This document shows, piece after piece, positions 1 to 64,000 of a DNA stretch of 64,000 nt. Each line of letters begins with the position of its first letter. Within the stretch, counting starts at the first letter, position 1. Under the pieces are notes generated by a model that had not been told where the DNA came from, did not search any database, and was given only the letters and a program-made list of their open reading frames with translations. Origin of the DNA: Odiellus spinosus (taxonomy: Eukaryota; Arthropoda; Arachnida; Opiliones; Phalangiidae); contig OY987233.1 of NCBI GenBank assembly GCA_963920705.1, positions 10,713,459-10,777,458 on the forward strand, written 5' to 3'. The position numbers were made by a program, and so were the translations under genes.

Positions 1-15
1 CAACTACGTGTTTGA

Positions 16-31
16 CCACTAGGGGGCGCTA
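16..31 (+). promoter_or_regulatory. CTCF-like motif
   Basis: The sequence CCACTAGGGGGCGCTA differs at one position from the usual vertebrate CTCF core, CCACCAGGGGGCGCTA. A motif this GC-rich stands out against the AT-rich surroundings. Whether it is bound cannot be told from sequence. Similar motifs occur at 8730-8745 (minus) and 10276-10291 (plus). Confidence 0.45.
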
Positions 32-114
32 ATTTGTTTTAGAATCGACTAACGGGATTAGCATAGGGAATTAATTTGAGGGTCAAGGAAAATAATTTTT
101 ATCCCTTTCAGACT

Positions 115-2410
115 TAATCCCCCTAAAGACTAAAATAGACCAAAAGAGGTCAAATTTACAGGGAATGTGAATGCACGACGAGACAGGCGAGATCTTATAC
201 TACAATTTAAATCCTAATTATTATAAAAATTAACCGAAATTAAGTCGATTTAAAACTGATTTAAAATTGACAAAAATATCTGAATTAAGAAAGAAGGTAA
301 TGCGGATAAACTAAGTAAAATAATCAAAATGGATTAAATTATTAAGGCATCTAATTAAAAGACAAGACAGAAGAGAACTTAAACTACAATTTAAAACGAA
401 TCATCATTAAATTTAATAAAAATTAAACGTGTTTATAGTTAATGAAAAATGATATCTCCGTCATACTACCCAATATCATTTTTTCATTAACTCTATAAAA
501 GCGTATAATTTTGATTAAATTTAATGATGATTAGTTTAAAATTGTAGTTTAAGTTCCCCTCTGTCTTGTCGTGTGCTTAGATTCCTCAAAAATTTAATCA
601 ATTTTAGTTATTTAACTTATTTCTTCAGGTATTCTTATTTAATTTAGATACATTTGTCAATTTTAAATCAGTTTTAAATCAACTTAGTTTTGATTAATTT
701 TTATAATCATAAGGTTAAAATTGTAGTATAAGATTCCATCTGTCTCGTCATGCCTTAACATTTCCCGTAAATTTGGCCTATTTTGGTCTATTTTAATTTT
801 TCAAAATTACACGTGTTTATAGTTAATGAATGATATCTCCGTCACAGTCATATCATTTTTCATTAACTCTATAAAATCGTTTAATTTTGATTAAATTTAA
901 TGATGATTAGTTTTAAATTGTAGTTTAAATTCTCTTGTCTTGTCGTTTAATAAGATTCCTCAATAATTTAATCAATTTTGATTAACTTAGTTTATCCGTT
1001 ACATTCTTCAGATATTTTTTGTCAATTTTAAATCAGTTTTAAATCGACATAATTTTGATTATTTTTAATAAAAATTGTAGTATAAGATCTCGTCTGTCTC
1101 GTCGTGCAATAACATTCCCCGTAAATTTGACCTATTTTGGTCTATTTTAATTTTTAAACAAGACTCCAAACTTATTAGACAGTATAATGGAGTTATGAAA
1201 ATTTAGTTGTGTTGAAAAATTAAAATAGACCAAAATAGGCCAAATTTACGGGAAATATTAAGGCATGACGAGACAGATGGAATCTTATACTACAATTTTA
1301 ACCTTATGATTATAACCTTGCTTAAATTCCTCAAGAATCTAGTCCATTTTGGTTATTCAACTTTTTTCCGGTACATTCTTATTTAATTCAGATATTTTTT
1401 TCAATTTTAAATCACTTTTAATTCAACTTAATTTTGATTAATTTTCATAATCATTACGGTCAAATTGTAGTACAAGATTCCATCTGTCTCGTCATGGGTT
1501 ACTATTCCCTGTAAATTTGGCCTATTATGGTCTATTGTAATTTTTGAACTGTCTAATAAGTTTGGAGTAATGTTCAAAAATTAAAATAGACCAAAATAGG
1601 TCAAATTTAAAAAGGAATGTTAACGCACGACGAGAAAGGCGAGATCTTATACTACAATTTAAACCTAATCATTATAAAAATTATTTGAAATTAAGTTGAT
1701 TTAAAACTGATTTAAAATTGACAAAAAATATCTGAATTAAGAAAGAACTAAGTTAAATAATCAAAATGGATTAAATTATTGAGGAATTTAATTATAGACA
1801 GGACAGAAGAGAACTTAAACTACAATTTAAAACTGATCATCATTAAATTTAATCAAAATTAAACGTGTTTATAGTTAATGAAAAAATGATATCTCCGTCA
1901 TACTACCAATATCAATTTTTCATTAACTCTATAAAAGCGTTTAATTTTGATTAAATTTAATGACAATTAGTTTTAAATTGAAGTTTAAGTTCTTCTCTGC
2001 TTAAATTCCTCAAGAATCTAGTCCATTTTGGTTATTTAACTTATTTTTCCGGTATATTCATATTTAATTCAGATTGTTCTTGTCAAATTTAGAATCAGTT
2101 TTAAATCAACTTAATTTTGATAAATTTTTATAATCATCATGTTCAAATTGTAGTATAAGATCCCATCTGTCTCGTCATGCATTAACATTCCCTGCAAATT
2201 TGGTCTATTTTGGTCTATTTTCATTTTTGTACACAATTAAACTTTCATGTCTCCATTATACTGTCTAATAAGTTTGGAGTCTTGTTCAAAAATTAAAATA
2301 GACCAAAATAGGTCAAATTTACGGGGAATGTTAACGCATGACGAGATCTTGTACTACAATTTAAACACAATTATTATAAAATTGAATCGAAATTAAGTCG
2401 ATTTAAAATT
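115..2410. repeat. Palindromic repeat array, copy 1 (family P)
   Basis: This stretch is built from two alternating inverted modules. One has arms ending in TTTATAGTTAATGAAAAA and its complement around a short GATATCTCCGTCA centre, near 460, 840 and 1900. The other has arms with AAAATAGACCAAAATAGG and its complement around a TTAGACAGTATAATGGAG-type centre, near 1175, 1550 and 2265. The modules are joined by segments containing GACGAGACAGACGAGATC-like and ACTACAATTTAAA-like words in both orientations. The same modules recur at about 58,900-60,345. No coding sequence is visible here. It probably lies in the last intron or 3' flank of PPP1CB. Confidence 0.85.
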
Positions 2411-2610
2411 GGCCTGAATTAATAACGTACCTTGTTCTATATTGGGGGTATTATGTCCAAAGGGGATATATTTTGGAAGGATATTGGTCGGATATCAATT
2501 ATCTTAAAAATTTGCCACTAATTTCCTAAAATGAATTCAATTCGTGACACCGTACGATTGTCATTCTAGAATATCAGAAATGGGAAGATTTTCAGAAGGT
2601 TTTACTTTCA

Positions 2611-4598
<1,988 letters not shown>

Positions 4599-4619
4599 TT
4601 TTTGCTGCGAATGAGGGAG

Positions 4620-4627
4620 TGACGTCA
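4620..4627. promoter_or_regulatory. CRE (TGACGTCA), proximal
   Basis: A perfect palindromic cAMP-response element, TGACGTCA, lies 22 bp upstream of the PPP1CB start codon, so it is in the 5' UTR or core promoter. CREB/ATF-family binding is established for this octamer; use here is inferred. Confidence 0.55.
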
Positions 4628-4656
4628 GTTTTGGCGATAGATTAAGGACGTTTTTG

Positions 4657-4664
4657 TGACGTCA
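4657..4664. promoter_or_regulatory. CRE (TGACGTCA), distal
   Basis: This is a second perfect TGACGTCA, 37 bp from the first (start to start) and within 70 bp of the PPP1CB ATG. It is flanked by GTGACGTCAC, which extends the palindrome to 10 bp. Confidence 0.55.
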
Positions 4665-5186
4665 CTAAAAATTGACAGGGCTTCCGCTCATTAACATAAT
4701 CACGTGTTATTATTAATTTTGAAATAGTAGCGGCTAAAAATATTGATATTATCAAAGTTTATCGCTTAGAATAAACTAGGTTTAATGTTCTACTGATTCC
4801 AATGAGGCATAAACAGAAATTGAAAATATTTAAGTCAGAAACAGCCCGCGGGTCAACGCCTAGAGAAAAACTGGCGGGAATCATGTTTCCGGCCAATCAC
4901 ATGTCAGCTAGTAGATAATCACGTGATTTTATGAGCAATCTCATTTCCCACGAAATTCGAATTGACTATTTTGTAATAAACATTACGAAATTTCCGAAAT
5001 ATAATTATTTTTAATATCATATTTAATTATTACAAAGGCTGTATATTACGCGCAGTACCCGTCTTTCTTCAAGTCTTCAGTGAAGGAGAAGCTTAGGCCA
5101 ACCAGAAATATTTACCTTTGACATTTCCTACTACTACATACCTCTACACCACTCTTCATTAGAAATAATGAACTAGCTAGAAATAA

Positions 5187-5902
5187 TTAAAGGGAGAATG
5201 CAATCTAACAAAAGTTATTTTTATCGATTAAATAGGCCTAATCCTCCAGTAAAAAAATTACAAGCCAATATAAGAACTAGAATTCAATTTAAAACTTCCC
5301 CAGAAAATAGGCTTATCTGGATTCATGGAGATACTGAATTTCTTCACATTGAAGGGTCAGAGAACAACCAAATGTTATTGGAAATCTGTGTGGAGATCTC
5401 GCTTAAATGGGCAGACCTTTGCTCATTTATCTCTGACCCAAGCAAGGAGGATCAGAGAAGGAGAGGAAATGTGGGGATGGCGCGGTTCCTACTGCGTCGG
5501 CCTAAACTCCCACTCTGGGAGAACGGGGGTAGAGACGTTTCGTGGTAAAATGTTGTCGCGTGGGTAAAACGAATCCTTTATGAGACGCGCTAGCTAGCGA
5601 CCACGTGACAACAGTTTACCTCGAGAATTTCCTATCCCCCCTTTCCACCCGAGTGGGAGGTTGGCTCTTCTCTCTCTAACTCAACGCAGCCCCACATTTC
5701 CTCTCCTTCTCTGATCCTCCTTGACCCAAGTCACCAACAATGCCAAGAAAATCAGGATGTCCATTAATCCAGCTAAGCCTATTTTCTGGGAAAGTTTGAA
5801 ATGTTTCTAATTTAATTGTTGTTTGTAACTTTTTTCTCAGGTGAATTAGACCTATTTAAAAGATAAGAAATCGATAAAAATCGATTAGGTTGCATTCTTC
5901 CT
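5187..5902. repeat. Foldback element, family FB copy 1 (with nested MITE)
   Basis: The left arm starts TTAAAGGGAGAATGCAATC and runs through TTATCGATTAAATAGGCC and AAAATAGGCTTATCTGGA. The right arm, from about 5745, is its reverse complement and ends near ATTAGGTTGCATTCTTCCT. The right terminal TTAA is lost. A 281-bp element is inserted in the middle (5443-5723). The whole element sits between PPP1CB and the RIOK3 3' end. Confidence 0.85.
5443..5723. mobile_element. Nested MITE with long perfect inverted ends
   Basis: The ends are inverted over about 34 bp, left end CAAGGAGGATCAGAGAAGGA. A target duplication ACCCAAG flanks it (5436-5442 and 5724-5730; 8 bp if a shared terminal G is counted). 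It has no transposase. It is inserted inside foldback copy 1, so it is younger than that element. A 7-8 bp duplication suggests a hAT-type mobilising enzyme; this is inferred. Confidence 0.8.
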
Positions 5903-6219
5903 AGGACCTACTAGTTTAAATAGGTCCTTTAAAATCAAATCTTTAATTGTGTTACGCAAAATATTCCTTTATTTTCGAGCAATATTATTGCATTTTACAT
6001 TCCCTATCATTTTCCTTCATTATTCTTTCGAGAAATAAACATTTGGTAGGTGAAATAAAACCATTTCTAAGGAAAAAGAATTGAAAACAAAACTGCGCTG
6101 CTTTTGCGCTTAAAATTTAGATAGGGCTAATAATTTAACAGTGCTTTCTATTAGTTTTTTATCTCAGGCATTAATAAAAAATTTAAAATTTTGTTATTTC
6201 AGCAGTTTAGATTGATAAT

Positions 6220-8302
6220 TTAATTTGCTGCCGCTGTTTCCACAGCCGTACAGTTAACAATATCGCCTTTCGCACTCTGTTGAGAGCATTTTATAAATAA
6301 TGTTTCAAAAACATCAGTCGCGTGTTCGTCTCCACCGTGAGCTAAAATTTCTTCGTTTCTTTCGTAACTTTGAATCTGATGAAGTTTCAAAGATCATATT
6401 TCTGATAAATTTGGGTGTTTGGATATTATATTACCTCTGAAAGTAGCTCGGCTCCTTCTCCCGGTAATTCTATACCCGATATCTCGGTAAACAATTCTTT
6501 CGCATTAGGAACATCTGGTAAGCCTTGCTTCGAAAAAAACTGAAACAAAAGCGTTTATAGTTTGCTTCATTTCAAGGTCGTTTAGATTTGAATCGGACAC
6601 AAATCTAAGATTATTTCAAATTTTTCTTACCTTAGAAATATTCTGGCAATCGCGATAAAGAAATTCAAGAGCATGTGGATGCGTTGGTTCCACCGATTGA
6701 CTGACGTCAATAACCCAAACCTGACTGTTATGCCAAAGCAAGTTATACTCGCTCAAATCAGCGTGAACTAATTGACACTGGTTATAAAGTCTCTTCATTA
6801 TCTAAATAAAACAAAAAACAATATTAAACCCATTAATATTAAAGATATATAAATGATATAGAACCTCCAACGTCTGAGAATAAGCGTGCGACATTTGTTC
6901 CGTGTTTAATTTAACTTCTTTCAATTTTGGCGCTGGTTTTTGATCATTTCCAATAAAAGTCATAAGTAAGACGTGTTTCTTCAAGGTCACCACTTCGGGA
7001 CAAGGAATTCCAGCTTTCCGCATTCGATTCAAGTTGTGCATCTCTTTCTCAGCCCACATATGGATCACTTTACGAGGATTTTGATTTTTAAAACGATCTC
7101 GGAATCGATAATCTTCTCGGATGTACTTGTCTCGATTTTTGAATTCGTTAAGAGTCGTTTTAAATACTTTAACGGCGCATTCTGACGGAACTACTTGCGT
7201 ATTATTTCTAAAATAAGGTTTCTATTTAGATTCGCACGAGCAATTTAAGTAGATAGTTAAGTATCGTAAGTACTCACTGTCCTCCAGTTGCGTGGAAAAC
7301 GACGGCTTCTTTACCGGTACTCACGCAGCCATTAATTGATTCCAAAATATCATTATTTACGAGTTTGTATAATATAAGTCTTGTTTTTGGATCGAGTACT
7401 TGTTCCTGATAAAGTAAACGAGATATTAATTAAATTAAGGCTTCGGGAGTAATCTTAATGATTTGCAAATTAAACAGCTTACCGCAGTTGATTTTTCCTT
7501 CTTATCGTGAAGCCTTTGTGAACGTTTTTCAATTTGTTTAGAGTGTCCCTTTAAACTGTTATAAACATTATTCGATAGTTTCATATCAAAACCGCCTCCA
7601 TCTCCGGTGGAAATTCCAGGAGGAAACTATATGGTCACATTTAAAATTAGAGTTCTATCTTCAATTTAAACTTAGTTATTCTTTTAAACTTACTTCCATT
7701 ACGCGACAAGCGTTTCTACGTCCGCAAACTGTTAAATCGTGCTTAGTTGTGATAACGTTTCCTTGCTTAGCTATTCCACTTTTTCCAATATTGGGAGACT
7801 GTTTTTGATCTTTTTCAAACGAGTCCCAATGTTTTGCCATCGGTAAATCACCTTCTTCGTCTTCATCAGAAGAATATTCAGCTCCCTCTGGCAAGCAACG
7901 ATATTTTTCAAATGATAAAGAAACTTTGCTAACCCCGTTGAATTTATGTTCTTTCTGGGCGATAATTTCATCATGTTGCCTGTCAAACTCCATTTGCAAA
8001 CAACGAGCTAAAAACTCGTCGCTATCGCAATCAATTTCATCCGAAACTTCGTCACTTTCTTTATTTTCTTCAATCAATGGTGCAGCCCTTTTTATATTAT
8101 TTTCAAAACCAAGTTAGTTTAGCTTTTTCCAGTAATTTTAAAAGAGAACTTACCGTTTTTCAATTTCATTCATATAATTTATATTTTCTTCTGATTCTAA
8201 AGTTTTTGCCAATTCTTCACTCATAACATCAGAGAGTGATACTGTTTGGGTAACCGTTTTACTAGGTTGGCCCCATGGACATGATTTTTTCGGGGATTCC
8301 AT
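6220..8302 (-). CDS. RIOK3: RIO kinase 3, atypical serine/threonine kinase
   Basis: Eight coding exons: 8154-8302, 7694-8087, 7483-7626, 7278-7405, 6865-7207, 6631-6801, 6435-6539 and 6220-6375. They sum to 1590 nt, 529 aa, close to human RIOK3 (519 aa), with all phases matching. The start [14 protein letters not shown] fits the RIOK3 N-terminus (PKxxCPWG). Order: acidic regulatory N-region with [20 protein letters not shown] and [29 protein letters not shown]; nucleotide loop STGKEAVVF (about 258); ATP-site Lys in AVKVFKTT (about 284); hinge-side [16 protein letters not shown] segment; catalytic HADLSEYN (Asp about 401); metal-binding [13 protein letters not shown] (Asp about 418). RIO kinases act in cytoplasmic small-subunit maturation, and RIOK3 has also been linked to signalling. 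It is divergent from MNS1 across 573 bp. Confidence 0.96.
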
Positions 8303-8875
8303 GTGTGGATGCGTACGGCGGCTTTCGATGATATAACTTAACTAAACACATAATATTGATTATTTTTATTTCCTAATCGTGACTCAAATTATGCAACAAC
8401 TGCAGCGAAGCCTAAAACTGTGTGATAATGATAATTGTGCAATCATATTTGTCTAAGCCTTGGTCGTAGTTCATTCCATATTTTTGTTGAAAGAATGCGT
8501 AATTATATAAAAGATTTAAAACTTTGCTACTTACCAAAACACTTAAAATTGGTTTATTTATAAAAATTAAAAAGGTTATTTGGAAACTAATAACTAATTA
8601 AAGATAAAAACTAATTAAATTTGCGCAACCCGAAAATTTCCCGACGAGCCGAGACCTTGAAGGTCTCCACTACCAAATTCATTGGTTGAAAATAAGGATG
8701 ACACATTTCTGCCGTATGTGATTGGATATTAGCACCCCCTAGCCCTAGCGGTGACAGCTGGTGTCAAAAGCCATGCAAAAGCGCAGGTAGCTTCGTTGCG
8801 TAGTTTGGGCGTAATTTAAAATTTTGACAGTACGTAAACAATAACATAAACTAGGGTCAGACTAAATTATTAACT
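8303..8875. promoter_or_regulatory. Shared divergent promoter interval RIOK3 / MNS1
   Basis: This 573-bp gap holds the 5' ends of two oppositely transcribed genes. It contains two inverted CCAAT boxes (ATTGG near 8681 and 8721), a GACCTTGAAGGTC near-palindrome near 8651, and a CTCF-like motif at 8730-8745 (minus). No convincing TATA box or RFX X-box was found. Confidence 0.6.
8730..8745 (-). promoter_or_regulatory. CTCF-like motif in divergent promoter
   Basis: On the minus strand this reads GGGCTAGGGGGTGCTA, matching the AGGGGG..GCTA core of CTCF sites. It is weaker than the site at 16-31. Confidence 0.3.
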
Positions 8876-10264
8876 ATGTTTAGATACGATAAAGCCGCGG
8901 TAAATCAAGTGGAATCGTGTAAAAAAACGCAAGACGATAAGTTTTTCCGAGCTTATTATGATTATGAAAATAAAATCGACGAAGTCAGGTTGAAGAGACG
9001 TTTGCAAGAAGAAAGGAAAATATTCGATACCCTAGAAAACGAACGATTAAAACAAGTGGAAAAGGAACAGAAATTAGTTGAGCAAGAAGAAAAACGTCGC
9101 TTAGCTTGGCTAAAAGATGAACAAAGATTGAAAGAACTCAGAGAAATTAAAATGCGACAACTTGTAAGGGAAAACAGTCCTGAAATTCGAGACCTGGAAT
9201 CAAAACTTAAATTAGCCTATATAAACAAATTACGGGCGACTCAGATTCGAGAAAAAGAGTTTGAAAAAGCCAGGAACCAAGAAAAGGAAAAGGAAGAGAG
9301 ACAATTTCTGGCTATGGAAATTGAGGCAGCTCAATTAGAAGATCAAATTGAAAATGAAACTGTATCACTCAATAAAATTAAGTATCAAAGAGATTTACTG
9401 GATCAAGTTAAGAATCAACGAGAACAAGCAGAAGAAGAAGCCATGATACAATTCATCAAAGACAAAGCCATGATTGACGAAATTGTCAAACAAATCGTAG
9501 AAGAAGATCAAAAGTTCTTGGAAGAAGAATTTTTCAAACGAGAACAATTCAAAGAAGAAATTGATCTTTTCCTGCAATCTCAAGAACTTCAAAAGAGATG
9601 CGAAGCGGCGCGCATCGAGGAAGAAGACAAACGTATACTGGAATATTTGAAAGAGAATGAAATGAAAGAAAAGCGGCGCCAAGAAGCTTTCATTGAAAGA
9701 CTAGAACGGGTTCAAAAAATGCAAAACTTTGTTTTCAATTCCTTGGAAAAGTACCGTAAGGATACGACTGAAGAGGAGGAACTGAGATTCGAGATTGAAA
9801 TGGCCAAGAGAGAAGCGGAGGAAAAAGAAAAAGAAAGAAGAGCTCTGGAAAAACTGATGCGAGAGAGGCTGGAATTAAGATGTACTTTGAACGAACAATT
9901 AAGGTTAAAAGAAGCCAAAATCAAGGCTGAAAAGTTGGAGGATGAAGAATATAAAAAGAAAATACTAGCTAGGATGGCTGAAGAAGAAAAATTGGAACAA
10001 ATGACCCGTCAAAAGAGACGGTTGAAACAATTAGAACATCGGCGAGAAGTTGAACGAATGATTCTAGAAAAACAAAAGAAGAGAGAGGAAGAAAGATTAA
10101 GAGAAGTGGAAGAAATAGATAAGTTGAAACGCGCCATACAATTCAGACAAAATATAATTCAAGAAGAACGTTTGAAATTATTAACAGAACACGCCAATAA
10201 ACTATTGGGCTATTTGCCAAAGGGTATTTTCAGCAAAATGGAACTGCAAGAGTTAAATTTGTAA
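8876..10264 (+). CDS. MNS1: MNS1, meiosis-specific nuclear structural protein 1 (axonemal coiled-coil protein)
   Basis: A single uninterrupted exon of 462 codons (human MNS1 495 aa). MNS1 is a microtubule inner protein of ciliary and flagellar doublets, needed for sperm flagella and motile cilia in vertebrates. The protein is almost wholly Glu/Lys/Arg-rich coiled coil of the trichohyalin/plectin-homology type. Family landmarks are VRENSPEIRDLESKLKLAYI (about 98-117), KDKAMIDEIVKQIVEEDQ, RLKQLEHRREVERMI and the C-terminal EERLKLLTEHANKLLGYLPK followed by GIF. An in-frame TAG lies 21 bp upstream of the ATG with no intervening ATG, supporting this start. Absence of introns contrasts with its intron-rich neighbours; retroposition or simple intron loss are both possible. 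A polyadenylation signal follows within 30 bp. Confidence 0.93.
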   Translation: MFRYDKAAVNQVESCKKTQDDKFFRAYYDYENKIDEVRLKRRLQEERKIFDTLENERLKQVEKEQKLVEQEEKRRLAWLKDEQRLKELREIKMRQLVRENSPEIRDLESKLKLAYINKLRATQIREKEFEKARNQEKEKEERQFLAMEIEAAQLEDQIENETVSLNKIKYQRDLLDQVKNQREQAEEEAMIQFIKDKAMIDEIVKQIVEEDQKFLEEEFFKREQFKEEIDLFLQSQELQKRCEAARIEEEDKRILEYLKENEMKEKRRQEAFIERLERVQKMQNFVFNSLEKYRKDTTEEEELRFEIEMAKREAEEKEKERRALEKLMRERLELRCTLNEQLRLKEAKIKAEKLEDEEYKKKILARMAEEEKLEQMTRQKRRLKQLEHRREVERMILEKQKKREEERLREVEEIDKLKRAIQFRQNIIQEERLKLLTEHANKLLGYLPKGIFSKMELQELNL

Positions 10265-10275
10265 TTGTTGGATTA

Positions 10276-10291
10276 GTCACTAGAGGGCGCC
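10276..10291 (+). promoter_or_regulatory. CTCF-like motif after MNS1
   Basis: GTCACTAGAGGGCGCC lies 12 bp after the MNS1 stop codon and directly before its poly(A) signal. It resembles the CTCF core (CACTAGAGGGCGCC). Confidence 0.35.
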
Positions 10292-10297
10292 AATAAA
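10292..10297 (+). terminator. Poly(A) signal of MNS1
   Basis: AATAAA 28 nt after the MNS1 stop, the first such hexamer in the 3' flank. It implies a very short 3' UTR. Confidence 0.7.
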
Positions 10298-13141
10298 AGG
10301 GTCCCTTTAATGATGTTTTCTCCTTAATACTCTTAAGAAATTTTGCCATAGACTGATCAAACTAAAGTTTGAGCCAAAATAAGTACCCCACATATATCCA
10401 TTAGCCTATTAATTCGTTTTAGCTTTAAGCTAATGACTGGCCAATCTTGCGACTCAAACGGATGGTGGTAGCTTGAAACTCTCCCAATGCATGCTGGAAC
10501 ATCCTGGTTCCTGTCAAGAGGAATGAGGTGGGGTAGGGAGAATTAATTAGGTTTTCCCGCGAGGTGGCGTAGGGCTTCAAATTTCTATCTCTCTCTCCCG
10601 TATAGTGTTGAATACGAAGGGCTATAGGGAACTCAAACTTACAGGTGAAGAATTAATAGGCTTGTGATATAACTTATTGACACTGCACGAAAACAAAAAT
10701 GATTTAGGTAAACTCTCAAGGAATATTTTAATTCCTCCTACTATACACTTGTGCGAAAACAACACGAGGACCAAGTTAATATATTTTTGTTTGTTTTCTA
10801 CATAATTTTGGTTTTGATAATCCTAACAGATTTTTTTTCACAATAAATTTTCATCTCGTCAGAATCTAGGCATTAACACTCTTTAACTGTACATTTTGTT
10901 TCTTTGTTTTTATATTTACAACGAGGGAAGGATGGGAGATTGAAAATTAGATTGTTTATAGGGTTTTATATCATTATACGTTATTATTTTAAAATAAAGA
11001 TTATTATTTTACCTCTGCGTACATTTTTTTTAGAGTTTTTGTATTACAATAATAAAACTATCCAACGGATGCCGGTTCGAGGGAATTAAAGGGGATATTT
11101 ATTTGTAGTTTACATTGATCTTATTCTTATTTGTTTCAAAGCACCAGAATTTTGAAGCTTTTATTAGTTATTACCTTTTTTGTACGCGATTTTTTAAATT
11201 ATTGAGTCAGACTAATACTCTTCGTAAACCCGAGGTTTCGCAAAAAGAGTAAGAAATTATAAAAACGATTTTCTTTTCCCCTACAATCTACGAAACTTTA
11301 ACTACTTAAAAAGTTCATAATTAAAACGAAAAACGTGTTATTTGGGAAAAAGACTCATTTAAACTCACTGTTGGTTTCACAGATTTAGTTGGTTTTGGAA
11401 AAATGAAATTGTAAAATTGCTAAAATAGATGGCGTGACCCTATAATGATAAAGCTAAGACTGCCTATCCATCTCTAGGGTTTTTAAAAGCGGCCAGAACT
11501 GACTGAAACCTAGCATAAGTTACTTTTGAATGGTTTCTCAATGATTTCAAATAGCCAAGCCTAACTGGAGCTAAGACATAAAATGTTTTTACGGGTATTT
11601 TAACAGTCCTTATGCGCTTAAAATAACGTTATTCGTCTTAATTATAACTTTAATGGACTAGACTTAAAATTAAGTTAACGATATAAAAACTTCATGGAAT
11701 AATGGGAATGGTGCGAACTTTACAAGGAATTGAAGTTAAACGTTTTCATTTCGGGGTTTTAAACACTTAAATATAAGCGGTACGGCTCCTACATATGTTT
11801 ATTTTATTATTTTTGTTTAATTATATCCAAACTATTATTTGTATCACAATTTTTCTATTTTTTTTCTCTACGAACCTATTTTTATACTCCTCATTTCGCT
11901 TTTTATTTCATTAAATATTTTGTTATATTCTTTCTAAGTTTCTTCTTAACTATAATACAAGATTTGTTAACCTCGTCATTTCATTTAATCAACGGGTTTT
12001 CCGTTCGTTAGTCAATTCACTTCTTAACTACTTATCGTGATTTTAAAAATTTAGTGTTGGCTTGCAACGTAATAAAAACGTTACCGATATCAAGGTTTCA
12101 CCAAATATGATGAAATTTAGAAAATATAAACTGATATTTTTGGTTTTGAAGTCATTTTCTTATAGAGGTTCTTAAGCGAAAGCTATTTTTAATTTTTGGC
12201 TCGAAAACAATTAAGTAAAAAACGCCATCTATCGTTATTTTGGTGCGAAATTAAAATATTTACGATAAACTGACGTCTGAAGCGCCACCTGTCGTTATTT
12301 ATGCGCCAAAATCGAACTTTCATCACAAAAAAATGACGTCAGGAACGTCATCAATCGTTATTTAAGCAAGAAATTCAAAATTTTACACCCAAAAAAATCA
12401 TGTTACAAGCGTAATCTATCATAATTTAGACGGGAAATATAAACATATCAGTAAAACCTTAATATCAAGACGAATCCATCAGTAAATTAAATTAAAAAGG
12501 CGGGAAAATTAGAGTTAAACTGAGTATTAATGTTTATTTTTTTTTTTTCTCGTTTTTCAGTTCATTTTCAAAAATGAAATATTTGATTTGAATTTTTATA
12601 GAAAATATTTAAATGAAACCCTGCTTGGTATGAAAATACAAAATAAATTAAATTTCACGTAAAAAATGCGGAGAAAACGGGAAAAAATATATACAATAAC
12701 ATGGTAAACTTTTTTTTTAGAATTTATATTTTACGGTTTCCCGTAAACTTTTTCGGAGAATTGTTTTTTGTGACTTAAAAAACAAGTAAACCTATCTTTC
12801 GCTAGCACCAACTTTAAAAAAAAAAAAAAAAAAAAGGCCCAGAACCGTAAAAAAAAAAAAAACAAAAAACCTTAATCTTAATCGTAATAAAATAAATAAA
12901 TAATTATATTTTGAAAGTTCGAAATTTTTTTTAACTTTAAACTAAATAAAGTCAAAATATTTTGCGCCAAACTTGATTAAAATAATTTTCTGGTTGGTCC
13001 GCAAACTTTTTATATTTGGTTAAAAATTAAAACACGGTTTAAATTTTTGAAAATAAACCGTATTTTTTAAATTTTTGGTTAATTTTTTATCATACCTTTA
13101 TACTCTTGGGTGTAATTTTTAATTTTTTTTCATCCGAGGCT
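10298..13141. other. Gene-free spacer between convergent MNS1 and OXR1
   Basis: No conserved coding sequence was found on either strand. It contains AT-rich unique sequence, A-runs near 12,818-12,835 and 12,850-12,861, and a decayed tandem block at about 12,215-12,440. The left side of 13,142 should include the OXR1 3' UTR; its poly(A) site could not be fixed. Confidence 0.6.
12215..12440. repeat. Decayed tandem repeat, about four units
   Basis: Units of roughly 65 bp share CGCCATCTATCGTTATTT-like and GACGTCAGGAACGTCATC-like words with gradual divergence. Two units contain a TGACGT core. Confidence 0.45.
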
Positions 13142-15259
13142 TCAAACAAAGCCCCAAGCTTCGAGAGCTTTAACCACGAAATCCTCCGTCGACGAAAGAG
13201 GTCCTTCATTTCCAAATGTCGTACATTTGTTACTACGACCGTGGAAAAGATCTCCATCAAGCCAAATTCCAAACATTCCGCTGTTGGGAAAAACAAGATA
13301 AGTAGAACAAAATCTTTCCCATAAACTTAAAGGCTAGTTTTTACAATTTTTTTCTTGAAAATGCGCCTTTAGTTCAATCATCCCAAAAAACACTTCTAAT
13401 AAACTTACTCTCCGGAGCCAATTGCTAAACTTTCCGCATTTCCTTTAATAAAATACATGTTTTCGCCCGTCCAATGGTAACACTACGTTTCATAATTTGA
13501 TTTAACGTTACAAACACTATCAAAACTTGCTTTATACAAGAAACAAATAAGAAATCACCTTGAAATCAGGATGGAAAGTATATAAATAGGATTCACCAGT
13601 TCCGTAAAAATGGTCACTAATTCTTAAGGAGCAAGAAGTAAGAGCACCGAATACCTTCGCGAACCGTAATAAAGATTAAAGGTTGAACAGAGTCAGTATT
13701 CTACATGTACGCACATTTAAAAGTGGCTTACCGTTCCTTGGGTATCCATAATACCGAGCAACACCGGGGTTTCGTACTTTGCCATTTCTCTATACATAGT
13801 TTTAAGACTAAAACCGTTTTTCGAAGTACTGTAAATAAGCTCCCAAGGATAACCTTCGGCTCTCGCGGGAAAATTTTTGCACAACTATGACGTAAAATTA
13901 ATTAAAATCGTAATTAATTTTTTTTTCCGACTCAGTAAACATTTGTAAGCTTAAAATACCTCTTTCCTATGTTCTTCGGTAAAGATTTCGGAAGGATCCG
14001 ATAAATCGGGTAATGGCAGTTCAGGATCGGGAGAATGTAATTCAGCCTCACTCATCGAAACCAACTGCTAACAAAGTTACGTTAGAAAAAATTCAGTTTT
14101 AGGGGGATCGACAGACACAATTAGCAGACAGATGAAGATTTGCTATTATTAGACAGTGATGACTCTGTTATAGCCTATATCTTGGCTAAACTTCAATTTT
14201 ATATTGAATGAGTCGCAATAAATCTAATAAGCCATGAAATGGAGAAACTAATCTAACGTAGCAAGCTATTGTGATGTTAATACGGTAAAACGTAGCTATA
14301 ACAAAACTTGATCCGCAGGGGGGGGCAAAAGCCCCTTTTTGTTATACATGTATTCAGTTATAAATGCTAGGCCTTGAATATGAAGATAGCGCGGTCACTG
14401 CATGGTTATATCGAACCTTTTTCCTTATATTCAGAGTTTGCCCACTAAAACTAGGCCAATAACTGTTTCCTTGGGCTTGGCTTTGCAGAAGCGAAGTATT
14501 TGGTCAAGGTCACTGGATATAATGAAAATGGTTACATTTCTTTAACTTTTTCATTATAACTTGTTGGTTTGCGATTTTTTTCATTATAACGAGGATTTAC
14601 TGTATTTGTACTCAAACTCTATATTAAGAATTCAGGAAGAAGAAAGCTTAGGTTATAAACAAAGGGCGGTTAAAACTAATAATTAAAACTTGTACTCAAC
14701 CTCCCAATCAAATGGACTGTTTGATCCGTCAGCTGTAAAATGTCCCTCGACTAGTTTTAGGAAACTGAGGGGTCCGTGCCCCGTCGATTTTTTTCTAGTA
14801 GCTTCCTGGCTCTTTTCTTTTCCCGCTCCGTCAACATCATCATCTTCATCCTCATTGTCCGATTCAATCGGTTTAAAGCCTCTTTCTTCGGGAGTAACTT
14901 CGTCCACGTCACCGTAAACTTGCGGACTCCAGCGTTGAAAGAAATTATACAATTCGTCAACCCTAGAAACGATGAAAACTCGTGTTTAAAAGGATTTTTG
15001 TCTCTCCTAATCTCGAGAAAACCCTTCGAGAACGTACTTGTTTCTAGGAATGCTGAACCAATATTCTCTTTTCATTCTCTTCTTGCTGTAAGATTCTATT
15101 GCCGTTGATCGCTGAGGTTTATTGTTAATAGGGTGACCCATTCGCAGGCATAAATATAAAGGCTGTCCCTCATACTGCCTAGCCGGCCGAGGAAGAAGTT
15201 CTAAAAAAATTTACGTTTCAGTCAGAAAAATAATACAAATCCCGCATTATTCCGCACTC

Positions 15260-15301
<42 letters not shown>

Positions 15302-18300
15302 GTAATTAAGGGAAAAAATCATTTTAATTTCAATTATTTCAAAGTAAAATTTTTTATAGACGTTTGCGATTATATTTATTCGTATACGATACAAAAATCA
15401 TGCTCTGAGACAAATTTTTAAAGATTTTATAATAATAGAGAAGAAATATGAGAAGAAATAAAGAACACACCATTCTTGAAGCCAAGTTTTAACGCAGTTT
15501 TTTGGATTTTCCCGTTTTTTTTTGTTTTTTTTTTAACGTAATATCGCTTAGGTAAGCATCATGCACGCAAGCAAGCTATAGTTTTAAATATTAGGTTTGT
15601 ATCTACAAAATCTAACCTAAAAAAGTCTCACTATGAATCGTAAAAAGCTATAATAGAGATTGAAAAGTGTATGCGCAAATCTAAATGCTCGCCGTTAAGA
15701 AAAGAAATCTAAAGTGATTTTATATCCCCATTTCAACACAAATAACAAAAATTTTGAGGTGTAAGAGAAAAAGCTACGGTAGATTGAACCAAAAGGATAA
15801 CAGGAAGAAGTACTCTTAAACATTTTTAAAGGGTGGGTGAAGAGGAATAATTTTTGATTTGTTCTGCTTATGAAAATTAAGACATTTTCAGGAAGTGTAC
15901 GTGTCTGAAATGTTTAAAAAACTCGTAAACCATTTGATTTTGGCATTCGAGAACCTCAAAATAATAAAAATACACCCATATTTACCTACCTTGGCTTCGT
16001 AAAATCCCCGTGACACGCGTTGTAATAATCAAGAATGATATTTTTCACACGATTCAAAGAGTGTGCAGTGAGGATTTTACTAAGCCAAAAAGAGATAGGT
16101 AAGGAGTGTCTTTTAATTGAATTGTTTTTGTACAATTCAGACACGTACACTTTCTGAATGTTTCACTAAGCAAATAACGTGTCCTTTTTAAATTAGAAGC
16201 GAATAGATAAAAAAAAAAAAAAAAAAAAATTCACTTAATTTCCTCATCACCCAACTTTAATCGTTTGGACTAGAGTACCACACCTCTTTTTTTTCCGTAA
16301 AAACTACCATTTATAAGAGCAACATTGATATATCGTTTCTTGTTAAGTCTTTTTTGTTCAGTGGCCAAGCTATCTCATGGAAGTAATTAAAGATGGAAGT
16401 ATAAATGTACACGTTTTATGAAAGTGCATAGCCAAGACAACAGAGAATATAATATATATAGAGATAGATAGATAGAGATTATGTGGGGAAGATATACAGA
16501 CAGTAGTCAGAATAAATCGGGTACTAACCAAAATCGTCGAACAATAAGGCAAGGGCTGAAAGAGCAGAAGAGGTTTCATTTTTTTAACACTACACTCGTC
16601 TCCGTATCGCGATATTTTTGTTTAATTTATATTATTAATAATAATAATTATCATTAGTTGTAGGCAGCCTATTTTGGGTGGTTGCTAAATCATTGCGCGG
16701 ATTCGATTCCCATTTTGAATAATGTTTCGTAGCGTTGTTTGGCTATTTATTTTATACAATGTACGCTCAATTTTATCGACTTTTAGGGTTTTTATCAATT
16801 AGCGTGTTAATTTAATTAATGCGCGAGTTAATAGGCCTAAATGACGTCCCAACCCGACAAACAAACGAAACAAAACGCGCACGTGAAAGTAAAATTAAAA
16901 AGAATACTTACTATCAACTTCAGCGAAGAAATCTGGTTTTTCTTCGACCATATTCTTGTAACCCACGTTGATTATTTGGTGTTGAGCGTCCGAAGGTAAA
17001 TTCGCGCCGTCTTTATCATCGTCGTCGTTAGATTTAGGGGGACGAGAAGCGTCGGTTCCAGATTCTTCGTCTTTTTCCTCGTCAGTTGCGCCGCCGGATC
17101 TTACAAAGAGACCGCTCGAGAAATCTACCAAATTTCTGGGAGACGACGAAAGAATTTTCGAGATTGATGACTGGGTGTAAGAACTGAGAGATTCAACCGG
17201 ATAGGAAAGCCTCTTTAACATTCGTTCGCGACGGCTCTGAGTGTTTCTCGAACCTTCTCGCACCGTAGCCGATCGTCCTAGTTTTTCGGCGATGGCGACT
17301 TCTTCGGTTTCTTCGCGGGTTAGAGTCGTAGCCAACGTAACGTCGCTGTCGCTTTGAGGTATAGTCGCGAGCGGATTTTCGATTAAATCGGGTGGGGGTG
17401 TCGAGACCATCACCTCGATGGAATCTGATCGCTGTTGTTTTGACTCCCCGTCTTCAGTCAAATTTAAATCTGAACTGGACAAAGCCGGCGTAACGAAATC
17501 GAAATTGTCTACTAATAAAGTCTTTTCCGCGTGATTGTCGCGTTCCAATTCGGAGAAGCGTTCAAAGCTTATTAAATCCGGCACGTCTGGCTCGTTGAGC
17601 TTAATCGCTTCGGCACTTTCCGGTTCAATTTTAGGGATTTCCTGATACTCATCCGCCGAAGGTACGGGAGACGAGCCGGGTCCTGAATAAATCTTTGGCT
17701 TGTTAGCCGGATTTCTGTAAAAAATTACGTTCGTATTCGCGTCTAAAAGGGATAGAATCCAAAGAAAGACTCACAAATTATCCTGCGCATCTTTCACCCT
17801 CATGTGCGCGATATCAAAATAAATAGCGGCTCTAATCATATTTTCAATCGGAGCGATAACTCCGTACAATTCAACCCCATGTTCAATGACTAGCGTATCC
17901 GAAACATTCGGATCAAACATCAAGGCATTAGGAGTAACTATTAGAACGCCACTAACGAAACCCTAATGAGATCGTTCGAGTAAGATTTTAAAAAAAATCT
18001 AAATAATAATCGGGATAAATTTAGTTTACCTGCCCATCCGTAATGTGTTTAGAGTTGATTTTTAGGAATTTAACTTCATCTGGGTCGAAACCGTCACTAT
18101 CCTTGTTATTAACTTCGACAGACGGGGCAAATGGTGGCCCGCCACCTATCTGCTCCTTCTCTTCAGTGCTACTACCCAAGCTGCTACCTCCACCAAAGAA
18201 TCGGTTATTCTTCGAAACTGGAGATGGCGACTGGACACGCTCAACGTGTCCGGGTTTGGGAGAGGACATCTTTTAAAGAAATTTATAATTACGGAACCAT

Positions 18301-21300
18301 TTTAAGCCAGTGGGTTGGTATAAGTTCAGGAAATTGTGGGGGAGTTTATGCATCAGGGACCAAATTGTGGGGGAGCTTATACTTTAGGGAACAAATTGTT
18401 GGGAAGTTTATACTTTAGGGACCAAACCATAAATCGTTGCAGGGAGATAAAAGTTTAGTAAATTTTAGTTTTGGAACGAAATTAAGATAGAATCATAAAT
18501 CAAAAGCTTACAGAGTCTTTGTCCATGGGTGATTTTTGACCACCATCGAAAGATCCTTCACTATTTGAAGCCTGACTTCTTTTATTTGGAATATACAAAG
18601 TCTTCGTGGAATAATAACAGTTAATATTTAATTCTCCACGGTACAAAGGTGAAAAAAAAAAAAAAAAAAGATATAAAAAATTACACGTACCTGTCCTGGA
18701 AATATAAATCGACTAACAAGGCGATTCAATTCGACCAACTCTGATGGCGTTGTATCGAACCTGGCAGCGATACGATTTAGAGTATCCGTCGATGATACCT
18801 TCAAAAACATCGTCATAATTAAATAAAGTTGAAAAGTAAACGTTTAAATTTCAAATAAATTAGTTTAAAAACAACTAACAATAACAATTTTGCATCTATC
18901 AATTCTAAAACTACGCTGATTATTAATATATTTCATTTTATATTATTTCTTTCCAGGTTTACGATAAAACGTATATAGATCAACACAGTCGTAATTCAAT
19001 CAGTCGCGTTGGATGTAGAAGTACGTAGGCACGTGGTTTAAAAGGAAGGTGATGAGGCAAATTTATTTCTACGATTAAAAATAAAACTAGTTCATGTATT
19101 AAAACAATCGTTAAATGTACTTGTCTGTACTGCACAATAAAATTGGAAAATATTAATTTTTGGCATGGAATTAAAGAAACTAGGACGTCCCTGTACCTGT
19201 GGCTTCGTAAAATACCAGCGACACGCGCTGAGGTACGCGCGCGATTGTTGGATCATGATGTAATCAAGAATGAACATAATTTAGCGTGATTCAAAGAGTA
19301 AGTGCATCCCGCTGCACCTGTCGCTGGGTTTTAATAAAGCCGAAAGTGTAGGGGCGTCTGATTTTTACAGATATTATCCAAAACCAGGTTTCCAATGTTT
19401 TGTACACTTCATGAATGTTTTACTACCCAAATGTCTTATTTTAGAAGCAGCAGAACTCAATTTCCCCTTTTCACACTCCCTTTAACAGTTCCTCAACAAC
19501 TATCTTCTTTTAGATATAATTAGTCTAGAAAGTTCCCCAAAATATATTCAATAGGAATGTTTAACATTGCCCAAATTCACTAGCTAAGTATTTTTTATTC
19601 GGAAGAGAACAGATTTTTCTTCTTCTTAAAGAGAGAGTAACACATATTCTTTGAAATTTTCATTTTGAAGTTTCTTATTCACGCGTCGATAGGCAGTGGC
19701 ATTAAATTTTTAATATGGCGTTTTAATATTATAACAAAACTAAAAACATAATTCATTGGAATTCCAAAAAAATTGTTACACAATCTCTTTAAATTACGTT
19801 AATTAAAAGCAGCAAACTTAAGTTTTGACTGACAAGTTCGAGTGACGTCGTAACATTGTTACAAATACCTGAAGATCTTTGTGGCCTATTTTTAAAAGTA
19901 GGTAATATTTTGTGGGACATATTTTATTTCTTCCTCAGAGTGTCCCCCTGAACAATAGAAAGTGTTTACCAGACCAAATCGTGATAATATCCCTTTCAAA
20001 ACACAAAATCGCTGACATATCGAAAAAAGATAGAGCGAGAAGGTAAGAGATAGCATTGGGTTAAAAAAAAATCACCAAAACGGAGAAAAAAGAAAACAAA
20101 GACATTGGAGGAATGCCAAGTACAAGAACAGGGAATGGGCTTTTTTTTTACCACCATCTAAAATAAAGGAAAAAGTTAAAAATTCTGTATGCTTTGAACT
20201 TGTAAACTAAACTTAAAGACATTCTTTCTAACTCATTCCTAAGATTGAACTCCTAAAATACCAGAGAATAGATTTAAGTACTATCAAAAGTATATCACTT
20301 TATCCATAAAAGTAAACAACGCCCCGTAGCTTAATACTATCAGCAAAGACATAGTCATCACCCCTGTCTGCTAAATCTAGAGGTCTGTTCGATTGGGAAA
20401 GCTCATATCATTTTCAACTCTATCGTGACGCTTACCAATATAACCATTAAAATATATACGTTTTCTATGTAACAATATCTGTCTGTCGGTAGGGAACGCT
20501 AAGCGTCATAAGCGACGTTAACAAAGTGAATTTTTATTAATTTTTTTCCAAAAAGTCGATTTAATTTTAAAATCCTCCGAGTAATCAGATTAAGTTTCAT
20601 TAACCTTTGAACTTTTAGAAAACAAATTTAATTAATGCGGATAAAAAAACTTATTCTTAACATTAACTATAGGGTAAATACAACTAAAAACATTTATTAC
20701 AATGTACCTAGTATAAAATCTCGTTAGGGAAATTGGTGAACCAACAGTTTTTCCACAGAAAACAAAAAACTTAGGCTTATATAAGAGATTAAATTAAATC
20801 CCACAGGATGAATGTTTAGCCAGAACAAATTATTAACTGGATTACATCATTTGTACTATGTTTAATTAAATTATCTAGGCCAAGTCCCGCAAAAATTAAC
20901 GTTACAAGAAAAATACAAACGGAATTAGTTCGTTGCATAAATTTTTAAAGGACAAATCTTGAGAGCAACTTTTACGAATAAGTTCTTGGTTCTAAGCCTA
21001 ATTTTTATTCGATATTTCAATGTCAGCAACGACTAACTTCCATAGAGAATTTTTCTAGTTTAAAATTAAATCGAAAAAGATTCAGGCTTAGCGAGTCCAT
21101 TTCAATTAAAAAAAAATCTTGTTATCAGAGTGTAGCATCCTTTTAAAGGCCTAACTTCACTTCTCCCCGTCGAAAAAGGGTTCTAACATCTTTTTTACTT
21201 CCCCTACTTACCCCTCTATTGTAAGCTCGCTCTCCCGTCTTCGGGGCTCGAAGGGATTATATTTAGCTTCGTATTTGCTTGCCAAAAACTAGAGAGAATA

Positions 21301-24300
21301 GGCCGCTTTTACGTTAAACTGTCACTCTATCTTTGTAGCGCGTACGATATTGGCGACGAGAAAGGCGATTCTTACCTTTCCGAGGAGAAATCGGACTTCG
21401 TTTTTTCAAAAATAAAGCGTATATGCGTTTCAAATAAATAAAAGTTATATAGGTACGCTAAATAATTCTGGTAATGTTTTGGTATGTAGCGAGAAAATGG
21501 TACTACAGAAGTGAATCCGTGACCTTGGTCATTGTATTAGAGCGGGCGGGAACTCGATTGGGAGGCGGGGGTAAGGTTACACCATGCCACTTCGGTTACT
21601 TCGGCGCCCGGTCGTCCATTATATTCAGTGTTTTCATACTTTCCTGAGTTTCCTCGAAACAGCTCGAGCACCGTGAAATACATCGAATTTGAAATCAATA
21701 GGCCTTATTATAAAATAGCCTTGGAAACGGATAAAAGAGCCGTTAAAAAGCACCCGTTTGTATTGAAGATTTTGCCTTTTTCCAAGGCTGGTTCAAAGTA
21801 TAGGATTTTCTATACTTTTACCAACCTTGAAACTAACAAAAAGAACCGTTAAATAGAAACCGCGTCTACAGAAGATATTGCCTTTTTCAAGGTTGCTACA
21901 AAAGATAGAATTGTTATCGTCTATTGTGAGATACCAAACTAAAACGGATAGATCGTTTGAGAAATGTAATAAAATAATAAAATATCAACTCATGATATAA
22001 AACTAAATAATAGGTATTGAATAATTTATTTGAAATTTTTAAAGGCAAGTTTTATTAATTTTTATATATTTAGGTTTTTATTCTTTCCTATATATACCTG
22101 AATATATTTTTATTAAATTATTCTTTCTTGCATATACCTAAATATCTTTATTTGAAACGCATATATTTATTTTCGAAACCTTACCTCCGCCTCCCAATCG
22201 AGTTCCTGCCCGCTCTAATACAATGACCAAGGTCACGGATTCACTTCTGTAGTACCATTTTCTCGCTACATACCAAAACATTACCAGAATTATTTAGCGT
22301 ACCTATATAATTTTTATTTATTTGAAACGCATATACGCTTTATTTTCGAAAAAACGAAGTCCGATTTCTCCTCGGAAAGGTAAGAATCGCCTTTCTCATC
22401 GCCAATATCGTACGCGCTACAAAGATAGAGTGATAGTTTAACGTAAAAGTGACCTATTCTCTCTCGTCTTTGGCAAGCAGGTACGAACCTAAATATAATC
22501 CCTTCGAGCCCCGAAGACGGGAGAGAGAGCTTACAATAGAGGGGTAAGTAGGGGAAGTAAAAAAGATGTTTGAACCCTTTTTCGACGGGGAGAAGTGAAG
22601 TTAGGCCTTTAAAGGGAGAATGCAGCCTAACAACGAGTGATTTTTATCGATTCCTTATCGTTTAAATAAACCTAACCCAACAGTAAACAAATTTACAAAC
22701 AAATATTAACCTTATATTAGAAGCCAAAGTTGAAATAGGTAAATTAGGCAAATAGGTATAACTTTTTCTAATAGTCTCCTAGGTTTCCATAAAACGAGCA
22801 TTCTAGTTACCACATTTTCGCAGCCAAAACTAACGAAATGGGTTAAGACCGAGGGAAAGTCGGAGGCCAAGGTCTAAGAGTGATCGGTGAAGGTTTAAGT
22901 TGAGCAACACACGGATGCCCGTTTTAACCTTGGGCATTATTTATTATTTCGCCGCTTGGGAATACCCGCTAAGCCTAACTAAGAAAAGTGACGGAGAAGC
23001 CGTGGTACGATGTTTTTGCTTATATTCCTATATATTCGCTCGCCTGGTGCCCAACAAATCGCCGAGAAATAAAGTCTCTTAAGCCGAAACGAGAGAAGAA
23101 TTTCGCGTCCAGGAAGATCAGAGAAAAACAAGCTGATTAACACCGACCTTAGAGTGCACTGGAAGAAAGTTTTTGAAAGCCGCGAGTCTATGTACAGAAA
23201 ACCGGCAGTAATGATCACCATATAAATAAATTCCATCTAAACCTATTAAAATAAGTGTAATATGGTCTAAAAAGCGCCTATTCAAAATTGCACTCAAAAG
23301 TATCCCACCCAGGGACGGAAATAAGCACAAGTCACTGGTCATTGTCCGATAAATTTTCCAAATGTCCGATAACTTTTTATTTTTAAGAGGGGGTCACTGG
23401 ACAAATGTCCGATAAAAATAAAGTACTTTTCAATACAAGAAATGTAGCATTGTCCGGTAATTTTGTTAAATGTCCGATAACTTTTGAATTTTTAAGGGGG
23501 GTTACTGGACATTTGTCCAATAAGAAAAATTTCTTATTTCCGTCCCTGATCCCACCGTTTTATCGGAGGAAGATTTGAAATTTGCGTTCCTATCCTATTT
23601 TAGTTTACAGAAAAGGGAAGTAGCCAATTTTCACGCGATTTATAGCCTAGTTCCCGCCAAAATTGTAGTTCTATCACGGACCGTGTATATACCGGACGAG
23701 AAAAGCAAGCGTTTTTCTGCCCCGTGCACCGACTCTCAATAGAGCCCAGAAAATAATCGTACAAGGTCATTTATTAAATTCAAATTGGCGCGTGTCTTTA
23801 AATCGCTAGGATAACCATTTTGAAATTTCGCTCTCACGTGACACAAGAGTCACGAGAAAAAATAAAAAATGACCTTGTACCACTATTTTCTCTCTCGCTT
23901 CAGAGCCCAATGCTCGGGGAAGTTTTTTTGTACAGTGGAAGGCTGGCGAATTCTCGTCCGGTATATACACGGTCCGTGGTTCTATCTTTAGAGAAAAGCG
24001 CGAATTTCCGCGCGAGCAAATTTCAATTTCATTCCTAATTTATAAAAACGCGCGAAAATCCTCGTGATATCTGATTTTTTTTACTTTAAGGGGAAACATC
24101 GCGAATAGGGTTATTTTGAAAGCAAAATATCTGTTTTTATTCGTCTTACTTCACGACATCGTCAATATGGTAGCCACGCACGTCATAATATAATTGGGAC
24201 GTACCTAAAACTGGATATAAAAATATTTCCAGGGCAGAGGAGAGAAATGTGTGGAAGTATCGCGGGCACGACCATTTGGCTTCTCAGAATTTTCAGGGCT

Positions 24301-27300
24301 TTTTTTCCCTATCCTTTTTCTTATTTCGGTACCATCGCTCGCTCTTTTATTAAAGGATATATTCAAGTTTACATATAAGGCTTAAAAAAAAGAAATGGAA
24401 TCGGTTTTCGTCTCCAGAAGGTCACGACAGTCGAGAATATCGAATGAAAATTTGAAATTTGAAAATAAATCCCTTTGCAGTTTTGATTCAAAAACATTTT
24501 CTTCGAAGTTTTTAGAGTTGACCTCTATCTATATAAGCCCACTTATTTTTGGTAAAGCTAGCTTGTCCTCAATTTTAACGAATTACAAAAAGAATTTGAG
24601 TAGCATTTTCGGAAAGATCGTTAAAAAACGATTCAAAATATATATACATATGTCATAAAACAAAATTACAGCGACTGTAAAAATACATTTTATAATCGCC
24701 ATTTTTGAAATTTTAAAATAAAAATTCTCCGCCAATCTACGTCATCACTATGGTCACGTGATTCCGCTATTGTCATCTAGAGCCTACAGTTATTTCTCAA
24801 TCGTTCTGGCATCATGATAAGAACTATAGAGATAATTTGGGTCCTAATACTGCCTTTAACAGAGATACAATGATAAAACTACAAACAGAATGGATTCATC
24901 GAACCTTTCAAGCAGATTACTATCGCTACTTTGTATCTGTAAATAGTAAATGTAAACAGGGTGGGGAGAAAATTTTCAATTTTCCAGTCTCTTTGAAGAC
25001 GTAACCTAACTCGATTGGTGACGTTATCGGGTATATAGGAATAGAAAACTATTTACGAGTAAACATTCTTCGATGCAAGAGCACCAATTGGAAGAAAACT
25101 CCTCTTATCGTCTACTTAAGCCTCGTTTTCACGAAAGTGGGGGTTTAAAAGAAACCTCCTTTAAGGGAAAGAAGGCAAGAGATCGTATCTGAAGATTTTA
25201 TCGGCTTTGAGTGACACAAAAGCGGATATCTAAATGAATTTGATATAAGCTTCTCTTACAAAAGCGGAAGCTTGAAAAACCATGATTGAAAACGAGGCTT
25301 AAGACATTAACGAATATCAAGTTTCTCTTTTGGTTAAATTAACTCGCCTCAGTCTCCGAATAACAACACCAGAATTAACTGGCTATTGAAATCGATTTTG
25401 TCAGTGATATCACCAATTCAAGTATAACTCTCGTGAAAACGAGGCTTTAAATTCACCCTCTATCTCTCCAGTTTCCTCTTCGCCAACCAAACAAGACTCT
25501 GTATTCAGTCCCTCAACAATTTTACGTCGTTTTACGATGTTGGATTAAAGGGATAATGAAACATATTTATCAACCTTTTTGCATATTATTACTACGCGGA
25601 ATCCATATTTTAAACGCTGACTCAAAACGAAAATAATTAGAAGTAGATTGCGATTTAGACCGTTAAAATTTTACGTTAATATTAAAAATTATTTCTCAAA
25701 CATTTCAACGCCCCTTTAAATGTTTTTTATTGCTGGTACAGGGAAAATAAAAGCTAGTCTTCTGGCAATCACTTAGATATAGGACGTTGCAGCCTTAAAA
25801 TAACATAATATTCTCAAGGAAAACGGCTTCTATTATCTCTAAATAAGTGTCATTAAAGATTGATACCAACTGGCAGTAAATACACGGCTATAAGTCTGTC
25901 ACTATCAAAAGTTGTTTTAATACTTTTAAAATTGCCCATAAGGATGTTAAGGAAAAGCAATAGAGAGACTCAAATCAAAAGGAATAGTCTCACATTTTTT
26001 TCCCGATACATAAAGCCGCGTTCATACTAGGCCTTGGAATCGATTTAAAACGTTTCAAAACGTTAAAAGACTCTTCAATGGAGTTTAAAAGTACACGCAA
26101 AAATTCCCATAAAACGATAATAGATTAAAAAATAAAAACTTACCACGTATTCGACAGTGTTCTGAGGTTGGGTTAAAGTTCGTGTTAACGGTTTTTTCTC
26201 GCTGGGAGACGTTGCACCTTCGCTTCCTTCTGAAATAAATTAGAAAATCACGTGTAAATACAATTTTATATCATATGAAACTCTTAAAGGGAGAGTGAAG
26301 TGGAACATCCAAATTGTTTCTTACCAATTAATAATAGTAATTATTATTTCGCAACTACCAGAAGCCGATGAAACCCTCCTTTGAATTCTATTACTCCCGG
26401 GTCTAGTCTCTGTATGGGTTATTCTCAAAAGGCGCGATTCGTACGCCTCCTAACGGTAGATGTTTTCGGAGCGGGAGCTCGTCGAGCGAATATCTCTAGC
26501 AGCCTTGGAGTTCGTCCAAAAAACGTCGTCGTTTGTGGAGAGAGAGAATTTCCAATTTTCCGTAGACAGGGGGGGATGAAGTAGGACCCCTTCTAACTCG
26601 TAAAATTGCGAATTTTACCCATACAGAGAGGAGCGCTATGTGGAACATTGGAGTAGTAGACTTCAAAGGAGGGTTTCATCGGCTTCAGCAACTACGTAGC
26701 GGGCAACCGCGGAGGTAAAGCCTATAATATGTTGTTGCTTATTCTAGTCCATAAGAGAAGCAACAATGAAATCGGCTTTAACAATCAGGAAATATTAACT
26801 AATTTGCTCAAAAATGTTCGAATTTAGAAAATGCGGTGCAAAAAAATTTAGTTTTTTCCTTTTTATTACAATTTTGTCGAATGGAGCTTTTTAATCTGGT
26901 CTATTTGTTCGAATTCTCTTTTGCCCAAATTAGTTGATTTTTCCTCATTACGTGAGTCGATTTCTTTGATTATTCTATGGGTGTCAGTTGAAATTAAAAG
27001 TAAAAGCAACGTCACACTACACGTAAAAATACCCTGGAGGGGTTTTTCAATTTCTAGGGATTCAAAGTTTTTTTTTCGTTAGACGTTACTATCTATTTAC
27101 GATCTTTAGGGCGAGTTAAGATATAAAGCATACAGGCTACTTTTAATCGTTATACGTCCAGATTCTAGACGTCACGTGACATTCATGGAGTCTTACGTGT
27201 TAGGCTTATAAGCCTGAGGATGAAGCCTTTTCTATTGAAAAAAAGAACTCTATTAAGTCGGCCTTGGAAACGGATATAATTAAAGAAGTGTGTGAGAGTT

Positions 27301-30300
27301 TTACCACGTACAAGTTTAGGCAATATCACCAACCACAACTCTAGAAGAATTCACGAACAATTCAATAACGAGTTGGTGGAGTAAAGTTATAAATTACCCT
27401 CATTCTGCAATTTGATACCGTAATTATGTTACGTGTAATTTTGTTAATTAATCGTAGACACTCGCTGTCGTACGCGCGCGACTGTAAAATAATCCAAAAA
27501 CGAGCGGAATTTCGGGTGATTAAAAGAAGGAATGCTCTCATCTGTTTATTAATCCATGACGAGTGTAAAATTCTGTGATTTTTTTAATCCTTCTCTCTAC
27601 GAGTTAGTAACTGGTTCAATGATTCGAAGATCGCTCCTAGAGAGTTCAGGGCGTCCAATGACATCATACATTAAAGCTCCACCCACAAAAAACTTTCATC
27701 TCTTTACGAAATCAAATATAAAAAGGATGAAAAAGGTTTGTTGGCCGATGACCCGCGTTGGCCCGAGGTCGAGGGTCGCCCTAGTCAATATATAAAATTC
27801 TAGTGGGTGGTGAGCTCCATTAGATTCTAGTTTTCCAAAAAGTCAAGTTAATAAACAGTTTGGAAAGAAGAGGAGAATCGGTCGGCCACGCCAATTCGAC
27901 TAACTGACTCAAAACGTTCGAAAAATAATCGATTTTTAACGCCCACGTTTGACTTTCATCTTCCAGCATCTCCCAATCCTCATCCCAGCCCCATAGTCAG
28001 GCCTACGACAAAGTACACACTCTCTCTTTCTTCCAGGGCGAAATTTTGGCGCCAATCATACCCCCCCCCCTTTCCAGAAACTTTATCCTTTAAAGTCAAC
28101 ATGCAAGCTTTATTTCCCATAAAGTTTCGGATAAAATAAACGTTATTTCTAATTTCACTCTACAAAATTTCTATCAATTAACAGCTGGTTGTCGTTAAGT
28201 AATTATTCAATTATATTTGTAAGCTGATGTCCTTGGATTCAGCAAGCTGATTCTTATCGTTTAAATAGGCCTAATCCACCAGTAAAAAACATTTATCAAC
28301 TAAAAATAAATTTAAAACTTATTCAGAAATTAGGCTTAGCTGGATTCATGGAGATCAGCATTTCTTTCAATTGAAGTGTCAGCGACCAATCGAATGATAT
28401 TGGAAGATTCATCAAGATCTCGCCTTAAAATGGGCCTTTCTCATTGGTTGCTGACTCTTAAATGTGGATAAATTCAGCTGATCTCCATGAATTCAGCTAA
28501 GCCTATTTTGATGGCCGTAAATTTATTTCTAGTTTAATATTTATTTGTAATTTTATTTTCTGTTGGATTAGGTCTATTTAAACGATAAGGAATCGATAAA
28601 AAATTCAATTTAATTTCGGACAAAACGATATCTTGCGTGTGGTCTTTAAATCCAACACCATTTCATCTTTTTCTTATAACAGAAACTCAGGAACGTGACT
28701 GAAGTTGTTCATAATAGGGCGAAGTAATATAAGAACCTTCTTAAATAGCCCACGAAATGATAAAGGATATTCCCTTTATTCCAACCATTCTGTTCACTGT
28801 TTCAATTTCATCGGATAAACTTTACGTGACGGAATTTTGAACGAAAAATTTCACCCAGTAGCGAGATAAGCCTTTTGACTCTAAGAGTGGGTTGTCCGTA
28901 TAGAAGACACGAAACAATGTAGCGGAAAAGAGAGCCTTTCAAAATGATAATTTTATGGTTCTTTTCTTATAGTAACATAGATGGCCTTTTTACTATGACT
29001 TGAAGACCTTCTCTTGGTGCTGTTCTAGGGTAAAACCGACTAACCTACAATATTGAGATAAGTTTCGTGATACAAATAGAGTAGTGTAGCATAGGTTATT
29101 TAGTAATGAATAAGGTGGGTTTTTTTTTTATTGGACCATATTTGAACCATTTTTGAACTTGCCATATCTCGATAAGGTTGCGGTCGATTTACTAGTTTTA
29201 AAGATGTATTCGAAGCATTTCAACTGAACAATAACCTCGTGTTAAAAAACCAGTTTACTTTTAGAATGATAAATAAGGCGAATTTCATCCTTTAAAAACC
29301 TAATTTTCCCGCATTTTTGTAATTCTTCATTTTTAAAGATAAAAACTCCTATAATTTCCTATAATTCGATGGAAAATTTTATATTTTCCTATAAATATAT
29401 TTAGGTTTTTGTAAGGGGCGTAAATTACGACACGAACTCACTAAAGTCAGACAAAAATTCCATTTAATTCTAAGAATTCTCGATAAGGAAGTGAGAGTGC
29501 GAATGTGGTAAGCCACGTTCATACTAGGCCTTGAAATCGATTTAAACCGTTTCAAAACGATTCCCCTAGAGTCGCGTGAACGGGAAACCGTCTTTTCTCG
29601 AATCGATTTGATTCTTGAAACTGCTTCGGGAACCAGTTTGGTTTCAATTCAACCGATAGATGAAGCTACGATAAATCGATTTATAAAGATAACGCGTGAA
29701 CACCGCTTAAAACGATTCCTTCAATATCGGTTTGATATAAACGTTTCAAATCGATTAACAAATGATAGTGCGACCATAGAATAACAAGGAAACTGTCGGC
29801 AAACACTATAATTCCTACAAGCTTCAAGCGCGCTGCCTACTCGAGTTGGAAGAGATTATTAAAGAGCTATAGCTAGTCTTTACACTGCACCTGGCGGACA
29901 AAATTCATCTTGTGTCTTACAACGCCAGGATGGCGGAGTCTCCCAAGATAATGGCTTATAATATTTTCTTTCTCGGTGTCAGAAAAACACGGCCGAGTAA
30001 TAAATTACGAACAGGGGACGAACAAGAAAGGCGCCTCTACTATCAACTTGTACCGTCGTATCAACCATTATCTTCCAGGCGAAGAAAACAAGAAGTCCTT
30101 TCACAGGACTGAATCATTGGAGAATTAAATAAACTCAGTAATTTTACATTTAAAGGGACAATGAAACCTAACGAGGGATTTTTTATCGATTCCTTATCGT
30201 TTAAATAGGCCTAATCCAACAGTAAACAAAATTTACAAACCAATATTAAATTAGATATAAATTTAAATCTTACCCTGAAAATAGGCTTAGCTGGATTCAT

Positions 30301-33300
30301 GGAGATCTTGGTTTTAATCGCGTTGACCAATGAGCAAAGGCCTGTCTTCAAAGTGAAAAATCCAGTTGATATCCATGAATCCAGCTAAGTCTATTTTACG
30401 CGTAAGTTTTAAATTGATTTCTAGTCCCTCTCTCCCGAATCCCAACTCAATATATCGAGCTGAAAGTCCAAATCACGTGACCCCTAACCAGAGAGTGGTG
30501 ATGGGGTATGACGTAAAACTGGACCCTTGTCCCTTCCTGATATTATTGTTTACTTTTATGGTAAAAGTTATACACTTTTGAAAAAACTAATTCTCTCTTC
30601 CAGCCTCCCTTTAAATACATATTAAGGAGGAAAGTTGGTTGTGGGATCAACGTGGACCTCTTCCGCCGTGGTGGTACGACAAAAGTAAAACGATAGATCC
30701 CTAAAGAGTTTGGTACGTTGGTTGGTGACGTCCTCAGCAAGAAAGGATAATAGCTCTTTGGTATAATATCTTTTCCGCACACATTGACGATTCGGATTTG
30801 TATATAGAGCAATAGACTTCCCAGGGGGAGTAAATAGATCAATAATGGCACGTACACACCAGTTCCGTCATCGAGGTGCGTGATATACAAGGCAGCTAGA
30901 GTTTTGAATCGACCCAATAACCCGATTTTTTTTACTATTTTTCATTAAAGGTATATTGACACAAAACCAAATTTATCACTAGAAATTGGAGTAATGGCCA
31001 TAATTAACATCGGTTTAATTAGATTTAACCCAGGTTCACGTAAACTTCTCAGTTCAATAAACCTCGGTTAATCGTGATTAAACCATGGTTTAAATCTGAT
31101 TAAACTGGCTAGTTACGCCTCGTCTGAAAAGGGTATAAGGATGATATATTTGGGGATAATTAAAACTGTCGTTATTAGAGAGTCAGATATCCCTTTAAGA
31201 ATCTAATTGACGTTTCATTATCCCTTGTTTTTGTCCGACCAATAAAAGCGAGTTTGGCTAGAGGGGGAAAACCAGGAAGCAAAGCCACGACACGACTGCC
31301 TAGCAGAATCATCAATTTTGACTTTTCCGATTTTTGGGGCCATCGACTCGACCCACTATCAGCCTCGAGATCTTCTACCTTTAGCGGCGGCCGGGGTAGC
31401 ACTCTCCCGCCTCTGATCTTCTCATTTGTCTCGAGAAGGACCCTGGGATGTTCCTATAAACCCAAACCGATGGTCCAAAGCCTAATGCGGAGGAGGACGA
31501 GCTCAATTCGATCAGGGAGTAAGAGGGAGAAAATTTACTCAAGAACTAAAGGGGGAAGGGTTAATTTGAAGGGTTAAGTGTCTCCCTTAAATGACCGAAG
31601 CAGCCTTTTTATGGCAAACTTCAGCAGCCGCAGAAATTATAATCTTTGTTTGAAGGAACACTGTCACACAATTTTCAGTTTAATATTTGTTCGTAATTTG
31701 TTTTACTGTTGGATTAGGCCTATTTAAACGATAAGGAATCGATAAAAAAAAATCATTTGTTGTTAGGTTGCATTCTCCCTTTAAGAATTATATAAATATT
31801 TTTCATGGATTTCATAGTTTCTTGAAATTTCGCAACAAAATTGAAAGAATCCTATTCCACCCAAATTTTAATAATTTGCAAATATCCAAAGCTTCTTCCC
31901 AGAGGGAGCGAGAAAAAAAATGTATTTATCTAAACCAACATTGAAGATTTGTTACGCAGGTAGAAAAATATTAAAAAAAAAATAGCTTATTTCTTTTCCC
32001 CAAACCCAATCTTTACTCAAGAGCCCCGGTAAATATCGATTTGTAAGGTTTCAAAAAGAAGAAAACGAGTGTAACAGAAGGGCCAAGAACTATTACAATT
32101 TTCTCTGCTATTAAAAATACTTTCCTTGAATCTGCGTGCAATTTTCCATAACTTAAACCGAACTTCACTCCGATAACAAGTTATTTTTAAACCAATTATA
32201 ACTGTTAAAACACGCGTATAAACTGTATCAAAACTCATCAAGTCGCTAAGCCTAACTTCGTCGAGAAAAAATTTTAGTCTAGAAAATTTCACGAGAAAAC
32301 TTAGTAAGTTGCTGATAACCAATGAAATATCGTTTAAAAATGGCTCGTGCACCAATTGAACTGTCGCGCGCGCGTTATTTCAAACAAACATCCCCTTCCA
32401 CAACCAAAGACATAATTTAAAACTCTCATTGGCTGATCAGCAATTAATTCTTTTTGAAACAAACCGAATATTACTTGGAACCTAAACTTTGTTGCGAGTT
32501 TTGACGAAGGTTTATGTCTATTTTAAGTCTAAATAAAGTAAAAATAACTTGATTCCAAAGTCCACTGTTAATGGATAAATAAATCCAACATTCCCCCCAG
32601 AGAGATGGTTAACTCCAAGGCGTTTATAAATGCAAACAATTTAAAACTCTCATTGGCTGATCAGCAATTAATTCTTTTTGAAACAAACCGAATATTACTT
32701 GGAACCTAAACTTTGTTGCGAGTTTTGACGAAGGTTTATGTCTATTTTAAGTCTAAATAAAGTAAAAATAACTTGATTCCAAAGTCTACTGTTAATGGAT
32801 AAATAAATCCAACATTCCCACCAGAGAGATGGTTAACTCCAAGGCGTTTATAAATGCAAACAAAACAAGATTGGAGACACGGAAGACATCCCTCGAGGCT
32901 ACACTATATTAGACAGGTATAGAGCTGATTAAATCGATAGGCAAACAACCCCCAGGTAGAAGAATTCAGAGAAAAATACCACATCCCTTCATAGAGACCA
33001 CAAAATAATATGGGATCCTACTTGAAACCATGCAGGAGGTTATTTAACTGTTTTTACGCCTAATTTTCGGGCTTCAGAGAATCAAGGTTCGACATACGCG
33101 AAGACTACCAACGAAACTAATTCAATTTGTTATAATTATTCGCGTGACATAATCTATCATTTAAAATATCTTCCGAAAATTTATTCCGAAGACATGGCGT
33201 TTTACCCCCTAAGGAAATGTGGGAAATTTTACTTACATATTGACTAGAAAATTTTAATTTCAAAGGAATAATTTCATAAATATCAGAAGTAGATGAAACC

Positions 33301-36300
33301 CTCCTTTGAAGTCTACTACTCTAATGTTCGATATAGCGCTCCTCTCTGTATTGGTAAAATTCACAATTTTAAGAGATCGGAGGGGTCCTACTTCATACCC
33401 CCTGTCTACGGAAAATTGGAAATTCTCTCTCTCCACAACGACGACGTTTTTTTGACGAACTCCAAGGCTGCTAGAGATATTTGCTCGACGAACTCCCGCT
33501 CCGAAAATATCTACCGTTAGGTGGCGTACGAATCGCGCTTTTTGAAACTAACCCATACAGAGAGGGGTAGACAAGACTAGGGAGTAATAGACTTCAAAGG
33601 AGGGTTTCATCGGCTTCTGTAAATATATAAATCGAATATCTTTTCCAACGCGCTCGCAAAATTAAGTCAAACGAAAACTCGCGCAAAGAAACTTTTCGTA
33701 AAAAATTTCAAAACACAAAGTCTATTGGTTTATTAACTGAAGGTTAAACTATAGCCTATTTTTTAAACAGCGCCTGAAAAAGCGTTGAAGTGGTCGCGCA
33801 ACCATGTTCTTGGAAGCAACCCACCGGGCGAAAATAAACTAATGCTTTTTCAATACGCCCCTGTAGAAATGTTTTACCTGCCGCACATTTATGTTCAGAG
33901 AGAAGAAATATTTGAAGGGGGTATTTCTTAAAAAAAATGCTGATTTAAAGAGAATTTAAAATAACACCAAAACCTTTTATAGAAGTCGAGTCCTAAAAGG
34001 TAATTTGGAAAATTGGTTAAGTTACGAGCTGATTTACCGCTATTTAAAAATGTATTTTGTAGGAAATATTTCATAGATTTATAAGAAATCGTAGGAGTAA
34101 TGTTTTTATTAATATAGGGCATATATATAATACCAAGAATCCATTCAGGTTCCATAAGAATATGAGAGGGCCGCGATTCAATAACCATCCTCCCAAACTT
34201 TGTAGCAAAAGTTCGTCTGCTTCGAATCGATTTTTCAAGTAAATCGCTCCTGAAATCTATTATTAACCCGCGCCACTAACGACCTTGACATAATATTTTG
34301 GGTACTAAAAATGGAGCCGACCGAAAAAAGATCTAAGCGTACAAATGTTGCGAAAATTGCAGACGAACTTTTGTTACAAAGTTTGGGAGGATGGTACCAG
34401 AGGCTAAAGCTATGCTCCCATATTCTTATGGAACCTGAATGGACTCTTGATAATACGTATTAATTTTGTTAATAGTCCTAGCTGCAATGGATCCTTTAAC
34501 AACCAATAGTAGCCGCAAAGAGGAAGCTAAGAATGAGAAGGAGAGAGATACATATAACTATAGTGTCAACATTATGTTTGGGTCGACATTCGATTTGTCC
34601 CGAGGCCAGCGTCGATAAACATCTCAAGAATGTCTATTGAGAAGGACGAAATTGAGAGGCCAAATGCGGAAAAGCAAACTAAAGAACGGGGACATACGGT
34701 CCAGGATAATTTCTATTACCACTTATAAACAAATAATATAAGAACTAAATATGAAATCCAAGAACGTACGTAAAAATATTCAAAACTGTAAAAAATATCT
34801 CTATACTCGAAAGTTTTTGGGCTTAATTTTCTTATAAAAGAAATGGGAGATTAATTAAATTATTCGCGGGAGTTCAAGGTTATAGATAACGTAATACTAA
34901 ACAATAAAAAACCCTTTTGTTAGAATTCAAAAGATTATTTCTAATAGTTGCGAAATTTATCGTAAATGAGGTTATCTAGAGATTATCCCAGATATGACAC
35001 ACTTATTGAGATCATTGATCATTGAAATGGCAAATTGACAATTACCCAACTCAAGGGGGGAAACTAGCCCAAACAAAAATTAACTAGCCCAAACAAAAAT
35101 TTGTTTTAACTCGACTTAATTGTATTTTATAAACTAAATATTAATTTAGAATCTCCTTAAATTAAATTTAAAATTAGAATTAAAAACAGCTTCAATAATA
35201 AATTAAATTAAAAATATAAAGATTAAGGAGTTAAAAAGGAACCCTTTTTTTGATTCGACAAGAGTGATTTTTGAAATTGAATTCACTAAAATTCTACCCA
35301 AGAACTCGAAATAAAATAAAATTCTAGACTCACCAGGAGATGTTTTGGAAGGAGTTAAGGGAATTTCCGTGGTAGCTGGAGGTGCTATGTTGGTGTTTAT
35401 TTCCGTTTCCGCTCCAGACGCTGGTTGTTGTTGTTCACCACCATTCCCCCCTTCCAAAGGGTTGACGTAACCGTGTCCTTCCAAGCTTTGACTTTTAGCA
35501 GTAGCACCGCTGACAAAAAGTAAAAGAAAAACAATGTGAACAACCACCCTTTCAAAGGAAAACCAAAAAAAAAAAAAAAAAAAATTGATATATAGATTGT
35601 CTATCTCTGTCTGTTGACCGAAATGCCACTCGAAATAGGATATATACTAGTCCGATTTGAAGGATAAGGAGTAAAAAGGTTTTTTCATCTTAACTTAAAG
35701 GATGGTGCAAAGAAAATTCGATTTTTAACTCAAAGGGAGGGTGAAGAAGAAAAAAAGTAATTTTAAACTGACTATGGATCGAAAAATAAGACAGATTTGT
35801 GTAGTAAAATATTCTGGAATTGTTCTTGTCTGAATTTCACAAAATAAAATAGACAAAGGATTGATTTCTTTTAATTTAATGGAACAATAATAAGGTTTTC
35901 TGTGTTTCATTTACGATTCAATTCATTTTTGAATCTTTTACTAAAAAAAATCAATTCCTTTTCCACTTCAACCTCTCTTTAAATAAAAATCAGAAGGTAA
36001 AATACTATCCCTTTTACTACTCAGGAATAAATTAAGCTATAATTTCATTAATGAAAGATACAAATATCTTTCACTTCCCCTTTTAAAGTAAGTATAACAT
36101 GTTAGGATGAAGGCCTAAAAAGGTTTTTGCGGCCATCAAATGTTACCAAAACACTCGCCTTCTAAAGTTTATCCAAAAATATTTGCCACGATATGCCATC
36201 TTACTTAGATAAATAAATAAATATACTTGTTGGAAGAGAGATAGGACTAGAACTTCACCAAGAACCAAGTTACGAAACCCGAGAACGTACAAATAAGGAT

Positions 36301-37906
36301 GTTCAACCAAGACCACGAGGTTTTGGCAACAGTTAAATTCCCTGATAGATATTTCCATTAATTTTAAGTTTACAAAAACATTGTAATATCTTTGCATGGT
36401 TGTAAATAGTTAAGTTTTCACCAATTTTTATTAATCCTACCTAATTACGTTCACTAATGCCGAGTAGTGAAGCAAAGGTAAATAATTTACAGTGCAATAA
36501 AAAACACGTCCATGTTGTCGTTTAATTTACCATAACACTGCAGGGGGCAAAAGTGTGGCACAATTGAGCAAAAACTAAAAATAACTAAAATGCAGTTCTG
36601 TAAAATATAGTTTATGAAAATTCTCAACAGAGGGCGATATAATCTTTATCTCTAGGGAGAAATTAAGAGTATAGGGAATATAATGAGGATCTGATAAGAT
36701 CCAATCAAATCTATCTTCCAACGTTCCTAGAGTTTCATAAATTTATTCTTGGTTTCAACTATCAGTCGAGAGCTTTCAGATATTTCTTGTTTTTTACCGA
36801 GAGGATATCGAAAAAAGATTCCATCATTTTTTCTACCACATCTCTAGTGTTTCTACAAAAACATACACATTCGTTGAAGGGTCCCTTGCTACGTCATCTG
36901 CCTTTCGCTACACTGACAATTACTCTAAACTCAACAAGCTCAATAAGCCTAAACAACATTTTATATATTTACCTATTTAATACCATTTTTCGATTATTAA
37001 ACTAGTTTGTTTATTTTTAAAACATAAATATCTTACCTAGTTGGTACTACAGGTGAAGATGCCTTTGCTCCATAGCTATCGGCCTTCTTTGATCTAGAAA
37101 TAAAAAAATAATAAAAATTAGTTTTGGAAACAAACTTTTTAGTTAAATACAGACAACATGGTCCCTAAAAAATATCCAAGATGCGCGAACATTTAAGCTA
37201 CGGTCACACATCGATTTTGAAAATCAAACCGGTTTTCGAATCGCCAGGAATCGATTTATCGTAGTCTTCATCTATCGGTTGTTGAAATCGAATCGGTACA
37301 AAACTGGTTCCCGAAGTATTTTCGAGATATCGAATCAAATAGATTCGAGAAAAGACGGTTTCCCGTTCGCACGACTCTAGGGAAACGTTTTGAAACGGTC
37401 TAAATCGATTTCAAGGCATAGTATGAACGTGGCTAAAGTCAGTTATGTTAGATTTAGCTAAAATAGTTCATAGCTTTTAGACATTTTTGATAAAATGTTG
37501 CTTTGTTGATTTGTCGTTACAAATCCCATTTCAACTAAAGCGCGCAATTAGCGATTTTTTTTAATGCTACTGAAATTCCATTTGAAACTCGTGAAAAATC
37601 CTGAGATCTTCACTTTAATTTACAAAAATAAAATTTTTAAATTCAAAAACCCAAAAATTACTTGAGTTTATTTGAAAAATTGCTCCAAAAATCCCAAACT
37701 GTTGTACCTCCGGTACTTGCCCGTTTACGGAACCAACTCTTAGTACAATCCAAACCCGAATCAGCCCGTTTGGTCAATAGAGGACCGAAAGACAAGGCCG
37801 AATCGGAACCACATCTCGTAATTATTTCAATTCGATCGTAATAATCAGAATCGGACGTAGAACTATCGTTAGAAACTTGACTCGAAAATATCGTCGAAGT
37901 AGACAT
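13142..37906 (-). CDS. OXR1: OXR1/NCOA7-type oxidation resistance protein (LysM-GRAM-like-TLDc), proximal first exon
   Basis: Sixteen coding exons: 37662-37906, 37037-37093, 35334-35509, 26144-26229, 18691-18798, 18512-18601, 18030-18269, 17775-17962, 16912-17714, 15038-15200, 14701-14962, 13960-14064, 13732-13884, 13559-13654, 13409-13482 and 13142-13280. They total 2985 nt, 994 aa, every junction in phase. Order: acidic/Ser-rich N-region starting MSTSTIFSSQ; LysM (TVEYV..TLNRIAARFDTTPSEL..GQTLYIP, about 184-229); GRAM-like block VKFLKINSKHITDGQGFVSG (from about 320); long low-complexity linker in the 803-nt exon; PLYLCLRMGHP and EYWFSIPRNKVDELYNFF; C-terminal TLDc domain (about 842-994: AEGYPWELIYSTSKNGFSLK, GTGESYLYTFHP, WTGENMYFIKGN, DGDLFHGRSNKCTTFGN). 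OXR1 proteins protect against oxidative damage, and TLDc domains interact with the V-ATPase. The gene is ancestral to vertebrate OXR1 and NCOA7; the fly orthologue is mustard. Confidence 0.95.
15265..15299. repeat. 35-bp A-run
   Basis: Uninterrupted A tract in the OXR1 intron between the 16912-17714 and 15038-15200 exons, close to the acceptor side. Length is likely to vary between individuals. Confidence 0.9.
15884..16160. mobile_element. MITE, family T copy 1 (inverted ends)
   Basis: The ends AAGTGTACGTGTCTGAA (from about 15,893) and TTCAGACACGTACACTTT (from about 16,136) are inverted. Inside, TTGGCTTCGTAAAATCC and GGATTTTACTAAGCCAA form a second inverted pair around GACACGCGTTG. No coding capacity. 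Related copies are near 19,017-19,430 and 42,290-42,350. It lies in an OXR1 intron. Confidence 0.75.
18331..18423. repeat. 31-bp tandem repeat, three units
   Basis: Three head-to-tail 31-bp units start AAATTGTGGGGGAG, AAATTGTGGGGGAG and AAATTGTTGGGAAG, each ending AGGGA(A/C)C. They lie in the 242-bp OXR1 intron between exons 18512-18601 and 18030-18269. Confidence 0.85.
19017..19430. mobile_element. Family T repeat, copy 2 (longer, diverged)
   Basis: It shares GGCTTCGTAAAATACCAGCG, GACACGCGCTG, TAATCAAGAATGA and GATTCAAAGAGT with copy 1, in the same order. It has an outer TGTACACTTCATGAATGTTT end near 19,410. It lies in the large OXR1 intron before the LysM exon. Confidence 0.6.
21141..22613. 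repeat. Long inverted repeat, arms about 435 bp
   Basis: The left arm (about 21,148-21,578) is the reverse complement of the right arm (about 22,177-22,608) along nearly its whole length, around a spacer of about 600 bp. Landmarks are GGCCTAACTTCACTTCTCC / GGAGAAGTGAAGTTAGGCC at the outside, GAGCGGGCGGGAACTCG / CGAGTTCCTGCCCGCTC at the inside, and the GCGCGTACGATATTGGCGA pair between. No transposase was found in the spacer. It lies in the 7.3-kb OXR1 intron, so the pre-mRNA could form a very long duplex. Confidence 0.9.
22606..22755. repeat. Foldback family FB, solo arm (copy 2)
   Basis: TTAAAGGGAGAATGCAGCC is followed by GATTTTTATCGATTCCTTAT and the TTAAATAAACCTAACCCAAC stretch, abutting the outer end of the long inverted repeat. 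No matching right arm follows. Confidence 0.7.
23310..23548. mobile_element. hAT-type MITE with perfect 8-bp target duplication
   Basis: A 239-bp element bounded by CAGGGACGGAAATAAG and its reverse complement CTTATTTCCGTCCCTG. It is flanked on both sides by the identical octamer ATCCCACC (23302-23309 and 23549-23556). The interior has several copies of TGTCCGATAA-like words in both orientations. CAGGG termini with 8-bp duplications are typical of hAT transposons. Confidence 0.92.
23675..23978. mobile_element. Foldback MITE with 7-8 bp target duplication
   Basis: The ends CACGGACCGTGTATATACCG and CGGTATATACACGGTCCGTG are inverted and continue into CGGACGAGAA / TTCTCGTCCG. Inner words ACAAGGTCATTT and AAATGACCTTGT also pair. 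GTTCTAT(C) flanks both sides (23668-23674 and 23979-23985). No coding capacity. It lies 119 bp from the hAT MITE in the same OXR1 intron. Confidence 0.85.
24655..24800. repeat. Dispersed repeat family G (inverted copy)
   Basis: It shares TTTATAATCGCCATTTTTGA, ACTATGGTCACGTGATT and CTACGTCATC with inverted copies near 40,140-40,330 and 41,020-41,160, and a short relic near 50,510-50,570. Each copy places a CACGTG E-box beside a TGACGT half-CRE. Confidence 0.65.
25115..25303. mobile_element. Short MITE-like inverted repeat
   Basis: CTTAAGCCTCGTTTTCA at the left and TGAAAACGAGGCTTAAG at the right form a 17-bp perfect inverted terminal repeat around 155 bp. Another right-type end (GTGAAAACGAGGCTTTAA) is found at about 25,433, so the structure may be compound. 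Confidence 0.6.
26357..26687. mobile_element. 331-bp MITE, family M copy 1
   Basis: The left end CAGAAGCCGATGAAACCCTC and right end GAGGGTTTCATCGGCTTC(A) are inverted, with an 8-bp duplication GCAACTAC (26349-26356 and 26688-26695). The interior is GC-richer than the intron and closely matches the element at 33284-33619. hAT-like by duplication length and CAG start. Confidence 0.88.
28245..28610. repeat. Foldback family FB, copy 3 (left end truncated)
   Basis: The arms TTATCGTTTAAATAGGCC..TTAGGCTTAGCTGGATTCAT and ATGAATTCAGCTAAGCCTA..ATTTAAACGATAAGGAATCG are inverted. The outer left TTAAAGGGAGAATG end is missing. Confidence 0.8.
29511..29770. mobile_element. MITE family Q, copy 1
   Basis: It starts AGCCACGTTCATACTAGGCC and contains CAACCGATAGATGAAG(C) and CGATTTATAAAGATAACGCG. 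An inverted copy is at 37197-37434, a partial one at about 39,709-39,852 and a fragment at 26,012-26,068. All are in OXR1 introns. Confidence 0.75.
30149..31790. repeat. Foldback family FB, copy 4, split by a 1.25-kb insertion
   Basis: The left arm (30,149-30,424) runs from TTTAAAGGGACAATGAAACC to a point in GATTTCTAG. The right arm resumes at about 31,680 (TTTAATATTTGTTCG) and ends TGCATTCTCCCTTTAA near 31,793. The roughly 1.25 kb between is unrelated, GC-richer DNA with no protein I recognise. It lies in the 9.1-kb OXR1 intron. Confidence 0.75.
32414..32861. repeat. 224-bp tandem duplication
   Basis: Two head-to-tail 224-bp copies (32414-32637 and 32638-32861) differ at about two positions (CCCCCC/CCCACC and TCCAC/TCTAC). 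This indicates a very recent duplication. Non-coding, in an OXR1 intron. Confidence 0.92.
33284..33619. mobile_element. 336-bp MITE, family M copy 2
   Basis: It starts CAGAAGTAGATGAAACCCTC and ends GAGGGTTTCATCGGCTTCTG, with a flanking TAAATAT duplication (33277-33283 and 33620-33626). The interior is inverted relative to copy 1 and contains CCCCCTGTCTACGGAAAATT and ACGACGACGTTTTTTTGACG. Confidence 0.88.
34133..34450. repeat. Inverted repeat, arms about 90 bp
   Basis: The left arm has CCATTCAGGTTCCATAAGAA and CCTCCCAAACTTTGTAGC. The right arm has GCTACAAAGTTTGGGAGG-like and TTCTTATGGAACCTGAATGG. The centre is near 34,290. Looks like another non-coding foldback in an OXR1 intron. Confidence 0.75.
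37197..37434. mobile_element. MITE family Q, copy 2 (inverted)
   Basis: It ends GTATGAACGTGGCT and begins AGCTACGGTCACACATCG, approximately inverted ends. The interior matches copy 1 at 29,511 in reverse. It lies between the first two OXR1 exons of the proximal isoform. Confidence 0.75.
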
Positions 37907-38472
37907 AATTTATGTTTTTAGATTAATCCCAGTGAATAATTTACATTCCCGTTTTGATACAGAAACGAAACTAATTTGAAGGGAAATAAAAACTGATTTG
38001 TTGAAGCTACGGATATAACGCGAGAACTGAAATAAGGCGATAATTGTGGTTGAACTTATAACACGAACAGATTGCAGATTCCCTCCCTACCGTAATCTGT
38101 GACGTTTACATCTACGCGATGCTTTAAAGGGATGATCAAGTAATTTCGGTTATAGATACGGTTTGGGTAAAAAAAATAAGCTTAAGCGTGGAAATAGAGG
38201 ATATGATGGAGGTTATAACTAATTAGGACCATGGGAGTTCAAAAGAAAAAAATCTACAAATAGCGGAAATTGGAGAAATTTAAAATTTACAAATTTTCGG
38301 TTAAAATTTCATAGGCTAGGTTAGGAACTTAGTAGCACTTATAATCTTTGATACGGGCAAGCAAATGGAAGATAAAACATATATTTGAGGCTAATTGTTG
38401 AAAAACTAGGGTTTAAGTTAAATTGAAGATTGAAATGAAGTGTTTTTACAGAGAAAAATTGCGTTATATTTC

Positions 38473-38580
38473 AAGGGAGAATGAATCCTAACAACAAGGC
38501 ATTTTTATCGAGTCCTTATCGTTTAAATAGATCTAATCCAACAGTAAACAAAATTCACAAACACACTATAATGAGTCAAA
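38473..38580. repeat. Foldback family FB, solo left arm (copy 5)
   Basis: AAGGGAGAATGAATCCTAAC is followed by TTATCGAGTCCTTATCGTTT and AATCCAACAGTAAACAAAAT. There is no partner arm. Confidence 0.75.
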
Positions 38581-38998
38581 ACGTCTCGTAAATAAAGAGC
38601 GTCATTTTCTCCAGATAAAAACAAAATTTCATCTAAGCCTTTGTCTTAAATAATAGTTTAATATATAAAGTATGTTTCTTTAACTCTTTATCATTCAATA
38701 AGACAAGTGTGTAACTTAAATGATAATCGACTTATGACAATATAATCGAGGTTCCAAAGTTGGTTCCACGTGATTAAGCCACAGCAACAGTGATTTTTTT
38801 TTTTTAAGGTAATCGTTAAAGATCAGAGATATAAAATCTAGACCGATATCTGACTAGACTTTTGCCCTAAAAATCTTGGAAAACAATGTGGAGAAATTTT
38901 CCAGAGAAGATTGAAATAAAATTGAAAACAATGTGGGTTAAATTTTTTTTTTTTTTACAAATACGAAACCATATTCATAATTGTTTCGTGTTGTTAAA

Positions 38999-39245
38999 TG
39001 ATCACCAATGTTTTCAGTCCAATTGATCGGGTTTTAAATGATCAACAAGGGATTTTGCGTCCAATTAATCAACTTTTAACTGATCAAAAAGGTGTTTTTC
39101 CAATTAATCAACTTTTAACTGATCAATAAGGTGTTTTCCCATTTAATCAACTTTTAACTGATCAACAAAATGTTTTCCCATTTAATCAACTTTTAACTGA
39201 TCAACAAGGTGTTTTCCCAAATTGATCGTCTTTGAAATGATAGCC
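38999..39245. repeat. Minisatellite, about six 39-bp units
   Basis: Units read TGATCAACAAGGTGTTTTCC followed by ATTTAATCAACTTTTAAC, with small variations and more diverged edge units. Each unit carries an inverted TGATCA/TTAATCAA pair. Confidence 0.85.
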
Positions 39246-39708
39246 AATGCCTTAGAAAAGGTTATAATTTTAACTAGATTAATTTCAAAAATTGCGAAAA
39301 AAAATTTTTTACGCCCCTGCTGGGTATTAATACGAAATTATCTTTCTAATTAGTAATCTTGAGTGTAATTATGTGGTAAATTTCTAGACAAGCGATAGAT
39401 TAAATCTAAAAGATTACGTGGAATTCGTTAAGTCAATTGATTGTCAGGGAAATAAAAAGAGGCCATTTTATTTATCGGGAATAAAACAAAAATCGTTCGA
39501 GAGTATTTTAGTTTGGTGGGTAAGCGTGGTAGAGAGGCCAATGATCTGTTAACACGTTTTCGCACTATAGAAAATGGACCATATGGAACTGAGCGCATCT
39601 ACATTTCCAATATTTTATAGAAGTAGTTCATATTCCCATCAAAATGAACGCAAATCTTAAATAAACACGCAAACCTGTGCTACTAGATTCGGCCAGCTTG
39701 TTCGTACC

Positions 39709-39852
39709 AAGCCTTGGAATCGATTTAAATCGTTTCAAAACTGTTTCGGGAACCAGATTCGTACCGATTCGGTTTCAACAACCGATAGATGAAGCTACGA
39801 TAAACCGATTTATAAAGATAACGCGTGAACACAGGCTTAAATGGATTCCTGG
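39709..39852. mobile_element. MITE family Q, partial copy
   Basis: It contains CTTGGAATCGATTTAAATCG, CAACCGATAGATGAAGC and GATAACGCGTGAACACAGG as in copy 1. It is interrupted after TGGATTCCTGG, where the next duplication begins. Confidence 0.65.
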
Positions 39853-39870
39853 TAAGCGGGTGAAGCAACC

Positions 39871-41160
39871 GAAGCACTTCCTTATTTTTAATTATAGACG
39901 ATTGCTCGTATACAGGTAAAAATAATAATACTGTATTTGGATGACAACAGCTGTTAGATGAATTCATAACGTGGGGGGGGGGGGGGGGGAAAGGTCATGG
40001 TTTCTACAAAATCATAATTTTTGATTTTAACTAATAGTTATAACCAGAGTCAAAATTGACGGTTTTTATTAAAGTGGCTCTGTCAACAAGACCGCGCGTA
40101 AGCGACCTTATTACTGGTAGCAGAACGTCCGAGAATCAACTATAGGTTCTATGATACAATAGCGAAATCACGTGACCATAGATGACGTGGTATTGCGGGG
40201 AATTTTAATTTAAAAAAATTCGAAAATGGCGATTATAAAATATGTATTTTTACTGTCACTGTAATTTTGTTCTAAGACATATATGTATGTATTTTTTGAA
40301 TTGCTTTTTAACGATCTTTCCGAAAATATGACTTAATTTCAATTTGGAGATCGTGAAAAATAGGTGAGAGCTTCACTTTAAGTGCTCGAAAACGAAAGAA
40401 AACCAAAACGTTTTAAGAAGCAATAGGAGTAAAGTTTAAGTACTCTACTCCTATGGGCAAACGGACGTCAATGCTATCTGAAGAATTCTACGTGTTTCTT
40501 TTGAAGTTTAAGTCGCGTGTGAGTTCTGAAGGACGTGAGTTGGCTATAGCAACAACTAGTTTAAACGCTTATTTAGAACTTATCTTAAGTCAACAAATGA
40601 TTCGCTTAAGTTCAAATTCCATATTAGTGTTAATAAATTCAAAAGCTCCGAATGGAAATTGAGTAGCATTTTTGGAAAGATCGTTAAAAACGAATTCAAA
40701 ATATATATATACATATGTCATTGATATTCGCGCTATTTATTTGAAGCACTTCGTTATTTTTAATTATAGACGATTGCTCGTATACAGGTAAAAATAATAA
40801 CACTGTATTTGGATGAAAACAGCTGTTAGATGCATTTATAACGTGCGGGGGGGGGTCCATAGTTTCTACGAAATCATAATTTTCTATTTTAACTACTAGT
40901 TATAACCAGAGTCTAAATTGACGGTTTTTATTAAAGTGGCGCTGTCAACAAGACAGCGCGTAAGCGACCTTAATACTGGTAGCCGCTGGTAGCAGAACGT
41001 CCGAGAATCAACCATAGGTTCTATAATACAATAGCGAAATCACGTGACCATAGATGACGTAGTATTGCAGGAAATTTTAATTTAAAAATTTCGAAAATGG
41101 CGATTATAAAATATGTATTTTTACTGCCACTGTAATTTTGTTCTAAGACATATGTATATA
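39871..41160. repeat. Direct duplication at 872-bp offset with poly(G) tracts
   Basis: A roughly 420-bp segment starting at CACTTCCTTATTTTTAATT (39,875) recurs at 40,747. Both copies carry GACGATTGCTCGTATACAGG, a G-tract after ATAACGTG, CCGCGCGTAAGCGACC-like and the family G block with CACGTGACCATAGATGACGT. The first copy's G-tract is 17 nt (39,973-39,989) and the second is shorter. Confidence 0.8.
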
Positions 41161-41164
41161 TCAG

Positions 41165-41260
41165 GGTTGCCATAATTTTTTCAGATTCAAATTCCCTGAT
41201 TTTTTAGGTTTTTCCCTGACCTTTTCCACCGATTTTCCCTGACCCTTTCGGCTAATATAC
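41165..41260. repeat. CAGGGTTGCCA-type transposon end
   Basis: It begins CAGGGTTGCCATAATTTTTT and contains three TTCCCTGA(TT/CC)-like words. Related AAATTCCCTGACC words cluster at about 52,610-52,790. The start and composition fit a hAT-type terminus, but no paired end or target duplication was found. Confidence 0.4.
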
Positions 41261-43207
41261 TACCCAATGTTTAACCTATTATTTTTTATATAATCGCGTT
41301 TTTTTTCATGATACTCTTGACCATTTGATTTTGCAATTAACGGTCCAAATGAATCGGACATGAAAAATTTCATTAAAATTGTTAAACACGAATGACCTCT
41401 TTTAGCAATTTGTTCATATTTAATCAAAAAGGTTTAAAATTATAAATTTGCATTTTTTGGTAATTTTACCAGAGGAAACGGTTAAATTACTATTACCCTG
41501 GTAATTTATCGCGTAAATTATTGATTTAGAGCTCTTAGTTTCATACCAATGACTCGCGAAGTCGAATTTTAGAAGCTAAAAGAGTTTAGTTAGTTGGTGA
41601 ACTCGGCAAAAGTTCGATACTGGTAAGAGTGAAAACTAACAAATCCCTTCAGAGTAGAAATCATCATTATATTCTACAAATAGCGATATACAGGCAGAGA
41701 GAGCGAAATAAAATGGAATAAAAAGGGATAATGAAATGATAACTTACTTTAATTTATTTTTTATCGTAAAATTTCGACAGAATTTGACCAAATAGATCAA
41801 ATTAAGCGAACCATTTGCTAAATTCGGGTTATTTAATTTGGTCTATTTAACCAAAATCTCTAGAAATGTTCCTATTTAGACCATTTTTAATCAAATTCGA
41901 TTTTTTTCCGTCATTTGTATAGCTCATTTCCACGCTTATTCTATTGGATCACGTTGAAATTAAAAGTTAACGAAGTTTTTCCAATTTCTGCAGATTAAAT
42001 TTGGGAACTTACATTTCATTATCACTTTGTATAGCTTTAAAGGTTTGGAATGGTTTGAGGAAAAAGAGCTTAAAGCAAAAGATCAACTTAATGGGGATAG
42101 AAGTATAAGTAGGCGATTTTATAATGGGAAGGAAAATGCCCTTAAAGAGATAGTAACACAAAAAAAAAAAAATCTGGGGAAAATAAAAAAAAAAAATTAA
42201 ACTAAAAACTTTTGTAAAATAATTTGCTTGACTATACGTAGAAATCAACCGTAATTATTTTGAGAATGCTAGGATGTCACTAGCTTCTCAGTCAAAGACT
42301 CCTATACCTTTGGCTTCGTTAAATATCCGCGACACGCGCTGTTGTAGGCGTGAAACTTAATTTTTATCCTCACCCTCCCTTTAAAGAAAAACGAGACTTA
42401 AATATAATAATTACGGTATTTAATTTTAAGTAGCAGCGCCTGCTAATAATTATTTTTCAGGTGTTTGATATAGATTTAGAATTGTGAAAGGATATTTAAT
42501 GAAACGTGTCACTTTCCCTTTGAACGTCGAGTTTTATAGTACATAGTGAAACTAGAAGGGGTTGGGTGTGGGAGAATAGAGGTCCACTGGGGCAGAGCGA
42601 GCTGTTGCTACCGGTACCCAAAACAAGTAATCGATTGGGGCCAAATTGCCAAGCTCGGAGAATAAACCGCCCGCCAAGTCGACTAAACAGCTCGCTGTAT
42701 CGCGTTAAGAGAGAAAGAGAGGTTGCCTTTACAGGGGAGAAGATACAAAAATTTCCTAACGCAGGATGATACATTTTATACATATATAGCTAGGTATAAA
42801 GAACCCAAAAAAAATAATATGAAGAGGTTATTGGGTTAACGAGATTAAATGGCATTTATTTCCAGCTCTATATGTCGTAAGTATCGTAAAAGTATGACCA
42901 GGAATTCATAAGTAAACGAATGTAGGAATATTGGTCTTATTGCCTCACTAAGACTCGTAGCCACAGAGTGAAACTTATACCTATTAATTAACTTATGCTG
43001 TATACCCTATAGACATTTTATAAAAAGTGTTTGCGGTCACGTGTTTAGAATTAAGAGGGGGAGATTTTGTAAGGTGTCTCTATATAAATATAATAAGCTA
43101 TCAATAGAAAAAAAAAGGTTCGGAGTTGTCTTCAAGAAAAATTGGATTTATCGTAATTTACAGCGATTTTCATCGTTATTAGTTATAACGCTGCCCCATG
43201 GCTACAT

Positions 43208-46200
43208 TTGGCGCGAAAAGAAAATTTGGGCGCGAATATAAAATATTGGCGCGAATATAAATTTTTTGGCGCGAATATAAATTTTTTGGCGCGAATATAA
43301 ATTTTTTGGCGCGAATATAAATTTTTTGGCGCGAATATAAAATTTTTGGCGCGAATATAAAATTTTTGGCGCGAATATAAAATATTGGCGCGAATATAAA
43401 ATATTGGCGCGAATATAAAATATTGGCGCGAATATAAAATATTGGCGCGAATATAAAATATTGGCGCGAATATAAAATATTGGCGCGAATATAAAATATT
43501 GGCGCGAATATAAAATATTGGCGCGAATATAAAATATTGGCGCGAATATAAAATATTGGCGCGAATATAAAATATTGGCGCGAATATAAAATATTGGCGC
43601 GAATATAAAATATTGGCGCGAATATAAAATATTGGCGCGAATATAAAATATTGGCGCGAATATAAAATATTGGCGCGAATATAAAATATTGGCGCGAATA
43701 TAAAATATTGGCGCGAATATAAAATATTGGCGCGAATATAAAATATTGGCGCGAATATAAAATATTGGCGCGAATATAAAATATTGGCGCGAATATAAAA
43801 TATTGGCGCGAATATAAAATATTGGCGCGAATATAAAATATTGGCGCGAATATAAAATATTGGCGCGAATATAAAATATTGGCGCGAATATAAAATATTG
43901 GCGCGAATATAAAATATTGGCGCGAATATAAAATATTGGCGCGAATATAAAATATTGGCGCGAATATAAAATATTGGCGCGAATATAAAATATTGGCGCG
44001 AATATAAAATATTGGCGCGAATATAAAATATTGGCGCGAATATAAAATATTGGCGCGAATATAAAATATTGGCGCGAATATAAAATATTGGCGCGAATAT
44101 AAAATATTGGCGCGAATATAAAATATTGGCGCGAATATAAAATATTGGCGCGAATATAAAATATTGGCGCGAATATAAAATATTGGCGCGAATATAAAAT
44201 ATTGGCGCGAATATAAAATATTGGCGCGAATATAAAATATTGGCGCGAATATAAAATATTGGCGCGAATATAAAATATTGGCGCGAATATAAAATATTGG
44301 CGCGAATATAAAATATTGGCGCGAATATAAAATATTGGCGCGAATATAAAATATTGGCGCGAATATAAAATATTGGCGCGAATATAAAATATTGGCGCGA
44401 ATATAAAATATTGGCGCGAATATAAAATATTGGCGCGAATATAAAATATTGGCGCGAATATAAAATATTGGCGCGAATATAAAATATTGGCGCGAATATA
44501 AAATATTGGCGCGAATATAAAATATTGGCGCGAATATAAAATATTGGCGCGAATATAAAATATTGGCGCGAATATAAAATATTGGCGCGAATATAAAATA
44601 TTGGCGCGAATATAAAATATTGGCGCGAATATAAAATATTGGCGCGAATATAAAATATTGGCGCGAATATAAAATATTGGCGCGAATATAAAATATTGGC
44701 GCGAATATAAAATATTGGCGCGAATATAAAATATTGGCGCGAATATAAAATATTGGCGCGAATATAAAATATTGGCGCGAATATAAAATATTGGCGCGAA
44801 TATAAAATATTGGCGCGAATATAAAATATTGGCGCGAATATAAAATATTGGCGCGAATATAAAATATTGGCGCGAATATAAAATATTGGCGCGAATATAA
44901 AATATTGGCGCGAATATAAAATATTGGCGCGAATATAAAATATTGGCGCGAATATAAAATATTGGCGCGAATATAAAATATTGGCGCGAATATAAAATAT
45001 TGGCGCGAATATAAAATATTGGCGCGAATATAAAATATTGGCGCGAATATAAAATATTGGCGCGAATATAAAATATTGGCGCGAATATAAAATATTGGCG
45101 CGAATATAAAATATTGGCGCGAATATAAAATATTGGCGCGAATATAAAATATTGGCGCGAATATAAAATATTGGCGCGAATATAAAATATTGGCGCGAAT
45201 ATAAAATATTGGCGCGAATATAAAATATTGGCGCGAATATAAAATATTGGCGCGAATATAAAATATTGGCGCGAATATAAAATATTGGCGCGAATATAAA
45301 ATATTGGCGCGAATATAAAATATTGGCGCGAATATAAAATATTGGCGCGAATATAAAATATTGGCGCGAATATAAAATATTGGCGCGAATATAAAATATT
45401 GGCGCGAATATAAAATATTGGCGCGAATATAAAATATTGGCGCGAATATAAAATTTTGGCGCGAATATAAAATTTTGGCGCGAATATAAAATTTTGGCGC
45501 GAATATAAAATTTTGGCGCGAATATAAAATTTTGGCGCGAATATAAAATTTTGGCGCGAATATAAAATATTGGCGCGAATATAAAATATTGGCGCGAATA
45601 TAAAATATTGGCGCGAATATAAAATATTGGCGCGAATATAAAATATTGGCGCGAATATAAAATTTTGGGGCGAATATAAAATTTTGGGGCGAATATAAAA
45701 TTTTGGGGCGAATATAAAATTTTGGGGCGAATATAAAATTTTGGGGCGAATATAAAATTTTGGGGCGAATATAAATTTTTGGGACGAATATAAATTTTTG
45801 GGACGAATATAAATTTTTGGGACGAATATAAATTTTTGGGACGAATATAAATTTTTGGGACGAATATAAATTTTTGGGACGAATATAAATTTTTGGGACG
45901 AATATAAATTTTTGGGACGAATATAAATTTTTGGGACGAATATAAATTTTTGGGACGAATATAAATTTTTGGGACGAATATAAAATTTTTGGCGCGAATA
46001 TAAAAATTTGGCGCGAATATAAAAATTTGGGGCGAACATAAAAATTTGGCGCGAATATAAAAATTTGGCGCGAATATAAAAATTTGGCGCGAATATAAAA
46101 ATTTGGCGCGATTATAAAAATTTGGCGCGATTATAAAATTTTGACGCGATTATAAAATTTTGACGCGATTATAAAATTTTGACGCGATTATAAAATTTTG

Positions 46201-46312
46201 ACGCGATTATAAAATTTTGACGCGATTATAAAATTTTGACGCGATTATAAAATTTTGGCGCGATTATAAAATTTTGGCGCGAATATAAAAATTTGGCGCG
46301 AATATAAAAACA
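43208..46312. repeat. Satellite of about 160 units of 19 bp, each with an E2F-type core
   Basis: The core unit is GGCGCGAATATAAAATATT, repeated almost without change from about 43,382 to 45,445 (about 108 units). Flanking blocks use variants in runs: ..AATTTTTT units on the left; ..AAATTTT, GGGGCG, GGGACG (about 11 units) and GATTATAAAATTTTGACGCG (about 8 units) on the right. This is the layering expected from repeated local expansions. TTGGCGCG on one strand and TTCGCGCC on the other both fit the E2F consensus TTSSCGCS. Units also give about two CpGs each in an AT-rich region. Because 19 bp is not a multiple of 3 and one frame lacks stops, a spurious 945-codon frame crosses it on the minus strand. 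It lies in the first intron of the distal OXR1 isoform. Confidence 0.97.
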
Positions 46313-46614
46313 GCCTGAAATCGAGTCGATTTAATCTTTAAACGTGGTGTTTATATTTGATAGGAGTTCTAACATAAAGAAGATATTAAAGGAGATGTTT
46401 AAGTAATGAAAGAGGGTGATGTAACCACAAACACTAACAATACTTGTTTTCTTAGCACTACTTCACGAAAGCTGAATCGACCGGTTACAAGTCCAATTTC
46501 CTTTGGGCTATTACCATAAACAATTTCGCGAGAGCGGTATGAAAAATCCTCATTTAATAGGGGTCGTATTTATTTCACCACGAGCTAGAATGCCTTTTTC
46601 ATTTTGATTATTAT

Positions 46615-46616
<2 letters not shown>

Positions 46617-46647
<31 letters not shown>
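46617..46647. repeat. 31-bp T-run
   Basis: Uninterrupted T tract 300 bp beyond the satellite. Around it (46,313-47,900) I see only AT-rich sequence without coding or repeat structure. Confidence 0.9.
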
Positions 46648-46648
<1 letters not shown>

Positions 46649-47916
46649 ATAAAAAGAAGCCCAAAGAAAGGCAATAAGCCGTGAAATAAACGTTCTCCCT
46701 CTTTCTACCATCATCCCTCCCAATTTTTCCTCTCCACTAATGGAGAAATGAAGCCATTTGGTAATGGGTTATGGGAGAAAGATTTGAAAACACGTTGACT
46801 ATACTAAAAACAAATCAGGGAAGTATTAAGGGGGGCAACAGTCTAAAGGTGGGGCATTGTTAATTACGTTCCAGAAATAAACTACGTCATAGCTCGGAAA
46901 AAATACCAATATATTTGTGACACTTTCTCATTGACAGCCTCAATTAAAAAGCTTATCAAACGAATATAAAAAATATTTCAATTCTATAGGCCTAACGGAC
47001 GATTGGCATTAATAGATAAAAACGAACGTGATTATTATTTGTTTTTTGTTTCTTAGTAAGAAGAAAAAACAATTTCTCCAATCAACAGACAACAATCAAC
47101 TGTATTCACTCTAGAAATTATTAATTGGGTAAATATTTTCATCATAGTTCCGCAGTTCCCCGAAAAACAATCATATTCGTAAACAAGAAATAAAAACAAG
47201 CGTAAAGTACATAATTGGGAAAGCTTACGCGGAGTGATACGTTGTATTAAATTCCATATTTAGAAAAAAGTTCAGAATTATTTCGACTAGCTACGATACG
47301 AGAGTATCTCGAAAATTATCACGAACTCGATAATTTCATGGTTGAAGTATCCAAAAACAAAAATTCAGGGTCAAAGGTCAATACATATTTTTGAGGACAA
47401 AATAAAATAAATTTTTATATTTGTTGAAAGCGAGGCTCTCATGGAGTTTTCTTATTGAGCTAATATCACTTACTACTAAAATTTATCTACTATATCAAGT
47501 ACTATTATTATTAACAATGGAAATAACCTAAGCTAGCGTTCCTTCATAAGCGTACTCTAACGGCCGAAACAGTTTTAGAATTAAGTTCAAAATTAATTTG
47601 GCGAGTTAAATATGGTTTTTCCAACACTACCAATTAATTAAAATAACACTATCTTCATTATCTCTTTATACAACTCTTTTTGGGCAAAGGAACATATTTT
47701 AAAAGTGCAGCGATAGAAGATTTCTCGATAAGTAATGGCCTCATTAAAATAATCAAGATATAATCTAAAAAAACATCATATCCCGTTAGTAGAAAAATAG
47801 AAGATAATATATCATCTGTTGAACAACAAACATAAAATTTAGGGTCCTGAAAAAAAAATAACTTTTAGGGCAGAATCGTTCAAAAATGAATTGATTTTCA
47901 TCTTCAAACTCCCTCC

Positions 47917-48325
47917 TTAAAGGTAGAATGCAACCTAAAAACCGAGTGATTTTTTTATCGATTCCTTATCGTTTAAATCGGTTGAAATAGGCCTAATCCA
48001 CCCATATTAAACTAGAAATAAATTTAAAACTTACCAGGAAAATAGGCTTAGCTGGATTCATTGAGGTATCTTGAACTTCTCATTTAAGGTCTAGTGACCA
48101 ATAAGCAAAGGCGTGTCGATCACGCAATCGATTCGACTGGTCGCTTGACCTTATACGAGAGGAAATTCAGTTGATATTCATGAATCCAGCTAAGCTACGG
48201 GTAAGTATTAAATTTATTTCTAGTTTAATATTTATTAATAATTTGTTTATTGTTGGATTAGGCCTATTTAAACGATAAGGAATCGATAAAGAATCACTTG
48301 TAGTTAGGTTTCATTCTCCCTTTAA
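47917..48325. repeat. Foldback family FB, copy 6 (complete, TTAA both ends)
   Basis: TTAAAGGTAGAATGCAACC at the left and GTTTCATTCTCCCTTTAA at the right form long inverted arms. The internal arm words are AATAGGCTTAGCTGGATTCA and ATGAATCCAGCTAAGC. TTAA flanks at 47,917-47,920 and 48,322-48,325. Confidence 0.88.
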
Positions 48326-48559
48326 TAGAATTGACTGAATTTATTGGAAGGGATAGTTACTGTGGGTATAAAAGGAACAAGAATCATAATTTTATTAGGA
48401 ACATATATGTAACACTATGAATAAACCTTAGTTAAAAGACAAAGATAAAATACGAAGATCGACACATCATGATAGAGACAGATATTAATGTCCAGCGGAA
48501 AGAATAAATCCTTCCTGGATTTCTGAACGAAAGCGTTTTTTGAAGAGAAAGTAACACTT

Positions 48560-48976
48560 TTAAAGAGATAATGTAACCTAACCAGTGATATTTTATCTAT
48601 TCCTTATAGTTTAAATTACACCTAATCCAACAGAAAACAAAATTACCAAACAATTATTAAACTAGAAATAAATTTACAAACAACATCAAAATAGGCTTAG
48701 CTGGATTCATGGAGATCCTGAATTTCTTCGCGTTGAAGGGTCAGCAACCAATCGAATGTTATACAGGAAGTCTCACGGAGATCTCGCCTTAACGATACTC
48801 CTTTACTCATTAAATCGAAGAAATTCAAGATCTCCATGAATCCAGCTAAGCTTATTTTTCGGGTTTTTAATTTATTTCTAGTTTAATATTTGTTTGGTAA
48901 TTTTTACTGATGGATTAGGCCTATTTAAATCGATAAGGAATCGATAAAAAACTTAATGGTTGCATTCTCCCTTTAA
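48560..48976. repeat. Foldback family FB, copy 7 (complete)
   Basis: TTAAAGAGATAATGTAACC ... GGTTGCATTCTCCCTTTAA, with inner GGCTTAGCTGGATTCATGGA and TCCATGAATCCAGCTAAGC arms. It lies only 235 bp from copy 6. Confidence 0.88.
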
Positions 48977-49224
48977 CAAGGGGTTGAACAAGTCAGTGAA
49001 GAGATTAAGAGAAAGAAATGAAGCAACAATATTTCAAAAGGTGAGGTTTGAGGGGAATTCACGTACAGCGTGTATATCTTTACGTATATGAACTTACGAA
49101 GATTCATTCTTTAGGGGTTTATAGGGACATTAAAATAAATGTCTTGCAGGCTAGTATCCTCCACGGGTCCCCCATCAATAGGGATGACAAAGAGTTCTCG
49201 AAAGAAAGATGGGAATGGAGTTAC

Positions 49225-49243
49225 GGGGGGGGGGGGGGGGGGG
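49225..49243. repeat. 19-bp G-run
   Basis: Uninterrupted G tract capable of quadruplex formation, in non-coding DNA. Neighbouring sequence (49,180-49,340) is GC-richer but shows no recognisable gene. Confidence 0.9.
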
Positions 49244-49339
49244 TGTCTATCTTGGCGACTGGTTGCCGCCGAGGCGCCATGACTCGATCGAGACTGTCAA
49301 CAGTAGTTAAGGTCAAATACGAGGTCGAAGTCTGATTTA

Positions 49340-52300
49340 TAAACCATCCCCATGTACATCTCCGTAACAAAATAGAGGAACACTTCGATAAAATCTATAA
49401 CCTTTTACAGATTTCCATGATCGTTTCAAATTAATTTAAATGATCAATTATTTCTTACTTATACATCAATATATTACTGAACAAAATGAAGCCTGGAGGA
49501 AATTTGAAAGCCCTATTTGCTGATAAAACAATACCGTAAGAAAAAAGTTCCTTCCCCCTTTAATATATCCAAAAATAGAGGTTAAAGGTCAAGGTTTTAT
49601 CCCCGGAGTTATTTAAAATCGTTTCTTAAAGAAAAAGGGATACCAACGAATCATAATTTTACTTTGGGAGAATCTACAGTTTCTCGAGCGTTCTGGCACG
49701 AGTGATAAGATCACTTTCGCGCGGTACTTAATACAGAACGTCTTACAATATTTCGTATGAAAATTAGCGTTAATTAGGTCATATATCGGTAAGCATGACG
49801 GGTAATAAAAAAAAGGCCTATCTTTAAAATTATTCAAAGAATCAAACGTATTGCATCTTTAAACCTGACAAGGATAGGAGTCTTACTAAAACAGGATGCA
49901 TTGATTGGTTAACACCTCCCCTCGTTGGAGAATTACTCTTATTATCATTATTCAAACGAAGGGAAAAAAATGTGATAAAGTTATGGCGAAGTGATATACG
50001 CTGTTAAATTCCACAACGAAATAACTAGTACTCAAGCCAAAAATATTCCATCTACAGTCTTCAACACACTAAAAGCTAGGCTACGCATTATCTTACTTAA
50101 AAGACATATGTAGCCTAGTTCAAAGCGAGTCAGAGTGTGTTGCCAACGCAAAGTGGAATTCGCAATCTTCTCGTAAATAAAAAGAATGATGTTCTTGGAT
50201 TTAGTTGGCAATGTCAACTATAAATAAATTAGGCTTAGCTATTCCAAAATATCTCCAACTACACGTACAATAATGAAAAGGCTTACAATTGTATAAAAAT
50301 GACATATTGTTAACTTCAATATGAAATTGTCAAACATATATAGATCATTTTTATTCTGATAAATGATTTAGTTTATTTATGGAACTTAATTAACCATAAT
50401 TTTCATACCAATGGTAATGGCCTTAATCTGGATTAAGTACTTATACGAAAAAGACGGCGCGAAAGAGACCATTTCACAGGTTCCAGAACGCTAAAGAAGG
50501 CTCTAAAAGAGCAAAATCACGTGACCATAGTGATGACGTATTACGGATAATTTTGTTTTATGAATTACATTTAATTAAAACACCTAAAATTTCATTTTTT
50601 TTCTTAAGAAACCTTTCCTTTAGCATCCAAATTAAACTATCCCCAAGCTTTCGCTATAATATACACGAATTTGATGGTATGTTTCGCCATAAAAATAGCA
50701 GTACAGTTTCTTGGAAAAAGATTAAAGATTAATGGTCTCTTTTAGGTCGTAATTCTTTCTATTTCTGAGAAAATTCATCGCTAGCGAGTGTAATTTGACC
50801 AGACTTTCTTAAGAAATAGCATATACAAGTCGGGATAAAACAAGTAGGTATAAAAGATTATCAAAAGTAAAGAAAAAATTAATATTTCCATTCTAAACTA
50901 CAATCGTTACAGTAAAATATTATCACCAAGCAAATAAGTTATAAAATAGATGAGAAAAAACTTCAGCCCGCTTTCTTTTAAAAGAAAAATACCTTACGTT
51001 ATAAGGTCGTGAATTTTATTGCCTTTGAAGGAAAAATAACCAGGTCTTATCTTTCAACCACACATTTGCTATTTAAGAGAAACAAGGCAGAAAGGGCTGA
51101 ACTTTAACGGAGAGGAAAAATGAAGTAACCTAAGTTTATAGTTAAAGTGAGGCTGCTATCATTTAGTGCATAGAGTGAGGAAAAACTATCTCTCTTCTCT
51201 CTGCGCCCGCATACACGAGACGCTGACACTACTCGGTGTAGACATTATCCTAGACTTTAACAGTGCAACCACAACCAAAATTTAGGAAAATTTCTTATTT
51301 TCCTAGATTTATAGGAAATTATAAATATTAAAGGCCTAGGATTTTTTCTGCCTGTTTCACTGGAAGTGGGCTCACCTTCCGGACTTCCCCTTGGGAAACA
51401 AGGCAAGGGGAAGCTTAGAGGGAGAGTTTGTTTCCAGGGTGACAGGCAGAAGAAATTCTAGGCCTTTAAACAGAACATTCTTTCTAGAAAATTTAATTAA
51501 AAAAATGATTTTTCTATTCACAAATTTTCAGCTTCAAAATTTCACGGTAAAATAGGAATTGTGATCACCCGGCTTTAGTTCTATTATTTTTAAAGGTTGT
51601 TCGAACCTAATTTCCATCAAAAACAACTTTATTAGAAGTTACAACGTACTAGAACTTGGCTAAAGAAAAAAAATAAAAATAAAATGGCAAAAATCTGACT
51701 AAAAAAAAGGAGAAATATGAAAAAATAAATGTGGGCTGAAATTTGGTAATTCGTGGAAAGATGGAATTTAAGAACTGAAGAGAAAAGGCAGAGGTTAATA
51801 TAATAAGCCAAAAGGGGATAGAGGCTGAGAGAGAATCAAATTCCAGTAAAAGGAGTTAATTTATTGCACGCACGATATAATTAAAACGACATATCCCACA
51901 AATATCCGACCTGTCCTCCATAAAAAAAACCAAAATAATGTAATCAGAAGCATATAATAAGAGCATTTATACTACAGGTTGTGGATAACTTTCATTTTGA
52001 TTATACTTATGCAATAAATAAAGTTTTGGTGAGACTTCACCTTCAAAATTTCTAAATAATGAGAAGCAAACGAATTACGAATGATTCACTATTTTACATA
52101 TTATAATTTAACATGAAATAATTAAGGAGAATTAGATGACTTGAGATTGAAAGATGTGGTAAAAAGTTAAGGAATTCTGTTAGTTTTACTTTTTAAATTA
52201 TGGAGGAATATTAACTTTTCAAAAAGGGTAAAAACTAGATAGGTTGTAAATGTCATGGTAAGATTCGTGAAATTCCTTAACAGACTGTGTAGAATACACC

Positions 52301-53754
52301 CTAGAGTTTTCTTGACATTTACAGGAGTTCCAAAAATGTTTTTTTTTTTTTTTTTTTTTTTTTAGGGGTACTGGGGAAGTAAAGAAGTTTTACAAGAATT
52401 CATGTATAAATAAATAAAATTTGTCTGTGGGCTTTAGTCTATGAGAGGGTGATAATAAATAGGAGAGTCTTATTTTTCTTAGGCGAAACCAAGGCAATAA
52501 AATATATATATTTTTTTGCCACTCCCGTTCGCAATGTCAATTAATGAGAGCCAATAAGATATTTATAAAGTTCTGTTAGAGGTTCATTTTCCTTTGACCT
52601 ATTATTTTAAAATTCCCTGATTTCGCACAAGCTTTTTAGGATAATTTTCAAAGATAATTTTAAATTCCCTGACCTTTCCAAGACCGATTAATCCTATTTT
52701 CAAATTCCCTGACCTATTAGCCAAATATACGAAATAAATTGTGCGAATTCAAATAGTATTCAGCCCATTTTTATAATCCCTGAACTTTCTACTTACTCCG
52801 CGACATGTTTCCACAATATTTAAAAATAATAAAAACTCAGATGTATGTATGACCCCCAAATTTTGACCATTCTAAGGTCATCCACTAACTTTGCCAATGT
52901 TAAGGTTGCATAGCATTTTCCATAATTGGGTGGCTAAAATTGAGAACTAGTATTGGATGCGTTTCATGAGCTTACCAAATGAAAATCTCCATTAGAGATA
53001 TCTTAATTAAAATCACGTAGAAAGAGATACACCCACTATCCAAAGGCATGGTCACAAGTTAAAAAATATCCAGAGGGGGTGCAAAATAATTTCAATTAAT
53101 CGCTAATACTGCCCAAGGAGGGGCAAATATCCCATAGAAAGAAAGTTAATATTCAACCAAATGAAGTCTTTCAATAGTAAACGTAAGAGCATTTAACAGA
53201 TCCAATTCAGATTCTAAGTTGGGTCTTATCATTAAGCAAACAATCCTATAGTTTCACGCAGATACCAACATATGGAACCTATAACAGTCTCAAGACCAAG
53301 GCTATAATTTAAGATCTTATCTAATATAAGCCTTAAAAGTAGAAATAATAATCCTACTAAAAGGCAGATAAGATAATAATACAAATTTCTTAACTAATAT
53401 CGTAGGAAAGAGACTAATTTATCGCAAACCTCCTTAATAAACAGTCGAAAGGTTGGTTTTCAACAATGAGAAAAACTATAGTTTGATTAAATATACTCCT
53501 ACAATACAACGCGTGTTAATTCAATGAGCTAAAGATTTTGTAACCTCAAAATATATTATCCGTTATTATTCACAATACTCAAAATAAATTCTAGATTCAT
53601 TGACACCCGTCTCAATGGCAGGTGTTTTTATAAAATGATTGAAAAGATACGCGTCATCGAAGCCATTACTTACAAACACGCCGCGATTTTTATGAAAACA
53701 TTCATTGTCACTTGATTAATTTTCGTTAGATAAAAAGATAAATGCTCTACTTAC
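49340..53754. other. Intronic DNA without recognised genes
   Basis: AT-rich sequence inside the first intron of the distal OXR1 isoform. It contains a 147-bp hairpin (51,330-51,477), a 25-bp T-run (52,339-52,363), a family G relic (about 50,510-50,570) and TTCCCTGA-rich repeat debris (about 52,610-52,790). No conserved coding exon was found on either strand. Confidence 0.6.
51330..51477. repeat. 147-bp near-complete hairpin
   Basis: AAAGGCCTAGGATTTTTTCT pairs with AGAAATTCTAGGCCTTT. The pairing continues inward through CTGCCTGT/ACAGGCAG, TTCACTGGAA/TTCCAGGGTGA and TTCCCCTTG/CAAGGGGAA. It could be a small MITE or the template of a hairpin RNA. Confidence 0.7.
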
Positions 53755-53819
53755 TGCCAAGATAATCCAATGCCATGTAGTCGATCCCTGAGTGATGGTT
53801 GACGAGTTGGAGCTGACAT
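53755..53819 (-). CDS. OXR1: OXR1 distal alternative first coding exon
   Basis: An ATG at 53,819 opens 21 codons, MSAPTRQPSLRDRLHGIGLS then W, followed by CA and a strong donor GTAAGT. It leaves phase 2, exactly what the OXR1 exon at 37,037-37,093 requires; the proximal first exon also leaves phase 2. The joined junction reads GLSWQSKKADS, resembling the N-terminus of a long human OXR1 isoform (LSWLKKKSQS). The protein from this start would be 934 aa. The gene would then span 13,142-53,819 with a 16.7-kb first intron. Splicing is inferred from phase, donor strength and the junction similarity. Confidence 0.75.
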
Positions 53820-54561
53820 ATCTTCCGCTGGTCAAGAACACTTTCCGATCCCAGCGGATGAAATTAAGGGTCACCGCCCAAATTAAAAGATAGCGTCGCG
53901 CATTTGTTAATTTGCGATTGATAATTTGTCACTACGACCGAATAATAATCGTTTAACTCCAACGCGTACCTATGAGGGAGAGAAAAAATGTTCGCCTATA
54001 AATTTCAAGGCGAACGAACTGGCTCGCTTACATTATTAGGGAAATTAAAGGCCTAGGACTAAAACGTCAAAATCGTTTTTCAAACAGATGCCATGCATTA
54101 TTGCATTGACACGGGGCGTAACGAAGCGTTTATTTAAAAGTATACATCTACCGAGACCTAATTTTTATAATGATTTCGATTTCGATAGATTTAATGATTT
54201 AAAACGGGTCAAAACACACCCTCTTTTACCAACTAACTTCAATAAGCCAAAACCGTTAACACTACTAAACTAGCCCGTCTCCGCATCCGAAAGACAAGGC
54301 TTAAGATTCTAAACCGCACGGCTTCTCGCGAATAAAACTTGGAAACCTATAAGAACGTAATTATTATTAAGAAATGGATACTTACAAAACCGATAACTCA
54401 TTAAAATGAGCTTTCAATGATAATTGTATCGTTTTTCGTTAATTGATCGCGCAATTATTTTATGACACTATTTTTAAAGTCATTCTTCGCCGATCCGATC
54501 GAAATCTAAACGCGTTTTAACTCTCCACTGGCCTCTCAGCTGTCTGGCCAATAAGCCGAAC

Positions 54562-54570
54562 ACTTCCGGT
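54562..54570 (-). promoter_or_regulatory. ETS/GABP-type site ACCGGAAGT
   Basis: ACTTCCGGT on the plus strand, the exact complement of the site at 54,741-54,749. It lies 743 bp upstream of the distal OXR1 ATG and beside a CCAAT box. Confidence 0.45.
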
Positions 54571-54740
54571 TGGTCCAAGCATTTTTTTTTTTTTTTTTGC
54601 TTTTTCTGTTCAATATTTGTAATCCTTTTGCCATCTGGCGTGAAGAAATAAAACCTTAAGCATTAAAATAAATTTAAACGATATTAAAAGTAATTTTAAA
54701 ATTAAATAAATCACTTCGTATTTAATTATGGAGTAATTAA

Positions 54741-54749
54741 ACCGGAAGT
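54741..54749 (+). promoter_or_regulatory. ETS/GABP-type site ACCGGAAGT
   Basis: A perfect ACCGGAAGT in AT-rich sequence, 179 bp from the inverted copy. Confidence 0.4.
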
Positions 54750-55546
54750 TAAATCCTATAAAGGGGTAGCAAATTCAGGGGTGATGAATAGACAACAGAT
54801 GTTATTATCCTTCTTATAATTTGACCTTGAATGCCTTTGATAATGTAAAATAGGTCCCGCTTCCGCCTAATTTAAATGCAACCCCCTTTTCTTTTATAAG
54901 AATACATTTACGTGTTAGGGAAGGGAAAATAGTAAAATACCATACCTATGCTGCCATTGTTACTATGAGCGGCACCATTTGCTAATAAAATCCGCCAGGT
55001 TCGCACTAAGTAAGGCCCGGGTCTTTTGATTGTGACGATTATATTTGACCATAAGTTTATAACATATCTTCTAGAAGATAAGTTATAAACTTTTGATTTG
55101 GCCAATAACAATGAAGATCAGAATGGTACAGGGATTCTTGTTTTACAATTTGACTAATAGGTAGAGGCTCTTTCATGGGTGTACTCAATTTTACACTCTC
55201 TCCTACAAGATTTCACTTCTGTGAGAAAGTAATCATTGTAATCAAATATAAAATGATAAAAATACTAATTTAAAATATAACTTTAATACTTTTCACAATC
55301 ACATGAATTCATTCGCATTTTATATTATTTAACAAAAATAGTTCTTAAAAAAACCAAATTTATAATTTAAAGAGGTGTAGAAGAATTCTCAGTATTTTGA
55401 CATACCAAAATAACGTAAAAAATTAAATATTTTAATTTTATCACAAATTTTTTTCCTAGTTTAAATCTAATTAAGACTTGATAAAACAATGATTAGTATA
55501 ACAAAACCAGATTTTAAAAATATTAAATACATTTTCAATAGAATGT

Positions 55547-55552
55547 TTTATT
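55547..55552 (-). terminator. Poly(A) signal of the SLC6 gene
   Basis: AATAAA on the minus strand, 34 nt beyond the stop codon of the transporter gene. Confidence 0.7.
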
Positions 55553-55585
55553 ACAAAAAACCAAGGCTTAATTAATTTAACAATT

Positions 55586-58500
55586 TTATAATTGTTCGGA
55601 ATTTTGTTTTTCTTTAAATAAAGGATTAGATCCAGTCGTATTTGATATGATAGGATAATTTTGGAATGCTGAAATTTGAGTAGGAATACTATCTATTTCT
55701 TGGCAATAAGTCTTCCATTCGCGATGATGTTTAGACGAAGCTGGACCGTAATCGAAACTGGGCCGAAATGTTTGCAATTTCTAAGCAAAAGTTAATTAAC
55801 GAATATTTTTAACGGAATTGGAAGAAAATTGGTTGCCTTTCTGATAGGTTTAAAGATTTAAAACAATTACTTCTCTAAAGCTTCCGGGTGTTGCAATAAA
55901 AATATATACCATATAAAGCGGAATCAAGATCATGGATATTGATGCGATACCCCAGCCTAAATTAATTAAATACCATCATTAGCGACAATCAAAGATTTAC
56001 CTTTGAATATTAAACGAGTACTCGGTAATTTCATTGGAATCGAGTACTCGGTAATTTCATTGGAATCGAGTACTCGGTAATTTCATTGGAATCGAGTACT
56101 CGGTAATTTCATTGGAATCGAGTACTCTGTAATTTCATTGGAATCGAGTACTCGGTAATTTCATTGGAATCGAGTACTCGGTAATTTCATTGGAATCGAG
56201 TACTCGGTAATTTCATTGTAAGCGAGCTCTTGGTAGTAGTTGAGGAATATATTTACCTAATTGCACGGCCCATACTGGATAAATATAATTCCCGTAGTTA
56301 ACGGGAGTATTCGTTACGATTGATAAAACCAAAATTAACTAAAACATACCGAAGGTCAAAATTAATTAAAATTTCCCGTAATTACGTTCGTATACTTACT
56401 ATTAATACAAACGGGCAAACAAACTTCCAACAAAATCTCCAAATAAATGAAATTTTGGTTTTTGTCATGAACTCAACGTCTCTCGCAAAATTATTTACAC
56501 CTAAAAGCGTAAAAGAAAAAGGATTAAATGGTCTAGCTTCAAACCAAGCTATAAGCTTACTTTATAAGCAATATTCTATAGCTAAATTTAATTTTATACT
56601 CTATAAAGCTTGCGAAAATAGTTTTGAGGCTCGATAAAGGCTCGAAAACAGAATTGAGGCTCGATAAATGCTTGAAACCAGAATTGAGACTCGATAAACT
56701 ATTTGCGAATCCCTGCTAAGCCTATTTGAACGTTATTCTCCCTTCTCTATGAATAAATATAAATCGCTTCTTGGTTTTTGTTATAAAACTGTAAACTTAC
56801 CGTAAATCCATCCAATAATTACGCACTCAACGATGCAAATTAATATTACAGTTAATACAGCGCTGTACCAATCTAAAAGTTGCAAAACATACATGCCTCC
56901 CTGAAAAAGTAAAATTCAAAATAAATTTAAAGTGACCCAGCCTTGACCCTTGGGCGAGTAGCAGAGGTGGGCAAATTCGCGAACTTTTTCGCGAGTGACC
57001 AGGCTTGGCTGTACAAAGTCACTCGCGAATTGCCTAGCACTGGCGAGTAGTAAGTCTAACTATCGAGCTAAGGCCTAGCAACAATTTATCAAAATGGGGT
57101 TCTTTTCCTAACAGAATTTCTTTGTAACTAGGTTTTAATGTACAAAAATTGAAAACTTACCCTAGTAGTGCAAATTAAACCAAGGAAAAACATTAGGACG
57201 CAAATAATTAACGCTAATAATGATCTTTTTTCTTGTAAATAAACTGGTAACTCGTCCCAAACAGCGGCGATCACAGTTTCAATCGTTACAAACTAAAATT
57301 GAACGTTTGATTGTAAAGTAATTCTAAATTTACTCTTTCGTATCTTAATTTTGATACCTGCGAATCGATGCCGAGTGTTAACATCATAAAAAAGAACAAA
57401 ACGCTCCATATTGGAGGGAATGGAAGCAAAGTTAATGCTTCTGGATATACTATAAAGGCCAGACCAGGACCTATTTCAAATTTAATAATTAAGTAATTTG
57501 TTGGAGGGTGTTAAACTACTTTAAATTGTAAAATATGCGTACCTCCCGTCGCGACTTTATCAATAGGGATCCCAGTTTGGTGCGATAAGTACCCGAGAAC
57601 AGAAAATACAACAAAGCCAGCCCAAACTGCCGTTATAACGTTAGCGATTGGAACAATAATAGCTTCTCTGAATTGTAAATTTTTGCAAATTTTAGTATTT
57701 ATTTAATTAAGCCTTGGTCCAAATATTGGGCCAAGGCTTAGCGCGAATATCACGCCTTGAAACTTCTTAAAACTTCGTTTGGAAAATGGAAATACAATTC
57801 ATTTTTAAAAATATGATTGAAATTGTATTTTTTTAACTTTTCGTAAGCCTTGGTCAAAACATTCGGCCAAGGCTTAACACAGAAATCATGCCTTTCTTTA
57901 TTTAAACTGTTTAGAAATAGAAAAATAAATATAAATTAAGGACTTACCTATAGCAGTTGTTGTAGAATTTATTAAAACTCGCCATAGTGACTAGACCGCC
58001 CCAACCAGGGCCCAAAGAGTAAAACACCTGGATGGCAGCGTCACCCCAAACCTATCAAACAATTAGTAAAACATCAAAAACATAGAAAACTAATAAATTG
58101 TATCTTACTCGAAATGAAAGCAAGGTTGACCATTTTGGATAAATGTAAAATTTAATTCCATCAATGGCACCGGGTAGCGTTAGCCCGTGAATGAATAGAA
58201 TTAACTAAAAGAATGAATGAAAGACGTTTTTGAGAGGAGAATTTAGGAAGAACCAAGGCTTAAATAATATAGTGGTTTTTACCAAAACAACGTACGGAAA
58301 CGTGGCCGTGAAATATACAACCTGTTAAGACAAAAATTTATTTTATACTACGCGTTTTTTTAAGCATTCATGATCAATAGAATCCCCTAATGAAATTGAA
58401 ACTTTGTAATTATAGTTTTAATTACTTTTCCAGTTGATTTAACGCCGCGGATGAGGCATAAATAGATGACAATCCACGCTACACCCAAGCAGATGACTAA

Positions 58501-61500
58501 TCTCCAATTTAAGCCTCCGATATCGTGTATACCGTCTGATATATCAAGAACATATTTGCTAAATTAATAAGTTCCCAAAATTTTTAATCTTAAAATCAAT
58601 TAAAAGGTAAATGAAGCAAGAACGGAAGTATAAAAGTTGTTAGGAAAACCAAGGCTTAGCGAGTATCAATCCTTATTTATTCGTTTACCTAGTTGGTCCT
58701 TGGCTATCTTAAACATTACAGGGTACTTGCAGTAGGCCCAGTAGGCCTAACGAGTACTCATTAGAAATACTCAATTTTAAGAACTTGCAAACATCCTCTA
58801 TTAAGCAATCGAGTGATTCGAGTACTCGTAATCGTCTTCTACTCAATAATCAAAAAATTAATGATTTCTACCAAAAATTACTATTTTAGTCACATCTAAT
58901 AAGTTAAAGCACGACGAGACAGACGAGATCTTATACTACAGTTTAAAGCTAATTATTATAAAAATTAATCAAAATTAAGTCGATATAAAACTGATTTAAA
59001 ATTGACAATAAATATCTGAATTAAGAAAGAAGGTAATGCGGATAAACTAAGCTAAATAATCAAAATGGACTAAATTCTTGAGGAGAACTTAAACTACAAT
59101 TTAAAACTAATCATCATTAGATTTAATCAAAATTAACGCTTTTACAGAGTTAATGAAAAAATTCATATAAGACAGTGTGAGGGAGATATAATTTTTTCAT
59201 TAACTATAAACACGTTTAATTTTGATTAAATTTAATTATGATTAGTTTTAAATTGTAGTTTAAGTTCTCCTCTGTCTCGTCTTGTAATTAGATTCATCAA
59301 TAATTTAATCCATTTTGATTATTTAACTTAGTATATCCGGTACCTTCTTTCTTAATTCAGATATTTTTTGTCAATTTTAAATCAGTTTTAAGTCGACTTA
59401 ATTTCGATTAAATTTGATAATAATTGGGTTTAAGTTGTAGTATAAGATCTCATCTGTCTCGTCATGCGTTAACATTCCCCGTAAATTTTACCTATTTTGG
59501 TCTATTTTAATTGTAGTATGATCTTATACTACAATTTTAACCTTATGATTATGAAAATTAAGCTGAATTAAAACTGATTTAAAATTGACAAAAATTTAGG
59601 AATTAAGAGAGAAGGTAACTTATAAACTAAGTTAAATAATCAAAATTGAATAAATTATTGAGTAATCTAATCATACAATGAGACAGAGGAGAACTTAAAC
59701 TACAATATAAACCTAATCATCATTGAATTTAATCAAAATTGAAAGCGTTCATAGTTAATGAAAAAAATATCTCCATCATACTGTCCAATATCATTTTTTC
59801 ATTAACTTTATAAAAGCGTTTAATTTTGATTAAATTTAATGATTAGATTTAAATTGTAGTTTAAGTTCTCTGTCTCGTCGTGCGCTTAGATTCCTCAAGA
59901 ATTTAATCCATTTTGGTTATTTAACTCATTTTTCTGGTACATTCTTATTTATTTCAGATTTTTTTGTCAATTTTAATTCAGTTTGAAATCGGCTTAATTT
60001 TGATAAAGTTTAATAATCATTAGGTTTATATTGTAGTATAAGATCCCATCTGTCTCGTCATGCATTAACATTCCCCGTAAATTTGGCCTATTTTGGTCTA
60101 TTTTAATTTTTGAACACAATTAAGCTTTTATATCCAAATCATACTGTCTAATAAGTTTGGAGTCTTGTTGAAAAATTAAAATAGACCAAAATAGGTCAAA
60201 TTTACGAGGAATGTTAACGACGACGAGACAGATGAGATCTTGTACTACAATTTAAACCTAATTATTATAAAAATTAATCAAAATTAAGTCGATTTAAAAC
60301 TGATTTAAAATGGGCAAAATATCTGAATTATCAAGCACCTGATAAGCTAAGCCAAAAAAAGTTACTTTTGAGGATTTCTTACGGCTTAATCAACAGAACT
60401 GTTCGATTGGAGCGAGTACTCATTCAGCCTTAAAACTAATTATCATTAGAATAAATGAATAAACCCCCTAATTTATATTTGGGCAGCTAGTTTACCCAAC
60501 TTTTCCTAGTTTCTTCGACATCAACGATTGGAAATACTAACTAGAAAAATTCGTGAGTCGGGGTGCTGATTTCGGTTAGTCCTAAGTCGGATATCGAAGA
60601 ATTTATGGCTTCGGTTGAATTTAAATTTGATGATAGTGTTAAATTCAAACTTGCACCGGCTGTTCGATAACTTGTAGTACAGTTTGGAGTATTCCAAGGA
60701 TTGTCGCAATTCTCCCAAGGGAGTGTACTCGTGAAAGACATTCCCAAATAAAAGAAAATGTACGATATGATGACGTTGTAATAGACGGAAAGGATAATGC
60801 AAACGAAAACAGTCGCATAGCCAGTGCCTGCGTATTAAACATTATTTTGTATAATTAATACCAACTTCAACAAAGCCACAGTTGTTGAACATTGATCTCG
60901 AGCTTCATTATCTTTTTTTATTTTAAAACACATTAAAGGGCAAGTCTAGTACAACAACAGATTTTTATTTATTCATAACATGAACTAAACTTATTCCCTC
61001 TTGAGCATTAAATTGTGAGACTTGCCCTTTGAAATTTTCACAATATTAAATATTCTAAAATCTGTACCTTTTAATATGGGGCTAATTTTGAAGACTTTTA
61101 AGGCTCCCAAACTAGTAAATTGACCTAACGAAGTTTCCATGAAGAATAACGGAATTCCGCAAACTAATAACATCGTGAAGTATGGAATCAAAAATGCTCC
61201 TGAAATTAACAACCTTGCATAAAAATCAAATGGGGCTATAAATCCCTTTCAGTTATAGTTTGTAATATATATTTTTGGGGATTTTAAACAGTTCATACCG
61301 CCTCCATTTCGATAGCAAAGATAAGGAAACCTCCAAGCGGCTGATAATCCAATGGCGTATCCGAGCATGGAAAGCAAATAATCCAATTTTCCTGTCCAGT
61401 TACCGCGTTCAGACGTCTCCTCGACATCTCTATATTCGTTTTCATCCTCATTAGCCGCGGTAGAACACTGTAATAATAGACAATAGCCTTAATTTAAATT

Positions 61501-62750
61501 ACACTAAAACATAATTAATAACATACGGGTAAAAGTGGTAATGGCGCGAGGCTGGGTTTTAATGAAAAAGAACACGACGGAGCATCCACTTTATTTGCCA
61601 TCTTTAAAATTCTAACTATAAACGAGTGTAACCATAATAATTTACGTGGCCAAATTAGTATATAATTTGCCCCCTCTGGCAAAAAAATCTAGCAATGAAC
61701 TTGATCTTGCGTCATTACAATAATAAATATTTGAAATTATTTTGTCGTCTGCTTATAAAAGGATGCACTGGTCTGGGAAATGTGAATCAGGTATAGAAAT
61801 AACCCTTTTTTTCAAATGGTCCAAACAATTAATAAACTGGTTTTTGAATTGTAGACTTGTCTTATTTATATTTGATGTAATTTTGAAGTATCAACGTGTT
61901 TGCCTGATACTTGGTTAATTTTTTTAAAGAGACGGATCCTACTTTAATGGCTACAATAAATAAATTTACGCTTTCACCTATAGATGGCAACAGAGGATGT
62001 AGAAATTTGAGCAGTAGATCAAAAATAGACTATAAATGGCGGGAGATGAATGAATGGTGTCAGTAGCTAGTAGTGCTCGTGAACCCGTAAGTTCAGTTGA
62101 TAAACGTTTTAAGATAATCGCAGATTATCTCAATTCTTAAAGGTAATTAAAAACTTTCATAATCTCTTAAACTGGGCCTAAAATTGTATGGAGTATTATA
62201 ATCAAATTACGACTCTGAGGCTATCTTCTAGAGAGCGAAAAACCAAACAAGTCGTTGCACGCATTATCAAATATAGCCACCCCAAAATAAAACGGCGCGA
62301 TTTTTGAATATTTTCGGTCTGTTTTAGTTTTTATTTTAAATATAGCTTTTTTTATATTAATGAACTACTTTCGTGTTTAAATTTAACATATTTTAAAGCA
62401 ACTTTACTAAGAAAAAACGAATTTTGAAAACCCATAATATGCAAATTAAAGTTATGAAAATATATCTTATGCTTAAAGGCCCTATCTGCTCTGTAATTTG
62501 CCAATTTTAAATACTCTTACGCAAACAGCCTAGCTTTGACTGTACAATTTGTTACGGTCAACGTCGTCTGCTAAGCTAAAAAAGAAGGCGACTTTAAAGG
62601 AGATTTAAAGTCCTTGCTCAATTTCAATTGGAGTAGAAAAAACCGTGAGAGCCTAACGTTAACTATGAAAGTAATGAAATTAAAACTTACTAAATAAATT
62701 GCGTCTTCCGACTCCCCACTTTCTTGACTATGTTCGCAAAATTCCACCAT
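55586..62750 (-). CDS. SLC6 Na+/Cl- dependent transporter, glycine/proline-transporter-like
   Basis: Seventeen exons: 62691-62750, 61527-61601, 61299-61467, 61068-61199, 60542-60827, 58426-58558, 58283-58321, 58109-58204, 57948-58051, 57543-57667, 57358-57470, 57161-57292, 56801-56900, 56400-56500, 56257-56338, 55871-55956 and 55586-55780. They total 2028 nt, 675 aa, in phase throughout. Twelve-helix plasma-membrane symporter family. Closest in wording to GlyT proteins: [47 protein letters not shown] and the DYGPA tail. Extracellular loop 2 has Cys186 and Cys195 ([10 protein letters not shown]) and N-glycosylation sequons NCT, NLT, NST and NSS. TM8 has GIDSQF, a normal Na2 site. TM1 reads [10 protein letters not shown] (residues 85-94) where the family has GLGNVWRFPY, so the Na1-site Asn is Ala. 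Substrate is not assignable. Confidence 0.94.
56014..56232. repeat. 26-bp tandem repeat, eight units, in an SLC6 intron
   Basis: Units CGAGTACTCGGTAATTTCAT plus TGGAAT recur every 26 bp from 56,015, with one G-to-T variant and a decayed last unit. The palindrome CGAGTACTCG starts each. They fill about three quarters of the 300-bp intron between exons 56257-56338 and 55871-55956. Related GAGTACTC words occur elsewhere in this gene's introns (58,760, 58,823, 60,412). Confidence 0.95.
57711..57877. repeat. Pair of short hairpins in one SLC6 intron
   Basis: TAAGCCTTGG...CCAAGGCTTA occurs twice (about 57,711-57,740 and 57,845-57,875) within the 280-bp intron between exons 57948-58051 and 57543-57667. 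The CCAAGGCTTA half recurs alone near 55,561, 58,253 and 58,653. Confidence 0.65.
58895..60345. repeat. Palindromic repeat array, copy 2 (family P)
   Basis: The same two modules as at 115-2410: GATATCTCC-type centres near 59,180 and 59,775, and the TTAGACAGT-type centre near 60,150, joined by GACGAGACAGA and ACTACAATTTAAA segments. It fills most of the SLC6 intron between exons 60542-60827 and 58426-58558. Confidence 0.85.
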
Positions 62751-63141
62751 TTGAATTAACGAACTCTACCGAACTCAGCAAACACTATTTAACTCCAAAT
62801 AAATTTTACGTCTTCGGCTAGGAACACTAGTAACTCACGTCACATTGAAGTTGTATCTCGAAAAACCAAATTAAAATACCGAAATTGAGCCTCTTTTATC
62901 GCGAAATTGGAGTGGCTCTCGTAAGCTTTGTTTCGATTCCAAATAACGTATGATAATTATTCGCTATATATAAACGTATTGTTTCAATCACTGCGGGAAT
63001 ATTTGCTCCTTTTACGAAAACAAACCACTAAATTCAAATTCATTTCAATTTGAGCTTTCAGTACGTCACGTTATATCTGTAGTAATTGTTTTCTAATAAT
63101 AATAGGAGACCCTACAATTCTTATTGAAAATTCATCAGAAC
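62751..63141. promoter_or_regulatory. 5' flank of the SLC6 gene
   Basis: AT-rich sequence upstream of the first ATG. I see no strong TATA or named motif. The transcription start is expected here. Confidence 0.4.
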
Positions 63142-63499
63142 TTAAAGGGAAAATGCAACCTAACAACGGGTGATTTGTTTATCGATTCCTTATCGTTTAA
63201 ATAGTCCAAATTTAAAACTTATCCGAGAAACAGGCTTAGCTGGATTCATGGAGGTCCTGAAGGGACCAATGAACAAAGGCTCCCCGATAAGGCGAGATCT
63301 CCGTTAGATTTTAAAAAACATTTCGATTGGTAGCTGACCCTTCAATGCGAAGAAATTCAGCTGATCTATATGAATCCGACTAAGCCTTTTTTGATGGTAA
63401 GTTTTAAATTTCTAGTTTAAATATTTTTATTGGTGGATTAGGTCTATTTAAACGATAAGGAATCGATGAAATAATTATTAGATTGCATTCTCCCTTTAA
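63142..63499. repeat. Foldback family FB, copy 8 (complete)
   Basis: TTAAAGGGAAAATGCAACC at the left and GATTGCATTCTCCCTTTAA at the right, with TTAA at both ends and inner GGCTTAGCTGGATTCATGGA arms. It is inserted in the SLC6 upstream region. Confidence 0.9.
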
Positions 63500-63774
63500 C
63501 AAATTCTGTAAGTACGTCATTCGCTTTCAGATAGTAATGGCTAATATATCGAAAATCGTTTCATATAAACTCATTTCAAATTAATTTATTCTTCCTTTCT
63601 GTTCGGTAGAATAAGTTAAATTGAATGGAGGGTATATATTCAAAGAGTTGTCTAATTTTAAAGGGGAACTATCAAAAAATCAAAAATATTGAAATATAAA
63701 TTTATGCCTACTACTTTTAAAATAAATTTTCTACAATTTAAATTACAAAACAAAAATATTGCAAATTAAAATAT

Positions 63775-63996
63775 TCAAGGGGCTTGTTTCAAATAGACTC
63801 CTAGAGGCGCCGGACGGAAATAAATCGCGAAATTTCTTGTATAAGTCAATGTTTGGAAAATAGCGGGAAAGATTCTGGTGAGAACTAGGCCTAGAAATGG
63901 CGCGAAATTACACATTTGTACTCTTGAATTAAATCTAAAGACATTTAATTCATCTGATTGGTCCGATTTTTCTTCTGGTTGAAATTCAGCCTCAAC
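63775..63996 (-). CDS. Possible terminal coding exon of an unidentified gene (partial)
   Basis: On the minus strand an acceptor-like TTAG at the window edge is followed by 73 open codons (VEAEFQPEEKSDQSDELNVF ... GVYLKQAP) and TGA. The interior includes a moderately hydrophobic CNFAPFLGLVLTRIFPAIF stretch. An AATAAA lies about 185 nt downstream (63,585-63,590). I do not recognise the protein. It could be a chance open frame; the edge hides the upstream sequence. Confidence 0.3.
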   Translation of the reverse strand, partial: VEAEFQPEEKSDQSDELNVFRFNSRVQMCNFAPFLGLVLTRIFPAIFQTLTYTRNFAIYFRPAPLGVYLKQAP

Positions 63997-64000
63997 CTAA

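Follow-up and report, generated by a model that had tools for sequence, protein, structure and literature searches.

How did a tandem array in which most units carry an E2F-type site come to stand in the genome of the harvestman Odiellus spinosus, and does it stand alone? The array lies in a stretch of 64,000 nucleotides (C11:10713459-10777458), hereafter called the window. The birth of minisatellites and the reason for their shared cores form an old question, and arrays sharing the putative binding site of a conserved regulator offer a candidate protein that might seed or keep them. The reading that we favor, with a probability of about one half, is that the window array is a locus-private minisatellite grown from an E2F/DP-type site and belongs to a set of arrays that share the core TTTGGCGSGAAA and were seeded or kept at such sites.

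Composition and surroundings of the window array

The array is a minisatellite of head-to-tail units, its period falling within the usual range of about 10-60 bp. TRF places it at 43208-46309, with a period of 19 bp and 162.9 copies, and a unit-by-unit split yields 163 tandem units (Table 1), of which 154 measure 19 bp, eight 20 bp and one 18 bp. The 19-bp array of the original prediction is thereby borne out by both procedures, and the approximately 108 unchanged consecutive units claimed for it correspond to a single run of 109 identical ones. The block order obtained from the split also agrees with the claim that core changes occur in runs within the side blocks. The core TTGGCGCGAA is intact in 135 of the 163 units, whereas the remaining 28 read TTGGGACGAA (n = 11), TTGGGGCGAA (n = 7), TTGACGCGAT (n = 6), TTGGCGCGAT (n = 3) or TTGGGCGCGAA (n = 1); with this number of changed units, the core is not strictly kept within the array. 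The TTTGGCGCGAAA copy at the left edge is a possible relic of the founding site.

Table 1 Features of the window array and the nearest recognized gene (positions within the window)
Feature	Position	Strand	Description	Basis
Whole minisatellite	43208..46311	+	163 units, main period 19 bp	TRF and split
Left edge	43207..43218	+	sole TTTGGCGCGAAA copy, within the 18-bp unit, matches TTTSSCGC on both strands	
Seven 20-bp units	43226..43365	+	extra G in core of first	split
109 identical 19-bp units	43366..45436	+	one run, TTGGCGCGAATATAAAATA	split
12 intact-core units	45437..45664	+	two spacer types, runs of 6, 5 and 1	split
17 changed-core units	45665..45988	+	TTGGGGCGAA x6, then TTGGGACGAA x11	split
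Mixed right end, 17 units	45989..46311	+	TTGGCGCGAA x7, TTGGGGCGAA x1, TTGGCGCGAT x3, TTGACGCGAT x6	split
Nearest recognized gene, SLC6-type transporter	57289..61488	-	exons 57289-57510, 57514-57702, 61252-61488	Pfam

In its loose form, the E2F consensus reads TTSSCGSSAA. Across the window this pattern matches 137 times, against a mean of 1.01 in shuffled sequences, and 135 of these matches fall inside the array; 135 of the 163 units fit it. The strict form TTTSSCGC, as given in an excerpt of PMC2891812, fits only 23 of the units because the main block reads ATTGGCGCGAAT, without the outer T and A. Thus, the original prediction of about 160 E2F sites holds for the number of units (163) and fails for the number of sites, which is 135 by the loose and 23 by the strict consensus; the array taken by itself fits the former only. 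Support for the E2F label comes from outside the array, namely from recurrence of the core in unrelated repeats, from the outer T and A found elsewhere and from E2F/DP-like exons in the genome.

The array had also been placed inside a gene intron. Since six-frame Pfam scans of both flanks were without a match (none in 33208..43207 and none above the cut-off in 46308..55811, where a weak match, YxzE, reached 19.7 bits and the cut-off is 40), this placement is unsupported: no above-cut-off Pfam exon lies within ~9.5 kb on either side, although exons without domains could escape such scans. The nearest Pfam exon of the SLC6 family gene (57289-57510) is about 11 kb from the array, and further exons of this gene were recognized by eye down to about 55.6 kb. 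Its coding end is adjoined by a 26-bp minisatellite of 8.2 copies that lacks the E2F core (window 56015-56226). Further left in the window are a RIO1 domain, a TPH-domain protein and a piece of a calcineurin-like phosphoesterase, as well as a 224-bp tandem duplication with two copies at 99% identity (window 32414-32863).

On the minus strand, each of the three reading frames runs open across the array for 969-988 aa (window 43179-46149). A coding array was considered and rejected, given that the main unit is simply stop-free in this direction and that the right-end variants (TTGACGCGATTATAA) bring stops; an RNA gene was rejected as well, with no Rfam match at the gathering score within the window. 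Outside the array, the observed/expected ratio of CpG is 1.19-1.21, with no sign of CpG loss, and a methylated CpG domain was discarded on this ground. As this ratio is 1.19 outside, the retention of CpG in the array region is unremarkable. The roles put forward in the original prediction, namely E2F titration, an enhancer or a CpG domain, are conjectural.

A private unit and a recurrent core

Genome-wide searches, covering 443 Mb in 286 contigs, point in different directions for the unit and for its core. The 15-mer TTGGCGCGAATATAA has 141 copies in the genome, 134 of which fall by count within the window array, and hence the unit does not form a genome-wide satellite family; around one of the seven copies outside the array (L028, C3:17.59 Mb), TRF found no core-bearing array. 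The exact dimer of the unit occurs 114 times in the genome, which equals the number counted in the array, and the 100 matches listed are all inside it. An outside origin was rejected on searches of collections without animal genomes as such, in which the dimer pattern had no match in viral_contigs and genome_contigs, and the array had none in plasmids.

The core, on the other hand, recurs. Paired TTGGCGCGAA, with the usual spacer of the window excluded, gave 282 + 147 matches genome-wide; the 100 matches listed reach C2:4.09 Mb and define at least eight places, where the distances between cores are 25, 29, 13, 21, 28, 20, 19 and 26 bp. A sub-pattern, with 68 + 92 matches and a backwards control of 0 + 0, added six places among the 100 matches listed (C7, three on C11, C12 and C13), one of those on C11 having a second, inverted array. 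Paired TTGGCGGGAA gave 272 + 313 matches and at least 22 places among the 100 matches listed, which reach C3:24.25 Mb; two couples among these 22 places look like mutual copies. The search patterns covered core distances of about 13-44 bp, and within these limits TTGGCGCGAA or TTGGCGGGAA was closely repeated at a minimum of 36 places among the matches listed (C1:30.853 counted once, the window included), 16 of which consist of one match only, that is, a single core pair, and the others of several. The spacers differ from place to place, and what these repeats share is a short core within otherwise different units. The original prediction had regarded a satellite present genome-wide with no conservation of its core as evidence against it; what was seen is close to the reverse, a private unit with a recurrent core.

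Besides the window array, the largest member of the set comprises 84.2 copies of a 26-bp unit (TRF). Together, the loci with 2-4 copies (L032-L034) and the arrays of 84 and 163 units suggest a growth series. In a separate observation at L030 (C11:20514500-20518500), two 22-bp E2F-core arrays, separated by about 0.7 kb, run in opposite orientation, one keeping TTGGCGCGAA in 18 of 19 units and the other (L030b) reading ATGGCGCGAA in 14 of 17.

Places with the core are unevenly spread along C1: all 19 among the matches listed lie at 22.9-35.3 Mb of 35.43 Mb, with none in the first 22.9 Mb. A broader contrast among chromosome regions may underlie this clustering, three of the four wholly satellite stretches described below lying at 1 Mb of their contigs.

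Chance expectation and the shape of the core

An ordinary neutral minisatellite in a satellite-rich genome, with a CG-rich 10-mer that resembles an E2F site by chance, would account for some of these data. Satellite DNA is plentiful, 4 of 13 10-kb stretches set at round positions being wholly satellite (L035, L039 and L043, at 1 Mb of C4, C5 and C6, and L047, at 9 Mb of C8, with units of 14, 23, 383 and 18 bp, respectively). The density sample, 150.9 kb from which wholly satellite stretches are excluded, holds 24 minisatellites (period 10-60, 677 unit bases), none of which contains TTSSCGSSAA. That the window array retains extended runs of changed cores also fits neutrality, as does the fact that the core read backwards forms at least one large array. 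The backwards core of TTGGCGCGAA gave 167 + 94 matches, and the 100 of these 261 that are listed correspond to a single compound array at C2:21.70 Mb. This array of the backwards core AAGCGCGGTT spans C2:21.698-21.700 Mb and combines units of 16, 18 and 19 bp. The lists run in contig order, and none of the 100 matches listed for the backwards core falls within the 57 Mb made up of C1 and of C2 up to 21.698 Mb, in which TTGGCGGGAA occupies at least 21 places. Backwards TTGGCGGGAA gave 111 + 14 matches.

Two results, however, weigh against chance resemblance. The first is that the E2F forms outnumber, in places, both the backwards core and a blind model based on minisatellite density, base composition and a CpG factor. 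For TTGGCGCGAA, the model expects 0.16 arrays in 39.5 Mb versus at least eight places among the matches listed (seven multi-copy), and for TTGGCGGGAA 0.32 arrays in 94 Mb versus at least 22 (ten multi-copy), under the assumption that the frequency of single sites follows from composition; E2F single sites commoner than that may shrink the excess, with a several-fold excess left if they were ten times commoner.

The second is the unforced extension of the core. Without being demanded by the search pattern, a T precedes the GGCGGG core at 18 of 21 loci (p = 8e-7) and an A follows it at 17 of 21 (p = 1e-5). A preceding T is also present in 14 of 15 GGCGCG loci, the window array being the exception, whereas the A after the GGCGCG core is partly forced by the patterns and was found in 6 of the 8 loci where only T was excluded. 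In these counts, one look-alike couple was entered once and the other twice, and C1:30.85 belongs to both sets. From the recurrence of T and A around the core it follows that the shared element is TTTGGCGSGAAA. The shared core of most other loci fits the strict TTTSSCGC, unlike that of the window array, and its letters mark it as the E2F consensus, not as some arbitrary 10-mer. Overall, we regard the neutral account with a fortuitous E2F-like core as rather unlikely.

Variation inside the arrays bears on another possibility, that selection keeps them as clusters of E2F sites, serving as putative regulatory elements or as E2F sinks; if they did act as sinks, E2F dosage would be affected. Variants that keep the consensus would agree with this: in L020, 12 of the 32 units read TTGCCGCGAA, in L021 11 of the 17 units read TTGGCGGGAA, and L029 mixes TTCGCGGGAA and TTGGCGGGAA, both within TTSSCGSSAA. 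Such mixtures speak for the favored reading as well. Dilution of E2F by amplified sites has, moreover, been proposed for plants, according to an excerpt of PMC12595863. Yet at the four flexible C/G positions of the core, 7 of 14 variant types keep C/G, compared with 4 of 20 at C/G positions of the spacer (p = 0.07), a difference no more than suggestive. The window array goes the opposite way, its 28 changed cores standing in runs. Considering also that the window array has no recognized gene for about 9.5 kb around it, selection for site clusters appears unlikely. Variant types number 25 over 120 positions in the core versus 61 over 143 in the spacer, as counted in 12 arrays (L023 and L032-L034 left out, and only five units of L024 included), but this difference is not used as main evidence because the arrays were chosen by intact core pairs and are biased accordingly.

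Origin of the shared core

If the set was not assembled by chance, the core could have been inherited rather than have recurred, a transposable element or an old repeat having spread an E2F site whose copies later became tandem. For the transposon-amplified E2F sites of Brassicaceae, this route has a precedent (Henaff et al. 2014, as cited in the excerpted PMC12595863). We compared the flanks of 13 loci and the window, and some dispersed repeats are indeed common to certain flanks, mostly away from the arrays: the flanks of L027 and L031 share about 350 bp at 92%, and at L026 the left flank, to the very edge of the array, matches those of L021 and L027. In addition, the two 13-bp arrays, L022 and L031, have an identical unit. 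However, no flank element is common to the whole set of 13 loci and the window, and the spacers differ and do not line up, and common descent of the core appears unlikely.

Recurrence of the E2F core hints at a role of such sites in starting or keeping tandem repeats. In the scenario of seeding or keeping, the window array would have grown as a segment with an E2F/DP-type site was duplicated in tandem again and again, and it would belong to a set of repeats with their own spacers and periods that have only TTTGGCGSGAAA in common. An E2F/DP-containing complex, or a replication or recombination activity, might render the sites prone to duplication or favor arrays that keep the core, and the core would then work like that of Jeffreys-type minisatellites. 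Long arrays such as that of the window probably evolve for the most part by neutral drift and might bind E2F weakly as a by-product. More tentatively, a site bound by E2F/DP (with Rb or DREAM) could itself be the instability signal, at which replication or recombination activity creates duplications and thereby an E2F-core class of minisatellites concentrated in part of a chromosome, as in the last 12.5 of 35.4 Mb of C1. The window array itself, with its 28 changed cores and mostly lacking the outer T and A, counts against seeding or keeping at E2F/DP-type sites. The 16 single core pairs among the 36 places also count against it, as does the reach of the backwards control, which locates 100 of its 261 matches.

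Precedents exist for parts of this scenario. Minisatellites at many loci that have differing units and a short shared core are described in PMC3909909; the repeats reported here resemble these Jeffreys-type minisatellites in each of these respects and differ in that their core agrees with a known transcription factor's consensus and that they are known from one assembly. With Brassicaceae, they share the presence of many extra E2F-type sites in one genome, mostly far from genes and possibly diluting E2F (PMC12595863, excerpt), whereas the copies in the present case form tandem arrays with differing units and have no common transposon in the flanks compared. The p107 promoter likewise has E2F consensus sites (TTTSSCGC) side by side (PMC2891812, excerpt), but there are two of them, compared to 163 units with no recognized gene nearby in the window. 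Minisatellites with an E2F core were not reported in the literature searched.

Exons resembling those of E2F, DP and E2F7/8 genes are present in the genome. Five matches to PF02319 (E2F/DP domain) exceed the Pfam cut-off; three of them are interrupted by stops, perhaps where the translation runs through introns. Judged by eye, L009 and L011 are E2F-like exons and L012 is DP-like, whereas L010 and L013, about 2 kb apart, look like the pair of DNA-binding domains in an E2F7/8 gene.
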